Source: Pandoraea apista
GTDB lineage: Bacteria > Pseudomonadota > Gammaproteobacteria > Burkholderiales > Burkholderiaceae
Length of the DNA stretch: 64,000 nucleotides
NCBI RefSeq assembly: GCF_001465595.2
Contig: NZ_CP013481.2
Span: forward strand, 3,162,001 to 3,226,000
Reading direction: 5' to 3'
Shown here: piece by piece, positions 1-64,000 of the stretch
How the letters are laid out: each line of letters begins with the position of its first letter
Position numbering within the stretch: position 1 is the first letter of the stretch
Made by a program: the position numbers and the translations under genes
Notes under the pieces: model-generated
Told to the model about the DNA's origin: nothing
The model's input: the letters and a program-made list of their open reading frames with translations, nothing else
The model's database searches: none

Positions 1-1195
1 CGAGTTCGCGGAACACCACTTGCTTGATGGCCATATCCTCGAACACCGCCTCCACAATCAGATCGGCATCTGCGACCGACGTGAAATCGGTACTGCCTTG
101 AATACGTGCCAGCCGCTTTTCAGCCTCGTCGGCTGCCAGCTTGCCCCGGGTCACGGCACGTGCGTAATTGCCGCGCATCGACTCGACACCGCGCGCTAAC
201 GACGCCTCGGTCGTGTCGATCAGCACTACCGGAATTCCAGCGTTCGCGAACGTCATGGCAATGCCGCTACCCATCGTTCCGGCACCGACGACCGCCACGC
301 GCTCGATGGTGCGTACCGGGGTATCGTCGGGCACGTCGACAATCTTGGCTGCGGCACGCTCCCCTAGGAACGCGTGACGCAGCGCCTTCGATTCCGGCGA
401 ACTGACCAGCGCGACAAAACACTCGCGCTCGAACTTCACCCCTTCATCAAACGGACGTTGCAGCGCCGCTTCGACTGCCGCCACACATTTCTGCGGCGCA
501 GGAAAATGGGGCTGCTCGCGCTGTACCTTGTCTCGCGCGGCATCAATGGCAGCCTGCCCCGAACCGTCAGCGTCGTCGATGGCAACGTCGCGCAATCGCG
601 GCAAGGTGCCGCCTTGGGCGGCAATCTCGCTGGCAAAGGCAATGGCCCCCGCGAGGAGATCGTCATGACTGCCTTCGATGAGCTTCGAGAAGAGCGTGCC
701 GACGAGCGTTTCGGACTTCACGACACGGCCCGACACCACCATATCGAGCGCACGCGCCACACCGATGGCGCGCGGCAGTCGCTGCGTGCCACCAGCACCG
801 GGCAGCAGACCCAGCTTCACCTCGGGCAGGGCAATCTGTGCCCCCGGCAACGCCACGCGATAGTGACATGCGAGTGCCAATTCGAGACCGCCGCCCATTG
901 CCACCGCGTGCACCGCCGCGACGACAGGTTTCTTGCAAGCGTCGAGCGCGGCAATCACGTCGACCAACAGTGGGCTCTGCGTCGCCTTCGGCGTGTTGAA
1001 CTCACGAATATCGGCACCGCCGGAAAAAGCCTTCCCCCCGCCGATCAGCACCACGGCGCGAACCTGAGCGTCGGCCTGAGCTTGCGCGATGCCATCGGCA
1101 ATACCCGCCCGTGTGGCATGTCCCAGGCCATTCACCGGGGGATTTTCCAGCGTGATGACGGCCACGCCGTCACGAACCTCATAAGCCGTGCTCAT
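1..1195 (-). CDS. Enoyl-CoA hydratase / 3-hydroxyacyl-CoA dehydrogenase, C-terminus beyond window
   Basis: FadB/FadJ-type bifunctional beta-oxidation enzyme, cut by the left window edge after about 398 residues. The N-terminal crotonase domain (about residues 1-190) shows the oxyanion-hole segments [15 protein letters not shown] and [19 protein letters not shown], with the acidic [19 protein letters not shown] segment. The NAD-binding dehydrogenase domain begins near residue 300 with [19 protein letters not shown]. The start is the ATG at 1193-1195, giving [10 protein letters not shown]. It hydrates trans-2-enoyl-CoA and oxidises the (3S)-hydroxyacyl-CoA with NAD. It lies 89 bp downstream of livF on the same strand and could be the last gene of that transport/ligase cluster. 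The domain order is certain; the exact substrate range is not. Confidence 0.9.
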
Positions 1196-1284
1196 TGTTG
1201 TCTCTTTCCTTATTTATGTGCGTCGTTGGGGGCGCCGCAGGCGCTCCGACTGCGGCAAGACGATCGTTCGATTCTAGCGCAGCG

Positions 1285-2007
1285 CTAGACCTCAAGCCAT
1301 TCGCGACGAATTGCGGGCGCGGCCGCCAGCGCGTCGGGCGGCCCCTCGAAGACAAGCGTGCCACGCCCCATCACCGCCACACGCTGCGCGCAACTGAGCG
1401 CGAGCGACAGCTTCTGTTCGATCAACAGAATCGCCACGCCCGCCGCCCGCAAATCGGTCAGAATTCGGCCGATGCGGGCCACGACCCGAGGCGCGAGCCC
1501 TTCGGTCGGCTCGTCGACGATCAATAGTTCGGGCCCCGCCATCATCGCCCGGCATAACGAAAGCAACTGTTGCTCTCCCCCCGATAGCGACGCCGCAGGC
1601 GCATCGCGCCGGGGTGCCAGTTCCTCGAAGCGCGCGAACGCGTCGGCGAGCGTCAGCGTCCGGTCAATGCCCCCCGCGCGACGCGCCGCGCGGGCTTTGC
1701 TATCTCGCTGCCCAAGCAGCAAATTCTGCGTGACCGTCAGCGGCCCAAAAACATCGCGGGTTTCCGGCACATAGCCAACGCCCAGCCGGGCGATCTGATG
1801 CGGCGCGAGCGAGACCAGCGACCTGCCGTGCCAACGAATGTCGCCCTCACGTGGCACCTGCCCCATGATCGCGCGAGCCAGCGTAGAGCGCCCCGCACCG
1901 TTGCGCCCGAGCACCGCCACGATCTCGCCCGGTGCAACGCGCATCGTCACACCATGCAACACTCGGCTGCCGCCGTATCCAGCCTTGACGTCGGATAGTT
2001 CAAGCAT
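1285..2007 (-). CDS. livF: LivF-type branched-chain amino acid ABC transporter ATPase
   Basis: 240-residue cytoplasmic ATPase of the HAAT (Liv) importer family. It has the signature LSGGEQQLLSLCRAMM, the Walker B segment LLIVDEPTEGL and a switch histidine replaced by Gln in LLIEQKLSLA, as is usual for LivF. Its Walker A reads GRNGAGRST, with Arg where the catalytic Lys is expected. The start is the ATG at 2005-2007 (MLELSDVKAGYGG); an in-frame upstream extension has no family similarity. It overlaps the end of livG by 8 bp, so the two are translationally coupled. The real substrate may be an organic acid or amide instead of leucine, because the cluster also encodes acyl-CoA enzymes. Confidence 0.9.
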   Translation of the reverse strand: MLELSDVKAGYGGSRVLHGVTMRVAPGEIVAVLGRNGAGRSTLARAIMGQVPREGDIRWHGRSLVSLAPHQIARLGVGYVPETRDVFGPLTVTQNLLLGQRDSKARAARRAGGIDRTLTLADAFARFEELAPRRDAPAASLSGGEQQLLSLCRAMMAGPELLIVDEPTEGLAPRVVARIGRILTDLRAAGVAILLIEQKLSLALSCAQRVAVMGRGTLVFEGPPDALAAAPAIRREWLEV

Positions 2008-2818
2008 CGTGTGCCTCTCCGACAGAGTCCCCGTTGTAGGCGTCTGCGTAATCTCCCAGATACGCTGTACGCACATCCGGATGCGCGCGAATTCGCGCCG
2101 GGGTATCGCATGCGATGATCGCGCCGCGTGCCAGCACGGCGATCCGGTCAGCCAGCGAGAAGACCACCTGCATGTCGTGTTCGATCATCAACAACGAGCA
2201 TCCCCGGCTGAGTTCGGCAATTAGCGCCACCATGCGGGAAGACTCCGACTGACTCATGCCCGCCGTAGGTTCGTCGAGCAACATGACACTGCCTGCCGAC
2301 GCCGCACACAATCCCACTTCGAGTACGCGTTGCTCGGCGTAGCTCAGTGCGCCCGCCGGCACGTCGCGCCGCGCCTCCAGGCCAAGACGTTCCAGCCAAA
2401 GCTCGCTGCGCCGGGTGACGTCGTCCAAGCCACGCATTCGCCGCCAGAACGTATAACGATGTCCGTCCGGCCAAAGCGCTGCGCAACGCAGATGATCGAT
2501 GACGCTCATTTGGCCGAACAACTGCGAGGTCTGGAAACTGCGCGACAGGCCAAGCCGGCTGATGACATGCGGCGCGCGGCCGGTGACATCCCGCGCGTGC
2601 ATCAGCACACGCCCGCTGTCGGGCCGCGTTCTACCGGTAATGACGTCGAACAACGTGCTCTTACCTGCGCCGTTCGGGCCGATGATCGCAAGCCGTTCCC
2701 CCGGTGCCAACGTCAAATCGACACCGCTCAGCACTTGCGTGCGTCCGAACGATTTGCGCACGCCTCGCACGCTGAGCGCCTGGCCAGACGAGCGAGCCAG
2801 TGTTTCGGCGTCACTCAT
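2000..2818 (-). CDS. livG: LivG-type branched-chain amino acid ABC transporter ATPase
   Basis: 272-residue ATPase, the partner of LivF in the importer. Walker A is intact (GPNGAGKSTLFDVITG), the signature region reads LSYAEQRVLEVGLCAASAG and Walker B is SVMLLDEPTAGMSQSE, followed by a switch His in LLMIEHDMQVVF. The signature is LSYAEQR in place of canonical LSGGQ/LSYGQQR, a modest deviation. The ATG at 2816-2818 overlaps the stop of livM by 4 bp (ATGA). The gene sits in the order livH-livM-livG-livF, all on the minus strand, which is the standard layout for this family. Confidence 0.92.
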   Translation of the reverse strand: MSDAETLARSSGQALSVRGVRKSFGRTQVLSGVDLTLAPGERLAIIGPNGAGKSTLFDVITGRTRPDSGRVLMHARDVTGRAPHVISRLGLSRSFQTSQLFGQMSVIDHLRCAALWPDGHRYTFWRRMRGLDDVTRRSELWLERLGLEARRDVPAGALSYAEQRVLEVGLCAASAGSVMLLDEPTAGMSQSESSRMVALIAELSRGCSLLMIEHDMQVVFSLADRIAVLARGAIIACDTPARIRAHPDVRTAYLGDYADAYNGDSVGEAHDA

Positions 2819-4092
2819 CGTTGCGCCTCCGCACGAAGCCTCGCACTCGCCACGGTGTGCCGCAAACGACGTCCGGCGAACGTCAGGGTGGCAACCCCAA
2901 CGACGACCATCGCCGCCGCCGCACCCCATACCGCCGTGGCGGCGTGAGCACCCGGTCTTCCTGCCAGATTTAGCCCGGCGTCGCTGGCAAGCCTCGCGCC
3001 GTAGGTCATTTCCACGACGCCGATCAGCCCGCCAACGGACAATACGAAGCCAAGACACACCGCCGCATAGGGCTTCCACAGTACTCGTACCCTGCCATCG
3101 CGCCAAGCATGTACGTGGGCCGCGATCAACCCCGACATTCCGCCGGGGGCGAATATCACGACCGCGAGAAACCCCAATCCAAGATAGAGCTGCCACGCTC
3201 GCGTCAGCGACGCCAGCACAACGGTCGCGAAAACGCCGACGACGGCCCCCAGCATCGGCCCCGCGAAATACGCCGTACCGCCAAGCACAGTAAAAACCAA
3301 CACGATGCCGGAGCGTTCCAGGCTGAAGGTGTCGGCACTGACCAGTTCGAAATTCAATGCGCCGAGCGCGCCCGCCACTCCGGCGAAAGCCGCAGCAATG
3401 ATCTGCATGCGATACCGCACCGCCGCAGGCGACTGCCCGAGGAAGGCAACACGCCCCGCGTTGTCGCGTACCGCGCGTGCAAGAAACCCTAACGGCGTTC
3501 GCGTAACGCCGTACATCAGGCCTGCGCAAACGAACAGCCATACGGCCACCAGCGCATAGACCTCGCGCTGCGTTGCGAACGTCACGCCGAACCACGCAGC
3601 GCCCATCGTCCTGTCGGTAGGGATGCCGCGCTCACCACCGAACCATTCGGGCAGCATTGCGGCCATCACCCAGACAAGCTCCGCTACGCCGAGCGTAATC
3701 ATCGCGAACGTCATGCCCGAGCGACGCGTGGTGACGTATCCCAGCGTGGCACCTGCGATACCGGCTGCGACGGCGCCCGCCAACGGAACGATGGCCATCG
3801 ACACAGGCAGCCCCTGAACGCCAATGCGATTCATACACCAAACGCCCGCATAAGCACCGATACCGGCATAGGTCGCGTGGCAAAAACTCAATAGTCCCGT
3901 CGAGCCGAGCAGAAGATTGAACGACAACGCGAGAATGGCTGCGGTTCCCATTTGCGTCATCAGCGTTAGCGCCGCGTCGGATGGAAAGCACCAAGGCGCC
4001 AGCCCGAGAATGGCGGCAAAGAGCAGCCATACGAGCGCCCGGCGGCGCAGCGATACCGGCACGGATACCGGCGTAACGATGGCGTCGTTCAT
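2815..4092 (-). CDS. livM: LivM-type permease with C-terminal membrane extension
   Basis: 425-residue inner-membrane permease. The core (about residues 1-320) has the family landmarks LSFNLLLGSTGLLSFCHAT and FLARAVRDNAGRVAFLGQS and multiple transmembrane helices, and ends near FLAVVIFAPGGMSGLIA. About 100 further residues follow. They contain two more hydrophobic stretches (VCLGFVLSVGGLIGVVE, and one around residues 395-410) and a basic tail. Most LivM proteins stop near the core end, so this extension is odd. The ATG at 4090-4092 was chosen because it overlaps the TGA of livH by one base. It forms the translocation path with LivH. Confidence 0.9.
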   Translation of the reverse strand: MNDAIVTPVSVPVSLRRRALVWLLFAAILGLAPWCFPSDAALTLMTQMGTAAILALSFNLLLGSTGLLSFCHATYAGIGAYAGVWCMNRIGVQGLPVSMAIVPLAGAVAAGIAGATLGYVTTRRSGMTFAMITLGVAELVWVMAAMLPEWFGGERGIPTDRTMGAAWFGVTFATQREVYALVAVWLFVCAGLMYGVTRTPLGFLARAVRDNAGRVAFLGQSPAAVRYRMQIIAAAFAGVAGALGALNFELVSADTFSLERSGIVLVFTVLGGTAYFAGPMLGAVVGVFATVVLASLTRAWQLYLGLGFLAVVIFAPGGMSGLIAAHVHAWRDGRVRVLWKPYAAVCLGFVLSVGGLIGVVEMTYGARLASDAGLNLAGRPGAHAATAVWGAAAAMVVVGVATLTFAGRRLRHTVASARLRAEAQR

Positions 4093-5084
4093 CACCCCTC
4101 CCGAACGCCGAAGAGGCCGCGCGGACGCCACAGCAGCACCGCTACCATCAGCAGATACGGTACTGCGGGCGCAAGCTGCGCAACGCTCAAATGGGAGATC
4201 GGGGCAACGACACCACTCAGCGTCCCTAACGCGCCGGAGACGCTCACACCGCCCCCGGTGGCCATTTCACTTTGTGGCCACCATTGTGCAAGGCTGGCAT
4301 CGCTCGTGACGGCCCATGTCTGCAATAAACCAATCAGCAGCGAGGCGACGAACGCACCGCCCAGCGAGCCCAATCCGCCGACGACAACCACAACGAACAC
4401 CACACTGCCCACTGTCGCCGCCATGCCCGGTTCCGTCACCAGCACATTGCCCCCTGCCGCCCCGGCCAGTGCCGCCAACGCCGCGCCGCAAGCGAACACG
4501 CCCGTGTAAAGCGCGGGCACGTTGTAGCCGAGGGCCTGCGTCATTGCCGGCTGTGACAATGCCGCCTGCAAGATCAGTCCGGCCCGCGTGGCGCGAAACG
4601 CGCCCCACACCAGCAAGGCAATCGCACATGCCAGCCCCATCAGGAACAAGCGGTAGGCAGGCACGGCAATGCCCGCCACATGAACGAGCACACCTTCGAA
4701 GGCCGCAGGCACGCCGTAGTCGACCGGCCCGCGCCCCCAGGCAAGCTGCACGAGTTCCACCACGACGTACGCCAGTCCGAACGTGGCAAGCAGTTCCGCC
4801 AGCGCGCCACGCGTACGCAATCGCCGCAAAACGCTCCATTCGAAGACAGCCCCGATCACTCCCACGATCAGCGGCGCAGCGACCAACGCCGGCCAGAAAC
4901 CCACTGCCGCCGATAACGCGTAGGCAAAATACGCCCCCAGCATGTAGAAGCTGGCATGCGCGAAGTTCAGCACGCCCAGCATGCTGAAGATCAACGTCAG
5001 TCCGCTCGAGAGCATGAACAGCAGCAAGCCATAGCTCACACCATTCACGAGCACGAGGCCCGCAGTGGCATTCAGCAAATGCAC
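4092..5084 (-). CDS. livH: LivH-type branched-chain amino acid ABC transporter permease
   Basis: 330-residue membrane permease with the family segments GLTLIFSMLGVLNFAHASFYMLGAYFA (cited in part) and GGLGSLGGAFVASLLIGLLQTW. The start is a GTG at 5082-5084 with AAGGAG five bases upstream on the minus strand. A longer in-frame extension has a charged, non-family N-terminus and no ribosome site. It is first in the livHMGF run. No substrate-binding protein (livK) is encoded next to it; the next upstream gene is an acyl-CoA ligase 222 bp away. The importer must therefore use a binding protein encoded elsewhere, and its substrate cannot be read from this locus alone. Confidence 0.9.
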   Translation of the reverse strand: MHLLNATAGLVLVNGVSYGLLLFMLSSGLTLIFSMLGVLNFAHASFYMLGAYFAYALSAAVGFWPALVAAPLIVGVIGAVFEWSVLRRLRTRGALAELLATFGLAYVVVELVQLAWGRGPVDYGVPAAFEGVLVHVAGIAVPAYRLFLMGLACAIALLVWGAFRATRAGLILQAALSQPAMTQALGYNVPALYTGVFACGAALAALAGAAGGNVLVTEPGMAATVGSVVFVVVVVGGLGSLGGAFVASLLIGLLQTWAVTSDASLAQWWPQSEMATGGGVSVSGALGTLSGVVAPISHLSVAQLAPAVPYLLMVAVLLWRPRGLFGVREG

Positions 5085-5223
5085 GCCGTCTCCTTCGGAA
5101 AACCAATGAAAGACGCGGCAGCACCTGCCGCATCGAGAGAAATTCAGGCTGACATTATAGAGGGGAGGGGCAACCGCAATGCCCCGGGATCGCCCGAAAA
5201 GCGGCGTCACTGCTGGATTTCAG

Positions 5224-5278
5224 GCGGCATCCGCACCACCGTTCAGAGGTTTCCGAGCGGAATCCCGGCGGATGCCGC
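5224..5278. repeat. 11-bp inverted repeat between acyl-CoA ligase and livH
   Basis: Arms GCGGCATCCGC (5224-5234) and GCGGATGCCGC (5268-5278) are perfect complements separated by 33 bases. They lie just after the stop of the ligase gene and 140 bp before livH. On RNA this would be a long-looped hairpin without a U tract. It could be an attenuator, a 3' stability element or a protein site; nothing decides between these. Confidence 0.5.
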
Positions 5279-5306
5279 AGTCATGACAGGCGCCATGACC
5301 GGAAAT

Positions 5307-6935
5307 CTACGACGCCGCCTGATAATCGCGGAATTTCTCGCGGAGTTTGAGCTTGAGCATCTTCCCGGTCGCCGTATGGGGAATCTCTTCGACGAACACC
5401 ACATCGTCGGGTATCCACCATTTCACGACACGCCCTTGGTAGAACGCCAACACGTCTTCGCGCGTCAACGTCGAACCGGGTTTGCGAACCACGACCAGCA
5501 ACGGGCGCTCTTCCCATTTCGGATGGCGAACGGCAATGCAGGCGGCTTCGTGAATCTCCGGATGCGCCATTGCGACATTCTCCACGTCGATGGAACTGAT
5601 CCACTCGCCGCCCGATTTGATGACGTCCTTGCTGCGATCGGTGATCTGCACATAGCCTTCCGGGTCAATCGTGGCCACGTCTCCGGTGGGGAACCAGCCG
5701 TCGATCAACGGCGACGCATCCGAGCCGAAATAACGATCGAGCACCCACGGCCCGCGAGCATGCAGATCGCCGAACGCCTTGCCGTCCCAAGGTAACTCCT
5801 CGCCGTCCGGGCCCACGATTTTCAGGTCGACACCGTAAATGGCCGTCCCCTGCTTCTCCAGAATATGTTGCTGCGCCTCGGCCGGCAGGTCGCGGTGATG
5901 TTTGCGTAGATGACATAGCGTGCCAAGCGGCGACATCTCGCTCATCCCCCAAGCATGAATGACACGCACACCGTAATCTTTCTCGAAAGTCTGAAGCATG
6001 GCCGGCGGGCAGGCCGAGCCGCCGATCACCGTGCGCTCCAGCGTCGAGAAGCGTGCGCCGATAGATTTCACATGCGTCAGCAACCCTAGCCAGACGGTAG
6101 GCACACCGGCCGAGAACGTCACGCCTTCGGCCTCGAAGAGTTCGTAAAGCGACTTACCGTCGAGATCCTTGCCGGGGAACACAAGCTTCGCGCCGACAAG
6201 CGCGCTGGAATACGGCAGCCCCCACGCGTTCACATGGAACATCGGCACCACGGGCAATACGGCGTCGCGCGCCGACATGGCCATCGCGTCAGGCAACGAG
6301 GCACCGAAGGCGTGCAGCACCGTGGAGCGATGGCTGTACAGCACTCCTTTCGGATTCCCTGTCGTGCCCGACGTATAGCAAAGACCGGACGCCGTGGATT
6401 CGTCCATCGACGGCCACACGAAATTGCCGTCCTCCGCAGCGATCAACTCCTCGTAGCAAAGCAACGGCAAGCCCGACTCGGGCAGGTGCGCGCGATCCGT
6501 CATTGCGATCCAGCCCTGAACGCCGGGGCACATGGGGGCAATCGTCTCGACCAGCGGCAGAAAATTGATGTCGAACGCGACGAAGCGATCTTCGGCGTGA
6601 TTGACGATATAGGCGATCTGCTCGGGAAACAGGCGCGGATTCACCGTATGCACGACACTGCCCATGCCCGAGACACCGTAGTACAGCTCGAGATGCCGGT
6701 AGCCGTTCCATGCCAGCGTACCCACGCGCTCGCCATCGCCGACTCCCAGCCGGCGTAACGCCTGCGCGAGTTGGCGGGCGCGCCGCTCGGCGTCGCGCCA
6801 GGTGTAGCGGTGGATGTCGCCTTCCACGCGACGTGACACGATCTCGGTGTCGCCGTGGTGACGCGCGGCATGCGTAAGCAGCGAGGAAATCAGGAGCGGC
6901 GCGGCCATCATCTGGCCGAGAAGCGGTGTTGCCAT
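5307..6935 (-). CDS. Acyl-CoA ligase (AMP-forming), medium/long-chain or methylthiopropionate type
   Basis: 542-residue ANL-superfamily adenylating enzyme that makes acyl-CoA from a carboxylic acid, ATP and CoA. It shows the P-loop-like motif [18 protein letters not shown], the A5 motif [11 protein letters not shown], the A7 motif [16 protein letters not shown], the hinge [15 protein letters not shown] and the C-terminal catalytic Lys in [15 protein letters not shown]. Length and N-terminus ([10 protein letters not shown]) match the DmdB/FadD3-like subgroup often annotated as long-chain acyl-CoA ligase or 3-(methylthio)propionyl-CoA ligase. The ATG at 6933-6935 was chosen because the upstream in-frame residues are Arg-rich and not family-like. 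It precedes livHMGF on the same strand, so it may activate what that importer brings in. Confidence 0.9.
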
Positions 6936-7001
6936 GCGTCGAATCTCCAGAAAAGTCGGGAAAACCGGAATTACGGGGATACGTCGGGAATAGCGTTCAG
7001 C

Positions 7002-7027
7002 CGTTCGAGAAGTTCGTGTGTCGAACG
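7002..7027. promoter_or_regulatory. Inverted repeat upstream of the acyl-CoA ligase gene
   Basis: Perfect 7-bp arms CGTTCGA (7002-7008) and TCGAACG (7021-7027) with a 12-bp centre, 67 bp upstream of the ligase ATG. GTTC also repeats at 6995, 7003 and 7012, roughly one helical turn apart. It is a plausible operator for the ligase-liv cluster; no regulator gene is adjacent. Confidence 0.35.
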
Positions 7028-7137
7028 TTGGCACGGTCGGGGCGCGCCTTCTCCGGCACCGCAGAGATTCATTCTTGACGCGCTCGCTCGCCGGGTCAAC
7101 GCCCATCGCTTGTGCGGCGCAGCAGACATGCGGCTAC

Positions 7138-7157
7138 GCCAGTGTACGCACACTGGC
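7138..7157. promoter_or_regulatory. Perfect 8-bp palindrome between acyl-CoA ligase and selO
   Basis: GCCAGTGT (7138-7145) and ACACTGGC (7150-7157) flank a 4-base centre, 57 bp before the selO start and 203 bp before the divergent ligase. It lacks a U tract, so a dyad protein-binding site is more likely than a terminator. It could control selO, the ligase or both. Confidence 0.4.
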
Positions 7158-7213
7158 AGCGCACGACGGACACCTCAAGTAGAATGTTTGTTCACCATCA
7201 GGAACGTCCTCCA

Positions 7214-8731
7214 ATGTCGGCAACCGACCGTCCCGCCCCTGCTTCCACTTCGCTCAAGCCCTACGGACCGTTGCCTTTGGCGAACCGGTTTGCGTCGCTC
7301 GGCAGCGATTTCTATACGCGCCTCGCGCCTCAGCCGTTGCCCGCGCCCTATCTGGTCGGCTTTTCGGCCGACGCCGCGCGGCTGCTGGGCTGGTCGCCTG
7401 AAGCGGCACGCGATCCGGAGTTTCTCGCCACATTTGCCGGCAATGCGCCACTGCCCGGGGGCGACCCGCTCGCCAGTGTCTATTCGGGCCATCAGTTCGG
7501 CGTATGGGCCGGTCAACTGGGCGACGGCCGGGCATTGCTGCTCGGCGAGTCGGACGGCCCCGGTGGCCGCTGGGAAATCCAGCTCAAGGGCGGCGGGCTT
7601 ACGCCCTACTCCCGCATGGGCGACGGACGCGCCGTACTGCGCTCGTCGATCCGGGAATTTCTCGGTTCGGAAGCCATGTTCCATCTCGGCGTGCCGACCA
7701 CTCGCGCCTTGTGCGTCATTGGTTCAGACACGCCGGTGCGCCGCGAAACCATCGAGACGGCAGCCGTCGTGACCCGCCTGTCACCGAGCTTCATCCGTTT
7801 CGGTCATTTCGAGCATTTCTGGGCCAGCGATCAGTACGAAGCGCTGCGTCAACTCGCAGACTTCACCATCGATCATCATTACCCGCACTGCCGCGACGAA
7901 GCCAATCCGTACCTCGCGCTCTTGAGCGCCGTCTGCGACGCCACGGCCGAGATGGTCGCGCACTGGCAGGCAGTGGGTTTCTGCCATGGGGTGATGAATA
8001 CCGACAACATGTCGATTCTCGGCCTGACGATCGACTACGGGCCCTTCGGCTTTCTCGACGGCTTCAACGCACACCACATCTGCAACCACTCCGATACGCA
8101 GGGACGTTACGCCTATCAGGCGCAACCGAATGTGGCGTACTGGAACCTGTTCTGCCTCGCACAAGCCTTGTTGCCCTTGTTCGGCGAAGGGGAGGCGGCG
8201 ATCGAGCAGGCGCAGTCGGTATTGCCGGTGTTCAAGACACGGTTTGCCGAGGAAATCGACCTGCGTATGCGTGCCAAACTCGGATTGCGCGAGTCTCACG
8301 CCGACGACGAAACGCTCATCAATCGTTTGTTCAAGCTGATGCACGAGGGACGCGTCGATTTCACGCGCCTGTTTCGCACGCTCGCCGCGCTGGAACTCGA
8401 GAACCCCGCGGCCGACGAACCGCTGCGTGACATGTTCATCGACCGTGCCGGGTTCGACGCCTGGGCGGTGGATTACCGTGCGCGGCTCCGCCATGAAGCG
8501 AGCACCGACGCCAAGCGCGCTGTGGCCATGCGACTCGTCAACCCAAAGTACATCCTGCGCAATCACCTGGCCGAAATCGCGATTCGCCGTGCCGGCGAGA
8601 AAGACTTCTCGGAAGTCGACACGCTGCTGCGCGTGCTCTCACGGCCCTACGACGAACAACCCGAATTCGAGCGCTACGCCGAGTTGCCGCCCGACTGGGC
8701 CAGCCAGCTCGAAGTCAGTTGCTCGTCTTGA
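7214..8731 (+). CDS. selO: Protein adenylyltransferase SelO (YdiU)
   Basis: 505-residue pseudokinase-fold enzyme that transfers AMP from ATP to Ser/Thr/Tyr of target proteins; family members link redox stress to AMPylation. The nucleotide-binding region reads [20 protein letters not shown] (about 120-139). The catalytic and metal residues lie in MNTDNMSI (Asp264, Asn265) and IDYGPFGF (Asp274), the same 10-residue spacing as in characterised SelO. The protein ends in Cys-Ser-Ser; this is the position of selenocysteine in eukaryotic SelO and of Cys in most bacteria. The ATG at 7214 (MSATDRP) fits family N-termini; an upstream ATG at 7184 is possible. msrB follows 137 bp downstream on the same strand, another oxidative-stress gene. 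Confidence 0.96.
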
Positions 8732-8868
8732 TCGACGGGCATGGCGCCGGCGGGCGCCTGAGTATGACGGAACATTGCAAACCGGGGCATCGCCCCCATC
8801 TGAACAAGGTCAGACGATATACGACGCGCGGCGGCAACTCCGGGGCCGCCGCCCCTGAGGAGACTCTC

Positions 8869-9291
8869 ATGAGCAAAGTTGAAAAAAACGACGCCGACTG
8901 GCGTGCCCAACTCGACGACGTGGAATATCAGGTGACGCGCCATGCGGCCACGGAGCGCGCATTTACGGGCCGTTACTGGGATCACTGGAAAGACGGTACC
9001 TACCGTTGCATCTGCTGCGGAGCGCCGCTGTTCGAGTCGACCGAGAAGTTCGACGCGGGCTGCGGGTGGCCAAGCTATTCGGCTCCCGTGGATAAGTCAG
9101 GCATCGACGAGGTCATGGATTACAGCCACGGCATGGTGCGCGTGGAAGTCCGCTGCCACAACTGCGACGCCCACCTCGGGCATGTGTTCGAAGACGGTCC
9201 GCAGCCGACCGGCTTGCGTTATTGCATCAATTCCGCCTCGCTGAACTTCGAAGACAAGGAAGGTCAGACCGACAAACCCATCGAAGGCTGA
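8869..9291 (+). CDS. msrB: Peptide-methionine (R)-S-oxide reductase MsrB
   Basis: 140-residue cytoplasmic enzyme that reduces methionine-R-sulfoxide in proteins. The two zinc CxxC pairs are Cys47/Cys50 (CICC) and Cys96/Cys99 (CHNC). The catalytic Cys119 is in [11 protein letters not shown] and a candidate resolving Cys65 is in GCGWPSY. The ATG at 8869 follows a strong GAGGAG ribosome site, which excludes the longer in-frame reading from 8719. Its position behind selO suggests joint expression under oxidative stress; the 137-bp gap leaves room for a separate promoter. Confidence 0.97.
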
Positions 9292-9298
9292 ACCCCTA

Positions 9299-9323
9299 CC
9301 CCGCCGGCCCTCTGCCGGTGGGG
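9299..9323 (+). terminator. Hairpin downstream of msrB
   Basis: A 10-bp GC-rich stem (9299-9308 with 9314-9323, one G-T pair) with loop CCTCT starts 8 bases after the msrB stop. There is no U tract, so it may be a weak or Rho-assisted terminator, or a 3' stabilising structure. Confidence 0.45.
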
Positions 9324-9446
9324 CGACACCTGAATTTCGACTTGCGGTGAGCACTTTTGGAGAATTCCCTCCCTGCCAGTGTTCGGACACCGACCGTGCC
9401 TCTGCTAAGCTGACATCTCCTTAACAAGCCTCAGGAAACGTCGCTC

Positions 9447-9866
9447 ATGCCAAGCAAAATCACTGGTTTCAAGCCGCTTCTCTGCGCGGCGGCGGCATCT
9501 TTCGGCATACTAAGTGCCGCGCCTGCCATCGCGCAGTACACCGGCCCGACCGCCAGCCCAGCAACGACCGGAAGCGTGATGGTACCGTCAGTGGCATCGC
9601 ATGTTACGACGGTAGAACGAGCGCTGGTTGCCCCCGACGATGCGGTGGCCGTAATCGAGGGCTTCATCGTCAACCGCCTCAAGCACGAGCATTACACGTT
9701 CCGCGACGACGCCGGCAGGACTATCGAAATCGAGCTAGACGACAAGTACCTGCCGCCGGGTCGGCAAATCACCGACACGACCCGTGTGCGTATCACCGGC
9801 GAAGTCGATCGCCATCGCTTCCGCCCGAACGATATCGACGTGAAGCGCATCGAAATCCTGCCGTAA
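9447..9866 (+). CDS. Periplasmic YgiW/YdeI-type OB-fold stress protein
   Basis: 139-residue protein with a Sec signal peptide (MPSKITGFKPLLCAAAASFG, probable cleavage after AIAQ). It is followed by a BOF/DUF388 OB-fold domain (about residues 50-139) with the family pattern VIEGFIVNRLKHEHYTFRDD, then IEIELDDKY and a C-terminal VKRIEIL strand. Relatives (YgiW, YdeI, VisP) are periplasmic and associated with peroxide or cationic-peptide stress tolerance; VisP binds lysozyme inhibitors and peptidoglycan. The molecular role here is unknown. It stands alone between msrB and yciB and reads in the same direction. Confidence 0.85.
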   Translation: MPSKITGFKPLLCAAAASFGILSAAPAIAQYTGPTASPATTGSVMVPSVASHVTTVERALVAPDDAVAVIEGFIVNRLKHEHYTFRDDAGRTIEIELDDKYLPPGRQITDTTRVRITGEVDRHRFRPNDIDVKRIEILP

Positions 9867-10033
9867 GACGAAGCGCCCGCCCGACCGGGTGGCGGTGTGG
9901 CGCCGCGCGCCGCGCCGCGCTTTCGGAGATTCGCCGCGTCCCTCCAGGGGCCTTTGAAATATAATGGGCGTTTGCTCCCCAGACGCCTTGTGCCCCTGGG
10001 TGTTTGCCCCCGAAGCCCCCAAGTCGAGACTTC

Positions 10034-10567
10034 ATGAAATTTCTTTTCGACCTGTTACCGGTCATTCTGTTTTTCGTCGCCTTCAAGTTCGCCGGCATTT
10101 ATGTCGCCACCGGCATCGCGATCGTGACGACAATTGCGCAAGTCCTCTGGATGTGGCTGCGTCACCGCAAGGTCGAGCCCATGCAATGGGTGAGCCTCGC
10201 AATCATCGTGGTGTTCGGCGGTGCCACCATGGTGCTGCACGACGAAACCTTCATCAAGTGGAAGCCCACGGCGCTTTACTGGCTCTTTAGTATCACGCTG
10301 TTCGTCGCCGAACTCGTCTTCGACAAGAACCTGATCCGCGCCATGATGGAAAAGCAGATGGCGCTGCCCGAGTCACTGTGGCGTGCGGTGAATTTCAGTT
10401 GGGCACTGTTCTTCCTCGCCATGGGCGTACTCAACCTCGTCATTGCTTACCATTTTTCGACCGACACCTGGGTCGACTTCAAGCTCTTCGGTGGCATGGG
10501 CCTCATGGTCGTGTTCATCGTCGTGCAGAGCCTCTGGCTCGCGAAGTACATCAAGCAAGACGAATAA
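10034..10567 (+). CDS. yciB: Inner-membrane septation protein YciB/IspZ
   Basis: 177-residue polytopic membrane protein with about five hydrophobic segments. It starts [21 protein letters not shown] and contains [20 protein letters not shown] and the conserved [16 protein letters not shown] region of the IspZ/YciB family. Family members help septation and envelope synthesis. The ATG at 10034 fits the family; the in-frame ATG at 10004 does not. A TATAAT at 9960-9965, 69 bp upstream, could be its -10 box, although no good -35 precedes it. The bolA-type gene starts 22 bp after its stop, so the two are probably co-transcribed. Confidence 0.93.
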
Positions 10568-10589
10568 CGCCCGACAGGAAGTCACCGCC

Positions 10590-10853
10590 ATGACCATGGA
10601 ACAGCAAATCGAAGCGCGTCTCACCGCTGCGCTCTCTCCCCTGGAATTCGCACTTGAGAACGATAGCGCCCGTCACGCCGGTCATGCCGGTGCCGCGTCG
10701 GGCGGTCATTACAATCTCAGGATCGTTTCCGCTGCGTTTACCGGCCGTAACCGCGTTGCGCGTCACCGCCTGGTGTATGATGCGCTAGCCGATTTGATGC
10801 AAAACGGCATTCACGCCCTCGCCATTGTTGCGCTCGCCCCCGGCGAAGCGTAA
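10590..10853 (+). CDS. BolA family protein
   Basis: 87-residue BolA/IbaG-type protein. The family core is visible as HYNLRIVSAAFTGRNRVARHRLVYDALADLM followed by IHALAI, with a His-rich loop (HAGHAGAASGGH) ahead of it. BolA proteins partner monothiol glutaredoxins in Fe-S cluster handling and affect morphology and stress. The start at 10590 (MTMEQQIE) has AGGAAG upstream; ATG 10596 is an alternative. It sits between yciB and a periplasmic foldase gene, a conserved Burkholderiales order. I cannot say which BolA subtype it is. Confidence 0.9.
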   Translation: MTMEQQIEARLTAALSPLEFALENDSARHAGHAGAASGGHYNLRIVSAAFTGRNRVARHRLVYDALADLMQNGIHALAIVALAPGEA

Positions 10854-10915
10854 TTCGCATGCGACGCGTCCCCCGTCGATTAACCTTGCCTTCGTCATTC
10901 GTTAGGAAAAACAGC

Positions 10916-11710
10916 ATGGCATTGAAACTCGCCCGCACGGCTCTGGCGCTCGGCGCCGCCGTGTCGCTGACCGCCGTCTCCCTCCCCGTCCTCGCCCAGA
11001 ATGTCGCCGTTGTGAACGGCACGCCGGTGCCTGTGGCACGTGCCGACGCCATGGTGCGCGAAATGGTGCGTCAGGGTCAGCCGAACTCGCCGCAACTGCA
11101 ACAGCAGGTGCGTGAAGAACTGGTCAAGCGCGAAGTCCTCGCGCAGGCAGCCGTCAGCAAGGGGATCGCCACTCAGCCGGACGTCAAGGCACAGCTCAAG
11201 CTGGCCGAGCAAGGCGTACTGATCCGTGCCCTTATCGCCGACTTCCAGAAGACGTCGCCCGTGACCGATGCAGAAGTTCAGGCGCGTTACGACCAACTGA
11301 AGAAGCAGTTCGGCGATAAGGAATATCACGCTCGTCACATTCTCGTGCCTAGCGAAGATACGGCCAAGGAGATCATTGCGAAGCTCAAGGGTGGCGCGAA
11401 GTTCGCCGACCTCGCCAAGCAGTACTCGAAGGACCCGGGTTCGGCACAGAACGGCGGCGACCTCGACTGGTCGCCGGCCAACGCCTACGTGCCCGAGTTT
11501 GCCGATGCCCTGCAAAAGCTCCAGAAGGGCCAGTACTCGCAAACGCCCGTCAAGACCCAGTTCGGCTACCACGTGATCGAGCTGGACGATACGCGCGATG
11601 CGCAAATCCCGCCGCTGGCCGACGTCAAGCCGCAACTCGTACAGCAGATGCAGGAAGAGAAGCTGCAAGGCTTCATCGAAGGCCTCGAGAAGAAAGCCAA
11701 AATTCAGTAA
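10916..11710 (+). CDS. Periplasmic parvulin-type peptidylprolyl isomerase
   Basis: 264-residue foldase. It has a signal peptide MALKLARTALALGAAVSLTA ending near VLAQ, a SurA/PrsA-like N-terminal helical region (about 25-120) and one parvulin domain (about 130-225). The parvulin marks are YHARHILVPSEDTAKEII, YSKDPGSAQNGGDLDW and FGYHVIELDDTR. It should assist folding of exported proteins. The ATG at 10916 has an AGGA site (TTAGGAAAAACAGC); the upstream in-frame ATG lacks a signal-like N-terminus. It ends the yciB-bolA group and is followed 25 bp later by a clear terminator. Confidence 0.93.
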   Translation: MALKLARTALALGAAVSLTAVSLPVLAQNVAVVNGTPVPVARADAMVREMVRQGQPNSPQLQQQVREELVKREVLAQAAVSKGIATQPDVKAQLKLAEQGVLIRALIADFQKTSPVTDAEVQARYDQLKKQFGDKEYHARHILVPSEDTAKEIIAKLKGGAKFADLAKQYSKDPGSAQNGGDLDWSPANAYVPEFADALQKLQKGQYSQTPVKTQFGYHVIELDDTRDAQIPPLADVKPQLVQQMQEEKLQGFIEGLEKKAKIQ

Positions 11711-11735
11711 GCTTTGTTGGTACGGCACTGAAACA

Positions 11736-11764
11736 AAAATCCCGCCTTTCGGCGGGATTTTTTT
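11736..11764 (+). terminator. Rho-independent terminator, works in both directions
   Basis: AAAATCCCGCC and GGCGGGATTTT form an 11-bp stem with loop TTTC, followed by a T run on the plus strand and matching A run before it. It ends the foldase transcript and would also stop purL, which converges from the right. A second dyad lies at 11778-11807 (ACGTTCCGC / GCGGAACGT) on the purL side. Confidence 0.9.
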
Positions 11765-11828
11765 ATGCCTGCGAGAAACGTTCCGCACGCTATCCGGCGC
11801 GGAACGTCCCCGTCGTGCCTTTACACCG

Positions 11829-14800
11829 TCAAGCCACCCAACGGCGAGCGTTGCGGAACATACGCATCCACGGGCTATCTTCGCCCCATTGCGCCGGCGC
11901 CCAGCTCATTTGCACAGTGCGGAACACGCGCTCCGGGTGCGGCATCATCACCGTGAAACGGCCGTCGCCCGTCGTCACCGACGTGAGGCCCCGCGGCGAA
12001 CCGTTCGGGTTGAACGGATACTGTTCGGTCGGTTGACCGCGGTGGTCCACGAAGCGCATCGCAGCGATCGCCTGATCAATGTTGCCTTGCTGGCCGAAGT
12101 TGGCAAAACCCTCGCCGTGCGCGATCACGATCGGCAATTGCGAGCCAGCCATGTCCTTGAAGAACAGCGACGGCGAGTCGAGCACTTCCACTTGCGTGAG
12201 ACGTGCCTCGTACTTCGATTGGTTATACGTGAACTTCGGCCATGCGGCCGCGCCGGGAATCAGGTTCGAGAGGTTGCTCATCATCTGGCAACCATTGCAA
12301 ACACCCAACGCGAACGTATCGGCACGATTGAAGAAGCCGGCGAATTGCTCGGCCAGCGCCGGGTTGAACAGAATCGTCTTCGCCCAGCCCTCACCTGCGC
12401 CCAGCGTGTCGCCATACGAGAAGCCACCGCAGGCGATGAACCCCTTGAACGCTTCAAGCGTATGACGGCCTGCAAGCAAGTCGCTCATGTGCACGTCGTA
12501 AGCGTCGAAGCCGGCCTTGTCCAACACGTAGGCCATCTCCAGATGCGAGTTCACGCCCTGTTCGCGCAGAATGGCGATCTTCGGCCGCACGCCCGTCGCG
12601 ATGAACGGTGCGGCAATGTCTTCGCTCGCATCGAAAGTCACCTTCGGCGAAAGCCCCGGATCGCTCGTGTCGTTCAGGGTTTCGTATTCGGCGTCGGCCG
12701 CTGCCGGGTTGTCGCGCAGACGCGCGATGCGCCAGCTCACCTCCGACCACACGCGTTGCAGCTCTGCGCGCGACGCGCCGAACACCTTCTTGGCGTCGCG
12801 GTAGATCTCGATGACGTCGTTCGTGTTCGGCTTACCGATCACGTTCGTGCAGCTCGACAGACCGGCTTCGCGCAGCGCCTGCAACACGGCATCGCGCTCA
12901 GACGCCCGCACCTGGATCACGCCGCCAAGCTCTTCGGAGAAGAGCGCACGGAGCGTCTTGTCTTCACGACGGCCGACCGTCTGCTTCGCCCAGTCCTTCG
13001 CGTCGCCGTAATCGGACTCGAAGCCTTCGTCGAGCGTGAGCATATCGACATTGAGCGACACCCCCACGTGGCCCGCAAAGGCCATTTCCGCCACAGTCGC
13101 GAACAAACCGCCGTCCGAACGATCGTGATAGGCGAGCAGCTTGCCTTCGCGATTGAGCTTCTGGATGGCGTTGAAGAAACGCTGAAGGTCTGCCGGATCG
13201 TCCAGATCCGGTGTCACGTCGCCAATCTGCTGCGTAACCTGTGCGAGGATACTGCCGCCAAGACGGTTCTTGTTGTGCCCTAGATCGATTGCGATCAGCA
13301 CCGTCTCGCCGACTTCCGCGACCGAGCGCAGTTGCGGCGTGAGATGGCCACGCACGTCTTCGACCGGCGCGAAAGCCGATACGATCAGCGAAACCGGCGC
13401 GACCACGTCCTTGCTGCGGCCTGCGTCTTCCCACTTGGTACGCATCGACAGCGAATCCTTGCCGACAGGGATCGACAGGCCCAGCGCCGGGCACAGTTCC
13501 ATGCCGACGGCCTTGACCGTATCGAACAGCGCCGCGTCCTCACCCTCGGTGCCACACGCCGCCATCCAGTTGGCCGACAGCTTGATCTGATCGAGCGACG
13601 CAATCGGCGCCGCCGCGATGTTGGTGATGGCCTCGCCGACTGCCATACGGCCCGATGCCGGGGCATCGATCACGGCCAGCGGCGTGCGCTCACCCATCGT
13701 CATGGCTTCGCCGCGATAACCGGCGTAATCCATCAGCGAGATGGCGCAGTCGGCCACCGGCACCTGCCACGGGCCGACCATCTGATCGCGCGCGGTCAGG
13801 CCGCCCACGGTCCGGTCGCCAATGGTGATGAGGAACGACTTGCTCGCGACCGTCGGGTGACGCAGCACGGCACGCGCCACGTCATCGAGCGACAGGCCCG
13901 TGACGTCCACCGGCGGCAGCTCTGCCTTGACTCGCGTAACGTCGCGATGCATGCGCGGCGGCTTGCCGAGCAGCACGTCCATCGGCATATCGACCGGGTC
14001 CGGCGACTCGGGGTGCATCGGGTCGACCAGCTTCAACTGACGCTCGTCCGTCGAGATACCGATCACTGCCACCGGGCAACGCTCGCGCTGGCAGACTGCC
14101 TGGAAGGCCGGGAAGCTGTCCGGCGCAATGGCCAGCACGTAGCGCTCCTGCGCTTCGTTACTCCAGATTTCGGCCGGCGACATACCCGACTCTTCGAGCT
14201 GGACCTGACGCAGATCGAATCGGGCGCCCTTGTTCGCGCCGTCAACCAGTTCCGGGAACGCATTTGAGATGCCGCCCGCGCCAACGTCGTGAATCGAGAG
14301 GATCGGGTTGGCCTCGCCCTGACGCCAGCACCAGTTGATGACTTCCTGTGCACGACGCTCGATTTCCGGGTTACCGCGCTGCACCGAATCGAAGTCGAGC
14401 TCGGCCGTGTTGGTGCCGGTCGCCATCGAACTGGCGGCGCCGCCGCCCATGCCGATGCGCATGCCCGGACCGCCGATCTGGATGAGCAGCGTGCCGGCGG
14501 GCAAGTCCTGCTTGTGCGTGTGTTGCGCAGCGATGTTGCCCAAGCCGCCCGCGATCATGATCGGCTTGTGGTAGCCGCGCACGCGACCGCCCACGTTCTG
14601 TTCGTAGGCACGGAAATAACCACCGAGGTTCGGCCGGCCGAATTCGTTGTTGAATGCAGCGCCGCCCAGCGGGCCCTCGATCATGATCTGCAACGGCGAC
14701 GCAATCCGATCCGGACGGCCGTAGTCGGCGCCGGTGTCGTCGGGCTTGCGCAGCGACGGCGGCACGGCCACGTCGCGGTCGTTCTCCCAGGGTTCGCGGG

Positions 14801-15860
14801 CGTCCGGCAGCGCCAGATTCGACACGGTGAAACCGGTCAGCCCCGACTTCGGGGTGGACCCACGACCCGTTGCGCCTTCGTCGCGAATCTCGCCGCCAGC
14901 GCCCGTCGACGCGCCCGGGAACGGCGAGATCGCCGTCGGGTGGTTGTGCGTCTCGACCTTCATCAGGGTGTGGGTAAGCTCAACGCTGCGGCCGTACTTG
15001 CCATCGGCACCGCGCGGATACCAGCGTTCCACTTCGGCGCCTTCCATCACCGAAGCGTTATCGGAATATGCCACCACCGTACCCTGCGGGTGCAACTGGT
15101 GCGTGTTCTTGATCATCTGGAACAGCGACTTGTCCTGCGCCTGACCGTCGATGGTCCATTGCGCATTGAAAATCTTGTGACGGCAATGCTCGCTGTTGGC
15201 CTGGGCGAACATCATCAGTTCCACGTCGGTCGGGTTACGCTTCAGGCTCGTGAAAGCGTCGACCAGATAGTCGATTTCGTCATCGGCCAGCGCCAGGCCA
15301 AGGTCTCGATTCGCGGCTTCGAGGGCGCCTCGGCCCACGCCGATCACGTCGACCGTCTGCAGGGGCTTGGCCGGCAGCTCGACGAAGAGGGCCTCGGCGT
15401 CGCTGCGCGTGGCCACGACCGTTTCGGTCATGCGGTCGTGCAACACGCCCGCGACACGGGCGAGCACGTCTGCGGGCAGCGACTTCTTGCCGCCAAGCAG
15501 GCCCGACTTCACGCCGATCGTGTATTCGACAGCGCGCTCGATACGGCGCACGTGATCGATGCCGCAATTACGGGCGATGTCCGTCGCCTTGCTCGCCCAA
15601 GGCGAAATCGTGCCCAGGCGCGGAATCACCAGCAACTGGTCGCCCACCGGTTCTTCGCCCACCGGCTCACCGTAAGTGAGCAGACCGGCCACACGGACCA
15701 CGTCTTCGCTCGACAGCGGTTCGGCGCTGGCTACGAGATGAACGTAGCGGGCGTCGACACGCACGATCGAACTGTCGATGGCTTGCAGGGTCTGCAGAAG
15801 ACGTTGCTGGCGGAATTCGGAAAGCGCCAAGGCGCCGGCGAAGCAGGCAATGTGAGTCAT
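11829..15860 (-). CDS. purL: Phosphoribosylformylglycinamidine synthase
   Basis: 1343-residue single-chain FGAM synthase, step four of de novo purine synthesis: FGAR + ATP + glutamine to FGAM. The N-terminal domain and two AIRS-like ATP domains carry [35 protein letters not shown] and [10 protein letters not shown]. The C-terminal class I glutamine amidotransferase has nucleophile Cys1188 in GVCNGCQMM and His1308/Glu1310 in MMPHPERVF. Length matches gamma/beta-proteobacterial PurL. The ATG at 15858-15860 gives MTHIACFAG. It is a lone gene, divergent from dadA. No purine riboswitch is apparent upstream. Confidence 0.99.
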
Positions 15861-15907
15861 GGAAGGACGGAAGGCGAGGCGTTCAAAACGCGGGGGAACG
15901 ACAAACC

Positions 15908-15940
15908 GGGATTATACCCTGCTTACCCCGGGTTATACCC
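15908..15940 (-). promoter_or_regulatory. Candidate purL -10 box within a tandem repeat
   Basis: On the minus strand a perfect TATAAT lies at 15916-15911, about 50 bp before the purL ATG. No good -35 is found at 17 bp. On the plus strand GGGATTATACCC (15908-15919) and GGGTTATACCC (15930-15940) repeat with 21-22 bp spacing, two helical turns. The repeat could be an activator or repressor site for purL or dadA. Confidence 0.35.
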
Positions 15941-16113
15941 GAGTGTGCGGCAGGCAATATGGGTAGCCTCCCGCCCCGGGAGGGCGTCTCTCTGGTAACC
16001 TATGCGCCCCGTAACGAACACGGGCCGCAAAACCGCATTTCGGTGGCGGCACGGCCAAAAACGACACTAACAAGCGAACGAGCGGGCGTTCGCCACACAC
16101 CAGACGGTTGGGA

Positions 16114-17388
16114 ATGAAGGTCATCGTTATCGGCGGCGGGGTCATCGGCACGTGTACTGCCTACTATCTGGCCGCCGCGGGGCATACGGTTACACTCGTC
16201 GAGCGCAATAGCACGGTCGCGCAAGAGAGCAGCTTTGGCAATGCGGGCGTCATCGCGCCAGGGTACGTCACGCCCTGGGCGGCGCCGGGCATGCCGCGAA
16301 AGTTGCTGGGCTACATGTTCAGCTCGGCCAGTCCGCTCATCTTCCGGCCTGGCCTGTCGGCCGGCACGTGGCGTTGGGCTGCCCGCTGGCTGCGCGAGTG
16401 CAAGCTCGAGCGCTACCGCGCCAATCGCGAGCGCATGCAACGCATTGCTTTCTACAGCCAGCGCTGCCTGCACGAACTGCGCGAAACCCACGTCTTCGAA
16501 TACGAACACACGCAGGGCTACCTGCAACTGTTCCGGACCGAGCGCGAAATCAAAATGAACGAGCCGGCGCGCGCCATGCTCACCGAGAACGAAGTGCCGC
16601 ACCGCCTGCTCACTGCCGACGAGTGCCGCAAGCTCGAGCCTGCGCTGTCGACCGATGCCCAACTGGCAGGCGGCCTGCACTTGCCGCGCGACGAGACCGG
16701 CAACTGCCCGCTCTTCACGAAACGCCTCGCCCAGATCGCCCGCGATATGGGGGTGACACTCGCCACAGAGACGACCGTGCTGTCGGTGCGCCCGAATGTC
16801 GGCCGCGCAGGCGTCACCGTCGAAACCGCGGGCACCGGGCAAGCCGCCCAGCGCGCCACGCTGGAAGCCGACGCCGTGGTGATCGCCGCGGGCGTGGCCA
16901 GCACTGCCCTGCTGCGCCCGCTTGGCATCGATCTGCCACTCTGGCCGATCAAGGGGTACTCGATCACGGTGCCGGTCAAGACGGAACTCTTCAGCCCGCG
17001 CATTGCCGTGATGGACGAATCGTACAAAACCGCCATCACGCCGCAAGGCAACCGTTTGCGCATTGCGGGCACAGCCGAACTGGGCGATACCGAACTCGTG
17101 CTGCGCGAACGCGCCATTGCCACGCTGTACAAGGTGGCCACGGACTGGTTTCCCGGCGCGGGCAAATATCGCGAGGCACGCGCCTGGGTAGGCGCGCGCC
17201 CCATGCTCCCCGACGGCCCGCCTCTGCTCGGCGCTACACACCTGCCCGGCATTTTCCTGAACGTCGGTCATGGTTCGACCGGCTGGGCCATGGCCTGCGG
17301 ATCCGGCCGGGTGCTGGCAGACGTCATCTCCGGGCAAACGCCGGAAATCGATCTGAACGGCCTGACACTCGCGCGTTACGAGCACTAA
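16114..17388 (+). CDS. dadA: D-amino acid dehydrogenase, small subunit type
   Basis: 424-residue FAD enzyme of the DadA family, which oxidatively deaminates D-alanine and other D-amino acids at the inner membrane, feeding the respiratory chain. The dinucleotide motif VIVIGGGVIGTCTAYYLAAAG (in part) opens the protein. The second FAD region TGWAMACGSGRVLADVISG is near the C-terminus, and the PLWPIKGYSITVP and NVGHGSTGW segments are typical. The ATG at 16114 gives MKVIVIGGG as in other DadA proteins; a TTG two codons upstream is the only alternative. It is divergent from purL with a 253-bp gap and has no alanine racemase (dadX) beside it. Confidence 0.93.
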   Translation: MKVIVIGGGVIGTCTAYYLAAAGHTVTLVERNSTVAQESSFGNAGVIAPGYVTPWAAPGMPRKLLGYMFSSASPLIFRPGLSAGTWRWAARWLRECKLERYRANRERMQRIAFYSQRCLHELRETHVFEYEHTQGYLQLFRTEREIKMNEPARAMLTENEVPHRLLTADECRKLEPALSTDAQLAGGLHLPRDETGNCPLFTKRLAQIARDMGVTLATETTVLSVRPNVGRAGVTVETAGTGQAAQRATLEADAVVIAAGVASTALLRPLGIDLPLWPIKGYSITVPVKTELFSPRIAVMDESYKTAITPQGNRLRIAGTAELGDTELVLRERAIATLYKVATDWFPGAGKYREARAWVGARPMLPDGPPLLGATHLPGIFLNVGHGSTGWAMACGSGRVLADVISGQTPEIDLNGLTLARYEH

Positions 17389-17695
17389 TCACCCCTCAGC
17401 GGTGCCCCTCTACTCGCACCCTCGCGCCGGAAACGCGGCCGCCGCTAAAGCGGCTAGCGGCTGCGGCAGGCGGCCTCTCTTCGATGCCCGCGGGCGGCGC
17501 CGACCGCGTTCGGAAACCCCTTCGGTCAGCTTGTGGGAAAAGACCGACATGGCATCGGGGCGCACACCTGCAGGCAGAATGCCGCGATGGCGGCATAATC
17601 TCACGATAAGCACCTAGCGCACGTCACGCCGGGCCAATGCCCTCCGCATCGGGACGCCGCGCTCGCCGCACCTGCTACCGGGAGCCTTGCCTGCT
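17389..17695. other. Intergenic region dadA-nnr
   Basis: 307 bp without a convincing gene; the short open frames here are Arg/Ala-rich and have no ribosome site. A 7-bp hairpin with a 4-base loop (ATGCCGC 17579-17585, GCGGCAT 17590-17596) lies 100 bp before nnr. It has no U tract. Confidence 0.5.
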
Positions 17696-19390
17696 ATGTC
17701 TGATTCTTTGCGCGTCAACGTTCCTGCCAACACCGCCAGTCCGAGTCCGCTGGCGCGCGTTCCAGCCCCCCGCAGCGAGGTTCCCCTCGGGCCGGCCTGC
17801 GCAACGGTGGCGCTCGATCTGTATCTTCCCGGCACATTGCGCGACGTGGAGCGGACCGCCGCCGCCGCACGCCCTGCGCATGCCTTGATGGCCCGCGCCG
17901 GGGCAGCGGTTGCCGAGTGGCTGTACGGACGCCTGCCCGCGCTGGTGAGTGCCGGCCGCCAGCCCGTCTTGATTCTCGCCGGCCCCGGCAACAATGGCGG
18001 CGACGCTTACGTCGCCGCATGCGAGTTGCACCGGCGCGGCGTACTCGTCGAAGTCTGGCAACTCGCGCCGCCCACCGCCGACGACGCCCGCTGGGCTCTC
18101 GCCAATGCCCTTGCCGCCGGCGTGACGGTTCGGGCCGCCCCCGATACCTGGCCGGCCCCGTCGGCTTACGCCTGGATTGTCGACGGTCTGTTCGGCATCG
18201 GCCTGTCGCGCCCGCTCGAAGGGGCCGCCGCAGCGCTTGTCGAGAATATCGCCTACGCTCATCGCCAAGGCACGCCCATGCTCGCCATCGACATCCCCAG
18301 CGGACTGGCGGCGGCCACCGGGGTCGCTGCCGGCAGCGTCATACGTGCCGACGTGACCATGGCAATGCTCGGCGCCTGCCCCGGCCTATTCACCGGCGAC
18401 GGCCGCGACTACGCCGGCGAGGTGCTCGTAGCCACGTTGGATGCGGACGACGCACTGACAGCGGCGCGAACAGCACTCCCCGACGGCAGCCTCATCACTA
18501 CCAGCGCGCCCAACGCCTTCCTCGCGCATTTGCCGCAACGGCATCACGCCACCCACAAGGGAAGCTATGGGTCGCTGGCGGTGTTGGGCGGACACGAAGG
18601 CATGGTCGGCGCGCCGCTACTTTCGTCACGCACCGCCCTGATGACGGGTGCCGGACGCGTCTATGTCGGGTTTGTTGCACACGATGCGCCTGCGTGGGAC
18701 CCGGTGCATCCGGAGCTGATGCTGCGCCACGCCGAAAACCTCGATCTTGCGACGATGCAGGCGGTTGCCGTCGGGCCCGGCCTCGGCACGTCCGCAGCGT
18801 CTGCCGCGTGCCTGTCACGCGCACTCGCACTCGACCACACACCGCTTGTCATCGATGCCGACGCGCTGAATCTGCTCGCTGCCGAACCAGCGCTCGCGGA
18901 GCGCGTGCGCCGCCGTGCCGGGCCTACGGTGTTGACACCGCATCCGCTCGAAGCCGCACGTCTGGCGGGCTGCGATGTGGCTCGCATTCAATCTGACCGA
19001 CTGGCTTCCGCCCGCGCGCTCGCGCAGCATTTCGGCGCGACCATCGTGCTCAAGGGGTCCGGCAGCATCGTCGACGACGGAACCCACGCCTGGATCAATA
19101 CGACAGGAAACGCCGGGCTGGCCACGGCGGGCACGGGCGATGTGCTCACCGGCGCCATCGGCGCGCTGCTCGCGCAGGGCATGCCCGCAACGCAGGCGGC
19201 ACTTGCCGCGGTATGGCTGCATGGCCGAGCCGCCGAACGCTGCGTATGCGCAGGTGCCGGACCTGCCGGACTGACGGCGTCCGAACTTTTGCCCGCAATA
19301 CGCGCCGAACTGGCGGATTTGCTGAACGAGGTAACGCCCGTGACACCCCTTACTCAATCACCTGGCGGGTCGCGCACCGATCCCCCCTGA
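17696..19390 (+). CDS. nnr: Bifunctional NAD(P)H-hydrate epimerase/dehydratase
   Basis: 564-residue repair enzyme for hydrated NADH/NADPH. The N-terminal YjeF_N epimerase domain (about 1-225) shows ILAGPGNNGGDAYVAACELHR and IVDGLFGIGLSRPL. The C-terminal ADP-dependent dehydratase domain (about 250-545) shows THKGSYGSLAVLGGHEGMVG, LTPHPLEAARLAG and the catalytic NAGLATAGTGDVLTGAIGAL segment. ATG 17696 has GGGAG 11 bp upstream; TTG 17687 is less likely. The C-terminal tail after residue 550 (Thr/Pro-rich) is unconserved. pgi follows 83 bp downstream on the same strand. Confidence 0.95.
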   Translation: MSDSLRVNVPANTASPSPLARVPAPRSEVPLGPACATVALDLYLPGTLRDVERTAAAARPAHALMARAGAAVAEWLYGRLPALVSAGRQPVLILAGPGNNGGDAYVAACELHRRGVLVEVWQLAPPTADDARWALANALAAGVTVRAAPDTWPAPSAYAWIVDGLFGIGLSRPLEGAAAALVENIAYAHRQGTPMLAIDIPSGLAAATGVAAGSVIRADVTMAMLGACPGLFTGDGRDYAGEVLVATLDADDALTAARTALPDGSLITTSAPNAFLAHLPQRHHATHKGSYGSLAVLGGHEGMVGAPLLSSRTALMTGAGRVYVGFVAHDAPAWDPVHPELMLRHAENLDLATMQAVAVGPGLGTSAASAACLSRALALDHTPLVIDADALNLLAAEPALAERVRRRAGPTVLTPHPLEAARLAGCDVARIQSDRLASARALAQHFGATIVLKGSGSIVDDGTHAWINTTGNAGLATAGTGDVLTGAIGALLAQGMPATQAALAAVWLHGRAAERCVCAGAGPAGLTASELLPAIRAELADLLNEVTPVTPLTQSPGGSRTDPP

Positions 19391-19473
19391 AACGGCATAT
19401 CCCGTAATACCCGCCTACTCCTTCATTTCGGCGCGATTGCCCTGCGACTCCCGTTATACTTCGCTTTATCGAA

Positions 19474-21156
19474 ATGTCTCTATCGCACATGCCGTACAAG
19501 CCATCCGCGCCTTCCGCTCGTCTCGATCAACTCCCCGCCTGGCGTACTCTGCTGACGCATCGCGACGACATCGCCGCCCAGCATATGCGTGACTGGTTCT
19601 CCGGCGCGGGAGCCCGCACACGCGTCGAACAATTCTCACTACATGCGGCCGGCCTGTATCTCGATTACTCGAAGAACCGCATTACGGAAAAGACACGCAC
19701 GCTGCTTACCCATCTTGCGCGCGAATGCGACCTTCCGGCCAAACGCGATGCCATGTGGGCCGGCAAGCATGTGAACGTCACGGAAAATCGCGCGGCATTG
19801 CACATTGCTTTGCGCGCGCCGAAAGGCATGGTCTTCCGCGACACCACGAGCGAAGTCAGCAGCGGCATTCTCTCAATGCTCACCCGTATGCGTGCCTTCA
19901 GCGAGAGCGTGCGCGACGGCCGTTGGGTCGGGGCGACCGGCAAGCGCATCAGGCATCTGATCAACGTTGGCATTGGGGGGTCCGACCTGGGGCCACGCAT
20001 GGTGTGCGACGCCCTGGCCGCTTACGGCCGTCAGGATCTGAGCGCGCACTTCATTGCCAACATCGATCCGACCGAATTGGCGCGCACACTGCCTTTACTC
20101 GATCCGGAAAGCACGCTCGTTGTCGTCTGCTCGAAGACATTCACCACGCTGGAGACGATGACCAACGCGCGCACGATTCGCGCATGGTTCGTGGCGAACG
20201 GTATTCCGGAGAACGAACTCAGCAAGCATTTCGTCGCTGTGTCGACGAACGTTGAAGAAGCCATGGGCTTCGGCATTCTCCGCGAGAACGTATTCGAGTT
20301 CGGCGAATGGGTGGGCGGCCGCTACTCGCTCTGGTCGTCGATCGGGCTCGTCATCATGCTGTATCTGGGTGCGCAGCATTTCGATGCACTGCTCGCCGGA
20401 GCGCATGCCATGGACGAACACTTCCGCACTGCGCCGCTTGAAGCCAACATGCCGGTGCTTCTTGGCCTGCTCGGCATCTGGTATCGAAATTTCTTCGACG
20501 CGCAATCGCTCTCCATCGCCCCGTACACGGACGCACTCCAGAAACTGCCGCCCTATCTCCAGCAACTGGACATGGAGAGCAACGGCAAGTCGGTGCAGAT
20601 CGATGGCACGCCTGTCGCCTGGCAAACCGCGCCGATCATCTGGGGCGAGCCGGGCACGAACGGGCAGCATGCGTACTTCCAGATGCTGCATCAAGGCACC
20701 ACACTCGTGCCGGTCGACTTCATCGCCGTGCTCGAACCGCAATACGACGCGCCGGCCTATCTGGATCATCACCGCAAGCTGCTCGCGAATTGCTTTGCGC
20801 AGAGTGAAGCGTTGCTGCAGGGAGGTTCGATGGCGACGGCCGAACAGGCGGGCGGTCCGCTGGCCTCTCAACGTCACTTCAACGGCAACCGGCCGAGCAA
20901 CACACTGGTCATCGACAAGCTCTCGCCCGAACGGTTGGGTGCGCTGATCGCGCTCTATGAACACAAGGTATTTGTGCAGGCCGCCATCTGGAACATCAAT
21001 CCGTTCGACCAATGGGGTGTTGAACTTGGCAAGACGCTGTGCCGGGCGATCGAGCCTGAACTCGCCGATCCGGAGTCACTCAAGCCCGATGCGCACGACG
21101 CTTCCACGACATCGTTGATCCGCATGGCTGGCGAAGCCCTGAAAGCGAAGGGCTGA
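19474..21156 (+). CDS. pgi: Glucose-6-phosphate isomerase
   Basis: 560-residue cytosolic enzyme interconverting glucose-6-phosphate and fructose-6-phosphate. Signature regions are INVGIGGSDLGPRMVCDALA, SKTFTTLETMTNAR, the catalytic Glu/His segment GTNGQHAYFQMLHQGT and the C-terminal NPFDQWGVELGK with the active-site Lys. Length is in the usual range. The ATG at 19474 (MSLSHMPYKP) and the one at 19489 (MPYKPS) are both possible, and neither has a strong ribosome site. A converging hairpin follows its stop. Confidence 0.97.
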   Translation: MSLSHMPYKPSAPSARLDQLPAWRTLLTHRDDIAAQHMRDWFSGAGARTRVEQFSLHAAGLYLDYSKNRITEKTRTLLTHLARECDLPAKRDAMWAGKHVNVTENRAALHIALRAPKGMVFRDTTSEVSSGILSMLTRMRAFSESVRDGRWVGATGKRIRHLINVGIGGSDLGPRMVCDALAAYGRQDLSAHFIANIDPTELARTLPLLDPESTLVVVCSKTFTTLETMTNARTIRAWFVANGIPENELSKHFVAVSTNVEEAMGFGILRENVFEFGEWVGGRYSLWSSIGLVIMLYLGAQHFDALLAGAHAMDEHFRTAPLEANMPVLLGLLGIWYRNFFDAQSLSIAPYTDALQKLPPYLQQLDMESNGKSVQIDGTPVAWQTAPIIWGEPGTNGQHAYFQMLHQGTTLVPVDFIAVLEPQYDAPAYLDHHRKLLANCFAQSEALLQGGSMATAEQAGGPLASQRHFNGNRPSNTLVIDKLSPERLGALIALYEHKVFVQAAIWNINPFDQWGVELGKTLCRAIEPELADPESLKPDAHDASTTSLIRMAGEALKAKG

Positions 21157-21207
21157 AGCCTTCGGCGTCTCGCGCCACCGCAACCAGAGCGACGCCCGCC
21201 GTCATCG

Positions 21208-21229
21208 AACGGGGCTACCTCGCCCCGTT
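21208..21229. terminator. Hairpin between convergent pgi and ybbA-like gene
   Basis: AACGGGGC (21208-21215) pairs with GCCCCGTT (21222-21229) around a 6-base loop. It lies between the ends of two converging genes, with a short T-rich stretch to its right. Confidence 0.55.
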
Positions 21230-21238
21230 TCGTCACCT

Positions 21239-21931
21239 TCACACGGCAGCGCCATTCACCAGCCGGCCACCGGCGAGTTGCACCGTCGCATCGCAGCGTT
21301 GCGCAATCGCCAGGTCGTGAGTCACGAGCACGAGTGTCGCCCCACTCGCCTCGTTGAGCGAGAACATCAAGTCGATGACGCGCTCGCCAGTGGCCGTGTC
21401 CAGACTGCCCGTCGGCTCATCGGCAAACAGGACCGCCGGCTCGGTGACAAATGCACGCGCGAGCGCCACGCGTTGTTGCTCACCCCCCGAGAGTTGTTTG
21501 GGATAATGCGTGAGTCGCGACCCCAGCCCCACCTGCTCGAGCAATTTGACGGCACGATTGCGCACCTCGCGTGTCTCACCCAACAATTCGAGCGGCAACA
21601 TGACGTTCTCGAGCGCCGTCAGATGCGGCATGAGCTGGAACGACTGGAAGACGAAACCGACGGCACCACGTCGCAGCGCTGCACGGCCTTCTTCGTCGAG
21701 ATCGCCAAGCGACTTGCCCAGCAGCGTGATCGCACCATCGGTTGCAGTATCGAGTCCGGCCATCAGGCCAAGCAGCGTTGACTTCCCGGACCCCGATGCG
21801 CCAACGATAGCCACGCTCTGCCCCTTCGCGACGGAGAAATCGATATCCTGCAATATGACTAGCTCGCCGGTAGCGTCACGCAACCGTTTGCCCAGCCCCC
21901 GCACCTCAATTACGTTTTCGGAAAACGACAT
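21239..21931 (-). CDS. YbbA/LolD-like ABC transporter ATPase
   Basis: 230-residue ATPase of the MacB/LolD/YbbA branch. Walker A is GASGSGKSTLLGLMAG, the signature LSGGEQQRVALARAF, Walker B AVLFADEPTGSLD and switch His LVLVTHDLA. The ATG at 21929-21931 gives MSFSENVIEVRGLGKRL, matching family starts. It is divergent from tesA as in the E. coli tesA-ybbA arrangement, but the partner permease (YbbP) is not downstream, where pgi converges instead. The two start codons overlap within a single CATG. Its substrate and permease are unknown. Confidence 0.88.
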   Translation of the reverse strand: MSFSENVIEVRGLGKRLRDATGELVILQDIDFSVAKGQSVAIVGASGSGKSTLLGLMAGLDTATDGAITLLGKSLGDLDEEGRAALRRGAVGFVFQSFQLMPHLTALENVMLPLELLGETREVRNRAVKLLEQVGLGSRLTHYPKQLSGGEQQRVALARAFVTEPAVLFADEPTGSLDTATGERVIDLMFSLNEASGATLVLVTHDLAIAQRCDATVQLAGGRLVNGAAV

Positions 21932-22628
21932 GGCAAGAAGAGAGTTCTTGAAATTGGCCGCCTCAGCCCTCGCAGGCTGGTGCATGCTGTCAGGGACCGC
22001 GGCAAACGCGGCAAGTTCGGGCGCCCCGACGATTTTGGTCGTAGGCGACAGCCTTTCTGCGGAATATGGCATCCCGCGTGGCGCCGGCTGGGTGAATCTG
22101 ATGCAGCAGACGATCACGCAAAACGGCTTCGATTATAACGTCGTGAACGCCAGTATCAGTGGCGACACCACGAGCGGCGGGCGCGCCCGTCTGGCACCCT
22201 TGCTAGCGCGCTATCACCCCGCCGTCACCATACTGGAACTCGGCGGCAACGATGCGCTGCGCGGCATTCCACTGGATCTGACACGCAACAACCTGCTTGA
22301 AATGATCACGGCGGCGCGCAAGGCCGGGAGCCGGGTCGTTGTCGTCGGCATGCGAATTCCCCCCAACTACGGCCCGGATTACAGCGAACAGTTCTTCAAC
22401 ATGTTCTCTGCCGTCGCCAAACAGGAAAAGACGGGTTACGTGCCTTTCCTGCTGGCAGGGGTCATCGAGCACCCTGACTGGTTCCAGCAAGACCAGATTC
22501 ATCCGCTGGCCAAAGCCCATCCGCAAATCCTGCAGAACATCTGGCCAACGGTGAAGCCGCTGCTCAAGCCTGCCGGTAAACCTCCTGCCAAAGCGGCGGA
22601 TTCCCGGACGCCAAAGTCCGGCGCATAA
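21930..22628 (+). CDS. tesA: Multifunctional acyl-CoA thioesterase I / esterase TesA (SGNH hydrolase)
   Basis: 232-residue periplasmic GDSL/SGNH hydrolase with thioesterase, esterase and lysophospholipase activities in relatives. Catalytic Ser41 is in VVGDSLSAEYG, the Gly block is in NASISGDTTSGG, Asn107 in LELGGNDALRG and Asp188/His191 in QDQIHPLAKAH. The N-terminus ARREFLKLAAS plus a hydrophobic stretch ending ANA-A looks like a twin-arginine signal, unlike the Sec signal of E. coli TesA. The last 25 residues are Pro/Ala/Lys-rich. The ATG at 21930 shares CATG with the divergent ybbA-like ATG; only a weak GGA lies upstream. Confidence 0.93.
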   Translation: MARREFLKLAASALAGWCMLSGTAANAASSGAPTILVVGDSLSAEYGIPRGAGWVNLMQQTITQNGFDYNVVNASISGDTTSGGRARLAPLLARYHPAVTILELGGNDALRGIPLDLTRNNLLEMITAARKAGSRVVVVGMRIPPNYGPDYSEQFFNMFSAVAKQEKTGYVPFLLAGVIEHPDWFQQDQIHPLAKAHPQILQNIWPTVKPLLKPAGKPPAKAADSRTPKSGA

Positions 22629-22629
22629 A

Positions 22630-22655
22630 AAAACGCGGCCGATTGGCCGCGTTTT
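22630..22655. terminator. Bidirectional Rho-independent terminator, tesA / ppiD
   Basis: AAAACGCGGCC (22630-22640) and GGCCGCGTTTT (22645-22655) form an 11-bp stem with loop GATT, flanked by A and T runs. It sits right after the tesA stop and also serves ppiD, which converges from the right. Confidence 0.9.
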
Positions 22656-22691
22656 TCTTGTCGTCCGTCTATCGATCCATCAATCGCTCGA

Positions 22692-24614
22692 TTACGAACC
22701 TGCCTTCGTGACGTCGTTCACAATCTTGACCTTCGAGCGTGCACGCAGATCACCTAACCATGCATTCCATTCGGCCTGAGCGGCCAGTTGGTTAAGTTGC
22801 TGCGCTTCGGCGGCAAGGCGCTGGGCATCTTGCTCGGCCGGCTGCGTCACCTTGCTGATGCGGTACACCGCGTAGCCCTGACCCTCGCCCAGTGCCACAC
22901 CCACATACGCCGGAAGCTTGGTCGTGTCCGCCCCGAAGATTGCGGTCAACGCCGTGGCGGACAGCTTGCCCGGGTTGTCACGAGAAACCGTCTGTGCGGC
23001 GCCAAAAGCGGCATCGCCTCCCTTCTTCAGCGCATCGAGCTTGGCTTCACCGGCCTTCTTGGCCTCTTGATCCGCCAGATCGGCGATCGCCTTCTCTTTG
23101 ACTTGGGCCTCGATCTGCGCAAGCGGCGGCGTTGCGGCCGGGTGGTAGGTCACCACGTGAGCAGACACGAGCACGCCCTGTCCAACATCCACCGCTTCGG
23201 TATTACGCTTGTTCTTAAGCGACTCGTCACCGAACACAGCCTTGAGCAACTTCTCGTTACCCAGCGGGCTCTGCGCTTGCGAGGGGTCCGGCGTGCGCGT
23301 GACCTTGGCCGAGAGAACCTTCAGGTTGAGCTTGTCGGCGACTGGCTGCAGACTGTCGGGTTGCTCGTACACGGCGTTGGTGAACTGATCCGCCAACTTG
23401 GCATACGCCTTCGCTGATTCTTGCTGGCGATACTGATCGGCCAACTGAGCCTTCACCTCATCGAACGACTTGGTTTGCTGCGGCTTGATCCCTGTCAGCT
23501 TGATGATGTGATAACCGAAATCGCTCTTTACGACATCGCTCACGTCGCCGTCGGTCTTGAGGGCGAACGTGGCGTCGGCAAACGGCTTGACCATCGCGTC
23601 GCGCGTGAAGAAACCGAGATCGCCGCCGTTAGCCTTGGAGCCCGGATCTTCCGAGTTCTCGCTGGCCAGCTTGGCGAAGTCGTTCGGGTTTTTCTTGATC
23701 TGTGCGAGCAGTGCTTCAGCCTTGGCCTTCGCCTTGGCGTGATCGGCCGGCGACGCATCGGCCGGCGAGGCGATCAGAATGTGCGATGCGCGACGCTCTT
23801 CCTGCGTCGTGTACTGCTTCAGATTGTCGTTGTACATCTTGCGCAGCACATCGTCGCTCGCGGGCGTTTGCGCTGTTGCCGGCATCGCCTTCGGGTCGAG
23901 CACCACGTACTGAATCTCAGCCGACTCCGGCGTCTGGAACGCAGCCTTGTGCGCGTCGTAGTACGCCTGAATTTGCTGCGGCGTCGGCACGACCTTGCCT
24001 GAGAAATCCGAAACCGGGAAATTCAGCACCGACACGTCACGCTGCTGTGCACGCAGTTGCGCAAAGCGATCGAGCACCGCCTTCGGCAGCATGGCGCTTG
24101 CCTGCACACTCGCGGGAAGTTGATTCGACGCCAGCTCGAAACGGATTTGCGCCTCGAGTCGCTGCGGCGTGAGGTTCTGCGCAGACAGCAGTTGCTCGTA
24201 CTTGGCTTGATCGATCGAGCCATCCGGGCGACGCAGTTGAGCGATTGCGGGGATGGCGAGAAGCGCGTCGCGCACCTGAGTATCCGGCACCGACAAATTC
24301 TTCTTGAGGGTTTCCTGCAAGAGCAGCTTCTGCTGGATCAGATTATCGAGCACAGCACTGCGCATTTCGGGAGTGTTGATCTGGCTCGCATCGACTGCGC
24401 CGCCAAACATTTGCTGCATGCGCTCGGTCTGCGAGCGAAGCACGCTGTCGTACTCCTGACGTGTCACGGTCTGATCGCCAACCTTGGCAATCGTGCTGGC
24501 ATCCGCGGCATATTCTTGCAAGCCATGAACGCCGAACACCACGAACGACGGGACGATCAGCACCGTCAGGAAGATGAGGACCAAGCGTTGATGACGGCGG
24601 ATGAAGTCGAACAT
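22692..24614 (-). CDS. ppiD: PpiD-like inner-membrane-anchored periplasmic chaperone (SurA_N/parvulin)
   Basis: 640-residue foldase. A short cytoplasmic start MFDFIRRHQR precedes one transmembrane helix (LVLIFLTVLIVPSFVVFGVH). A long SurA_N_3 helical region (about 35-240) follows, then a parvulin domain (about 265-360: RRASHILIA, ASENSEDPGSKANGGDLGFF, FGYHIIKLTGI) and a helical C-terminal region. It handles emerging outer-membrane and periplasmic proteins at the translocon. The ATG at 24612-24614 gives the family N-terminus. It lies downstream of hupB-tRNA-Val-tRNA-Asp on the same strand, separated by a terminator hairpin, like E. coli hupB-ppiD. Confidence 0.93.
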   Translation of the reverse strand: MFDFIRRHQRLVLIFLTVLIVPSFVVFGVHGLQEYAADASTIAKVGDQTVTRQEYDSVLRSQTERMQQMFGGAVDASQINTPEMRSAVLDNLIQQKLLLQETLKKNLSVPDTQVRDALLAIPAIAQLRRPDGSIDQAKYEQLLSAQNLTPQRLEAQIRFELASNQLPASVQASAMLPKAVLDRFAQLRAQQRDVSVLNFPVSDFSGKVVPTPQQIQAYYDAHKAAFQTPESAEIQYVVLDPKAMPATAQTPASDDVLRKMYNDNLKQYTTQEERRASHILIASPADASPADHAKAKAKAEALLAQIKKNPNDFAKLASENSEDPGSKANGGDLGFFTRDAMVKPFADATFALKTDGDVSDVVKSDFGYHIIKLTGIKPQQTKSFDEVKAQLADQYRQQESAKAYAKLADQFTNAVYEQPDSLQPVADKLNLKVLSAKVTRTPDPSQAQSPLGNEKLLKAVFGDESLKNKRNTEAVDVGQGVLVSAHVVTYHPAATPPLAQIEAQVKEKAIADLADQEAKKAGEAKLDALKKGGDAAFGAAQTVSRDNPGKLSATALTAIFGADTTKLPAYVGVALGEGQGYAVYRISKVTQPAEQDAQRLAAEAQQLNQLAAQAEWNAWLGDLRARSKVKIVNDVTKAGS

Positions 24615-24660
24615 ACGAAATCGGAAAAGTCGTCTAGAGCGTCTTAGGACGTCATATGGC

Positions 24661-24688
24661 AAAAAAGGCGAACCGAAGTTCGCCTTTT
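24661..24688 (-). terminator. Terminator after the tRNA pair
   Basis: AAAAGGCGAAC (24663-24673) and GTTCGCCTTTT (24678-24688) form a perfect 11-bp stem. On the minus strand the loop is TTCG and a T run follows. It lies 8 bp downstream of the tRNA-Asp CCA and 47 bp upstream of ppiD. Confidence 0.88.
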
Positions 24689-24695
24689 CACAATT

Positions 24696-24772
24696 TGGCG
24701 GAGCGGACGGGGCTCGAACCCGCGACCCCCGGCGTGACAGGCCGGTATTCTAACCAACTGAACTACCGCTCC
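24696..24772 (-). tRNA. tRNA-Asp (GTC)
   Basis: 77 nt including encoded CCA. The acceptor stem GGAGCGG pairs with CCGCTCC, the discriminator is G, the anticodon loop reads CTGTCAC with anticodon GTC, and the T-arm has GGTTCGAGCC. The D-arm AGTTCAGTTGGTTAGA is canonical. Confidence 0.98.
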
Positions 24773-24788
24773 CCAAGATATCTGGAAC

Positions 24789-24864
24789 TGGTGGGTGCTG
24801 AGGGGCTCGAACCCCCGACCTACGCCTTGTAAGGGCGCCGCTCTACCAACTGAGCTAAGCACCC
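24789..24864 (-). tRNA. tRNA-Val (TAC)
   Basis: 76 nt with encoded ACCA end. The acceptor stem GGGTGCT pairs with AGCACCC, the anticodon loop CTTACAA gives TAC, and the T-arm contains GGTTCGAGCC. It lies 16 bp upstream of tRNA-Asp and 56 bp downstream of hupB on the same strand, with no terminator seen between hupB and this gene. Confidence 0.98.
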
Positions 24865-24920
24865 GTTCCCGATTCAGGTGTTGTTCTTACTGTTGTTTCC
24901 CGCCGAAGCAGGAAAGCTCG

Positions 24921-25193
24921 TTAGTTTAACGTATCTTTCAAACCTTTGCCAGGGCGAAATTTCGGAACCTTCGCTGCCTTGATCTTGATCTCGCTGCCGG
25001 TGCGCGGATTCCGCCCGACACGCGCCGCTCGCTTGGCCACATGGAACGTACCAAAGCCGACAAGCGTCACCGCATCTCCCTTCTTCAGCGCTTTCGTTAC
25101 TGCACCCAGCAATGCATCAAGTGCTCGACCGGCAGCAGCTTTCGAAATGTCTGCCTCACCCGCGATATGATCGATCAGTTCCGTCTTATTCAC
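24921..25193 (-). CDS. hupB: DNA-binding protein HU
   Basis: 90-residue nucleoid protein that bends DNA non-specifically. It starts [20 protein letters not shown]. The HU/IHF signature is in [22 protein letters not shown], with the DNA-intercalating Pro in the beta-arm RNPRTG, and it ends [15 protein letters not shown]. Length is exactly typical. It lies between lon and the tRNA pair, the conserved lon-hupB-ppiD order of proteobacteria. A near-consensus promoter lies 93 bp upstream. Confidence 0.98.
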
Positions 25194-25285
25194 TGTAACC
25201 CCCTTGCAAGGATAGTAGGCGATTGAGCCGCGGAGGCGCTCTTTGCGCGCCTTGACATCGATCTGCGAGGTCCGCTGGCTTTGCC

Positions 25286-25314
25286 ATTAGACAAGCCGCA
25301 AACCCTGATGTCAA
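25286..25314 (-). promoter_or_regulatory. Sigma-70 promoter of hupB
   Basis: On the minus strand a perfect -35 TTGACA (25314-25309), a 17-bp spacer and a -10 TCTAAT (25291-25286, five of six). Transcription would start near 25279, giving an untranslated leader of about 85 nt. Confidence 0.8.
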
Positions 25315-25407
25315 GCCGTTTTGCGCCCTTTTACGCCCTTTTGGCCGCTTAGGAAGCACTCCTGAATCTGCGCGTTCCGATGGCTATTTTCGAGCACTTT
25401 GCGTGAA

Positions 25408-25440
25408 TAAAAAAAGCCCGGGGAAAACCCCGAGCTTTTT
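25408..25440 (-). terminator. Rho-independent terminator of lon
   Basis: Stem of about 13 bp with one mismatch (25411-25423 with 25428-25440) around a 4-base loop. On the minus strand it is followed by a T run, 62 bp after the lon stop. The rest of the 308-bp gap to hupB holds the hupB promoter and no gene. Confidence 0.9.
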
Positions 25441-25501
25441 GCCCATTTTCGATCCGGCGAACGACAACATAAATGCCGTCGCGCCGGATGAAAACTGACT
25501 G

Positions 25502-27922
25502 TCAGTGCTTGATGACTTCCTGCTTGCCGCTTGCATCCGTATTCGGCGTGACAGGGGCGGCTTTCGCCTCGTCTTCCGGCAGCGGTACGGGCGCATGCTC
25601 CAACGCCAGCTCGAGCACCTTGTCGATCCAGCGCACCGGCACGATCTCCAGCGCATTCTTGACCGTATCGGGAATCTCGGCGAGATCCTTCACGTTCTCT
25701 TCCGGAATCAACACGAGCTTGATGCCACCGCGATGTGCCGCGAGCAACTTCTCCTTGAGACCGCCGATCGGCAGCACTTCGCCGCGCAACGTAATCTCAC
25801 CGGTCATCGCCACATCCGCGCGCACCGGGATACCGGTGAGTACCGACACAAGCGCCGTTGTCATGGCGATACCGGCAGACGGACCGTCCTTCGGTGTCGC
25901 CCCTTCGGGCACGTGGATGTGAATATCCTTCTTCTCGAATTGCTCATCCGTCACACCGAGGCGACGCGCACGCGAGCGCACCACCGAACGTGCCGCTTCG
26001 ACCGACTCCTTCATCACGTCGCCGAGCGAACCCGTGCGGATGATGTTGCCCTTGCCCGGCATGAGTGCGGCTTCGATGGTCAGCAGATCGCCGCCCACTT
26101 CCGTCCACGCCAGACCCGTGACCTGACCGATCTGGTTTTCCTTCATGGCCAGACCGAAGTCGAACTTGCGCACGCCCAGGAAGTTGTCGAGGTTGCTCGC
26201 ATCGACCTTGATGGACGAGCCATCGACCTTCTTGAGCAACAACATCTTCACGACCTTGCGGCAGATCTTCGAGATCTCGCGCTCGAGCGAACGCACACCG
26301 GCTTCGCGCGTGTAGTAGCGAATGATGTCGCGAATCGCGGCTTCCGTCAGATCGATCTCGCCTTCCTTCAGCCCGTTGTTCTTCTTCTGCTTCGGCAGGA
26401 GATAACGCTGAGCGATGTTGACCTTTTCGTCTTCCGTATAGCCCGACAGGCGAATCACCTCCATACGATCGAGCAACGGTGCCGGAATGTTCAGCGAGTT
26501 CGAGGTCGCCACGAACATCACATCCGACAGATCGAAGTCGACTTCGACGTAGTGATCCGAGAACGTGTGGTTCTGCTCGGGATCAAGCACTTCGAGCAAC
26601 GCCGAACTCGGGTCGCCCCGGAAGTCCATGCCCATCTTGTCCACTTCATCGAGCAGGAACAACGGGTTACGCACTGCGACCTTCGACAGGCTCTGCAGAA
26701 TTTTCCCCGGCATCGACCCGATATACGTGCGACGGTGACCACGAATCTCGGCCTCGTCACGCACGCCGCCCAACGCCATGCGCACGAACTTGCGGTTCGT
26801 TGCACGCGCGATCGACTGACCGAGCGAGGTCTTGCCCACACCCGGAGGCCCAACCAGGCACAGGATCGGCGCCTTGACCTTGTCCACGCGCTGCTGCACG
26901 GCAAGATATTCAAGGATACGTTCCTTGACCTTCTCGAGACCGAAATGGTCTTCGTCGAGCACCTTCTCGGCATTCGACAGATCGTTGTTGACCTTGCTCT
27001 TCTTGCGCCACGGCAGACCGACCAGCGTGTCGATGTAATTGCGCACGACCGTCGCTTCGGCTGACATCGGCGACATCAGCTTGAGCTTCTTGAGTTCGGC
27101 GTCGGCCTTCTTCTTGGCTTCCTTGGGCAGATGCGCGGCCTTGATGCGCTTCTCGAGTTCTTCGAGATCGGCGCCCTCTTCGCCCTCGCCCAGTTCCTTC
27201 TGGATCGCCTTGACCTGTTCGTTCAGGTAGTACTCGCGCTGACTCTTTTCCATCTGGCGCTTCACGCGGCCACGAATGCGCTTTTCCACCTGAAGAATGT
27301 CAATCTCGCTCTCGAGTTGCGCGAGCAGATGCTCAAGGCGCTCGATGACGGGGAACATCTCCAGAATCTTCTGCTTCTGCTCGAGCTTGAGCGGCAGATG
27401 TGCGGCGATGGTATCGGCAAGACGACCTGCCTCATCGATGCCCGACAGCGACGTCAGGATCTCGGGCGGAATCTTCTTGTTGAGCTTCACGTACTGGTCG
27501 AACTGCGCCACGATCGCACGACGCAGGGCTTCGGATTCCGGCGAGTTGCCATCGTCCGGTTCGAGCGGCATGACTTCCGACGTGAACTGGGTTTCTTCCT
27601 CGTCCACACTCAGGGTGCGGGCGCGTTGAATCCCTTCCACCAGCACCTTCACGGTGCCGTCGGGCAGTTTGAGCATTTGCAGGATGTTGGCCACGCAACC
27701 GATCTCGTAGAGATCCTTGGACGTAGGCTCATCCTTGGCCGCGGCTTTCTGCGCGACCAGCATGATGTGCTTGCCGCCTTCCATGGCGGTTTCAAGCGCT
27801 TTAATCGATTTCGGACGCCCCACGAAGAGGGGAATCACCATGTGCGGAAACACGACCACGTCGCGCAAAGGCAACAGGGGCAGTTGAATCGCTTCGGGCG
27901 GGAGGATTTGGGTGCCTGACAT
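25502..27922 (-). CDS. lon: ATP-dependent protease Lon
   Basis: 806-residue cytoplasmic AAA+ serine protease for damaged and regulatory proteins. The LonN domain starts [20 protein letters not shown], Walker A is [12 protein letters not shown], Walker B is [12 protein letters not shown] and the proteolytic dyad is Ser682 (DGPSAGIAM) and Lys725 (LKEKLLAAH), 43 residues apart as expected. The C-terminal 20 residues are acidic/Ala-rich. ATG 27920-27922 was chosen because GGGGA lies just upstream on the minus strand; the ATG at 27934 has none. A heat-shock-like promoter lies about 40 bp upstream, and the gene has its own terminator. Confidence 0.98.
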
Positions 27923-27960
27923 CTCGTTCCCCATATTTAACGATACCGTTGTGTTCCAGC

Positions 27961-27989
27961 TAATTGAGGCCGCCGGCGAGAATTACAAG
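27961..27989 (-). promoter_or_regulatory. Candidate sigma-32 promoter of lon
   Basis: Minus-strand CTTGTAA (27989-27983), 13 bp, then CCTCAATTA (27969-27961). This resembles the heat-shock consensus CTTGAAA / CCCCATnTA and would place the transcript start about 30 nt before the lon ATG. Confidence 0.45.
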
Positions 27990-28060
27990 AGGGACGAAGG
28001 GCCCTTTCGCCGACAAGTTGCACCACTCGGGGTTTCATTGCCCGTGGCACTAGTATGAAG

Positions 28061-28094
28061 GAAAAAAAGCCGTCCATGTTTCCATGAACGGCTT
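28061..28094 (-). terminator. Rho-independent terminator of clpX
   Basis: Stem 28067-28078 with 28083-28094 (AAGCCGT/ACGGCTT and CATG/CATG with one mismatch), followed by seven T on the minus strand. It lies 23 bp after the clpX stop. Confidence 0.85.
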
Positions 28095-28116
28095 CGGATA
28101 TCACTGAGTTGACCGT

Positions 28117-29397
28117 TCAATTGGAGCCGGCAACCTTGGGCGACTCCTGGTAGATCAAAAGCGGTTTTCCGTCGCCGCTGATCGCGTTTTCGTCCAGAAT
28201 CACCTTGGTCACGCCCTTGAGCGATGGCAGTTCGTACATCACTTCGAGCAGTGCCTGTTCGATGATCGAACGCAGGCCACGCGCGCCGGTCTTGCGCTTG
28301 ATCGCCTTGCGCGCCACCGCATGCAGGGCCGCCGGACGAATTTCCAGTTCCACCCCTTCCATCAGGAACAGGCGCTGGTATTGCTTGACCAGTGCATTCT
28401 TCGGCTCGATCAGGATGGTCACCAGCACGTCTTCATCAAGCTTACCCAACGTGGCAACCACCGGCAGACGACCGATCAGCTCGGGAATCAGACCGAATTT
28501 GATCAGATCTTCCGGTTCGACATCGCGCAACAGTTCGCCGGCGTCACGCTCTTCGCCGGTCTTCACTGTCGCGCCGAAGCCGATGCCCGTCTTCTCGGTG
28601 CGATTCATGATGATCTTCTCGAGACCATCGAACGCCCCGCCGCAGATGAACAAGATGTTCGTCGTGTCGACCTGAATGAAATCCTGGTTCGGATGCTTGC
28701 GGCCACCTTGCGGCGGCACCGACGCCATGGTGCCTTCGACGAGCTTGAGCAGCGCCTGCTGCACGCCCTCGCCCGACACGTCGCGCGTAATCGACGGATT
28801 GTCCGACTTGCGGCTGATCTTGTCGATTTCGTCAATATAAACAATGCCCTTCTGCGCCTGCTCGATCTCGTAATTGCAGTTCTGCAGCAGCTTCTGAATG
28901 ATATTTTCGACGTCCTCACCCACATAACCGGCTTCGGTCAGCGTGGTGGCGTCGGCAATCACGAAAGGCACGTTGAGCAGACGCGCGAGCGTCTGCGCGA
29001 GCAACGTCTTGCCCGAGCCGGTCGGCCCGATCAGCAGAATGTTGCTCTTGGAAAGTTCGACCTCGTCGCGCTTGTCGCCGAGGTGCTTCAATCGCTTGTA
29101 ATGGTTATAGACCGCCACGGCCAAAATCTTCTTGGCGCGATCCTGACCGATCACATATTGATCGAGACTCTCGCGGATTTCCTGCGGCGACGGCAAATCG
29201 GACTTGCCACCACTGCCGCTCTCGTCTTCAGCCGCTGCGGCCTCGTCGCGAATAATCTCGTTGCACAGATCAATGCACTCGTCGCAGATAAACACGGACG
29301 GACCTGCGATGAGCTTCTTGACCTCGTGCTGGCTCTTTCCGCAGAAGGAGCAGTAGAGCAGCTTTTCGCCGTTGGAAGTGCTTTTTTTATCCACCAT
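28117..29397 (-). CDS. clpX: ClpXP protease ATPase subunit ClpX
   Basis: 426-residue unfoldase that recognises tagged proteins and feeds them to ClpP. The N-terminal zinc-binding domain has Cys16, Cys19, Cys38 and Cys41 (CSFC, CDEC). Walker A is GPTGSGKT (124-131) and Walker B is [11 protein letters not shown], and the pore loop is GYVGEDVE. The ATG at 29395-29397 gives [10 protein letters not shown]. It lies 234 bp downstream of clpP on the same strand. The gap holds no gene and could contain its own promoter. Confidence 0.99.
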
Positions 29398-29631
29398 ATC
29401 TGTGTCAGCCTGCTAGCAATTTGCGCCCCGGTCGTCCCCCTACGGAGGCGGCAAACGCGGCATACGTGATTCCATTGTAACGCCATGCCGCGCGAGCGTG
29501 TGGCCCACCCGCGACAACCCTAAATTCCCTTCTACGACAAAGACTTGGCGCGATCACCCGGTCGTTCGTGACGAAAACACCCGATGTCGCGCCAGCCTTT
29601 TTCTGGTCAGGCGCCCAAATTCGAGACCGAA

Positions 29632-30288
29632 TCAGGGACGCTTTTCAAGCACGCGATCGATCAACCCGTACTCGACGGCATCGGTCGCCGACTTGAAGTT
29701 GTCGCGATCGGTGTCGCGCGCAATGGTTTCGAGCGGCTGCCCAGTGTTCACGGCCAGCAAACGATTCAATCGATCCTTGAGCAAAAGGATTTCCCGGGCG
29801 TGAATCTCGATATCCGACGCCTGACCGCGGGCACCGCCCAGCGGTTGGTGAATCATGATGCGCGCGTTCGGCAGAGCGAAACGCTTGCCCTTCTCGCCAG
29901 CGGCAAGCAGGAATGCGCCCATGCTCGCGGCCATGCCCAGGCACAGCGTCGAGACCGCGGGCTTGACGAATTTCATCGTGTCGTAAATCGCCAGACCCGC
30001 TGAGACGGACCCGCCCGGCGAGTTGATGTACATCGAGATTTCCTTGTCAGGATTTTCGCTCTCGAGGAACAGCAACTGGGCGACAACAAGGTTGGCGCTC
30101 TGGTCGTTGACCTCGCCCACCAGGAAAATGATGCGCTCCTTCAGGAGTCGCGAGTAAATGTCATAAGCGCGCTCGCCGCGACCACTTTGCTCGACGACCA
30201 TCGGCACCAGGCCAAGGCCTTGCGTCTCGAGGGCGGAGCTGTGCGTCTGGGAAGCGAGTTGGGCGAGCAATTCGGAACGGGTAATCAT
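29632..30288 (-). CDS. clpP: ATP-dependent Clp protease proteolytic subunit
   Basis: 218-residue serine protease forming the tetradecameric chamber of ClpXP. The triad is Ser122 (GMAASMGAF), His147 (MIHQPLGG) and Asp196 (RDTDRDNF), with standard spacing. The N-terminus [20 protein letters not shown] is canonical, with a probable propeptide before Val28-Pro29. The order tig-clpP-clpX-lon on one strand is the classical arrangement. A hairpin separates it from tig. Confidence 0.99.
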
Positions 30289-30359
30289 ATCGGTTCGACC
30301 CTTCTATCGAGATGGTTTTGCGCGCCGCAGGGAGGAGGCTCGGAGGCCATTTGGAAAAG

Positions 30360-30389
30360 AACCGCCACGGCCTTTCGGCCGCGGCGGTT
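30360..30389 (-). terminator. Hairpin terminator after tig
   Basis: AACCGCC-CGGCC pairs with GGCCG-GGCGGTT (one mismatch) around TTTC, followed by CTTTT on the minus strand. It lies 22 bp after the tig stop and 71 bp before clpP. The U tract is short, so partial readthrough into clpP is possible. Confidence 0.65.
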
Positions 30390-30411
30390 CAGTCGGTCGT
30401 GTCGCGTTCGA

Positions 30412-31752
30412 TCAGGACTGCGTGTTGCCAGCCAGTTCTTCGAAGCTGACTTGCTTGTCGGTCACCTTGGCCTTACCCAGGACAAACTCGACAACGTTGT
30501 TCTCAACGACGAAACCTTCCATTTCCGCCATGCGCTGCTGATCGCCATAGTACCAGCGGACGACTTCTTGCGGGTCTTCGTAGCTCTTCGCGAACTCTTC
30601 CACTTCCGCCTTGATCTGCTCCGGCTTGGCTTGCAGGTCGTTCTGCTTGACCAGCTCAGCCAGAATCAGGCCCAGCTTCACGCGACGCTCAGCTTGTTCC
30701 TTGAACATTTCTGCCGGGATCGGCACGTTGGCGGCGTTCGGCACGCCGCGCTGCGCGAGGTCCTGACGCGCCATCGCCACCAGACGCTCCTGATCCTGAG
30801 CCACCAGCGCATTCGGCACATCCAGCTCTGCCACGGAGATCAGTGCGTTCATCACTTGATCCTTGAGCAGGGCTTGCGTGCGACGCTTCACTTCGCGCGA
30901 CAGGTTTTCCTTGATGTCGGCACGCATCTTTTCGATGCTGCCGTCAGCGATACCGAGGGACTTGGCGAACTCGGCGTCGACTTCCGGCAGGTGCGCCCAT
31001 TCGACCTTCTTGAGCGTGACCGTGAACGTGGCGGTCTTACCCGCCACTTCCTTGCCGTGGTACTCGTCCGGGAACTTGAGTTCGAATTCCTTCGACTCGC
31101 CGACCTTCAGGCCCAGCGTAGCCTTTTCGAACTCCGGCAGCATGCGGCCTTCGCCCAGCACGAACACGAAGTCTTCAGCGCTACCGCCAGCAAACACTTC
31201 GCCGTCGATCTTGCCAACGAAGTCGACCGTGACGCGGTCGCCGTCCTTGGCTTCCACCGTGCCGCCGTCGCCGTGGGCGCCAGCTTCGCCACGCACGTGG
31301 TAATGCACGCGCTGCTTACGCAGAATGTCGATGGTGCGATCGATCTCGGCTTCCGACACATCGGTCGTGGTGCGGCTGACCTCTGCGGCGGCCAGATCAC
31401 CGATCTTGACTTCCGGGTAGACCTCGAACGTGGCGTCGAATGCGTATTCCGTGTCGGCGGCGTCGGCCTTCGGCGCGAAACGCGGCTGACCGGCCACGCG
31501 CAGGTCCTGTTCCTTGCTGATTTCGAAGAATTGCTGGCCAACCTTGTCGCTCACGACTTCGGCTTCGACCTGACCACCGTATTGCTGGGTGACCATCTTG
31601 AGGGGCACCTTGCCCGGACGGAAGCCCGGCATACGAACCGTCTTCGACAGCTTCTGAATACGAGCTGCGACTTCTTTTTCGACTTCCTGCTTGGGCAGGG
31701 CGATGGTAAAGCGACGCTCGAGCTTGCCGAGGTTTTCAACAGCGATAGTCAT
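30412..31752 (-). CDS. tig: Trigger factor
   Basis: 446-residue ribosome-bound chaperone and peptidylprolyl isomerase. The ribosome-binding domain has [20 protein letters not shown] and the signature [12 protein letters not shown] (the GFRxGK motif). The FKBP-like domain (about 160-245) has [19 protein letters not shown] and [16 protein letters not shown]. The C-terminal cradle follows. The ATG at 31750-31752 gives MTIAVENLG; upstream in-frame residues are not family-like. It leads the tig-clpP-clpX-lon block. Confidence 0.98.
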
Positions 31753-32104
31753 GAGGATATTCGTCCATCCAGAGGGTCGTTCTGTGTTGTGGCGAGGGAA
31801 TGCCACAAGCGGACCCAGTCAGTTAATCAACCTTGGGCCGGAACCGGCGACGCCAGTTTCCCTCCGCCCCCGACAAATCGGGGTAGCCCCAAAACGGTTT
31901 CACACACAAAGCGAAACATTTTAGCAAACTATTGTCCCGCCTCCAGACTTTCCGCCCGGAAATCAGGGAAATCAAACCATTTCCCCTTCACATGTCTTCC
32001 GCGCGCCGTCTGCTGCGGCAGGCGCGCCCCTACTGGGCGGCCCCACGCTTTAGAGGGCAACGTCGACAAAAAGATCTTGGGAGACGCGCTTCCACCGCCT
32101 AGGA
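31753..32104. other. Intergenic region between tig and the PsrA-like regulator
   Basis: About 350 bp without a credible gene. On the minus strand a TAAAAT box (31923-31918) about 165 bp from tig could be a -10, but the matching -35 is poor. GTTTC and GAAAC form an imperfect dyad near 31894-31916. No tRNA or riboswitch-like structure is recognised. Confidence 0.4.
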
Positions 32105-32122
32105 TTCAATCGAACGTTTGAA
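32105..32122. promoter_or_regulatory. Candidate operator of the PsrA-like regulator
   Basis: TTCAA-T-CG-AA-CG-T-TTGAA is an 18-bp imperfect palindrome with five-base outer arms and inner CG pairs. It resembles the TTCAAAC...GTTTGAA type of site used by PsrA/FadR-like TetR regulators of fatty-acid genes. It ends on the A of an in-frame ATG at 32122, which argues that translation starts further down, at the GTG at 32182. Confidence 0.5.
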
Positions 32123-32181
32123 TGAAACGTAAGTTCATTGAAGCGACGTGGCGTTGTGCTGCGTCTTTCCGGAGGATCGTC

Positions 32182-33012
32182 GTGAGTCCACGCCTCTCGG
32201 CCGGCCGACAAGCCGGCGACACCAAACTGCGCATTCTCGATGCCGCAGAAGACCTTTTCATCGAATACGGCTACGAAGCCATGTCCCTGCGCCAGATTAC
32301 GTCGCGCGCGGAGGTGAACCTGGCGGCCGTCAACTATCACTTCGGGAGCAAGGAGACCCTGCTTCAGGCCATGCTCTCGCGCCGACTCGACCGGCTCAAC
32401 GAAGAGCGCCTCGCGTTGCTGACCCGTGCCGAAGACACCTGGCCTTCACCGAAATTGACGTGTGAACATGTGCTCGGCGCCATGTTCATCCCCGCGCTGG
32501 CCATTTCCCATCATCGCGATATCGGCGGCCCGGCGTTTCTGCGACTGCTCGGACGTGTTTATGCCGATCCGTCGCCGTTTATCCGTGACTATCTGCAACG
32601 GCATTACGCGCCGGTATTCGAGCGCTTCTTCGAAGCCTTTGCTCGCGCCTTGCCCGAATTGCCGCGCCAGGAACTGGGCTGGCGGCTGCACTTCGCTCTG
32701 CAAGCCCTGTCTGGCGTGTTGGCGAGCAGCGATACGTCGCGCCTGATCGACACCTTCGCGCAAGGCCAGCCGATGGGCGACCTGCAAGTCGTCGCGAGGC
32801 TCACGGCCCTGATGGTGGCAGCGCTCAAGGCGCCGATGCCGGGCGAGGAGCAACTGGCGAGCTTCGCCGCCGTGTTCGCCCTTGCGAAAGACGCCGATGT
32901 CACGCCGCCGCGCGAGGCCGGACATGTCGCAGATCCGTCCGGCCAGGCATCGCAAAGCGACGGTAGCGGCCCAACGTCCAGCGATAACGACCGCGTGTTC
33001 GCAAACGTCTGA
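32182..33012 (+). CDS. PsrA-like TetR-family regulator of fatty-acid oxidation
   Basis: 276-residue repressor. The TetR DNA-binding domain is KLRILDAAEDLFIEYGYEAM with recognition region ITSRAEVNLAAVNYHFGSKE, very close to Pseudomonas PsrA. The C-terminal ligand domain has FLRLLGRVYADPSPFIRDYL and RLHFALQALSG, also PsrA-like; the last 50 residues are an unconserved tail. The GTG at 32182 has GGAGGA five bases upstream; the ATG at 32122 has no ribosome site and overlaps a palindrome. By family, long-chain acyl-CoA or fatty acid would release it from DNA. Position ahead of fadE-fabG-maoC-thiolase-fadD strongly suggests it controls them. Confidence 0.85.
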   Translation: MSPRLSAGRQAGDTKLRILDAAEDLFIEYGYEAMSLRQITSRAEVNLAAVNYHFGSKETLLQAMLSRRLDRLNEERLALLTRAEDTWPSPKLTCEHVLGAMFIPALAISHHRDIGGPAFLRLLGRVYADPSPFIRDYLQRHYAPVFERFFEAFARALPELPRQELGWRLHFALQALSGVLASSDTSRLIDTFAQGQPMGDLQVVARLTALMVAALKAPMPGEEQLASFAAVFALAKDADVTPPREAGHVADPSGQASQSDGSGPTSSDNDRVFANV

Positions 33013-33351
33013 GTCGAGTTCCCCACGAGCGCCGGAAGGTCGCTCGAAAAATAAGCCGTGCGCCCTATCGGCGCTGCGGCGGCATCAGCGTTAGCGTCAA
33101 TATCCACGCCAGCGCTCTTTGCAGATGGAAGTCGCAATTTCGACGCATCACTCGAATTCTCGGCGCACCAATGTGTGACCGAACGATCCAACAAAAACGC
33201 CGCCGCCGGTTCGAAGCAGGCGCAATGCCAGCGAGCATCGGCAGACGGCACGAAGACGACAGCCCCCACCCGCGGCCCGGCATGACGGATATGCCACCGC
33301 AGGCATGACGCACCACATGTGCGGGGGAGCTGAACCGAAAGGGAGGAGAAA
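33013..33351. other. Intergenic region upstream of fadE
   Basis: 339 bp without a credible gene. It should carry the promoter of the beta-oxidation operon, but I see no clear sigma-70 pair and no second copy of the TTCAA...TTGAA palindrome. A strong ribosome site GGGAGGAG ends it. Confidence 0.4.
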
Positions 33352-35853
33352 ATGATGGCCGTATGGATTCTTGCGTTTCTCGTGGGCGTATCTGCCCTGC
33401 TCTTCTATCGCGCGCACGCCTGGCAGTGGCTCGTAGCCACGGTGCTCTGGGTCGGTGCGGGCGCCGTCGCGGGGCTGACGGGGACGGTCGCGACCGTCGT
33501 TCTGGCTATCGTGTTCGTGGTGCCAGCCCTGGTGCTGAGCGTCGGTCCGTTGCGACGCGCGTGGGTCAGCGCGCCCATGCTCGCGAAATTCCGAACGATC
33601 ATGCCGGAGATGTCGGAGACGGAAAAAGACGCCATCGAAGCCGGCACGGTCTGGTGGGACGCCGATCTGTTTTCCGGCCGTCCCGACTGGCAGAAGTTCA
33701 TGGCGCTTCCCGCCCCCGCCTTGTCCGCCGAAGAGCAGGCATTCATGGCGAACGAGGTCGAGCATCTGTGCGACCTGTCCAACGATTGGGAGAGCACGCA
33801 AGTCTGGCAAGACCTACCGCCCAAAGCGTGGCAATACGCGAAAGACGCCGGCTTTCTGGGCATGATCATCCCCAAGCGTTACGGCGGGCTCGAATTCTCC
33901 GCGTATGCGCATTCGCAAGTGGTAATGAAGCTGGCGTCGCGTTGTTCCGCCGCCGCCGTGTCGGTCATGGTGCCGAACTCGCTCGGCCCGGCCGAACTGC
34001 TATTGCACTATGGCACCGAGGCGCAAAAGAACTATTACCTGCCGCGCCTGGCGAAGGGGGAAGAGATCCCCTGCTTCGCACTCACGAGCCCATACGCGGG
34101 CTCTGACGCTGCTGCCATTCCGGATGTCGGCATCGTCTGCCGCGGCGTGCACGACGGTCGGGAAACGCTCGGCTTTCGCGTCACATGGAACAAGCGTTAC
34201 ATCACGCTCGGCCCCATCGCGACCGTGCTCGGTCTCGCATTCCGCGCGCTCGACCCCGATCATTTGCTGGGAGACAACGACGAGCCCGGCATCACTTGCG
34301 CCCTGATCCCGACGCATCATCCGGGCGTGGTGATCGGACGCCGTCACTGGCCGTTGAACGCCGTGTTCCAGAACGGCCCGAACTCCGGCAAAGACGTGTT
34401 CATCCCGCTCGACTGGGTTATCGGCGGTCAGGCACAGGTGGGCAAGGGCTGGCGAATGTTGATGGAGTGTCTCGCTGCCGGGCGTGCCATCTCGTTGCCG
34501 TCGTCGAACGTCGGCTATTCGAAGATCGCAGTGCGCGCAACGGGCGCCTATGCTGCGGTGCGTCGCCAGTTCCGTACGCCAATCGGCAAATTCGAGGGGG
34601 TGCAGGAAGCGCTTGCGCGCATGGCCGGCAATTTGTACGCGATGGACGCGGCACGCCGTATGGCAGCGCTTGCCGTCGATCTTGGCGAAAAGCCGTCGGT
34701 GATCTCCGCCATCGCGAAATACCACGTTACCGAACGCGCGCGCAAAGTGGTCAACGACGGCATGGATGTCGTGGCGGGCAAAGGCATCTGCATGGGCCCC
34801 AACAACTTCCTTGCCCGCGCGTACCAGCAGATTCCCGTGTCGATCACGGTTGAGGGTGCCAACATCATGACGCGCTGCCTGATGATCTTCGGTCAGGGCG
34901 CGATCCGCTGCCATCCGTATGTGCTCAAAGAACTCGCCGCTGCGCAAACGGCCGATCACACCGCAGCCGTGCGCGCCTTCGACGACGCCCTGTTCGGCCA
35001 TCTGACCTTCGTGACGAGCAACATCGTGCGCGGCGCGTTGCAGGGCATCACGCACGCCCGGTTCTCTGCCGTGCCATCGACTGCCGCGCCAGAACTGCAT
35101 GCCTACTATCGCGCCGCAAATCGCATGTCCACGCTCCTCGCCATCGCCTCCGATGTGTCGATGGCTGTTCTCGGCGGTTCGCTCAAGCGTCGCGAGAGCA
35201 TCACGGGGCGGCTTGGCGACATCCTCTCGCAACTGTTCCTGCTCACGGCAACGCTCAAACGTTTCGAAGACGAAGGGCGTCCCGAAGCCGATCTGCCGCT
35301 GGTGCACTGGGCTGCGCAAGACGCCCTCTGGCAGGCACGCGAAGCCTTCGAAGGCGTTCTCGCGAACTATCCGTCGCGCGCTGTGGCGTGGTGGATGCGC
35401 TGGAAGCTGACGCCGCTCGGCCTGCCGTACGCCAAGCCGTCCGACGCGCTCGCCGCACGCGTGGCCGAAGTGATGCAAACACCGGGCGACGCCCGTGAGC
35501 GCCTCATCGCAGGCAGTTACTCGCCGCGAGTCGAAATCGACGGGCTGGCCTATGGCGAGATCGTGTTCCAGATGACGCCGCAGGTCACCGCCATCGAGCA
35601 GCGTCTGCGGACTGCAATCAAGGAAGGCCGTCTGCCGACGATGCCGCAAAGCCTGCCCGAATTCACCGAATGGGTGGACCACGCGGCGGAACTGCAACTC
35701 GTGAGCGACGACGAACGCCGGGTGCTGACCCAGTACGCGGATTACGCTGCGCGCGCGGTCGCCGTCGACGACTTCCCGGCCGATTTCGGACGCCTTGCCG
35801 ACATGCAGCAAGCCCAGCAACAGGAAGCGGCCGACGAAGCGCTCACCTCATGA
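33352..35853 (+). CDS. fadE: FadE-type acyl-CoA dehydrogenase, membrane-associated
   Basis: 833-residue enzyme, similar in length to E. coli FadE (814). Two N-terminal hydrophobic segments (about residues 1-70) are followed by the acyl-CoA dehydrogenase domains: LPPKAWQYAKDAGFLGMIIP, SLGPAELLLHYGTEAQKNYY, CFALTSPYAGSDAA (FAD/substrate loop), RRQFRTPIGKFEGVQEALAR and ITVEGANIMTRCLMIFGQGA. The large C-terminal helical domain (about 480-820) is FadE-specific. It performs the first, FAD-dependent oxidation of long-chain acyl-CoA. The ATG at 33352 has GGAGGAG upstream. It is first in a five- or six-gene operon behind the PsrA-like regulator. Confidence 0.95.
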   Translation: MMAVWILAFLVGVSALLFYRAHAWQWLVATVLWVGAGAVAGLTGTVATVVLAIVFVVPALVLSVGPLRRAWVSAPMLAKFRTIMPEMSETEKDAIEAGTVWWDADLFSGRPDWQKFMALPAPALSAEEQAFMANEVEHLCDLSNDWESTQVWQDLPPKAWQYAKDAGFLGMIIPKRYGGLEFSAYAHSQVVMKLASRCSAAAVSVMVPNSLGPAELLLHYGTEAQKNYYLPRLAKGEEIPCFALTSPYAGSDAAAIPDVGIVCRGVHDGRETLGFRVTWNKRYITLGPIATVLGLAFRALDPDHLLGDNDEPGITCALIPTHHPGVVIGRRHWPLNAVFQNGPNSGKDVFIPLDWVIGGQAQVGKGWRMLMECLAAGRAISLPSSNVGYSKIAVRATGAYAAVRRQFRTPIGKFEGVQEALARMAGNLYAMDAARRMAALAVDLGEKPSVISAIAKYHVTERARKVVNDGMDVVAGKGICMGPNNFLARAYQQIPVSITVEGANIMTRCLMIFGQGAIRCHPYVLKELAAAQTADHTAAVRAFDDALFGHLTFVTSNIVRGALQGITHARFSAVPSTAAPELHAYYRAANRMSTLLAIASDVSMAVLGGSLKRRESITGRLGDILSQLFLLTATLKRFEDEGRPEADLPLVHWAAQDALWQAREAFEGVLANYPSRAVAWWMRWKLTPLGLPYAKPSDALAARVAEVMQTPGDARERLIAGSYSPRVEIDGLAYGEIVFQMTPQVTAIEQRLRTAIKEGRLPTMPQSLPEFTEWVDHAAELQLVSDDERRVLTQYADYAARAVAVDDFPADFGRLADMQQAQQQEAADEALTS

Positions 35854-35899
35854 GCCGGTCTGGCTGCGCCCACCCCATCACTCTGAGGATTTACGCGCC

Positions 35900-37327
35900 G
35901 TGACAACGCCCGACCGATACCTGGCTTTCGCCAACTCCGCTGTAGGCAGCCGTCTGGCCAATACGCTGGGACTGCCGCGCCCTGTACCGCTCGAGCGCAT
36001 GCCGGCTTTCGGCGACACCGAGGCGCGCGCCACGCCCGCACCGCTTGCCGTTGTCGGCGGCGCAGGCGACGCGCCGCTACTGCCCGGGCTGGCACGTGAA
36101 CTGCATTGGCTCGACATCCCCAGTCTGGCCCATGTCGAGCGACTCGACTGGATCTCGTACGCCAACAAGGCCGGCACGATGAGCGGGCGCTTCAACCCCG
36201 ATGAGGGGGTACGTCCCAAGGCGTTGCTGTTCGACGCCAGCGCCATTGCCGACACCAGCGAGCTAAGCGCGCTCTACACGTTCTTCCACGACACCCTCGC
36301 CTCGCTGGACCGATGCGGGCGGGTACTCGTGCTGGGCTTGCCCCCGCCGCTGGCAACGACACCCCAAGCCAGCGTTGCGCAGCGCGCGCTCGAAGGCTTC
36401 GTGCGCTCGCTCGCGAAGGAACTCAAACGGGGCGCCACGGCGCAGTTGCTTTACATCGCACCGCGCGCCCGTGAAGCCTTGCACTCCACCTTGCGTTTTT
36501 TCCTCTCCCCGCGCGCCGCTTACGTCAGTGGGCAAGCCATCACCTTGCAAGACCCGGTATTCGAAACGCCGCCCATGCGCGATCAGCGTCCGCTCGCGGG
36601 CCAGGTCGCGGTCGTGACGGGCGCGGCGCGCGGCATTGGCGAAGCTATTGCCACCGTGCTGGCCCGCGACGGCGCCCATGTCGTCTGCGTCGACATCCCT
36701 GCCGCACAAGCCCCGCTCGACGCGGTCGCGGCCCGCCTCGACGGCAGTGCCCTGACATGCGACATTGCCTCACCGGAAGCGGGCATCACGCTGCTCGCGC
36801 ATCTGAGCACGCATGCACCCCGCGGCCTCGACATCCTCGTCCACAATGCCGGCATTACCCGCGACAAGACCCTCGTGCGCATGAGCGAGGCGCAATGGCA
36901 GAGCGTGCTCGATATCAATGTCGGTGCTCCGCAGCGCCTGAACACCGCACTGCTCGACGCGGGGGTGCTGCGCGCCAACAGCCGGATCGTCGGTGTCGCA
37001 TCGATCAGCGGCATTGCGGGCAATCGAGGGCAAACGAATTACGCGGCGTCGAAGGCGGCCGTGATCGGTATGGTCGAAGCGTGGTCGCCGCGGCTCGCCG
37101 AGCGCCACATCAGCATCAACGCCGTCGCTCCCGGTTTCATCGAAACCCAGATGACCGCCGCCGTGCCGTTCGCCATTCGCGAAGCCGGACGCCGCATGAA
37201 CTCGCTGGGTCAGGGCGGTCAGCCGGTTGACGTAGCGGAAGCCATCGCGTGGCTTGCCCACCCTGCCTCGGGGGCACTGACCGGGCAGATCGTGCGCGTG
37301 TGCGGCCAGAGCCTGCTGGGAGCGTGA
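35900..37327 (+). CDS. Two-domain 3-oxoacyl-(ACP/CoA) reductase, FabG4 type
   Basis: 475-residue 'high-molecular-weight FabG'. The N-terminal half (about 1-230) is a degenerate Rossmann/flavodoxin-like domain. The C-terminal half is an active short-chain dehydrogenase: cofactor motif TGAARGIG (240-247), HNAGIT, catalytic Ser near 368-370 and Tyr381-x3-Lys385 (YAASK). FabG4 proteins use NADH with 3-oxoacyl-CoA and the (3R)-hydroxy stereoisomer. The GTG at 35900 follows GAGGAT. It lies 46 bp after fadE and 2 bp before the MaoC gene, so it likely works in the same acyl-CoA cycle. Confidence 0.9.
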   Translation: MTTPDRYLAFANSAVGSRLANTLGLPRPVPLERMPAFGDTEARATPAPLAVVGGAGDAPLLPGLARELHWLDIPSLAHVERLDWISYANKAGTMSGRFNPDEGVRPKALLFDASAIADTSELSALYTFFHDTLASLDRCGRVLVLGLPPPLATTPQASVAQRALEGFVRSLAKELKRGATAQLLYIAPRAREALHSTLRFFLSPRAAYVSGQAITLQDPVFETPPMRDQRPLAGQVAVVTGAARGIGEAIATVLARDGAHVVCVDIPAAQAPLDAVAARLDGSALTCDIASPEAGITLLAHLSTHAPRGLDILVHNAGITRDKTLVRMSEAQWQSVLDINVGAPQRLNTALLDAGVLRANSRIVGVASISGIAGNRGQTNYAASKAAVIGMVEAWSPRLAERHISINAVAPGFIETQMTAAVPFAIREAGRRMNSLGQGGQPVDVAEAIAWLAHPASGALTGQIVRVCGQSLLGA

Positions 37328-37329
37328 CC

Positions 37330-38274
37330 ATGCCCAACGACCGTCCCCTCGACCCGCCGGGCGCCGGGCAAACAGCCGTGGAAGTGTCCCGTCTGCCCTC
37401 GCCGCTTCATCTGTATCTGCGTGCGTTGCTATCGGCGCGCAAACCGGCACTGGCACAAACGCTGCCGCCACTGGCGTTCGCGCGCCGCAATGTCGTGCTC
37501 GACGCGAACGATATTGCTCGCTACGCGCGCCTTTGCGGCTTTACCGACGCGCAAGGGATCCCACCCACATGGCCGCACTTGCTCGCCTTCCCGCTCCACA
37601 TGCGCCTGATGACGGATCGCGCATTTCCGTTCGCCATGCTTGGCATGGTGCATCTGGCGAATCGTATCCGTACACACGCGTCGCTGGCGGCCGGGGACCG
37701 GCTCGACTTCGACGTGCGGTGCGGCCCCCTGTATGCGCATGACAAGGGGCAGGTCTTCACGGTACTTACGACCGCGCGCCGTGACGGCGACAGGGTGTGG
37801 ACAGGCGAAAGTCTGTATCTGCGCACCGGTGTACGTAACGCGCTTGGCGCGCCCTATCGGGCCGGGTTGAGCGCCAACCCGGCGCTCGTGAAGACTGCCT
37901 CGTGGCAAGTTCCGGGCGACCTCGGCCGTCAGTACGCGCGGGTTTCGGGCGACTACAACCCCATCCACCTCTGGCCCATCACGGCCAGGCTGTTCGGCTT
38001 CCCGCGTCCGATCATTCATGGCATGTGGAGCTTCGCCCGCACACTCGCCGCAGTGTTGCCCAACCAGTCCATCAGCGCGCAACACCTCGACCTCCTCGTG
38101 GAGTTCAAAACACCGCTGCTGCTGCCGGGCAACGCCACGCTTTGGCGCGACCCGCACAGCGATGTCTTCGAATTGCGCGACGCAGCGGGCACCGTGCCGC
38201 ATCTGCGCGGACGGTGGCAGGCCGCACCGAGCGCATCGTCCTCCATCAACACCTTCGCTACGGACCCTTCATGA
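37330..38274 (+). CDS. MaoC-like (R)-specific enoyl-CoA hydratase, double hotdog
   Basis: 314-residue protein. The C-terminal hotdog carries the hydratase-2 motif in ARVSGDYNPIHLWPITARLFG, with Asp208, Asn210 and His213 as catalytic residues and the trailing PIIHGMWSFAR. The N-terminal hotdog (about 50-170) is degenerate, as in HtdX/HtdY-like proteins. It should hydrate trans-2-enoyl-CoA to (3R)-hydroxyacyl-CoA, matching the FabG4-type neighbour. The ATG at 37330 has GGGAG eight bases upstream; a GTG at 37324 overlaps the fabG stop but is too near the ribosome site. Its stop overlaps the thiolase start (ATGA). Confidence 0.9.
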   Translation: MPNDRPLDPPGAGQTAVEVSRLPSPLHLYLRALLSARKPALAQTLPPLAFARRNVVLDANDIARYARLCGFTDAQGIPPTWPHLLAFPLHMRLMTDRAFPFAMLGMVHLANRIRTHASLAAGDRLDFDVRCGPLYAHDKGQVFTVLTTARRDGDRVWTGESLYLRTGVRNALGAPYRAGLSANPALVKTASWQVPGDLGRQYARVSGDYNPIHLWPITARLFGFPRPIIHGMWSFARTLAAVLPNQSISAQHLDLLVEFKTPLLLPGNATLWRDPHSDVFELRDAAGTVPHLRGRWQAAPSASSSINTFATDPS

Positions 38275-39590
38275 GCGCTTTCAAACCTACCGCGCCGGCT
38301 CCCGCCCTGCGTCGCGTTGCCATTCTTGGCGGCAACCGCATCCCGTTTGCGCGTTCAAACACGGCCTACGCCACGGCATCGAATCAGGACATGCTGACGG
38401 CCTCGATTCAAGGCCTTGTCGACCGTTTCGCGCTGCATGGTCAGGTGCTCGGCGAGGTAGCTGCGGGTGCCGTCCTCAAACACGCCCGCGACTTTAATCT
38501 GACGCGCGAATCCGTGCTGTCGACGACCCTCGCCCCGCAAACGCCAGCTTACGACGTGCAGCAAGCGTGTGGCACCGGCCTCGAAACCGCGATCCTCACC
38601 GGCAACAAGATCGCACTGGGTCAGATCGACGTGGCGATCGCAGGCGGTGTCGACACCGCCTCGGACGCCCCCATCGGCGTGAACGAAAAACTCCGCCAGA
38701 TTCTGCTCGAAGCCAATCGGCAACGCAGCACAGGCGGCAAGCTGAGCGCCCTTGCGAAGGTACGTCCCGGCATGTTGTTCAGCCCCGCACTCCCGCGCAA
38801 TGGCGAGCCGCGTACGGGCCTGTCGATGGGCGAGCATTGCGAATTGATGGCCAAACGCTGGCACATCGAGCGCGCCGCACAAGACGAACTCACGCTCGCA
38901 AGCCATCGACACCTCGCCGCCGCATACGAGCGCGGCTTCTTTCTCGATCTGATGACGCCATTTCGCGGCTTGCAACGCGACAACAACCTGCGGCCGGACG
39001 TCACACTCGAGAAACTCGCCAGCCTCAAGCCGGTGTTTGATCGCAGCGCCACAGGCACGCTAACGGCAGGCAACTCCACACCGCTCACCGATGGCGCCTC
39101 TTGTGTATTGCTCGCCAGCGAGGACTGGGCGCGCGCGCACGGCGTGCCGGTGCTCGCGTATCTCACGTATTCGCAAACAGCCGCCGTCGACTTCTTCAAC
39201 CCCGACGAGGCGCAGCGCGAAGGTCTGCTCCTGGCGCCCGCCTACGCCGTGCCGCGCATGCTCGCACAGGCCGGACTCACGTTGCAGGACTTCGACTTCT
39301 ACGAAATTCACGAGGCCTTCGCCGCGCAAGTGCTATGCACGCTGAAGGCATGGGAAGACCCGCAATACTGCCGCGACAAGCTCGGGCTGGCGGCGCCCTT
39401 GGGCAGTATCGATCGTCAACGGCTGAACGTGAACGGCAGTTCGCTCGCCTGCGGTCACCCGTTCGCCGCGACCGGCGGGCGCATTCTCGCGACCCTTGCC
39501 AAATTGTTGGCCGAGCGTGGCGGCGGGCGTGGCCTCATCTCGATTTGCGCGGCCGGCGGACAAGGCGTAGTTGCGATGCTGGAGCGATAG
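38271..39590 (+). CDS. Acetyl-CoA C-acyltransferase (thiolase), FadI type
   Basis: 439-residue thiolase that cleaves 3-oxoacyl-CoA with CoA. The acyl-accepting Cys100 is in VQQACGTGLETAI, His396 in ACGHPFAATGGR and the second catalytic Cys426 in SICAAGGQG. N-terminal VAILGGNRIPFARSNTAY is FadI-like. The ATG at 38271 overlaps the maoC stop by 4 bp, so translation is coupled. It completes the cycle begun by FadE, MaoC and FabG4; fadD follows 120 bp later. Confidence 0.93.
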   Translation: MSAFKPTAPAPALRRVAILGGNRIPFARSNTAYATASNQDMLTASIQGLVDRFALHGQVLGEVAAGAVLKHARDFNLTRESVLSTTLAPQTPAYDVQQACGTGLETAILTGNKIALGQIDVAIAGGVDTASDAPIGVNEKLRQILLEANRQRSTGGKLSALAKVRPGMLFSPALPRNGEPRTGLSMGEHCELMAKRWHIERAAQDELTLASHRHLAAAYERGFFLDLMTPFRGLQRDNNLRPDVTLEKLASLKPVFDRSATGTLTAGNSTPLTDGASCVLLASEDWARAHGVPVLAYLTYSQTAAVDFFNPDEAQREGLLLAPAYAVPRMLAQAGLTLQDFDFYEIHEAFAAQVLCTLKAWEDPQYCRDKLGLAAPLGSIDRQRLNVNGSSLACGHPFAATGGRILATLAKLLAERGGGRGLISICAAGGQGVVAMLER

Positions 39591-39710
39591 AACAGATCAA
39601 GGAGCAAGGAAAAAAGGGGCAGCCGGAACCACGGCTCCGCGCAAGCATGCGAGTTGCCAGCAGAGCGACCCATCGGCAGCGGATACCCGTGCATAAGCAT
39701 GGAGACAACG

Positions 39711-41438
39711 ATGGATCAAGCAGTTCAACAGGAACGTGTTTGGCTCAGCACCTACCCCCCTGGCGTTCCTGCCGATATCGACGTCACGCGGTACACGTCG
39801 CTCGTGCAGGCTTTCGACGAGTGGATTGGCAAATACCGAGATCGAGTCGCGTTCGTGAGCCTCGGCAGCGAGATCACTTACGCCGAAGTCGCGCGTCAGG
39901 CATATGCATTCGCCGCGTGGTTGCAAGCGCAAGGCGTGAAGCCAGGCGAGCGCGTTGCGCTCATGATGCCCAATTGCTTTCAGTACCCGATCTGCCTTTT
40001 CGGCACACTTATCGCAGGCGCTGTGGTCGTCAACGTCAACCCGCTGTACACGGTGCGCGAGCTCAGACACCAGTTGCAGGATAGTGGTGCGCGCACCATC
40101 GTCGTCTTCGAGAACTTTGCGAAGACGCTGCAGGACGCACTTCCCGGCACCGAACTGCGCAACGTGCTCCTCACACAGATCGGCGACTTGCTCGGCGCTG
40201 GCGCGAATGTCAAAGGGCGCTGCGTCAACTTCCTCATGCGCCGGGTAGCCCGGCAAGTGCCGCCTTACTCACTGCCGCAGGCGATACCGCTGCGTCAGGC
40301 GCTTGCCGAGGGCGCGAAGCACACGCCCACGCCAGTGCCCCTCACGCGTGAGGATCTTGCCTTCCTGCAATACACGGGGGGCACCACCGGGGTGGCCAAG
40401 GGCGCCATGCTCACGCACGGCAACGTGCTGGCCAATCTGCTCCAGACCGAAGCGTGGGCAGCCGATCAGCTTGACGGCGACATCGAGGTAAATCTGTCGC
40501 TGCTGCCGATGTATCACATCCTCTCGCTCACCGTGAACTGTCTCGTGTTCATGAGCCTTGGCGGGCGCAACATTCTGATTGCGAATCCGCGCGATGTGAA
40601 GAAGGTTGTCTACATCATCCGCAATGAAACGTTCACCGGTGTGACCGGCGTGAACACGCTGTTCAACGGTCTGCTGGAGAACGCCGATTTTTGCGCGCGC
40701 GACTTCTCCCGGTTAAAGCTGTCGCTGGCGGGCGGTATGGCAACGCAACGCGCGATTGCCGACCGATGGAAGCAAGTGACCGGCAAGCCGATCATCGAAG
40801 GCTACGGCCTGACAGAGTGCTCGCCGATCGTCACGATGAACCCGGTCGACCTCGCGCATATGGACGACTACCATTTCACCGGCTCCATCGGCCTGCCCGC
40901 CCCTTCGACCGATGTCCGCTTCAAACGAGACGACGGCACATGGGCCGACCCGGGCGAGCCGGGCGAGTTGTGCGTGCGAGGCCCGCAGGTCATGCGCGGT
41001 TACTGGCAGCGCCCGGAAGACACGGCCAAAGCGTTCGACGCCGACGGCTGGCTGATGACCGGAGATATTGGCGTGATGGACGAGCGTGGGTATGTTCGCC
41101 TCATCGACCGCAAGAAAGACATGATTCTCGTGTCGGGCTTCAACGTCTATCCGAATGAAATCGAGGACGTAGTGATGCTGCATCCCGGCGTGCGCGAGGC
41201 GGCGGTGGTCGGTGTCCCCGATCCGGTCGCCGGCGAGCGAGTGAAGCTCGTGGTCGTCGCGAAAGATCCGGCGCTGAATGTCGAGGCGATGTTGGCGCAC
41301 TGCCGCCAGCATCTGACCGCCTACAAGGTGCCGCGCATCGTTGAATTCCGTCAGTCGGAGTTGCCCAAATCTACCGTTGGCAAGATCCTGCGACGCGAAT
41401 TGCGCGAACCGATGGTGTCCGCTCAGGGGGACCAATGA
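39711..41438 (+). CDS. fadD: Long-chain fatty acid-CoA ligase
   Basis: 575-residue AMP-forming ligase. Motifs are YTGGTTGVAKGAMLTHGN, the A5 region EGYGLTECSPIVTMNP, WLMTGDIGVMDERGYVRL, DRKKDMILVSGFNVYPNEIE and the C-terminal Lys in LPKSTVGKILRREL. Length and sequence are FadD-like. ATG 39711 has GGAGA five bases upstream; in-frame ATGs at 39699 and 39654 are weaker. It supplies acyl-CoA to the enzymes encoded ahead of it. The DUF1571 gene starts one base after its stop. Confidence 0.94.
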   Translation: MDQAVQQERVWLSTYPPGVPADIDVTRYTSLVQAFDEWIGKYRDRVAFVSLGSEITYAEVARQAYAFAAWLQAQGVKPGERVALMMPNCFQYPICLFGTLIAGAVVVNVNPLYTVRELRHQLQDSGARTIVVFENFAKTLQDALPGTELRNVLLTQIGDLLGAGANVKGRCVNFLMRRVARQVPPYSLPQAIPLRQALAEGAKHTPTPVPLTREDLAFLQYTGGTTGVAKGAMLTHGNVLANLLQTEAWAADQLDGDIEVNLSLLPMYHILSLTVNCLVFMSLGGRNILIANPRDVKKVVYIIRNETFTGVTGVNTLFNGLLENADFCARDFSRLKLSLAGGMATQRAIADRWKQVTGKPIIEGYGLTECSPIVTMNPVDLAHMDDYHFTGSIGLPAPSTDVRFKRDDGTWADPGEPGELCVRGPQVMRGYWQRPEDTAKAFDADGWLMTGDIGVMDERGYVRLIDRKKDMILVSGFNVYPNEIEDVVMLHPGVREAAVVGVPDPVAGERVKLVVVAKDPALNVEAMLAHCRQHLTAYKVPRIVEFRQSELPKSTVGKILRRELREPMVSAQGDQ

Positions 41439-41439
41439 C

Positions 41440-42465
41440 ATGGCCATTCACGCTTTTCCCCGTAATGCCGGCGAAACCGGTAGTGGTGAGCGCCACCGCT
41501 TTCAATGCGCGCCCAGCATCGCGATGCGCCGCGTCGCACTTGCACTCGCGTTGCTGCCCCTGGCAATTGTTGCCGGTGCGTTTCACGTACCCGATGCCGC
41601 AGCGCAAGCCCATGCCGCGACAGGCGCATCGACACCCACCGCCCCCGAGGCGAATGCAGCAGGCAACGCGGCGGCGGGCGACGTCGAGGTGTCCAGACTG
41701 GCCGCCCTGCCCGTCGCCGCGCAAACGCAATGGCTATCGCGCGCGATCAAGAGCGGCGAGTTGGCGAAGCTGAGCGACGACCAGATCGTCGCTCGTATGC
41801 AGGCGATTCAAGCCGAAGCTCTCGTCCGGTTCCTGAAAGCCGAATCTGCCGCCCTGCCGGAATACCAGTACGAGTTGACGCGCCACGAGCGTATCAATAA
41901 TCAGTGGCAGACAACCCCTGACCGCATGCTCGTGCGGATTCGCGAGAAGCCGTTGCAGATCTATGCCAGGTGGCTGCCCGACGGCGCTCACGCAGGTCAG
42001 GAAATCATCTACGACGAGACGAAGAATCCGAAGGAGATGTATGGCCATCTCGGCGGCATTCTCGGCTTCACGTCGATCTGGAGCAGTATCGACGGCCCTC
42101 TCGCGCGCTCGCAATCGAACCACACCGTGCGCGATCTCGGTTTCGCGTTCATTGCGGAGCAGATTGCGCATGACGGCCGCAGTTTCCGCGCAGCCGGGCT
42201 GCCCGAGAAACCGGCAAGAATTTCGGTTTCCGAATCGAATGGCGTGCGCATGCTGGCGCTGGAGTGGGACGCCCCGTCGGGCCCGCCTCAGCATTACGCG
42301 AACAAATCGCGGGTGCTGATCGATCTGAAGACGGGCCGCCCGCGTGGCATTGAAGCGTGGGACACGTCGGGCCAAAAGGTCGAAGAAATGCGCTTTGAGA
42401 AAGTGCGCAAGGAACAGTGGACCGACGCGACGTTCGACCCGAAGAATCCCGACTATAAGTTCTGA
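41440..42465 (+). CDS. Exported DUF1571 protein
   Basis: 341 residues from ATG 41440, which has GGGGG nine bases upstream. A better signal peptide starts at the internal ATG at 41524: MRRVALALALLPLAIVAGAF, cleaved near AAAQA, so the mature protein would be the same. An Ala/Pro/Thr linker leads into the DUF1571 domain (about 160-340) with YQYELTRHERINNQWQTTPD and VRIREKPLQIYARWL. These resemble a lipoprotein-localisation (LolA-like) fold in shape only; function is unknown. It follows fadD by one base, so it is part of the fatty-acid operon or at least co-translated with it. Confidence 0.8.
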   Translation: MAIHAFPRNAGETGSGERHRFQCAPSIAMRRVALALALLPLAIVAGAFHVPDAAAQAHAATGASTPTAPEANAAGNAAAGDVEVSRLAALPVAAQTQWLSRAIKSGELAKLSDDQIVARMQAIQAEALVRFLKAESAALPEYQYELTRHERINNQWQTTPDRMLVRIREKPLQIYARWLPDGAHAGQEIIYDETKNPKEMYGHLGGILGFTSIWSSIDGPLARSQSNHTVRDLGFAFIAEQIAHDGRSFRAAGLPEKPARISVSESNGVRMLALEWDAPSGPPQHYANKSRVLIDLKTGRPRGIEAWDTSGQKVEEMRFEKVRKEQWTDATFDPKNPDYKF

Positions 42466-42521
42466 CGCAAATGCGCCGCCGACCGGTGCGAATCGGTGGC
42501 GCGTGATCGGCACATGCACGA

Positions 42522-42561
42522 CGAAAGCCCGCCACCCTTCATCGAGGGTGGCGGGCTTTCG
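42522..42561. terminator. Long bidirectional hairpin between DUF1571 gene and minE
   Basis: A perfect 17-bp stem (42522-42538 with 42545-42561; core AAAGCCCGCCACCC) with a 6-base loop lies between the two converging transcripts, the fatty-acid operon and minCDE. Confidence 0.85.
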
Positions 42562-42624
42562 CTTGTCGGAACATCACGAGCAGGTCACGGCGATGTCTCG
42601 CCGGCGCCCGCCCGCCGCTACCGT

Positions 42625-42879
42625 TCAGGTCTGCGGCAGTTCGATCTTCACTTCGAGCACTTCCAGGTTGTCCTGATGCTCGACGCTGACCTTGATGTCG
42701 TCTTGTGCGATTTTGACGTACTTGGAGATGACGGCGACCAGCTCGCGTTGCAGAGCCGGCAGATAGTCTGCTGGCGGCGACGAGCCCGCGCGTTCGTGCG
42801 CCAGAATGATCTGCAGGCGCTCTTTGGCAACGGCGGCGGTCTTTTTCTTCTCCCCCAGGAGGAAGGACAGGAAGGACAT
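42625..42879 (-). CDS. minE: Cell division topological specificity factor MinE
   Basis: 84-residue MinE. The membrane/MinD-binding N-terminus [20 protein letters not shown] is followed by [13 protein letters not shown], the anti-MinCD helix, and the topological specificity domain ending in [18 protein letters not shown]. It stimulates MinD ATPase and restricts MinCD to the poles. Last gene of minC-minD-minE, 9 bp after minD. Confidence 0.97.
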
Positions 42880-42888
42880 GGGCGCTCC

Positions 42889-43704
42889 TTACTTCGAGCC
42901 GAAAATGCGCTGCAACAACCCCGGCTTTTGATAGTCGGTAAAGCGCATAGGCTTGTCTTCGCCCTTGAATCGGCTCACCACGTCGCGATAGGCGTCGGCC
43001 ACGTCGGTACCGTCGAGATGAATCGCCGGCGTCCCTTGGTTGGAGGCATGCAACACCGACTCCGATTCCGGAATCACGCCGATGAGCTTGATTCGCAGGA
43101 TTTCCTGAATGTCCTCAAGCGACAGCATCTGGCCGTCGTTGACGCGTTTCGGGTTGTAACGGGTGATGAGCAGGTGCTCCTTGATCGGTTCGCCGCCTTC
43201 GATGGCGCGCTTCGTCTTCGACGAGAGAATGCCCAGAATGCGGTCCGAGTCGCGCACCGACGACACTTCGGGGTTCGTGACCACGAGTGCTTCGTCGGCG
43301 AAATGCATCGCGAGCAACGCCCCCGATTCGATACCGGCCGGCGAATCGCACACGATATATTCGAAGCCCATGTCGGTCAGGTCCTTGATGACCTTTTCGA
43401 CGCCCGCTTGCGTGAGTGCTTCTTTGTCGCGCGTCTGCGAGGCGGGCAGAATGAACAGGTTCTCGCAGGCCTTGTCCTTGATAAGCGCCTGATTAAGGTT
43501 CGCTTCGCCCTGAATCACATTGATCAGGTCGTACACGACGCGGCGCTCGCAACCCATGATGAGGTCGAGATTGCGCAGGCCGACGTCGAAATCGATGACT
43601 GCCGTCTTGTGCCCCTGCAAGGCGAGGCCGGCGGAAAAGCTGGCGCTGGTTGTCGTCTTGCCGACACCACCCTTGCCAGAGGTCACCACAATCACTTTTG
43701 CCAT
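42889..43704 (-). CDS. minD: Septum-site determining ATPase MinD
   Basis: 271-residue ParA-type ATPase. The deviant Walker A is KGGVGKTT (11-18), with IDFDVGLRNLDLIMG and VCDSPAGIE downstream. The C-terminal amphipathic membrane-targeting helix is KPGLLQRIFGSK. The ATG at 43702-43704 gives MAKVIVVTSG; a longer frame has six extra unconserved residues. It recruits MinC to the membrane and oscillates with MinE. It lies 43 bp after minC. Confidence 0.98.
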   Translation of the reverse strand: MAKVIVVTSGKGGVGKTTTSASFSAGLALQGHKTAVIDFDVGLRNLDLIMGCERRVVYDLINVIQGEANLNQALIKDKACENLFILPASQTRDKEALTQAGVEKVIKDLTDMGFEYIVCDSPAGIESGALLAMHFADEALVVTNPEVSSVRDSDRILGILSSKTKRAIEGGEPIKEHLLITRYNPKRVNDGQMLSLEDIQEILRIKLIGVIPESESVLHASNQGTPAIHLDGTDVADAYRDVVSRFKGEDKPMRFTDYQKPGLLQRIFGSK

Positions 43705-43747
43705 CTGTCGATGCCTTCCCAAACTTGAGGATGAATTTAGCTACGAA

Positions 43748-44500
43748 TCATTTGAGCCCGAGTGGCTCGAAAATCAGTTTGTCGTCTACCAGCCGCACCT
43801 GCACCGAACGCCCCTGAACATCGGGCGGCAGCGCATACTCGCCAGTCCGGTAAATACCGGCGATGGAAATCAGCTCGGGCTCGAGGCAGGTACAGAAGAT
43901 GCGCGCATCGAGCTTGCCCTTCACCCCTGCCAGCGCCCGCCCCCGCAGCGGCGCGTAAATGTGAATATTACCTTCCGCGATCACCTCGGCCCCATAACTG
44001 ACCAAATCGAGGATGATCAGATCGCCTTTCGCGTAGACCTGCTGGCCCGAACGCAACGGCTTGTCGATGATGGTCGAGGGCACAACGCTGGCCTCGGCGC
44101 CGGCCTGCACCGGGGCCGCTTCGGCAGGTGCTGCGGTCGCCTCAGGCGCAGCCTCGCTCTCGCGCGACGCACGCGATACCCGGCGTTCGTGGCTATCCAG
44201 CCGAGGCAGGCCATCCACGACCGCCCAATCGGTCTGCTCGCTGTTGGCGACCACGCCGATCGGCTTCATGCGGAATTCGGCCAGCATTTCAGCCAGCGCG
44301 GGCACGGCAACCCGCTCGTCGCCGGCCAGACGCCGTACGTCGATGGCGACCGTGTCGCCCGCGAAAAACTCCGGGGTTGCCTCGAAGCGTTGCGCCAGTT
44401 CGGTGCGCAGCGTGTCCAGTTGAGGCGTCTTGACAACGAAATGCAGGGTATCGACTGCACCGCTGCGTAACTCGAAGTACGGCGTTTTCTTTTGCGGCAT
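43748..44500 (-). CDS. minC: Septum-site determining protein MinC
   Basis: 250-residue FtsZ-assembly inhibitor. The N-terminal domain starts [20 protein letters not shown]. An Ala/Glu-rich linker (about 115-150) follows, then the C-terminal beta-helix with [20 protein letters not shown] and [16 protein letters not shown]. The ATG at 44498-44500 matches family N-termini. An in-frame ATG at 44539 has AAGGGA seven bases upstream and would add 13 residues, so the true start is open. First gene of minCDE. Confidence 0.95.
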
Positions 44501-44853
44501 GTCAGGTTGTTGTGCGCGAATTGCTGGCAAATTGGGCATTCTACCGTCCCTTGCGTGCGAGCAAACCGCAAATAAGCGGGATGAAGCGGCGATTTGCACA
44601 AATATTGCCTTTACCGCGACGCAGCATATCGTGCATTTTGCATGCGATTTTTCCGTAGGCAGATGCTAGTCGATTGACATGGCAATGTCATCACGCAAGC
44701 CTATGCTGGCGGTGGGAAAGTCCCTCACGAGAAGTGCTGCACAGCAGCATCGAAAGTGCGAATTTTGTCGCGCAAGTGCCATATTCGTGACCTATCCTTA
44801 AATTCCCTGACGAGGGACCCCCCTGTGTGGAACCGCAAACCGGGAGACGGAAG
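44501..44853. other. Intergenic region between divergent minC and the 62-residue ORF
   Basis: 353 bp. It contains TTGACA (44674-44679) inside a dyad TGACAT-GGCA-ATGTCA (44675-44690), with TATGCT at 44702 too far for a standard spacer. It must hold promoters for minCDE and for the small gene at 44854, but neither is clear to me. Confidence 0.4.
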
Positions 44854-45042
44854 ATGCTGAGTCATCATGAATTTGCCACCCTGATGCTGGTCAAGGACGC
44901 TCCAGAGCAAGTGGAGCACAATCGCCCGGACCTCGAATCGCTGCTTGAAAGCAAACTGATCGAGTGGGAAGAGTTGGCGTCGGGTGAGAAGTCCCCGCGC
45001 CTGACTGTCCAGGGCAAGTATGTCCTTCAGGCCGTTGCCTGA
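44854..45042 (+). CDS. Conserved small protein of unknown function
   Basis: 62 residues, start ATG 44854 with GGGAG nine bases upstream. The sequence is acidic and helical: MLSHHEFATLMLVKDAPEQV, then ESLLESKLIEWEELASGE and a C-terminal LTVQGKYVLQAVA that looks like the wing of a winged-helix fold (LTxxG). I recall similar orphan proteins in Burkholderia and Ralstonia, without a known function. It is divergent from minC and followed by a strong terminator, so it is a single-gene transcript. Confidence 0.8.
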   Translation: MLSHHEFATLMLVKDAPEQVEHNRPDLESLLESKLIEWEELASGEKSPRLTVQGKYVLQAVA

Positions 45043-45078
45043 GCGTCCAGCCTGCTGTTGAGGTGCCTGTAGCAATAA

Positions 45079-45102
45079 AAAGCCCGCCGGAAGGCGGGCT
45101 TT
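45079..45102 (+). terminator. Rho-independent terminator
   Basis: AAAGCCCGCC (45079-45088) and GGCGGGCTTT (45093-45102) with loop GGAA, preceded by A and followed by T. It ends the 62-residue gene and, in the other orientation, lies 45 bp after the stop of the small membrane-protein gene. Confidence 0.88.
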
Positions 45103-45146
45103 TCATTTGTGGGGAGAGGTGTTCTCCCCCGACGATCCAACGACAT

Positions 45147-45296
45147 TCAACCGTGCCGGACATCACGACGCTGGCGGCGCCAGGTGTGCCGCGCCGACGG
45201 GTGCTCCCGGCACCAGTTACGATCCACCAGCCAGGCGACGGCAGCGCCGACGACCAGCACAATCACCAACATTGCAATCAGGCTCCCTGTGAGCAT
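45147..45296 (-). CDS. Small single-pass membrane protein, 49 residues
   Basis: Short reading frame from ATG 45294-45296 to TGA 45149-45147. On the minus strand a perfect AGGAGG stands five bases before the ATG. The protein begins MLTGSLIAMLVIVLVVGAA and continues VAWLVDR, giving one clear transmembrane helix (about residues 4-24). A short basic cytoplasmic-type tail follows, rich in Arg, Trp and His with a single Cys29 (DRNWCREHP, then TWRRQRRDVRHG). A candidate -10 and two palindromes lie upstream. Function unknown; small regulators of membrane complexes have this shape. Most automatic callers would miss it for length. Confidence 0.75.
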   Translation of the reverse strand: MLTGSLIAMLVIVLVVGAAVAWLVDRNWCREHPSARHTWRRQRRDVRHG

Positions 45297-45337
45297 AGTG
45301 GCCTCCTAACTTCGACATGGCGGGATGGCACGTTTCA

Positions 45338-45385
45338 ATTGTAGGCAATCCCTATCGAGATAGGTACCCGGAAATGATCCGGGTA
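45338..45385 (-). promoter_or_regulatory. Promoter with two adjacent palindromes for the small membrane protein
   Basis: On the minus strand a -10 TACAAT (45343-45338) lies 42 bp before the ATG, with no recognisable -35. CCTATC-GA-GATAGG (45351-45364) occupies the -35 zone. Directly abutting it is TACCCGGA-AATGA-TCCGGGTA (45365-45385), a perfect 8-bp dyad. The missing -35 plus dyads at about -20 to -55 suggest a regulator-dependent promoter. Confidence 0.5.
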
Positions 45386-45518
45386 TACGGCGTTTGCTTT
45401 GAATCAAACTCTCTGCATCTCACGGCCCAGATCAATTGTGCGACGCACCATTTTAAATCTGACACCGCGATGGCGGCCCCCTGTCACTGGTCGGACGGTC
45501 GGCCATCTGAAGCTTCCC

Positions 45519-46310
45519 TCAAAGGGAATCGACCACCCCGCCATCGACACGAAGTGCCGCCCCGGTCGTCGCCGATGCTTGCGGCGACGCAACATAGACC
45601 ACCATATTCGCCACTTCCTCCGTGGTAGCTGCACGCGCGATGATCGAGCCAGGACGGTGCTCGCGTACAAACTCGGCCGCCGCCTGCGCCATGTCGGCGT
45701 TCGCCGGCACGCCCGATTGACGGAGCATCTCGATCATGCCGTCCGAGAGCGTCGGGCCGGGCAGCACGGCGTTGACGGTGACACCCGTGCCGCGCATGCG
45801 CTTGGCCAGACCGCGAGACACCGCTAATTGGGCCGTCTTGGTCATGCCGTAGTGAATCATGTCCTCGGGAATATTCAGTGCGGACTCCGAGGAAATGAAG
45901 ATCACGCGCCCCCAGTCGCGGTCGGCCATTCCCGGCAAATATGCGCGGGAGAGCCGCACCCCCGACAGTACATTGACGTCGTAAAAGCGCTGCCACACCT
46001 CGTCCGGCACTTCGAAGAAGTCCTGCGGTCCGAAAATGCCCGCATTGTTCACGAGGATGTCGACATCCGGCACGGCAGCAACGAGCGCGTCGCAGCCCTC
46101 GGCCGTCGCCACGTCCGCCGCGATGCCACGCACCTGCGCGTCCGGGAGCGCCTCGCGCAGTTTCGCGACGGCGGCATCCACGCGCGGTTGCGAACGCCCG
46201 TTGATGAGCGTCGTGGCCCCTGCGGCTGCCAATCCGTGAGCGATGGCGAAACCAATGCCAGCCGTCGACGCCGTAACCAGCGCCACCTTTTCGTTCAGAT
46301 CGATATTCAT
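45519..46310 (-). CDS. Short-chain dehydrogenase/reductase
   Basis: 263-residue classical SDR. The cofactor motif is TASTAGIGFAIA (about 13-24), NNAGIFG the structural motif, Ser in VIFISSESALN and the Tyr-Lys pair in YGMTKTAQ. The C-terminus VNAVLPGPTLSDGM and ALRVDGGVVDSL is typical. An Arg (NGRS) after strand two suggests NADP. Substrate unknown. It follows a second SDR gene by 26 bp on the same strand, and both are divergent from a LysR regulator. Confidence 0.88.
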   Translation of the reverse strand: MNIDLNEKVALVTASTAGIGFAIAHGLAAAGATTLINGRSQPRVDAAVAKLREALPDAQVRGIAADVATAEGCDALVAAVPDVDILVNNAGIFGPQDFFEVPDEVWQRFYDVNVLSGVRLSRAYLPGMADRDWGRVIFISSESALNIPEDMIHYGMTKTAQLAVSRGLAKRMRGTGVTVNAVLPGPTLSDGMIEMLRQSGVPANADMAQAAAEFVREHRPGSIIARAATTEEVANMVVYVASPQASATTGAALRVDGGVVDSL

Positions 46311-46336
46311 GACTGAGTCTCCGGAAATAGCAAGCG

Positions 46337-47050
46337 TCAGGCGATCGCGCCACCGGCGTCGATCAGCACGGTCGAGCCGGTCGCACTTGGCGTGCCGGCC
46401 AGATAAAGAATCGTGTTGGCGACATCCTCGGCGGCCACCACACGGCGCGCTGGCAAGCGCTCCGCCGCGTTGCGATACATCGCTTCGCGATCCGCCTCAG
46501 CCAGTTTGTTCCACAACGGCGTGACCGTCAGGCCCGGCGACACAGTATTTACGCGCACTGGCGACAGTTCCAGCGCGAGCCCACGACCCAACGCCTCGAC
46601 CGCCGCGTTGATCGCGCCCTGCACGACCGAGGACGTGCTCGGACGCACGCTCAGGTAGCCCGACGTCAGCGTGAGCGAGCCGCCGTCTTCGATTCGTGCA
46701 TAGCGCGCTACGTGATACGAGCCCCAGAACTTGCTGTCGAAAGCCGCGTGCGCGTCGTCCAGCGAGAGCTTGCGAACCTGCCCCGTCGGCGTTTGCGCGG
46801 CCGAGACGACCACATGCTGCCAGGGGGCGTGATCGGCAAAAAATCGTTCGACGGCAGACGCGTCGCCCATGTCGAGCACGACGGCACGAGCCGTAGTGCC
46901 GATAGTGGCAAGCGCTTCGTCGAGCCTGGACTGACTCCGCGAGGCGATAGTCACCGCCGCGCCGGCCTTGGCGAACGCCTGTGCTGCGGCTCGGCCGATG
47001 CCGGAACTGCCGCCAATGACCAACACGCGCTGACCGTCGAAATTGAACAT
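46337..47050 (-). CDS. Short-chain dehydrogenase/reductase
   Basis: 237-residue SDR. The cofactor motif is VIGGSSGIGRAAA and the NADP-type ASRS follows. The usual NNAG is replaced by SAAQT. The Ser-Tyr-Lys triad is hard to place: LTSGYLSVRPST has the Ser, but the expected YxxxK is replaced by QGAINAAVE, as in some atypical SDRs. Catalysis may therefore be altered. The ATG at 47048-47050 gives MFNFDGQRVLV. It is the first gene of the two-SDR operon, 176 bp from the divergent LysR gene. Confidence 0.85.
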   Translation of the reverse strand: MFNFDGQRVLVIGGSSGIGRAAAQAFAKAGAAVTIASRSQSRLDEALATIGTTARAVVLDMGDASAVERFFADHAPWQHVVVSAAQTPTGQVRKLSLDDAHAAFDSKFWGSYHVARYARIEDGGSLTLTSGYLSVRPSTSSVVQGAINAAVEALGRGLALELSPVRVNTVSPGLTVTPLWNKLAEADREAMYRNAAERLPARRVVAAEDVANTILYLAGTPSATGSTVLIDAGGAIA

Positions 47051-47206
47051 GATGAGGCTCCAGAAAGTGATCGTGACGATGAAAGCGTTGCGACATCGGC
47101 GCAAAGCCCGGCTGCCCGAGGGGCAAGCGCCGGTTCGCAACGTCTTGGCACCATTGTGATCCTCTCCATGACACACGATAATCCCCCAACAAACTGAATG
47201 ACTCTC

Positions 47207-47227
47207 TTCAAATTTTTGATAATTGAA
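47207..47227. promoter_or_regulatory. Candidate LysR-type binding site
   Basis: TTCAA-N11-TTGAA with perfect five-base arms, fitting the T-N11-A rule for LysR regulators, in the gap between the divergent SDR operon and the LysR gene. It touches the first base of the LysR ATG. A wider dyad CGTTGCGA (47086-47093) / TCGCAACG (47135-47142) lies nearer the SDR genes. Confidence 0.45.
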
Positions 47228-48138
47228 TGGCGATGATCGATCAGACATTGGACCTCACTCTCTTCGACCGGGTCGTTGCCACGGGCAGCATGTCGGCTGC
47301 CGCGCGCGAGCTGGGGCTGTCGCTCGCTGTCGTGAGCAAGCGGCTTGGGTTGCTCGAGCAGCGTCTGGGCGTGCGTTTGCTCAATCGCACCACGCGCAAG
47401 CAGGCGCTAACGGAAGAGGGGCAGGTATTTCACGCATGCTGCCAACGAATTCTGGCCGAGATCAGTGAGACCGAGCGGTTGATGACGCGCCAAGCGGGCA
47501 CCGTTGGCGGCGTGCTGCGCATCAGCGCCCCGCGGGCGTTCGGACGCCGTCACCTCGCCCCGCTGCTGGTCGCGTTTCGCGAGCGGCATCCGGATCTGAA
47601 GGTGCATCTCGAACTGAGCGATCTATGGGTGGATCTGCTGGCGCATGGCATCGACGTTGCCATTCGTGTGGGCACGCTGCCCGACTCCAGCCTCGTCGCT
47701 CAGGAATTGGCGCCGAACTACCGAGTGCTGGTCGCGTCGGCGGACTATCTGGCCCGACGCGGTACGCCGCAGGAAGTGGGCGATCTGCAGCAACACGACT
47801 GCATTCTGTTTGGCCATGCGCCTCACGGCGACTGGCGTTTCGTTTGGCAATCCGAAACGTTACGGATCCAGGTACGCGATACCTACGTTGTCGACGACGG
47901 CGACACCGCGCACGAGCTGGCGCTGCACGGCGCAGGCATCACGCAGAAGTCCATCTGGGATGTCGGCGACGATATCGAAGCCGGCCGGCTCGTGCGCGTA
48001 CTACCGTCGCTGAAAATTCCGGCGTCACCGCTGCATGCCGTGTACCCGCACAGCCGGCACCTTGCGCCGCGCACGCGGGCTTTCGTCGATTTTCTACGCG
48101 ATCGGCTGCGCGCCACCTGGCGCTGGCCGCAACGCTGA
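47227..48138 (+). CDS. LysR-family regulator, divergent from two SDR genes
   Basis: 303-residue LTTR. The N-terminal winged helix-turn-helix is DLTLFDRVVATGSMSAAARE with LSLAVVSKRLGLLEQRLGVR, and the substrate domain includes VDLLAHGIDVAIRVGTLPDS (the CrgA/DsdC-like PBP2 type) and HGAGITQKSIWDV. The ATG at 47227 or 47233 starts the protein. Divergent placement suggests it controls the SDR operon at 46337-45519 and itself. Its effector is unknown. Confidence 0.92.
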   Translation: MAMIDQTLDLTLFDRVVATGSMSAAARELGLSLAVVSKRLGLLEQRLGVRLLNRTTRKQALTEEGQVFHACCQRILAEISETERLMTRQAGTVGGVLRISAPRAFGRRHLAPLLVAFRERHPDLKVHLELSDLWVDLLAHGIDVAIRVGTLPDSSLVAQELAPNYRVLVASADYLARRGTPQEVGDLQQHDCILFGHAPHGDWRFVWQSETLRIQVRDTYVVDDGDTAHELALHGAGITQKSIWDVGDDIEAGRLVRVLPSLKIPASPLHAVYPHSRHLAPRTRAFVDFLRDRLRATWRWPQR

Positions 48139-48145
48139 TGCCACG

Positions 48146-48185
48146 CCCTTGCGCCCCTGCGCCCCTGCGCCCCCGCGCCCTCGCG
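48146..48185. repeat. Imperfect tandem repeat of TGCGCCCC(T)
   Basis: About four 9-bp units of TGCGCCCCT decay into GCGCCCTCGCGC between the convergent LysR and TetR genes. It is simple-sequence, probably slippage-derived; no function is evident. Confidence 0.6.
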
Positions 48186-48190
48186 CTCGA

Positions 48191-48784
48191 TCAGCCGGCG
48201 CCGTGGGCGATGAGCGCCTCGCGTCCGGCGGCCAAGAGTGCGTCCGACAGTGCAGGGTCCGCCTTCACAACGGCGCGAGACAGCACAAGCGCACCAACCA
48301 TTTGTGCGAAGCGGGCCATCGCGGCCTGTGTGGCTTGTGCCGGGCTCAGCCCCTGTTCGATCTCTGCTGCCGTCATGCGGGCAATCACATTCGAGAGCCC
48401 TTTCGCGTAGCACGCCTGCGCCTCGTCGCCGATGCGCGGCGCGTCTCCGGCAAACCCAGCCATCGGGCAGCCGCACGCCACGTCGTCGCGATGCTCTGTC
48501 GACAGATACCTGCTCACGCGCGCCTCGCGGGACAATCCCGCCTCCAAAGCCGGATCGCCCCCCGTTAGTGCCCCGTCACTGGCCGCCACTGCGCGCGCCA
48601 TCACCGCGGCGACCAGCGCATCTTTCGATTTGAAGTGGTTGTAGAAACCGCCCTGCGTAAAGCCGGCCGCCTTCATCAGCGTCGTCAGTCCTACCGCGTC
48701 TACACCGTGCTCGCGAAACAATCGCTCGGCGGCCGCGACGATCGCTTCACGGTTTTCCGCCGCCTGTTCTCTCGAAATGCCCAT
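48191..48784 (-). CDS. TetR-family regulator, divergent from an SDR gene
   Basis: 197-residue TetR protein. The DNA-binding domain is REAIVAAAERLFREHGVDAV with recognition region LMKAAGFTQGGFYNHFKSKD. The ligand domain contains a Cys pair in DVACGCPMAGFAGD and FAQMVGALVLSRAV, as in electrophile- or xenobiotic-responsive relatives. The ATG at 48782-48784 follows AGGAG on the minus strand. Two near-identical 24-bp palindromes stand between it and the divergent SDR gene, so a local repressor-operator circuit is likely. Confidence 0.9.
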   Translation of the reverse strand: MGISREQAAENREAIVAAAERLFREHGVDAVGLTTLMKAAGFTQGGFYNHFKSKDALVAAVMARAVAASDGALTGGDPALEAGLSREARVSRYLSTEHRDDVACGCPMAGFAGDAPRIGDEAQACYAKGLSNVIARMTAAEIEQGLSPAQATQAAMARFAQMVGALVLSRAVVKADPALSDALLAAGREALIAHGAG

Positions 48785-48837
48785 CTGCAACTCCTCACGT
48801 CCGTCTACGCAATCGCGCCTATCGATATCATCGAAAA

Positions 48838-48861
48838 AGACAATTGCGATCACCATTGACA
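48838..48861. promoter_or_regulatory. TetR operator candidate, copy 1
   Basis: 24-bp site with half-sites GACAAT (48839-48844) and ATTGAC (48855-48860) around a core containing GATCAC. It matches copy 2 at 19 of 24 positions and lies 54 bp from the TetR ATG. Confidence 0.6.
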
Positions 48862-48896
48862 CATCAACATCCGACTCGTCACAATGCATCACCCCA

Positions 48897-48920
48897 TGAC
48901 AATGTCGATCACAATTGTCA
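48897..48920. promoter_or_regulatory. TetR operator candidate, copy 2
   Basis: 24-bp site with perfect half-sites TGACAAT (48897-48903) and ATTGTCA (48914-48920), extended to ATGACAAT/ATTGTCAT, around a core with GATCAC. It is 59 bp from copy 1 and 63 bp before the SDR ATG. Confidence 0.65.
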
Positions 48921-48982
48921 TGCAGTATAACCTACGCTCGCGCCAGTCTGGTGCAGTGCCATTCGTTGCTGGAGTTTCCGAA

Positions 48983-49702
48983 ATGAAGATCAAAGATGCT
49001 GTCGTGTTCGTGACCGGCGCCAATCGCGGTCTGGGACAGGAGTTTGCAAAGCAGGCGCTCGAACGTGGCGCAAGGAAGGTCTACGCCGGTTCGCGCGATC
49101 CGTCCAAGGTGACGCTGCCCGGCGTCATCCCGGTCAAACTGGACGTGAACAACCCGGAAGACGTGGCAGCCGCCGCCAAACTGGCTGGCGACGTCACACT
49201 GCTCATCAACAACGCCGGCATTGCTCGCGTAACGGAAGGTCTTACCCGGCCGGGTGCCGCGGAATTGCTGCGCGAGACGCTGGAAACGAACCTGTTTGGC
49301 ATGCTGGCCATGTCGCAGGCATTTGCCGGCACGCTGGGGCGCAACGGTGGCGGCGCCCTGCTCAACGTGCTGTCGATCGTGAGCTGGATCAGTTCAAATG
49401 TCATCCCCGAGTATGCGATTACCAAATCGGCCGCCTGGTCGCTGACGAACGGCCTGCGTCAGGAGCTGCGCGCTCAGCGCACGCAGGTGGTGGGTTTGCA
49501 TGCGGGATACATCGACACCGACCTGACACGGGGTTTCGATGCGGAGAAAAGTGCGCCGGCCGATGTGGTGCGCCAGGCGTTTGAGGCGATCGAAGCCGGC
49601 GAAGAGGAAGTGTCGGTGGACAACGCCACGCGTCAGGTCAAGCAAGCGCTCTCGCAGGGCATCTACCTGCTCGACCCGGCGGCGGCCCGGACCCCGTCGT
49701 AA
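48983..49702 (+). CDS. Short-chain dehydrogenase/reductase under TetR control
   Basis: 239-residue SDR. The cofactor motif is VTGANRGLGQEFA, then INNAGIAR, Ser in VLSIVSWIS and the Tyr-Lys pair in YAITKSAAW. The C-terminus is short, with VGLHAGYIDTDL. ATG 48983 follows GGAG by nine bases; upstream in-frame ATGs lie inside the operator region. Divergent from the TetR gene with two shared operators, it is probably induced by the TetR ligand, perhaps a reactive carbonyl or quinone; this last point is inference. Confidence 0.9.
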   Translation: MKIKDAVVFVTGANRGLGQEFAKQALERGARKVYAGSRDPSKVTLPGVIPVKLDVNNPEDVAAAAKLAGDVTLLINNAGIARVTEGLTRPGAAELLRETLETNLFGMLAMSQAFAGTLGRNGGGALLNVLSIVSWISSNVIPEYAITKSAAWSLTNGLRQELRAQRTQVVGLHAGYIDTDLTRGFDAEKSAPADVVRQAFEAIEAGEEEVSVDNATRQVKQALSQGIYLLDPAAARTPS

Positions 49703-49723
49703 AGTTCAGCCACGCCAGACGTA

Positions 49724-49761
49724 AAAACGCCGCGATCCCCCTTCGGGCATCGCGGCGTTTT
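49724..49761. terminator. Bidirectional terminator between SDR and rdgC
   Basis: AAAACGCCGCGAT (49724-49736) and ATCGCGGCGTTTT (49749-49761) form a perfect 13-bp stem with flanking A and T runs, between two converging genes. Confidence 0.9.
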
Positions 49762-49821
49762 TCCTTCAAGCCTTCCGCGACCTGGGCGACCCGTCATCGC
49801 AATGGGCCCAGGTGCGTCGCG

Positions 49822-50730
49822 TCAGGCGGCCTTGTCCATCTGACGCTCACCGCCCACGGCTTCGATCAGATCATCGAGCATGCGAGCGAGTTCGCCGGTC
49901 ATGAGCGCGACATCGGCGTCGAACTTCTCGGCCTCGCCTTCCGCCGTCGGGTCGGCAGCGTCCTTGATGATATCGAGCGGCGTCACGCGCTTGATGACGA
50001 ACGCATCGGTCAGCACGAACGAAATGCGGTCGTTCCACGTCATCGCGAGCTTCGTGCAACGCTTGCCTGCCTCGATGTGCTGACGCACGTCCGCACCGTC
50101 GAGCGGGTGGCGCACATAACGCACGGCCGCCTTCTCATCGGTGTTCGAGCGCAGTTCCACGTCCTGATCGACGGTGAAGCCGCCCGGCGCTTCGTTGCCG
50201 GCAAGCCACGACGTCATCACCGACACCGGCGCTTCGTTGAGTTCCACGTTTTCAAGCGTGATATCGAGCGTCTTGAGGAGCAAGCTGCGCACTTCGTCGG
50301 CCTTGGCGGGCGACGCGGCATCGATCACCAGCCAGCGATTGACCGGATCGATCCACACACGCGTGTCGCGACGAATACCGAACGCACGCGGCAGCAACTC
50401 GTCGGTCACTTGCTCCTTGAGTTCCTTCATCTGCTTGCGGCCCGGCTTGAAACCCTGCTGCTCTTCGAGTTCGACCGCCTTGGCGCGTGTGACCTGATTC
50501 ACGACGGTCGACGGCAGCAGCTTCTTCTCGGCGCGATAGGCCAGCAGAAACTGGCGGTTGACGCTGTGCACGAGTTCGCCGCCGTCACGCGGCGGTGCCC
50601 AGCCTTGCACTTGCATTTCGAGGCTGCCGCCCTCGCGGAAGGCGTGCTTCTCGAGCGCCTCCTCCATTTGGGCGACGCTCATTGACCAACCGGCAGGAAT
50701 TCGGTGCAACTGAAGATTCTTGAACCACAT
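49822..50730 (-). CDS. rdgC: Recombination-associated protein RdgC
   Basis: 302-residue DNA-binding ring protein that restrains RecA-mediated recombination. It starts [15 protein letters not shown] and has [20 protein letters not shown] and [20 protein letters not shown] (residue runs typical of the family). Length is standard. It lies 79 bp downstream of the DUF1854 gene on the same strand, probably by chance of position, since RdgC has no known link to cyanophycin. Confidence 0.97.
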
Positions 50731-50809
50731 CGGGCATCACCGCAAAAAAGCAAAACGGCGATTTTACCAGTGCCGCGTGGTCCGGCGAAGCTCAGTTACA
50801 CGAATGGTG

Positions 50810-51277
50810 TCAGAGAAAGCGATCGAGGATTTTCCGGCTCGGCTTGTCCAGCTTGCCCGTGTCGCGAATCAGGAAGTGAATGCCATGACTGTCGGAGATG
50901 AGCAACGTTTGTCCACCCAGACGCCGAATGTCCTCCTCGCCCCGCAACACGAACGACGCCTCGCCCCGGTTCGTCTCGACGGTCCAGGTGCTCGGCGTGG
51001 CGTACGTCGACACACTCAGAATGCGCTGCACCTCGGGCATGAATTCGCGCGCGGCAAGTTCCTCCGCCAACAGGCTACGCATGGCGGTGGGCAGCACGTC
51101 GAGCGAATCGAGCCAGACCAGTTCGCGCCCCTCCGTGCTCACCAGCGCGAGGCCGTCGTCCGGCGCGGCAATCGGAAACGCCCGCACGGGCACTACGCCT
51201 TCGTGGGCAATGCCCGCGGCGTCCGTCAACACCAAACGTCCAAAGGCGTTGCGCGACAAAGTGAAATCGATCTTCAT
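50810..51277 (-). CDS. DUF1854 protein of the cyanophycin locus
   Basis: 155-residue soluble protein, start ATG 51275-51277. DUF1854 spans nearly all of it: GLALVSTEGRELVWLDSLDV, then LPTAMRSLLAEELAAREFMP, VSTYATPSTWTVETNRGEA and DSHGIHFLIRD. I know this family as a regular neighbour of cyanophycin synthetases together with an ABC transporter, and its biochemical role is unknown. It starts 18 bp after the ABC gene stop, so it is the second gene of a two-gene operon. A small accessory or regulatory subunit of the exporter is a reasonable guess. Confidence 0.88.
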   Translation of the reverse strand: MKIDFTLSRNAFGRLVLTDAAGIAHEGVVPVRAFPIAAPDDGLALVSTEGRELVWLDSLDVLPTAMRSLLAEELAAREFMPEVQRILSVSTYATPSTWTVETNRGEASFVLRGEEDIRRLGGQTLLISDSHGIHFLIRDTGKLDKPSRKILDRFL

Positions 51278-51295
51278 AAATGGCTTCGCGAACGT

Positions 51296-53734
51296 TCAGT
51301 TAACGGAGAGCGGCTGGGCCGGTGCAGCACTTACGGCTGCAATGGTGGCGGCGGCCTCGGCCGACCCGAGCGTCGCATCGATGTCCGTATCGACATTGCG
51401 TTGTTGCGCCTGATAGAGCTTGTAGTACGCGCCTTCGCGCGCCATCAGTTCATCGTGGTTGCCCACCTCGACGATCTTGCCGCGATCGAGCACCACGAGC
51501 CGGTCAGCCTTTCGCAGCGTCGACAACCGGTGAGCAATGGCAATCGTTGTGCGCCCCTTGACGAGGTTGTCGAGCGCCTTCTGTATTTCCTTTTCGGTGG
51601 CGGTGTCGACCGACGACGTCGCCTCGTCGAGTATCAGAATACGCGGGTCGATGAGCAGCGCACGCGCAATGGAAATGCGCTGGCGCTCGCCGCCCGAGAG
51701 TGCCTGTCCGCGTTCGCCGACCAGCGAATCGTAGCCATGCGGCAGACGCAGGATGAACTCGTGAGCATGCGCCGCGCGCGCGGCCGCCACGATCTCGGCG
51801 CGCGTGGCCTCCGGCTTGCCGTAAGCGATGTTATCGGCAATCGTGCCGAAGAACAGGAACGGCTCCTGCAACACCAGCCCCACGTTCCGGCGGAAGTCCG
51901 AGACCGGCAGCGCCCGAATGTCCACGCCGTCGATCTGGATCGAGCCTTCGGCCACGTCGTAAAAGCGGCAGATCAGATTGACCAGCGTGCTCTTGCCCGA
52001 CCCGCTGTGACCGACCAGACCGATCATCTCGCCCGGTGCGATACGCAGATCCATGCCGCGAATTACCGAACGATTGCCATAGCGGAAGCCAATATCGCGC
52101 AGATCGATGGCGCCCTTCACTTCCTTCAGATGCACCGGATTGACCGGTTCGGGCACGTTCGAGACGTGATCGAGTACGTCGAAGATGCGCTTCGCGCCTG
52201 CGGCGGCCTTCTGCGTAACCGACACGATGCGGCTCATCGAATCGAGACGGGTATAGAAGCGGCTGATGTAAGTCAGGAACGCAGCGAGCACACCGACGGT
52301 GATCTCGTGTTTGGAGATCTGCCAGATGCCGAAGATCCACACCACGAGCAGGCCCACTTCCGTCAGGAACGTCACCGTGGGGGAGAACAACGACCACACC
52401 TTGTTCACGCGGTCGTTCACCACGAGGTTGTGGCGATTGGCCTCCTTGAAGCGTGCGACTTCGCGGTTCTCCTGTGCAAACGCCTTGACCACGCGAATGC
52501 CCGGAATCGTATCGGCGAGCACGTTGGTGATCTCTGCCCAGATCCGGTCGACCTTCTCGAAGCCGTGACGCAAGCGGTCACGCACCAAATGGATCAGCCA
52601 CGCAATGAACGGCAGCGGCACGAGCGTGACCACCGCCAGCCATGGGTTGATCGACACCAGAATGACCGCCGTCATGATGATCATCAGCACGTCGGTGGCG
52701 AAATCGAGCAGGTGCAGCGAGAGGAACACGCAGATGCGGTCGCTCTCCGAGCCGATACGCGCCATCAGGTCGCCCGTACGCTTGCCACCGAAGTACTCGA
52801 GTGAGAGACGCAGCAGATGCGAGTAAGTCGCGGTGCGCAGATCGGCCCCGATGCGCTCCGACACCTTCGCAAGCAGATACGTGCGCGCCCAGCCCAGCAC
52901 CCAGGCGACGACGCCCGCGCCCAGCAGGCCCGACAGGTACATTCCCACCAGACGATAATCGATGGGCTGACCGTTCTGGAACGGGATCAGCACGTTGTCC
53001 ATGAGCGGCATCGTCAGATACGGCGGGATCAACGTCGCGCCCGTGGCGCACAGCGTGAGCAGGAAACCGGCGAGCAACTGGAAACGATACGGACGCGCAA
53101 AGCGCCACAAGCGCAGCAATGCCCATGTCGACGGTGGGGCTTCTGCCTCCGGGTTGCACTGCGGGCACTCGTCGGCGCCCAGTGGCAGTTCAGCCTGACA
53201 GATCGGGCATGTGCCCGTCTCGCCGGCCTCGTGACTGACGGCGTGCCCCGCCGCCAACGCCTCGCGCTGGCGAGCAACGACATCCATCAACGCAAGCGCC
53301 GCCGGGTTGTGACCCAGCGTATAGCGCCAGTTGGCGAGCTTCTCGCGGGCGTCGCACAACTCCAGCGAGCCCACCCCCGCATGATCGGAGTGCGTAAGCG
53401 AGAGGTCGGGGCGATAGGGCCACGACTGCCAGCCGGCACCGTTGCCCTGCCCGTCGCGATTCGCCTCGCGCGCGAGCAGCCGGCGCTCGGTGGCAACCAC
53501 GACGCCTCGGGCGAAGTGCAGTTGAGCGTCCAGATCGACGCTTAGCCAGGCCAGTACTGTCTCGCCGTCGGCCAGTTGCGCAGCGACTTCCGGATACCAG
53601 ACCTCGGCGGCGACATTTCGGGCGGACGCGGATAACGCGGAAGATGCACCGCCCGAAGCGCCGGACGGGCTGCTCTCGGGCGAAGGTGTCGGGGTGGCGG
53701 CAGAAGAAGCCGCAGAAGCGGAGGTGTCGGTCAT
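51296..53734 (-). CDS. ABC exporter with N-terminal zinc ribbon, cyanophycin-associated
   Basis: 812-residue half-transporter. Order: low-complexity Ser/Ala/Pro tail (1-40), a beta-rich domain resembling PH-like modules (about 45-160), a zinc ribbon with Cys176, Cys179, Cys190 and Cys193 (CPIC, CPQC), a six-helix exporter membrane domain (about 215-500) and an ATPase domain. The ATPase has Walker A GHSGSGKST, signature LSGGERQRISIARALL and Walker B ILILDEATSSVD. The fold is MsbA/multidrug-like, normally an exporter homodimer. ATG 53732-53734 was taken; a TTG at 53776 is the only longer option. It diverges from the cphA' gene by 297 bp. Substrate unknown. Confidence 0.9.
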   Translation of the reverse strand: MTDTSASAASSAATPTPSPESSPSGASGGASSALSASARNVAAEVWYPEVAAQLADGETVLAWLSVDLDAQLHFARGVVVATERRLLAREANRDGQGNGAGWQSWPYRPDLSLTHSDHAGVGSLELCDAREKLANWRYTLGHNPAALALMDVVARQREALAAGHAVSHEAGETGTCPICQAELPLGADECPQCNPEAEAPPSTWALLRLWRFARPYRFQLLAGFLLTLCATGATLIPPYLTMPLMDNVLIPFQNGQPIDYRLVGMYLSGLLGAGVVAWVLGWARTYLLAKVSERIGADLRTATYSHLLRLSLEYFGGKRTGDLMARIGSESDRICVFLSLHLLDFATDVLMIIMTAVILVSINPWLAVVTLVPLPFIAWLIHLVRDRLRHGFEKVDRIWAEITNVLADTIPGIRVVKAFAQENREVARFKEANRHNLVVNDRVNKVWSLFSPTVTFLTEVGLLVVWIFGIWQISKHEITVGVLAAFLTYISRFYTRLDSMSRIVSVTQKAAAGAKRIFDVLDHVSNVPEPVNPVHLKEVKGAIDLRDIGFRYGNRSVIRGMDLRIAPGEMIGLVGHSGSGKSTLVNLICRFYDVAEGSIQIDGVDIRALPVSDFRRNVGLVLQEPFLFFGTIADNIAYGKPEATRAEIVAAARAAHAHEFILRLPHGYDSLVGERGQALSGGERQRISIARALLIDPRILILDEATSSVDTATEKEIQKALDNLVKGRTTIAIAHRLSTLRKADRLVVLDRGKIVEVGNHDELMAREGAYYKLYQAQQRNVDTDIDATLGSAEAAATIAAVSAAPAQPLSVN

Positions 53735-54031
53735 TGCTGCGGCAGACGTGTCCTCAAGGGGCGGACAACGAGGCAAACGAAGAAAAATCGAGGCGGACTT
53801 TCCCTGTCAGTCCGCGAAATTGCCGCAAGTATAACCACAGCGACGCCTTTTGCGGCGCGGAGTTCCCCGATGACACGGTGCAGCATGGAAATATTGTTGC
53901 GACGGTCAACCGTTTACGGATTTTTACGTTAAGTAACCAGTTAACTGAACAAGCGCGACCGGCTGTGCCGCCTGAAATCGGCCTCGCCGGCTTCTCCGAA
54001 CCCAGCCTTGACGCGTGAATTAGCCTTAAGA
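53735..54031. promoter_or_regulatory. Divergent control region of the cyanophycin locus
   Basis: 297 bp between the exporter and cphA'. It holds a perfect dyad GCGGACT (53793-53799) / AGTCCGC (53809-53815) close to the exporter. An AT-rich segment near 53911-53950 with repeated GTTAA/GTTAAC lies about 100 bp before cphA'. No consensus sigma-70, sigma-54 or ArgR site is clear. Confidence 0.45.
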
Positions 54032-56665
54032 ATGAAAAAGAAAGACATTGAGATTTTCGATGTCCTGTCGCTGCGCGGCCCGAATATGTGGACATATCGG
54101 CCGGTGCTTGAGGCATGGGTCGATATCGGCGAACTCGAGGAGTTCCCGTCCAACAAGATCCCGGGGTTCCCCGAGCGGCTGTCCGAATGGCTGCCCTCCC
54201 TCATCGAGCATCGCTGCAGCATCGGCGAGCGCGGCGGCTTTCTCCAGCGGCTGCGCGAAGGCACGTGGCCGGGCCACATTCTTGAGCACGTCACGCTTGA
54301 GCTGCAAAACCTTGCCGGCATGCCCGGCGGTTTCGGCAAGGCACGCGAAACGCCGATCTCCGGTGTATATAAGGTGATCGTGCGCGCCTGGCACGAAGAC
54401 GTAACGCGTGCCGCCCTGTTCGCCGCACGCGATCTGGTCATGGCGGCCATTGAAGACCGCCCCTACGACGTGGAAGCGGCCGTGGAGAACCTGCGCGGCC
54501 TGGTCGACAAACACTGTCTCGGTCCGAGTACGGCGTGCATCGTCGACGCCGCCGACGATCGCGACATCCCGCATATCCGTTTGTCCGACGGCAATCTGGT
54601 GCAACTGGGTTACGGCGCAGCCGCCCGGCGCATCTGGACCGCCGAGACCGACCGCACCCCCGCCATTGCCGAGAGCATCTCGCGCGACAAGGACCTGACC
54701 AAGCAGTTGCTCGAATCGTGCGGCGTGCCCGTGCCGGAAGGCCGTCTGGTCGAGAGCGCCGAAGACGCCTGGGACGCCGCGCAAGATATCGGCCTGCCGG
54801 TCGTCGTCAAGCCATACGACGGCAACCATGGCCGTGGCGTGTTCATCAATCTCACCACACGGGACGAAGTCACCACGGCATTCGAGGTAGCGCTCGAAGA
54901 AGGCAACGGCGTGATCGTCGAGCGCTTCGTGTCGGGGCTGGAACACCGCCTGCTGGTGGTTGGCGGTCGCGTCGTGGCCGCCGCCATGGGCGAAATGGCC
55001 TCGGTGATCGGCGATGGCAAGCACACCGTCTCTGAACTCATCGAATTGCAGATCAACAGCGATCCGCGTCGTGGCAGCGCCGAAGATCAGCCCCTGAACC
55101 GCGTGCGCATCGACTCGTCGGCGCGTCTTGAGCTCAAGCGCCAGGGCTTCGACGCCGACGCCGTGCCGCCCGCAGGCAAAAACGTTCTGATCCAGCGCAA
55201 CGGCAACGTCGCCTTCGACGTGACGGATCGCGTGCACCCGAGCGTGGCGGCCCATGCGTCGCTGGCCGCGCGCATTGTGGGCCTGGACATCGCCGGTGTC
55301 GATCTGGTCGCGGAAGACATTTCGCGTCCGCTGGCCGAGCAACGTGGCGCCATCGTTGAAGTCAATGCCGGTCCTGGCCTGCTCATGCATCTGAAGCCGG
55401 CCGACGGTGCGCCACGCCCGGTGGGCCGCGCCATCGTCGACCATCTGTTCCCCGATGGCGACGCCGGCCGCATTCCGGTCGTCGGCATTACCGGCACCAA
55501 CGGCAAGACCGTTACGGCGCGTCTGCTCACGCATCTGCTGCAACTCGCGGGCGAACGCACCGGCCTTGCGTGCAGCGACGGCCTGTTCCTCGACAAGCGT
55601 CTGGTGCAAAGCGGCGACTGCGCCAATTGGGACGCCGCGCACCGCGTACTGATGAACGCCAGCGTGACCGCCGCCGTCTTCGAAAACGACAGCACTGCCA
55701 TTCTCTCCGAAGGTCTCGCCTACGATCGCTGCCAGGTCGGCATTGTGACCAACATCGACCGCCCGGACCATCTGGGCCAGTATTTCGTCGAAGACGTCGA
55801 CCGCATGTTCAGCGTGCTGCGCACCCAAGTCGACGTGGTGCTGCCCGACGGCGTGGCCGTGCTCAATGCCCGCGATCCCCTTGTCGTCGAAATGGCCGAG
55901 TTGTGCGATGGCGACGTGATCTTCTTCGGGCTGGACGAACATCTGCCGGCCATCGTGGCGCACCGCGCCGCGGGCAAGCGCGTGGTCTTCGTACGTAAGG
56001 GTCAGGTCGTGCTGGCCACCGGCTCGGAAGAAAGCAGTGTCGGGGCCACGGCCAACATGCCGCTGACCTACGCTGGCCGGGTCGACTTCCAGATCGAGAA
56101 CGTACTCGCCGCCGTGGCGGCCGCCTGGTCGATGGGCGTGGCGCTCGATGTGCTGCGCGCAGGCGTGACCACGTTCGATGTCGGTCAGGTCGATGCCCCG
56201 GGCCGCTTCACGCTGTTCGAAAAGCAAGGCGCGACGGTTATTGTCGACGACGCGCATAACGCGCCGGCCCTGTCTGCCCTTGCGGCCGCGCTGGCCAGAC
56301 TGCCCGCCGAGCGCCGCATCGCGGTGTACGGCCCGGGCCTCGACCGCATGGACGAAGATTTGCAAGCCGAAGGCAAGCTGCTGGCGCAGACGTTCGAGCG
56401 CGTGGTGCTGTGCGACGACCTGAGTGTCGAGCGCAAACGCCCGCTGGCCGAGTCACGTGCGCAATTGCGCGCGGGAATCGATGCAGCCGGCCGTAAGGTG
56501 CAGGTCACGGACGCCACCGAGCGTCGAGCCGCCGCCGAAGCCGCACTGGCTCAGCTCGTGAGCGGCGATCTGCTCGTGTTGCAGGCCGACGAAGGCGGCG
56601 CTGGCGCGATGCTCGACCTCGTACATCTTTGGATGGGTCAGCCGATGCGCGCGTTGGCTGCCTGA
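54032..56665 (+). CDS. cphA': Cyanophycin synthetase-like protein CphA', Mur-like domain altered
   Basis: 877 residues. The N-domain has LRGPNMW and EHVTLE (EHxxxE, residues 85-90). The ATP-grasp domain (about 200-470) is intact with VVVKPYDGNHGRGV and EVNAGPGLLMH. The Mur-ligase-like domain keeps the P-loop GTNGKT (488-493). Three other motifs differ from the standard enzyme: ETARGG is ENDSTA (551-556), DYGHN is DDAHN (739-743) and GDRRDED is LDRMDED (770-776). ATG 54032 gives MKKKDIEIF. Addition of Asp by the grasp domain looks possible; addition of Arg by the Mur-like domain is doubtful. cphA follows 155 bp later and the two likely work together. Confidence 0.93.
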   Translation: MKKKDIEIFDVLSLRGPNMWTYRPVLEAWVDIGELEEFPSNKIPGFPERLSEWLPSLIEHRCSIGERGGFLQRLREGTWPGHILEHVTLELQNLAGMPGGFGKARETPISGVYKVIVRAWHEDVTRAALFAARDLVMAAIEDRPYDVEAAVENLRGLVDKHCLGPSTACIVDAADDRDIPHIRLSDGNLVQLGYGAAARRIWTAETDRTPAIAESISRDKDLTKQLLESCGVPVPEGRLVESAEDAWDAAQDIGLPVVVKPYDGNHGRGVFINLTTRDEVTTAFEVALEEGNGVIVERFVSGLEHRLLVVGGRVVAAAMGEMASVIGDGKHTVSELIELQINSDPRRGSAEDQPLNRVRIDSSARLELKRQGFDADAVPPAGKNVLIQRNGNVAFDVTDRVHPSVAAHASLAARIVGLDIAGVDLVAEDISRPLAEQRGAIVEVNAGPGLLMHLKPADGAPRPVGRAIVDHLFPDGDAGRIPVVGITGTNGKTVTARLLTHLLQLAGERTGLACSDGLFLDKRLVQSGDCANWDAAHRVLMNASVTAAVFENDSTAILSEGLAYDRCQVGIVTNIDRPDHLGQYFVEDVDRMFSVLRTQVDVVLPDGVAVLNARDPLVVEMAELCDGDVIFFGLDEHLPAIVAHRAAGKRVVFVRKGQVVLATGSEESSVGATANMPLTYAGRVDFQIENVLAAVAAAWSMGVALDVLRAGVTTFDVGQVDAPGRFTLFEKQGATVIVDDAHNAPALSALAAALARLPAERRIAVYGPGLDRMDEDLQAEGKLLAQTFERVVLCDDLSVERKRPLAESRAQLRAGIDAAGRKVQVTDATERRAAAEAALAQLVSGDLLVLQADEGGAGAMLDLVHLWMGQPMRALAA

Positions 56666-56723
56666 GTCGAGTCAGCCCGATTCGCCGCGAGTGGCGGCGC
56701 GCAGACGTTTCTGCCGCCGTCCA

Positions 56724-56787
56724 CTATATAGATAGAACCGAATACCCAAGCCACGGTCGTTTTTCTCGCCAACCATCCGCTATATAG
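56724..56787. repeat. Two CTATATAG palindromes between cphA' and cphA
   Basis: CTATATAG at 56724-56731 and again at 56780-56787, 56 bp apart, each preceded by CC(A/G). They are conspicuous AT islands in GC-rich DNA, 34 and 90 bp before the cphA ATG. They may be binding sites or part of a second promoter for cphA. Confidence 0.5.
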
Positions 56788-56820
56788 GGACGCGAAGTGG
56801 ACAGACAGGGATTGCAATTT

Positions 56821-59400
56821 ATGGAAGTCTCCCGCATCCGCGCACTGCGCGGGCCGAACCTCTGGAGCCGTCACACCGCCATCGAGGCCATTGTGACGTG
56901 CACCGATCTGGAATACTCGATCGGCAATCTGGCCGGCTTCGAGGCCCGTTTGCGCGCGCGCTTTCCCGAGCTGCACGCGCTCACGCCCGACGCCGAAGAG
57001 CGCCCGGTGTCGCTGGCCGATGCCCTTGCCACCACCGCGTTGCAACTGCAAGCGGCGGCCGGCTGTCCGGTGACGTTCAGCCAGACGACGCAAACGATCG
57101 AGCCGGGCACGTTCCAGGTCGTGGTGCAGTACAGCGAAGAACAGGTTGGCCGCCTCGCCTTCGAGCTGGCCCAGCAACTGATCAACGCTGCCCTTGAAGA
57201 CAGCCCGTTCGATCTGGCCGATGCCCTCTACCGTCTTCGCGATCTCGATGAAGACGTACGCCTTGGCCCGTCGACCGGTTCGATCGTATACGCCGCCGTC
57301 GCGCGCGGCATTCCGTACCGCCGTCTGACTGAAGGTTCGATGGTGCAGTTTGGCTGGGGCAGCAAGCAGCGCCGCATTCAGGCCGCCGAGACCGACCGTA
57401 CGTCGGCGGTGGCCGAGTCGATTGCACAGGACAAGGATCTGACCAAGACGCTGCTGCACGCCGCCGGGGTACCGGTGCCGCTGGGCGGCACGGTGCGCAA
57501 CATCGAAGACGCGTGGAAGCTGGTGCAGGAGATCGACGCACCGGTTGTGGTCAAACCCCGAGACGGTAATCAGGGGAAAGGCGTGGCGGTACGTCTGCGC
57601 ACGCGCGAAGAGATCGAGAAAGCCTTCGAGGTTGCACAGGACATCAGCCGCGACGTCATCATCGAGCGCTACATTCCGGGTCACGACTTCCGTCTGCTCG
57701 TCATCGGCAACAAGCTGGTGGCAGCGGCGCGCCGCGATCCGCCGCAAGTTACCGGCGACGGCGTGCATACCGTGCGTCAACTGGTCGAGGCCGTGAACGC
57801 CGACCCGCGCCGCGGCGAAGGCCATGCCACGTCGCTCACCAAGATTCGTTTCGACGACATCGCGCTCGCCACGCTCGCCAAGCAAGGGCTGAGCGCCGAC
57901 TCCGTGCCGGACGCCGGCGCCCGTGTCGTGTTGCGCAACAACGCCAACCTGTCGACCGGCGGCACCGCCACCGACGTGACCGACGATGTGCACCCGGAAA
58001 TCGCGGCGCGCGCCGTGGCTGCTGCCCAGCAAGTGGGGCTGGACATTGCCGGTGTCGACGCCGTGTGCGAAACCGTCATCAAGCCGTTCGAAGAGCAGGC
58101 CGGCGGCATTGTGGAAGTCAATGCTGCGCCGGGCCTGCGCATGCATCTTCAGCCGTCGTACGGCAAGGGCCGTGCGGTCGGCGAGGCAATCGTCTCGACC
58201 ATGTTCGCAGACGGCGACGACGGCCGCATTCCGGTCGTGGCGGTCTCCGGCACAAACGGCAAGACGACCACCGTTCGCCTGATTGCTCACCTCATCACCC
58301 AGCAGGGCCTGCGCGTTGGCATGACCGGCACCGACGGCATCTATATCAGCGGCCAGCGTATCGACACCGGCGATTGCAGCGGCCCGCGCAGCGCGCGCAA
58401 CGTGCTGATGCACCCGGACGTGGATGCCGCCGTGTTCGAGACGGCGCGCGGCGGTTTGCTGCGCGAAGGTCTGGCCTATGACCGTTGCGACGTGGCGGTG
58501 GTCACGAATATCGGTATGGGCGACCATCTGGGCCTGTCGTACATCAACACGGTGGAAGATCTCGCCGTGCTCAAGAGCGTGATCGTGCGTAACGTGGCGC
58601 CGCGTGGCATGGCCGTGCTCAACGCCGCCGACCCGATGGTTGCGCGCATGGCCGATGCCTGTCCGGGCGACGTAACATACTTCGCACTCGACGCCTCGCA
58701 TCCGGTGCTTGCCACGCATCGCGCGAAGGGCAAGCGCGTGGTTTATGTCGACGGCGGCAACATCGTCACGTCGCATGGCAGCGAAGAGACCCGCTACGCG
58801 CTGGCGGCGATTCCGCTCACGCGCGGTGGTGCCATCGGCTTCCAGGTCGAGAACGCCATGGCGGCGGTGGGTGCCGCCTGGGCGTTGAACATCGATCCGG
58901 TCACGATCCGTGCGGGGTTGGCCACCTTCGTGAACGACGCGGGCACTGCGCCGGGCCGCTTCAACGTGTTCGACTACAAGGGCGCGACCGTGATTGCCGA
59001 TTACGGTCACAATCCCGACGCCATTGCGGCGCTGACGCAGGCCGTGGAAACGATGCCCGCACGTCGCCGTTCGGTGGTGATTTCGGGCGCGGGCGATCGC
59101 CGCGACGAAGACATTCGCCGCCAGACGCAGATCCTGGGCGACGCGTTCGACGATGTGCTGCTTTATCAGGACCAATGCCAGCGCGGACGCGAAGACGGCG
59201 AAGTGCTGCGATTGCTGCGCGAAGGTCTCGTCGGTGCGCGTCGCGCGAGCCATATCGACGAGATTCACGGCGAGTTCCTGGCCATCGACACCGCACTCGC
59301 CCGCTTGCAACCGGGCGATCTGTGCCTGATCCTCATCGATCAGGTGGACGAAGCCCTCGCGCATATCTCGCAGCGCGTAGCAGAGGCCAACGCTCGCTGA
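56821..59400 (+). CDS. cphA: Cyanophycin synthetase CphA
   Basis: 859 residues from ATG 56821 (MEVSRIRALRGPNLW); a GTG at 56797 with AGGGA six bases upstream would add eight residues. It polymerises aspartate (backbone) and arginine (side chain) with ATP. The ATP-grasp domain (about 190-460) has VVVKPRDGNQGKGV and EVNAAPGLRMH. The Mur-like domain is complete: GTNGKTTT (477-484), ETARGG (540-545), DYGHNP (727-732) and GAGDRRDED (756-764). In the N-domain the EHxxxE motif is absent; the aligned residues are ATTALQ (70-75). It should therefore elongate but depend on primers made elsewhere, perhaps by CphA'. No cyanophycinase or isoaspartyl dipeptidase gene is in the window. Confidence 0.96.
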   Translation: MEVSRIRALRGPNLWSRHTAIEAIVTCTDLEYSIGNLAGFEARLRARFPELHALTPDAEERPVSLADALATTALQLQAAAGCPVTFSQTTQTIEPGTFQVVVQYSEEQVGRLAFELAQQLINAALEDSPFDLADALYRLRDLDEDVRLGPSTGSIVYAAVARGIPYRRLTEGSMVQFGWGSKQRRIQAAETDRTSAVAESIAQDKDLTKTLLHAAGVPVPLGGTVRNIEDAWKLVQEIDAPVVVKPRDGNQGKGVAVRLRTREEIEKAFEVAQDISRDVIIERYIPGHDFRLLVIGNKLVAAARRDPPQVTGDGVHTVRQLVEAVNADPRRGEGHATSLTKIRFDDIALATLAKQGLSADSVPDAGARVVLRNNANLSTGGTATDVTDDVHPEIAARAVAAAQQVGLDIAGVDAVCETVIKPFEEQAGGIVEVNAAPGLRMHLQPSYGKGRAVGEAIVSTMFADGDDGRIPVVAVSGTNGKTTTVRLIAHLITQQGLRVGMTGTDGIYISGQRIDTGDCSGPRSARNVLMHPDVDAAVFETARGGLLREGLAYDRCDVAVVTNIGMGDHLGLSYINTVEDLAVLKSVIVRNVAPRGMAVLNAADPMVARMADACPGDVTYFALDASHPVLATHRAKGKRVVYVDGGNIVTSHGSEETRYALAAIPLTRGGAIGFQVENAMAAVGAAWALNIDPVTIRAGLATFVNDAGTAPGRFNVFDYKGATVIADYGHNPDAIAALTQAVETMPARRRSVVISGAGDRRDEDIRRQTQILGDAFDDVLLYQDQCQRGREDGEVLRLLREGLVGARRASHIDEIHGEFLAIDTALARLQPGDLCLILIDQVDEALAHISQRVAEANAR

Positions 59401-59700
59401 ATGGCAGCAGGATCGCTCCGGCGTTCCTGCGCCACCGCCCTAAGATCGGGTGCCGACCGCGCTAGATTGCGCGCCCGGCGCCCGTCTTTCCTCCTCACTT
59501 ACCCCCACTCGTCAAGCCATTCGCGTCTCTCGCGAGGAGCGCGCACGTCGTCTCGGATGGGGTCGGCATAACGACCTGTCGTGGGCCGCTCAAGTGTGCG
59601 GCGGTCCAACGTGAGCCCCTCCGAGCCTCTATACTTGCCGGCAGCGCAAGCGCATTTTGGCAGTGGCCGGATACCCCCGGCTCAACACGGAAGCGTTCCC
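59401..59700. other. Intergenic region downstream of cphA
   Basis: 300 bp without a credible gene, terminator hairpin or clear promoter. Weak reading frames on both strands are compositional. Confidence 0.4.
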
Positions 59701-60321
59701 ATGCAATCCAAAGATCACTGGAATCAGGTCTACTCAACGAAAGCCCCGACCCACGTGAGCTGGTTTCAAGAGCACGCGAACCAGTCGGTGGAACTCATCG
59801 CGCAGGCCCAAATCGAGAAAGGTGCCGAGATCATCGATGTCGGCGGCGGCGCATCCACGCTTGTCGACGATCTGCTCAGCCGCGGCTACCGTCACCTCAC
59901 CGTACTGGATCTGTCCGATGCCGCGCTTGCCGTTGCGCGCGACCGCCTTGGCGCCGGCGGGGACTCGGTGTCATGGATCGCGGACGATATTACCCGTGTC
60001 GAGTTGCCTGTCCACCAATATGACGTGTGGCACGACCGCGCCGTCTTTCACTTCCTCACCAGCGACGCCGACCGCCACGCCTATGTGAGCGCGGTGCTTC
60101 GCGCCGTCAAGCCGGGAGGGCTGGTCATCGTTGCCACATTTGCCGAGGACGGTCCGGAGCAATGCAGCGGGCTGCCGGTCATGCGGTACAGTCCGGATGC
60201 GCTTCACGCGGAATTCGGTGCGCCCTTCACTCTGCTAAGAAAGGCTCGCGAGGAACACCAGACGCCATGGGGCGCGACACAGAAATTCATCTACTGCCTG
60301 TGCCGTAAAGACGCTGACTGA
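59701..60321 (+). CDS. Class I SAM-dependent methyltransferase
   Basis: 206-residue Rossmann methyltransferase. It begins DHWNQVYSTKAPTHVSWFQE, a start shared with trans-aconitate- and thiol-type small methyltransferases. SAM-binding motif I is IIDVGGGASTLVDDL, motif II VLDLSD and the motif IV region WHDRAVFHFL. The ATG at 59701 has GGAAG seven bases upstream. Substrate unknown; relatives act on small metabolites or toxic chalcogen compounds. It is a single gene, with a secreted-protein gene 70 bp downstream. Confidence 0.88.
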   Translation: MQSKDHWNQVYSTKAPTHVSWFQEHANQSVELIAQAQIEKGAEIIDVGGGASTLVDDLLSRGYRHLTVLDLSDAALAVARDRLGAGGDSVSWIADDITRVELPVHQYDVWHDRAVFHFLTSDADRHAYVSAVLRAVKPGGLVIVATFAEDGPEQCSGLPVMRYSPDALHAEFGAPFTLLRKAREEHQTPWGATQKFIYCLCRKDAD

Positions 60322-60391
60322 CCTCTCCCTTCGGGAACGAATGCTCGCTCGCTTCCGCTGGACCAATCTCTCCACCTCTCATCGATCCGAC

Positions 60392-61144
60392 ATGCCACGT
60401 TTCGTCACCGTTCGCTCACTTGCCATGTGCATCATCCTCGGTCTGCCCATGCTGGCCCAAGCCGATTGCCGTGATCGTCTGGAAGGTTGGACGAAAACCC
60501 TGCACCCCGGCCGCACGCTCGATACCGATCTCGCGAGTTGCAAAGTGTGGCCTGCGAATCCGGCGCTCACGCTGGTCGCGTTGCCCTTGCCGCAGAAAGG
60601 CAGCACCGACGACGACAAGGTGTATGACCTGGAGGTGTTGGTGACTGACAGCCAGACGGGGAAAGTCGTCGCCCAACGCTTCGAGGCGTCTGCACTGGAG
60701 TCCGACGCTGTCAGACTGCGCAGCATTTCGCTCGACACCGCGCCCTGGCGACTGACGCCGCAGGTGCTGGCCTTTGGCGTGCGGACCGACTTTGAAGGGT
60801 CGTCGCGCGTGAATCCTTTCTCGCAAAGCGTTTTAAACCTGTATGTCATCGATGGCGCCAAGCTGCGTAAAGTCGTCGACAAACTCGCGACACAAACGGG
60901 CGGGGGCGAATGGGACGGGAATTGTGCGGGCAGCTTTTCCGACACCTCGCGCGGCGTCTCCGTCGGCCCGGCCGGCAAGAACGGCTACGCAAAGCTCATC
61001 GTCAGCGAGAAAACGCTCACAACGACGAACAAGCCGGCCCGCAATGATTGCGCAAGTCAGGAAAGCACGTCGAAGCGGTCCAACGTCACCCTTGAATATG
61101 ACGGCGAGCGGTATCCGGTACCGAAGGCGCTCAGGGGAAGTTGA
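60392..61144 (+). CDS. Exported protein of unknown function
   Basis: 250 residues from ATG 60392, with a signal peptide MPRFVTVRSLAMCIILGLPM cleaved near AQA. The mature protein has four or more Cys (DC at its start, SCKVW, GNCAGS, NDCASQ) that could form disulfides. It has beta-rich segments such as YDLEVLVTDSQTGKVVAQRF and VLAFGVRTDFEGSSRVNP. An in-frame ATG at 60341 has GGGAA close by but would give an over-long signal n-region. I recognise no catalytic motif. Similar 'hypothetical secreted' proteins occur in Burkholderia and Pseudomonas. Confidence 0.75.
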   Translation: MPRFVTVRSLAMCIILGLPMLAQADCRDRLEGWTKTLHPGRTLDTDLASCKVWPANPALTLVALPLPQKGSTDDDKVYDLEVLVTDSQTGKVVAQRFEASALESDAVRLRSISLDTAPWRLTPQVLAFGVRTDFEGSSRVNPFSQSVLNLYVIDGAKLRKVVDKLATQTGGGEWDGNCAGSFSDTSRGVSVGPAGKNGYAKLIVSEKTLTTTNKPARNDCASQESTSKRSNVTLEYDGERYPVPKALRGS

Positions 61145-61314
61145 GTCGCGGCCTGGTGGGGCTTGCGATGGATGCGATAAGAGAGGCGGTGGCGTGGCGA
61201 GCGCCTGAGGGTAGCTTCGACGGCCTAGGGGGCAGCGGTGACGGATTGACTCCACTGTCGAAAACCGTCCGTCGAAAATTGCAGTCGGCAAGACGCTGCC
61301 TGATATTGCAATGA

Positions 61315-61332
61315 GGCGCTTGCTCAAGCGCC
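61315..61332. repeat. Perfect hairpin near the end of the GNAT-Rnk gene
   Basis: GGCGCTTG (61315-61322) and CAAGCGCC (61325-61332), 37 bp beyond the stop of the minus-strand fusion gene. It has no U tract; a Rho-assisted terminator or protein site is possible. The direct repeat GTCGAAAA occurs at 61257 and 61271. Confidence 0.5.
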
Positions 61333-61368
61333 CGAGCACGATCTGCCTGCCGCTGTGGCACAGCGAAT

Positions 61369-62280
61369 CTACAGGTGAAAATCGCCCGCCGCTTCCGGCT
61401 GGTAAAGCACTTTCTCAATCCGAATGCAGCGAGTACGGTCTGGAATCCGCCAGTCGATGGCATCGCCCTCTTTGTAACCCAGAATCGCGGTGCCAACGCC
61501 GGAGAAAACCGACAGTTTCCCGGCGCTGCCATCGGCGTCCTGCGGATAGACCAGATCCACTTCCACTTTCTCGTCGTCCAGATGCAGCACGGCCCTGGAG
61601 TTCATCGTGACGACATCCCGTGCCACCTGCCGAGCATCCACGACGATGGCTCGCTCGATCTCGTGCTCCAGTTCCACCACGTCGGGGCCTGACTCCAGCG
61701 CCACCAGATGCCTAAGCCGGGTCTGGTCGATTTCAGTGATGTAGATCTCCGAAGCGCCGCCCAAAGCGCCTTCGCGCAAACGCTGTAGATAGCGCTCCGA
61801 GGTCATCGCATATGACTTCATCGTGGGGGTTTCACTGTCGAGCAGAAAGCCGCAACGCAGGAACGTCTTCAGCGAGCGCGCGTTGTCGATGTGGATCTTG
61901 GCGATGACCTTCTCGGCCCGCATATCGAAGAAGGCGAGCTTCATGCCTTCGCGCAAGGCGCTGGCACCGAGCTTACGGCCCCAGTTGTCGCGGTTTCCGA
62001 TGACCAGAACGATCTCGCAGTCCGGCCCCGTCTTGATCAGACGCACGAAGCCCACCGGCTCGTCATATCGGTCGTAGGCCATGAAGAACCGGCCGCCTTG
62101 ATTGAACAGATGAGTGAGGATCGGCAACTGGACCCGATCAACGACTTGTTCGATGAACCGTGAAACGTGACGTGAATCGCTCAGATAGCGGATGACGGCC
62201 TCGTCTTCCAGCCAGTCCATCAAATTCAGCGCGTTTGCCCGAGTGATCTCCGGGCACAGAGAAATGAAAGGCTTGCTCAT
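61369..62280 (-). CDS. Fusion of GNAT acetyltransferase and Rnk (GreA/GreB C-terminal-like) domain
   Basis: 303 residues. N-terminal GNAT domain (about 8-165): FFMAYDRYDEPVGFVRLIKT, the acetyl-CoA loop GNRDNWGRKLGASALREGM and IHIDNARSLKTFLRCGF. C-terminal Rnk domain (about 177-303): IYITEIDQTRLRHLV, RDVVTMNSRAVLHL, VDLVYPQDADGSAGKLSVFS and the ending YQPEAAGDFHL, closely like E. coli Rnk, a GreA-like RNA-polymerase-binding factor that raises nucleoside-diphosphate kinase levels. The ATG at 62278-62280 has GGTGAAG upstream. Acetylation target and the meaning of the fusion are unknown. It is transcribed alone. Confidence 0.9.
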   Translation of the reverse strand: MSKPFISLCPEITRANALNLMDWLEDEAVIRYLSDSRHVSRFIEQVVDRVQLPILTHLFNQGGRFFMAYDRYDEPVGFVRLIKTGPDCEIVLVIGNRDNWGRKLGASALREGMKLAFFDMRAEKVIAKIHIDNARSLKTFLRCGFLLDSETPTMKSYAMTSERYLQRLREGALGGASEIYITEIDQTRLRHLVALESGPDVVELEHEIERAIVVDARQVARDVVTMNSRAVLHLDDEKVEVDLVYPQDADGSAGKLSVFSGVGTAILGYKEGDAIDWRIPDRTRCIRIEKVLYQPEAAGDFHL

Positions 62281-62439
62281 CTTCACCACACTTGATTGCA
62301 AGAATAAAAGCCTTTCATGGCTACGGCCATGACGGTTCTTTCGACAAAGCGCCCATTCTAAGACAGTGGGCGCGAGCCGGGGAGTTCCGGGCTCAGACGT
62401 CTGGAAACATCTGGGATTTCGCGCAGGGCCAGTCCACCC

Positions 62440-62979
62440 TCAACGACGCGGCATAACCGTCTGGCGCATTGCGCAACGCCGCGCCGCAGGCAGCCCGGCA
62501 GCCACCTCATGCGCCAACACCTGCCTGAGCCGTTCACCCAGATCCGGCGCGGCAATCGGCACGAAACCCAGCCGGGTATAGAACGGCCCATTCCAGGGCA
62601 CGTCGCGAAATGTCGTTAGCGTGAGCGCCGCCAGCCCCATACGCGCCGCATGCTCGGCCGCCGCCGTCATCAGCGCCCGCCCCACGCCGCGCGACTGCCA
62701 ATCGCGATGCACGGACACTTCCCACACATGCAGTTCGTCGCCAAACACCTCGGCTTCGAGAAACGCGACGGGCTTATCATCTTGATCGACGGCCACCCAC
62801 GCCACGCCCTGCGCGATCAGTTCTCGATGCCGAGCTACCGGCATCCCTTCACCGTCCGCCAACCAAGCCAGTTCCGGCAGCAGACGAAACAATTCGCCCG
62901 CACTCCGGTCAACCTGCGGCAGTGCGGGCGCATCGTCTGGCCTGGCGACGCGAATGCGCACCGCAGCCATCGCCTCCAT
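62440..62979 (-). CDS. GNAT-family N-acetyltransferase
   Basis: 179-residue acetyltransferase. The GNAT fold is visible as VRIRVARPDDAPALPQVDRS, AFLEAEVFGDELHVWEVSVH, the acetyl-CoA motif DWQSRGVGRALMTAAAEHA and TTFRDVPWNGPFYTRLGF. The ATG at 62977-62979 was chosen over 62970 on ribosome-site spacing; the call is marginal. It begins 5 bp after the LysR stop on the same strand, so the regulator gene probably leads a two-gene transcript. Substrate unknown; it may acetylate an amine or drug. Confidence 0.88.
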   Translation of the reverse strand: MEAMAAVRIRVARPDDAPALPQVDRSAGELFRLLPELAWLADGEGMPVARHRELIAQGVAWVAVDQDDKPVAFLEAEVFGDELHVWEVSVHRDWQSRGVGRALMTAAAEHAARMGLAALTLTTFRDVPWNGPFYTRLGFVPIAAPDLGERLRQVLAHEVAAGLPAARRCAMRQTVMPRR

Positions 62980-62984
62980 CACCG

Positions 62985-63998
62985 TCAAACCACCACCTCC
63001 TGCGGCGCCATTTCCGTGCCGTACGAGGCCCAACGCCCCTCGGCATCGGTCGCTGCCACCGTCGGTTTGCACTGCACAGCGGTCTCGTCAAGGCCTTGGA
63101 GCAACGGGCAGCGCTCGAAGAGTTCGGCGATGAAGTCGACAAATACGCGAACCTTGGGCGACAAATGACGATTATGCGGGTACACAGCGGAAATCGGCAT
63201 GGGCGGCGGCTTCCATTGATGCAGGACCTCGACCAGTTGGCCGGACTGCAAATACGGCAACGCCATAAAACGCGCCAACTGAACCGTGCCAAAGCCCGCC
63301 AGCCCCAGTTGCAGATAGGCCTCGGCGTCGTTCACGGCGATCGAACCCTGCATGCTGATCTCGACTTCCTTGCCGTCCACAAGGAATTGCTCGTCGATGA
63401 CCCGCCCCGTGCGGCTCGAGAAATAATGCACCGCCGTGTGCCGTTGCAGATCGTCGAGCGTATGCGGCATGCCCATGCGCTCCAGATACGCCGGTGACGC
63501 GCACGTCAGGCTCTGGAACATGCCCACGCGCCGCGCGACCAGGCTTGAATCCTGAAGTGTGCCAACACGCAACACACAGTCGACCCCCTCCTGAATCAGA
63601 TCGACCGGCTTATCGCCCATGCCGACCATGAGTTCGATTTCCGGATAGCGGTCGTGAAATTCGCACAGCGACGGCAGCACCACCAGCTTGCCGAGCGAGC
63701 CCGGCATGTCGATGCGCAACTTGCCGCGCACGCGTTGGCTGCTCTCCCGGAACGACGACTCGGTCTCCTCGATATCCGCGAGAATGCGCAGGCAACGCTC
63801 GTAATAAGCCGCGCCGTCGGGCGTGAGGTTGAGCCGCCGGGTCGTGCGCTGCAACAGCCGTGTGCCCAGATGCGCCTCGAGATTTTGAATAATCGTGGTC
63901 ACCGAGGTGCGCGGCAAACCCAGATTGTCGGCCGCGCGCGAAAAGCTGTTCGCCTCGACCACTCGCGTGAAGACCTGCATCGCTTGTAAGCGATCCAT
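62985..63998 (-). CDS. LysR-family regulator
   Basis: 337-residue LTTR, complete with its ATG at 63996-63998. DNA-binding domain MDRLQAMQVFTRVVEANSFS with LPRTSVTTIIQNLEAHLGTR, and PBP2 domain with LIQEGVDCVLRVGTLQDSSL and FMALPYLQSGQLVEVLHQW. The C-terminal 35 residues after ERCPLLQG are unconserved. It belongs to the CrgA/DhcR-like group that often acts on divergent oxidoreductase genes; whatever lies to its right is beyond the window. It is translationally close to the GNAT gene that follows. Confidence 0.9.
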   Translation of the reverse strand: MDRLQAMQVFTRVVEANSFSRAADNLGLPRTSVTTIIQNLEAHLGTRLLQRTTRRLNLTPDGAAYYERCLRILADIEETESSFRESSQRVRGKLRIDMPGSLGKLVVLPSLCEFHDRYPEIELMVGMGDKPVDLIQEGVDCVLRVGTLQDSSLVARRVGMFQSLTCASPAYLERMGMPHTLDDLQRHTAVHYFSSRTGRVIDEQFLVDGKEVEISMQGSIAVNDAEAYLQLGLAGFGTVQLARFMALPYLQSGQLVEVLHQWKPPPMPISAVYPHNRHLSPKVRVFVDFIAELFERCPLLQGLDETAVQCKPTVAATDAEGRWASYGTEMAPQEVVV

Positions 63999-64000
63999 GT

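Follow-up and report, generated by a model that had tools for sequence, protein, structure and literature searches.

According to our analysis, CphA' and CphA of Pandoraea apista are best explained as a single cyanophycin synthetase split into two subunits, in which CphA would polymerise and CphA' would supply the primer-making site; based on sequence evidence, we give this reading a probability of about 0.62. Within the window (the whole 64,000-nt stretch of DNA analyzed), cphA' occupies positions 54032..56665 (ATG start, 877 aa) and cphA positions 56797..59400 (GTG start, 867 aa; an alternative in-frame ATG start at 56821, MEVSRIRALRGPN, is possible). Both genes and all their sites given below are on the + strand. 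The two proteins share the N-G-M architecture and the family signatures of SuCphA1 (7LG5) and TeCphA1 (7WAC), with about 40% identity. CphA' passes the CphA1 model NCBIfam TIGR02068 (903.9 bits, cut-off 850), despite the alteration of two of its three sites. The first-pass annotation had recognized the paired genes, with EHVTLE, ENDSTA, DDAHN and LDRMD in CphA' versus ATTALQ, ETARGG, DYGHN and GDRRD in CphA, and these motifs were all recovered on re-translation.

The distribution of the pair was assessed in 200 genomes of the window's order, 69 with the cphA'-cphA pair and 131 others. Full-length cphA' and cphA were present together in 63 loci of the order; in the remaining pair genomes one gene was in pieces, split over contigs or cut by a contig end. 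The alignment counts refer to 76 CphA', 64 CphA, 80 cyanobacterial CphA1 rows and 7 CphA2. They leave out seven CphA/CphA' fragments (two in L100 and one each in L102, L104, L106, L107 and L108) and six ORFs below 250 bits, of which five are Mur-like ORFs adjoining single CphA1 genes and one, in L105, is the start of a CphA ending at the contig end. The additional protein sets each comprise the 120 top scorers out of about 8000 and are thus an unbalanced sample of near relatives. Residue numbers of conserved sites follow SuCphA1.

In all 63 loci cphA' immediately preceded cphA in the same orientation, with gaps of about -34 to 248 nt, and in all 63 the N and M sites were in reciprocal states: N+/M- in CphA' and N-/M+ in CphA. 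The survey across Burkholderiales pairs thus returned the same state everywhere, and this recurrence excludes chance. It also supports the suggestion of the first-pass annotation that CphA' carries the primer site and CphA is the elongating enzyme.

The published motif of the third, primer-making site is Cx19HxxEH, formed by C59, H79, E82 and H83 (PMC9262961). The first-pass annotation correctly saw that this site is kept by CphA' and lost by CphA, but its motif, EHxxxE, only overlaps the end of the published one. In P. apista all four residues are present in CphA' (metallopeptidase site at 54209..54301, with H60, C62 ... H82, E85, H86 and E90; EHVTLE spans residues 85-90), versus none in CphA, where ATTALQ (residues 78-83, 57028..57045) stands at the place of the HxxEH helix. 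H57, C59, F67, R70, H79, E82, H83 and E87 were all found in 76/76 CphA'. The complete motif was absent from all 64 CphA, as were C59 and R70 individually (0/64 each); partial remnants persist (H79 in 56/64, E82 in 43/64), and two of the 64 retain three of the four residues. In total, 17 of 34 fixed positions of the N domain were lost in CphA, including six of the eight site residues. No enrichment of N-site residues was detected among these lost positions (P = 0.11); the loss takes in the whole groove, beyond the catalytic residues alone.

The loss of the N site is not in itself a proof of partner dependence, since CphA1 proteins without the N site exist where there is no partner: such losses were seen in the two extra copies of G056 and in 4/80 cyanobacterial rows, and TmCphA1, which lacks the N motif like CphA, is primer-dependent (PMC9262961). 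All 64 CphA conform to the sequence pattern of a primer-dependent CphA1, with the Asp site in G and the Arg site in M but no N motif. The differences from TmCphA1 are that CphA adjoins an N-intact paralog, whereas the available part of the source (PMC9262961) mentions no such partner for TmCphA1, and that CphA has Gln at position 267.

The M domain presents the opposite picture. The Arg-ligase set K499, E558, R561, H586 and K602 was complete in 0/76 CphA', and the protein of P. apista keeps only K499, E558 and H586 of it. R561 was found in 0/76 CphA' versus 64/64 CphA; K602, which we take to be the carbamylated Mur lysine, was Lys in 1/76 versus 64/64. Among the 102 short CphA' proteins of another set, 46 had Lys aligned at position 602, perhaps owing to an alignment shift. 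In P. apista CphA', R561 is lost with the replacement of ETARGG by ENDSTA (residues 551-556, 55682..55699), and L596 (55817..55819) takes the K602 position. In addition, DDAHN (residues 739-743, 56246..56260) replaces DY(A/G)HN, and LDRMD (residues 770-774, 56339..56353) replaces GDRRD. The CphA counterparts are ETARGG (residues 548-553, 58438..58455), DYGHN (residues 735-739, 58999..59013) and GDRRD (residues 766-770, 59092..59106), and E558, D745, Y746, H748, N749, G775, D776 and R777 are present in 64/64 CphA. Position 746 was Asp in 118/118 full-length CphA' of the protein set, and Asp, Gly or Asn in the seven full-length CphA' genome loci. Due to this state of the M site, CphA' probably adds no Arg.

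As a correction to the first-pass annotation, only the equivalents of R561 and K602 are lost from the M domain of P. apista CphA', and its ATP site is intact (GTNGKT, E551, D579, H580 and H742). The GTNGKT P-loop was rightly reported in both proteins (CphA' residues 488-493, 55493..55510; CphA residues 485-490, 58249..58266). Its lysine, K499, was retained in 118/118 full-length CphA' of the protein set and in 64/64 CphA, but in only 25/76 CphA' of the genome sample, most of which (67/76) are shorter than 780 aa and have no M lid; in truncated CphA' the P-loop has often decayed. In all 118 full-length CphA' of the protein set the M-domain ATP residues were kept while R561 and K602 were gone, and a plain dead M domain does not explain this full conservation of the ATP site.

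The decay of the M domain in truncated CphA' is one of the points in favor of regarding the two genes as independent, with CphA as a primer-dependent CphA1 of the usual, TmCphA1-like kind and CphA' as a decaying duplicate. The existence of other CphA1s without the N site (TmCphA1, PMC9262961; L094) points in the same direction. Across the 63 loci the mean pairwise identity of the M core was lower in CphA' (0.450 versus 0.676 in CphA). However, the N and G domains of the two proteins were conserved to a similar degree (CphA' versus CphA, 0.644 versus 0.596 for N and 0.670 versus 0.708 for G). Together with the invariance of the N-site residues in all 76 CphA' and the constant adjacency of the genes, this leaves the reading of independent genes disfavored and, in our opinion, very improbable.

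The G domain differs between its two halves. In TeCphA1, the incoming Asp is touched by R323, S396 and R458; R323 contacts its beta-carboxylate and adjoins the gamma-phosphate, N394 is the other beta-carboxylate contact, and R458 lies near the alpha-carboxylate (PMC9427784). Three of these four published contacts, R323, S396 and R458, were lost in 76/76 CphA' and kept in 64/64 CphA and 80/80 cyanobacterial CphA1 rows. Position 323 was Gly in 75 CphA' and Ser in one (G320 in P. apista, 54989..54991). S396 was deleted in all 76, as the loop S396-T397-G398-G399 is missing (the gap falls at N392-V393, 55205..55210), and position 458 was Leu in 73/76 and never Arg (L451 in P. apista). The fourth contact, N394, was aligned as Asn in 68/76. 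At the same time, the ATP, Mg and chain-end residues K220, K261, R309, D431, E450 and N452 were invariant in 76/76 CphA', and H267 was retained in 74/76. CphA, cyanobacterial CphA1 and the intact sister group have 83 fixed G columns in common, of which CphA' has lost 12; these 12 include three of the four Asp contacts and none of the six ATP/Mg/chain-end residues (P = 0.009 in a post hoc test). CphA has its own deviation, Gln at position 267 (Q259 in P. apista, 57571..57573), which is found in 62/64 CphA.

Because R323, S396 and R458 are lost, Asp addition by CphA' is unlikely, and the first-pass proposal of an Asp-adding partner finds no support. Its statement that the ATP-grasp segments are intact in both proteins holds for the ATP half of G, but not for the Asp-recognition residues of CphA' or for H267 of CphA. 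The conserved ATP site nevertheless means that CphA' may still ligate; the earlier alternative that it adds something other than Arg is therefore better worded as something other than Asp, the M site indicating that Arg is probably not added.

This leads to a reading which is compatible with a split enzyme for N and M, and which we consider tenable at somewhat less than even odds: CphA' may be a ligase of changed specificity, adding a nucleophile without a beta-carboxylate (e.g., Gly, a small amino acid or an amine) to the chain C-terminus, so that the pair would make a copolymer or a capped oligomer. Both R323 and an Arg-adding M domain would be dispensable with such a nucleophile, since it has no beta-carboxylate, and the joint loss of the beta-carboxylate contact and of the domain modifying that carboxylate is consistent with this. 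Furthermore, the replacements in the Asp site are fixed rather than randomly decayed (Gly at 323, 396-399 deleted, Leu at 458), and near-fixed gains accompany them: N188, W202, E307, and Lys or Arg at SU position 462, seen in 74/76 CphA' four residues from the lost R458 (L451 to K455 in P. apista, 55382..55396). The ATP-grasp residues were kept in 76/76 of the same CphA' in which the M P-loop Lys remains in 25/76. Against a changed specificity speak the loss of R458, which lies near the alpha-carboxylate of Asp, the proximity of R323 to the gamma-phosphate, which may make it necessary for any ligation, and the beta-carboxylate contact N394, still Asn in 68/76 within a pocket deduced from sequence alone.

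The losses of R323, S396 and R458 in 76/76 CphA', together with the absence of the M lid in most of them, would also fit a regulatory, primer-making pseudo-synthetase, in which the N site alone is catalytic and G senses or holds ATP and chain ends without ligation. The M site of full-length CphA', with its ATP residues but without R561 and K602 (118/118, protein set), looks like ATP binding without chemistry and favors this possibility. However, the conservation of R309 and the Mg ligands in 76/76 and of H267 in 74/76 seems stricter than ATP binding needs, and we hold this explanation, too, to be a tentative one that falls short of an even chance.

CphA2 (7TA5, 8FXH; L235-L240 and L242) was considered as another model, with CphA' as a joiner of beta-Asp-Arg dipeptides. 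R458 is absent from both, and the M lid is absent from most CphA' and from 7/7 CphA2. CphA2, however, keeps R323 and S396 and has no N motif (7/7 in each case), and CphA' shows the converse in either respect; in the tree, CphA2 is separated from every other group by a long branch. A CphA2-like dipeptide polymerase was rejected for CphA' because it has the N motif and lacks R323 and S396, and we regard such a role as very unlikely.

The closest clade to the pair consists of single-chain proteins (P0121-P0240), with Magnetococcales and Planctomycetota among the named members. The catalytic residues of all three sites are present in 120/120 of them, and position 267 is Gln in 85/120 (best 120 of about 8000 scored in both cases). 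The sites that are split in the pair are thus held in one chain by its nearest relatives, and L244, the only such relative with a readable context, has the ABC and DUF1854 genes of the pair's neighborhood (see below) beside it. Conflicting results were obtained for how CphA', CphA and this sister group branch: the careful tree joins CphA to the sister group (support 89/87), the quick tree, built on more columns, joins CphA' to it (support 89), and the AU test gave p = 0.083 for CphA and CphA' together and p = 0.26 for CphA' with the sister group. Our claim is therefore one of duplication and reciprocal loss, leaving aside the place of the duplication.

The gene neighborhood provides a further marker. 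Divergent from cphA' lies an ABC exporter (51296..53776, - strand; NCBIfam NF052233, "cyanophycin metabolism-associated ABC transporter", 1439.6 bits, cut-off 880), followed by a DUF1854 protein (50810..51277, - strand; NF052234, "cyanophycin metabolism-associated", 234.9 bits, cut-off 150). DUF1854 was found in 68/69 pair genomes and 0/131 others of the window's order; together with the ABC exporter it marks the cphA'-cphA pair. Cyanophycinase was rare (4/69 pair genomes). The linked exporter and the near absence of cyanophycinase would suit a changed-specificity CphA', whose product could possibly be exported by this transporter. In activated-sludge bacteria, a Group 1 cphA cluster with two cphA copies, an ABC transporter and no cphB has been described (PMC10687191), and from the description it is probably the same gene cluster; the available part of that study handles both copies as cphA, sums their expression and is silent on differing active sites. 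Upstream of cphA', a nitrogen (sigma-54) promoter site with at most two mismatches occurred in 6/68 regions, where simple shuffles gave an expectation of about 3.5, and no such site was found upstream of P. apista cphA'. Among the 12 pattern matches obtained for cphA' in viruses there was no relative.

In the split synthetase that we favor, the functions of the nearest relatives, whose single chain would combine an endo-cyanophycinase for primers (N), an Asp ligase (G) and an Arg ligase (M), would be shared out. CphA would carry out the polymerisation of Asp and Arg and would be primer-dependent alone; CphA' would cut the nascent polymer into primers for CphA, in trans or as a hetero-oligomer. 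Where a genome has no cyanophycinase, the N site of CphA' may also act as the resident depolymerase, and the conservation of the ATP site in its G domain suggests a second ATP-using job, other than canonical Asp addition. In a one-chain enzyme the balance of hydrolysis and synthesis cannot be adjusted by expression level (PMC9262961); in the pair this balance would be open to regulation, because the activities sit on two polypeptides.

Primer-independent CphA1 such as SuCphA1, with three sites on one chain, shares its N site with CphA' and its G and M sites with CphA; in the pair the sites are divided reciprocally between the two proteins, and most of the Asp pocket is missing from CphA'. Laboratory constructs resemble this arrangement. 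SuCphA1 with dead G and M gives primer to the primer-dependent TmCphA1, and an engineered SuCphA1 heterodimer, N-G+M+/N+G-M-, with active sites spread over two protomers much as in the pair, makes polymer (PMC9262961). The heterodimer is a laboratory mutant (H267A), whereas CphA' keeps H267 along with the residues for ATP and Mg, and what it lacks instead are Asp contacts. Its primer-free activity was somewhat lower with N on the other protomer (PMC9262961), so the split offers no obvious advantage.

Two homologs are present in Ralstonia eutropha H16, whose wild type showed no cyanophycin according to the available part of PMC11362209; the product of the pair may therefore differ from cyanophycin, which again would agree with a changed specificity of CphA'. 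A bolder proposal, which on the sequence evidence we consider unlikely though worth stating, is that this product is not plain cyanophycin: CphA would add beta-Asp-Arg, CphA', with a G domain that is rebuilt yet still driven by ATP, would add or cap with a different residue without a beta-carboxylate, the N site would cut, and the ABC exporter with DUF1854 would export. If true, granule assays and cyanophycinase searches in Betaproteobacteria would have sought the wrong polymer. The name gargaphycin has been used for a cyanophycin-like polymer. For the cphA and cphA' genes of R. eutropha H16, Adames et al. (2013) reportedly described transcripts, a CphA' missing part of the "J-loop", and inclusions in E. 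coli with no isolable polymer. A search of titles and abstracts in open-access journals found no account of reciprocal sites in a CphA pair.

CphA1 has been recorded in 903 betaproteobacterial genomes, with a recognizable cyanophycinase in 2.8% (PMC10206079). In the window's order, only 6/200 genomes had CphA1 without cphA', and 69/200 had cphA'; much of the betaproteobacterial "CphA1" may thus be the split system, and annotation pipelines that give the name "cyanophycin synthetase" to both genes would apply it wrongly to one member of each pair. In conclusion, the pair would represent a natural polymerase that has handed its primer-making hydrolase site over to a partner, and a ligase domain changed after duplication. 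It makes two puzzles testable, namely the breakdown of the polymer in bacteria without cyanophycinase and the two homologs of R. eutropha H16 in the absence of cyanophycin, and for polymer engineering it would allow priming and elongation to be dosed separately.

According to our analysis, the two ORFs described in the first-pass annotation are present in the window, cphA' at 54032..56665 and cphA at 56797..59400, both on the plus strand assigned to them earlier. Their products scored 903.9 bits (CphA') and 980.8 bits (CphA) with the TIGR02068 "cyanophycin synthetase" profile, above its curated cut-off of 850. Among the matches listed, the closest named homologs of CphA' were Pandoraea proteins (93–95% identity; 85% for P. 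terrae), which makes Pandoraea the most probable genus of the window. The contig carrying the window is 5.49 Mb long, in an assembly of two contigs. A search of the window's genome for a further full-length homolog revealed only two partial matches with 29% identity.

Residue positions throughout are SuCphA1 numbers. The N domain of SuCphA1 has a zinc metallopeptidase-like site, Cx19HxxEH (C59, H79, E82, and H83), which cleaves cyanophycin into primers; TmCphA1 is without this motif and requires a primer (PMC9262961). Primer-independent activity of TmCphA1 was conferred by SuCphA1 with dead G (Asp ligase) and M (Arg ligase) domains or by the N domain alone, and a heterodimer N-G+M+/N+G-M- was functional, with somewhat lower primer-free activity (PMC9262961). 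In the G domain, N394, S396, R323, and R458 contact the incoming Asp, R309 and H267 contact the chain end, and K220, K261, D431, and E450 are the ATP/Mg residues; the ATP residues of the M domain are K499, T500, and E558 (PMC9427784).

Among 200 genomes of the order searched at E <= 1e-100, 75 had a homolog match: 69 with CphA' and six with a single CphA1 (G041, G086, G113, G127, G165, and G199). One of the 69, G056, carried two additional copies elsewhere in the genome. Classification of the fetched loci gave 68 CphA', 64 CphA, and 8 other usable ORFs, with 13 left out (7 fragments and 6 low-scoring); the phylum sample of 398 genomes, in which the pair was restricted to the window's order, contributed 8 more CphA' (76 in all). 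Excluded from the counts was a CphA split over overlapping ORFs (6016-7656 and 7409-8830 of locus L100, genome G011), a broken gene or an assembly frame error. A small genome (1.2 Mb) from the genus of the window, G194, had neither a cphA' match (E <= 1e-100) nor a DUF1854 match.

The distribution of sites between the two proteins was reciprocal. In all 63 loci having both genes full length, CphA' carried C59-H79-E82-H83 and CphA lacked the full motif, and the full R323/S396/R458 and K499/E558/R561/H586/K602 sets were absent from CphA' and present in CphA. The reciprocal loss of N and M motifs that the first-pass annotation had read from one pair, suggesting a survey of the order, recurs in the same state in every one of these loci. 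By group, the N motif was found in 76/76 CphA', 0/64 CphA, 76/80 cyanobacterial CphA1 rows, 6/8 other rows of the order, 8/8 singles elsewhere, and 0/7 CphA2. Remnants of the site persist in CphA (H79 in 56/64 and E82 in 43/64, with C59 and R70 in none), and two of the 64 retain three of the four motif residues. The additional CphA1-like genes of G056 are convergent (locus L094, 3176-6607 on the plus and 7745-10462 on the minus strand); both are without the N motif and retain the G and M residues, and a strong cyanophycinase match lies immediately upstream of one. At five other loci (L093, L095, L097, L098, and L099), the single CphA1 gene is adjoined by a second ORF of 576–720 aa whose similarity is confined to the M domain (about 30–39% identity), a stand-alone Mur-like ligase adjoining cyanophycin genes.

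The first-pass annotation had both proteins keeping their ATP-grasp segments. This held for the ATP/Mg and chain-end residues of CphA': K220, K261, R309, D431, E450, and N452 were invariant in 76/76 and H267 was retained in 74/76. It did not hold for the Asp pocket, where R323 is replaced by Gly (75/76) or Ser (1/76), S396-G399 is deleted in 76/76, and R458 is Leu in 73/76 (otherwise Met, Ile, or Glu); N394 remains Asn in 68/76. All four Asp contacts are intact in 64/64 CphA and 80/80 cyanobacterial CphA1 rows, and R323 and S396 are retained in 7/7 CphA2. An unguided scan of positions 1-719 for states near-fixed in CphA' and different in CphA and the intact sister group described below gave only I17Y (position 17 being a gap in both of the latter), A188N, D307E, R323G, the 396-399 deletion, R458L, and F571Y. 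The role of an Asp-adding partner proposed for CphA' is not supported, since R323, S396, and R458 are gone throughout. The same losses indicate that its G domain is not a canonical Asp ligase; it is nevertheless under selection, because its ATP residues are invariant while K499 of the M-domain ATP site, an internal control for an unused ATP site, is retained in only 25/76 of the same proteins. Two roles seem about equally likely: the G domain may use ATP to ligate a nucleophile that is not Asp, or it may hold the chain end in an ATP-dependent manner. In 74/76 CphA', position 462 is Lys or Arg; this basic residue lies four positions past the lost R458 and might substitute for part of its role, and a second basic gain lies at position 545. 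The R. eutropha cphA pair was reportedly studied by Adames et al. in 2013. R. eutropha H16 has two homologs, yet cyanophycin was not observed (PMC11362209), which leaves room for a different product.

The M domain of CphA' is variable in extent: 67/76 proteins are shorter than 780 aa, 2 have 780–860 aa, and 7, including that of the window, have at least 860 aa. Among the matches listed, named carriers of the truncated form include Collimonas, Herbaspirillum, Glaciimonas, and Sulfuricella, and those of the full-length form Pandoraea, Cupriavidus, Ralstonia, Bordetella, Achromobacter, and Microvirgula. In 118/118 full-length CphA' proteins, many from a few genera and thus not independent, K499, T500, E558, D585, H586, D745, H748, N749, and R777 are all kept, and R561 is Ser/Asn, K602 (which we take to be the carbamylated lysine of Mur ligases) Leu/Phe/Met, A560 Asp, and Y746 Asp. 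The 7 full-length genome loci have Ser at R561 and Leu, Phe, or Met at K602, with A560 and Y746 variable. As the ATP residues are kept and R561 and K602 replaced, the M domain in the CphA' clade of the window probably still binds ATP without the residues needed for Arg ligation. Lys at 602 in 1/76 CphA' counts against a plain loss of K602; in a separate set of 102 short CphA' proteins, Lys aligned there in 46, perhaps through an alignment shift.

In a careful tree built without the trait columns, CphA' and CphA each formed one clade (100/99 for both), and together with a third clade they formed one group (SH-aLRT 97 and 99 in two trees). This third clade comprises single-chain relatives, the best 120 matches to the Magnetococcales member L124, with named members from Magnetococcales and Planctomycetota. 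All 120 have every catalytic residue that was examined in the N site, the Asp pocket, the ATP site, and the M site; H267 was Gln in 85/120, and A188, E215, and R269 varied. Because this clade, the closest to the pair, keeps all sites, the simplest reading is that the ancestor was a three-site enzyme, from which the pair would have arisen through duplication and complementary loss. The CphA of the window has Gln (57571-57573, residue 259) at the position of H267, which is thought to be acylphosphate-stabilising in TeCphA1. Since Gln occurs there in 62/64 CphA and in 85/120 proteins of the all-site sister clade, this His seems replaceable, and its absence alone would be no sign of a dead G domain. 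The only single-chain relative with genome context, L244, adjoins the same ABC and DUF1854 genes; its contig breaks off within the synthetase gene, beyond which a second gene may follow.

Upstream of cphA' and divergent from it are genes for an MsbA-like ABC exporter (NF052233; 51296-53776, minus strand) and a DUF1854 protein (NF052234), families named "cyanophycin metabolism-associated" by NCBI. The exporter has an N-terminal extension of about 230 residues ahead of its membrane domain, with a zinc ribbon-like CPIC-x10-CPQC stretch near residue 190. Elsewhere in the window (61369-62301, minus strand), a 310-aa ORF shows an unusual-looking fusion of a GNAT acetyltransferase (residues 27–152), Rnk_N, and a GreA/GreB C-terminal domain. 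Both the ABC and DUF1854 genes were found in 66/85 fetched loci, and in one more the ABC gene runs into the contig end; of the 18 with neither, 9 held a single gene or an extra copy, 4 were intact pairs, and 5 were fragments at contig ends. Genome-wide, DUF1854 was found in 68/69 pair genomes of the order sample and in 0/131 others; the exception, G122, has a contig end within the ABC gene. In the phylum sample it was found in 21 of 398 genomes, all 20 with the pair plus G378, from which L124 comes.

Cyanophycinase, called by TIGR02069 above its cut-off, was present in 6/6 single-CphA1 genomes (in 5 of them close to the synthetase, sharing its contig) compared with 4/69 pair genomes (Fisher P = 1e-6), these being G056, beside its extra copies, and G102, G068, and G021 with weaker matches; it also occurred in 3 genomes having neither. 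The best match in the window's genome reached only 24.7 bits. This scarcity agrees with the published figure of 2.8% of CphA1-bearing Betaproteobacteria (PMC10206079), and together with the ABC neighbor it agrees with the "Group 1" cluster, which has two cphA copies and an ABC transporter but no cphB (PMC10687191); the tandem copies with an ABC neighbor are already published. In the parts of the cyanophycin literature examined, no account was found of the reciprocal site distribution across 63 loci, of Asp contacts being lost where the ATP site is conserved, of the sister clade that keeps all sites, or of the strict DUF1854 link.

In conclusion, the distribution of sites and the relatives suggest that CphA elongates the polymer and would be primer-dependent by itself, and that CphA' would make the primer-generating cut. 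In genomes without cyanophycinase, this cut may also begin the degradation of the polymer.
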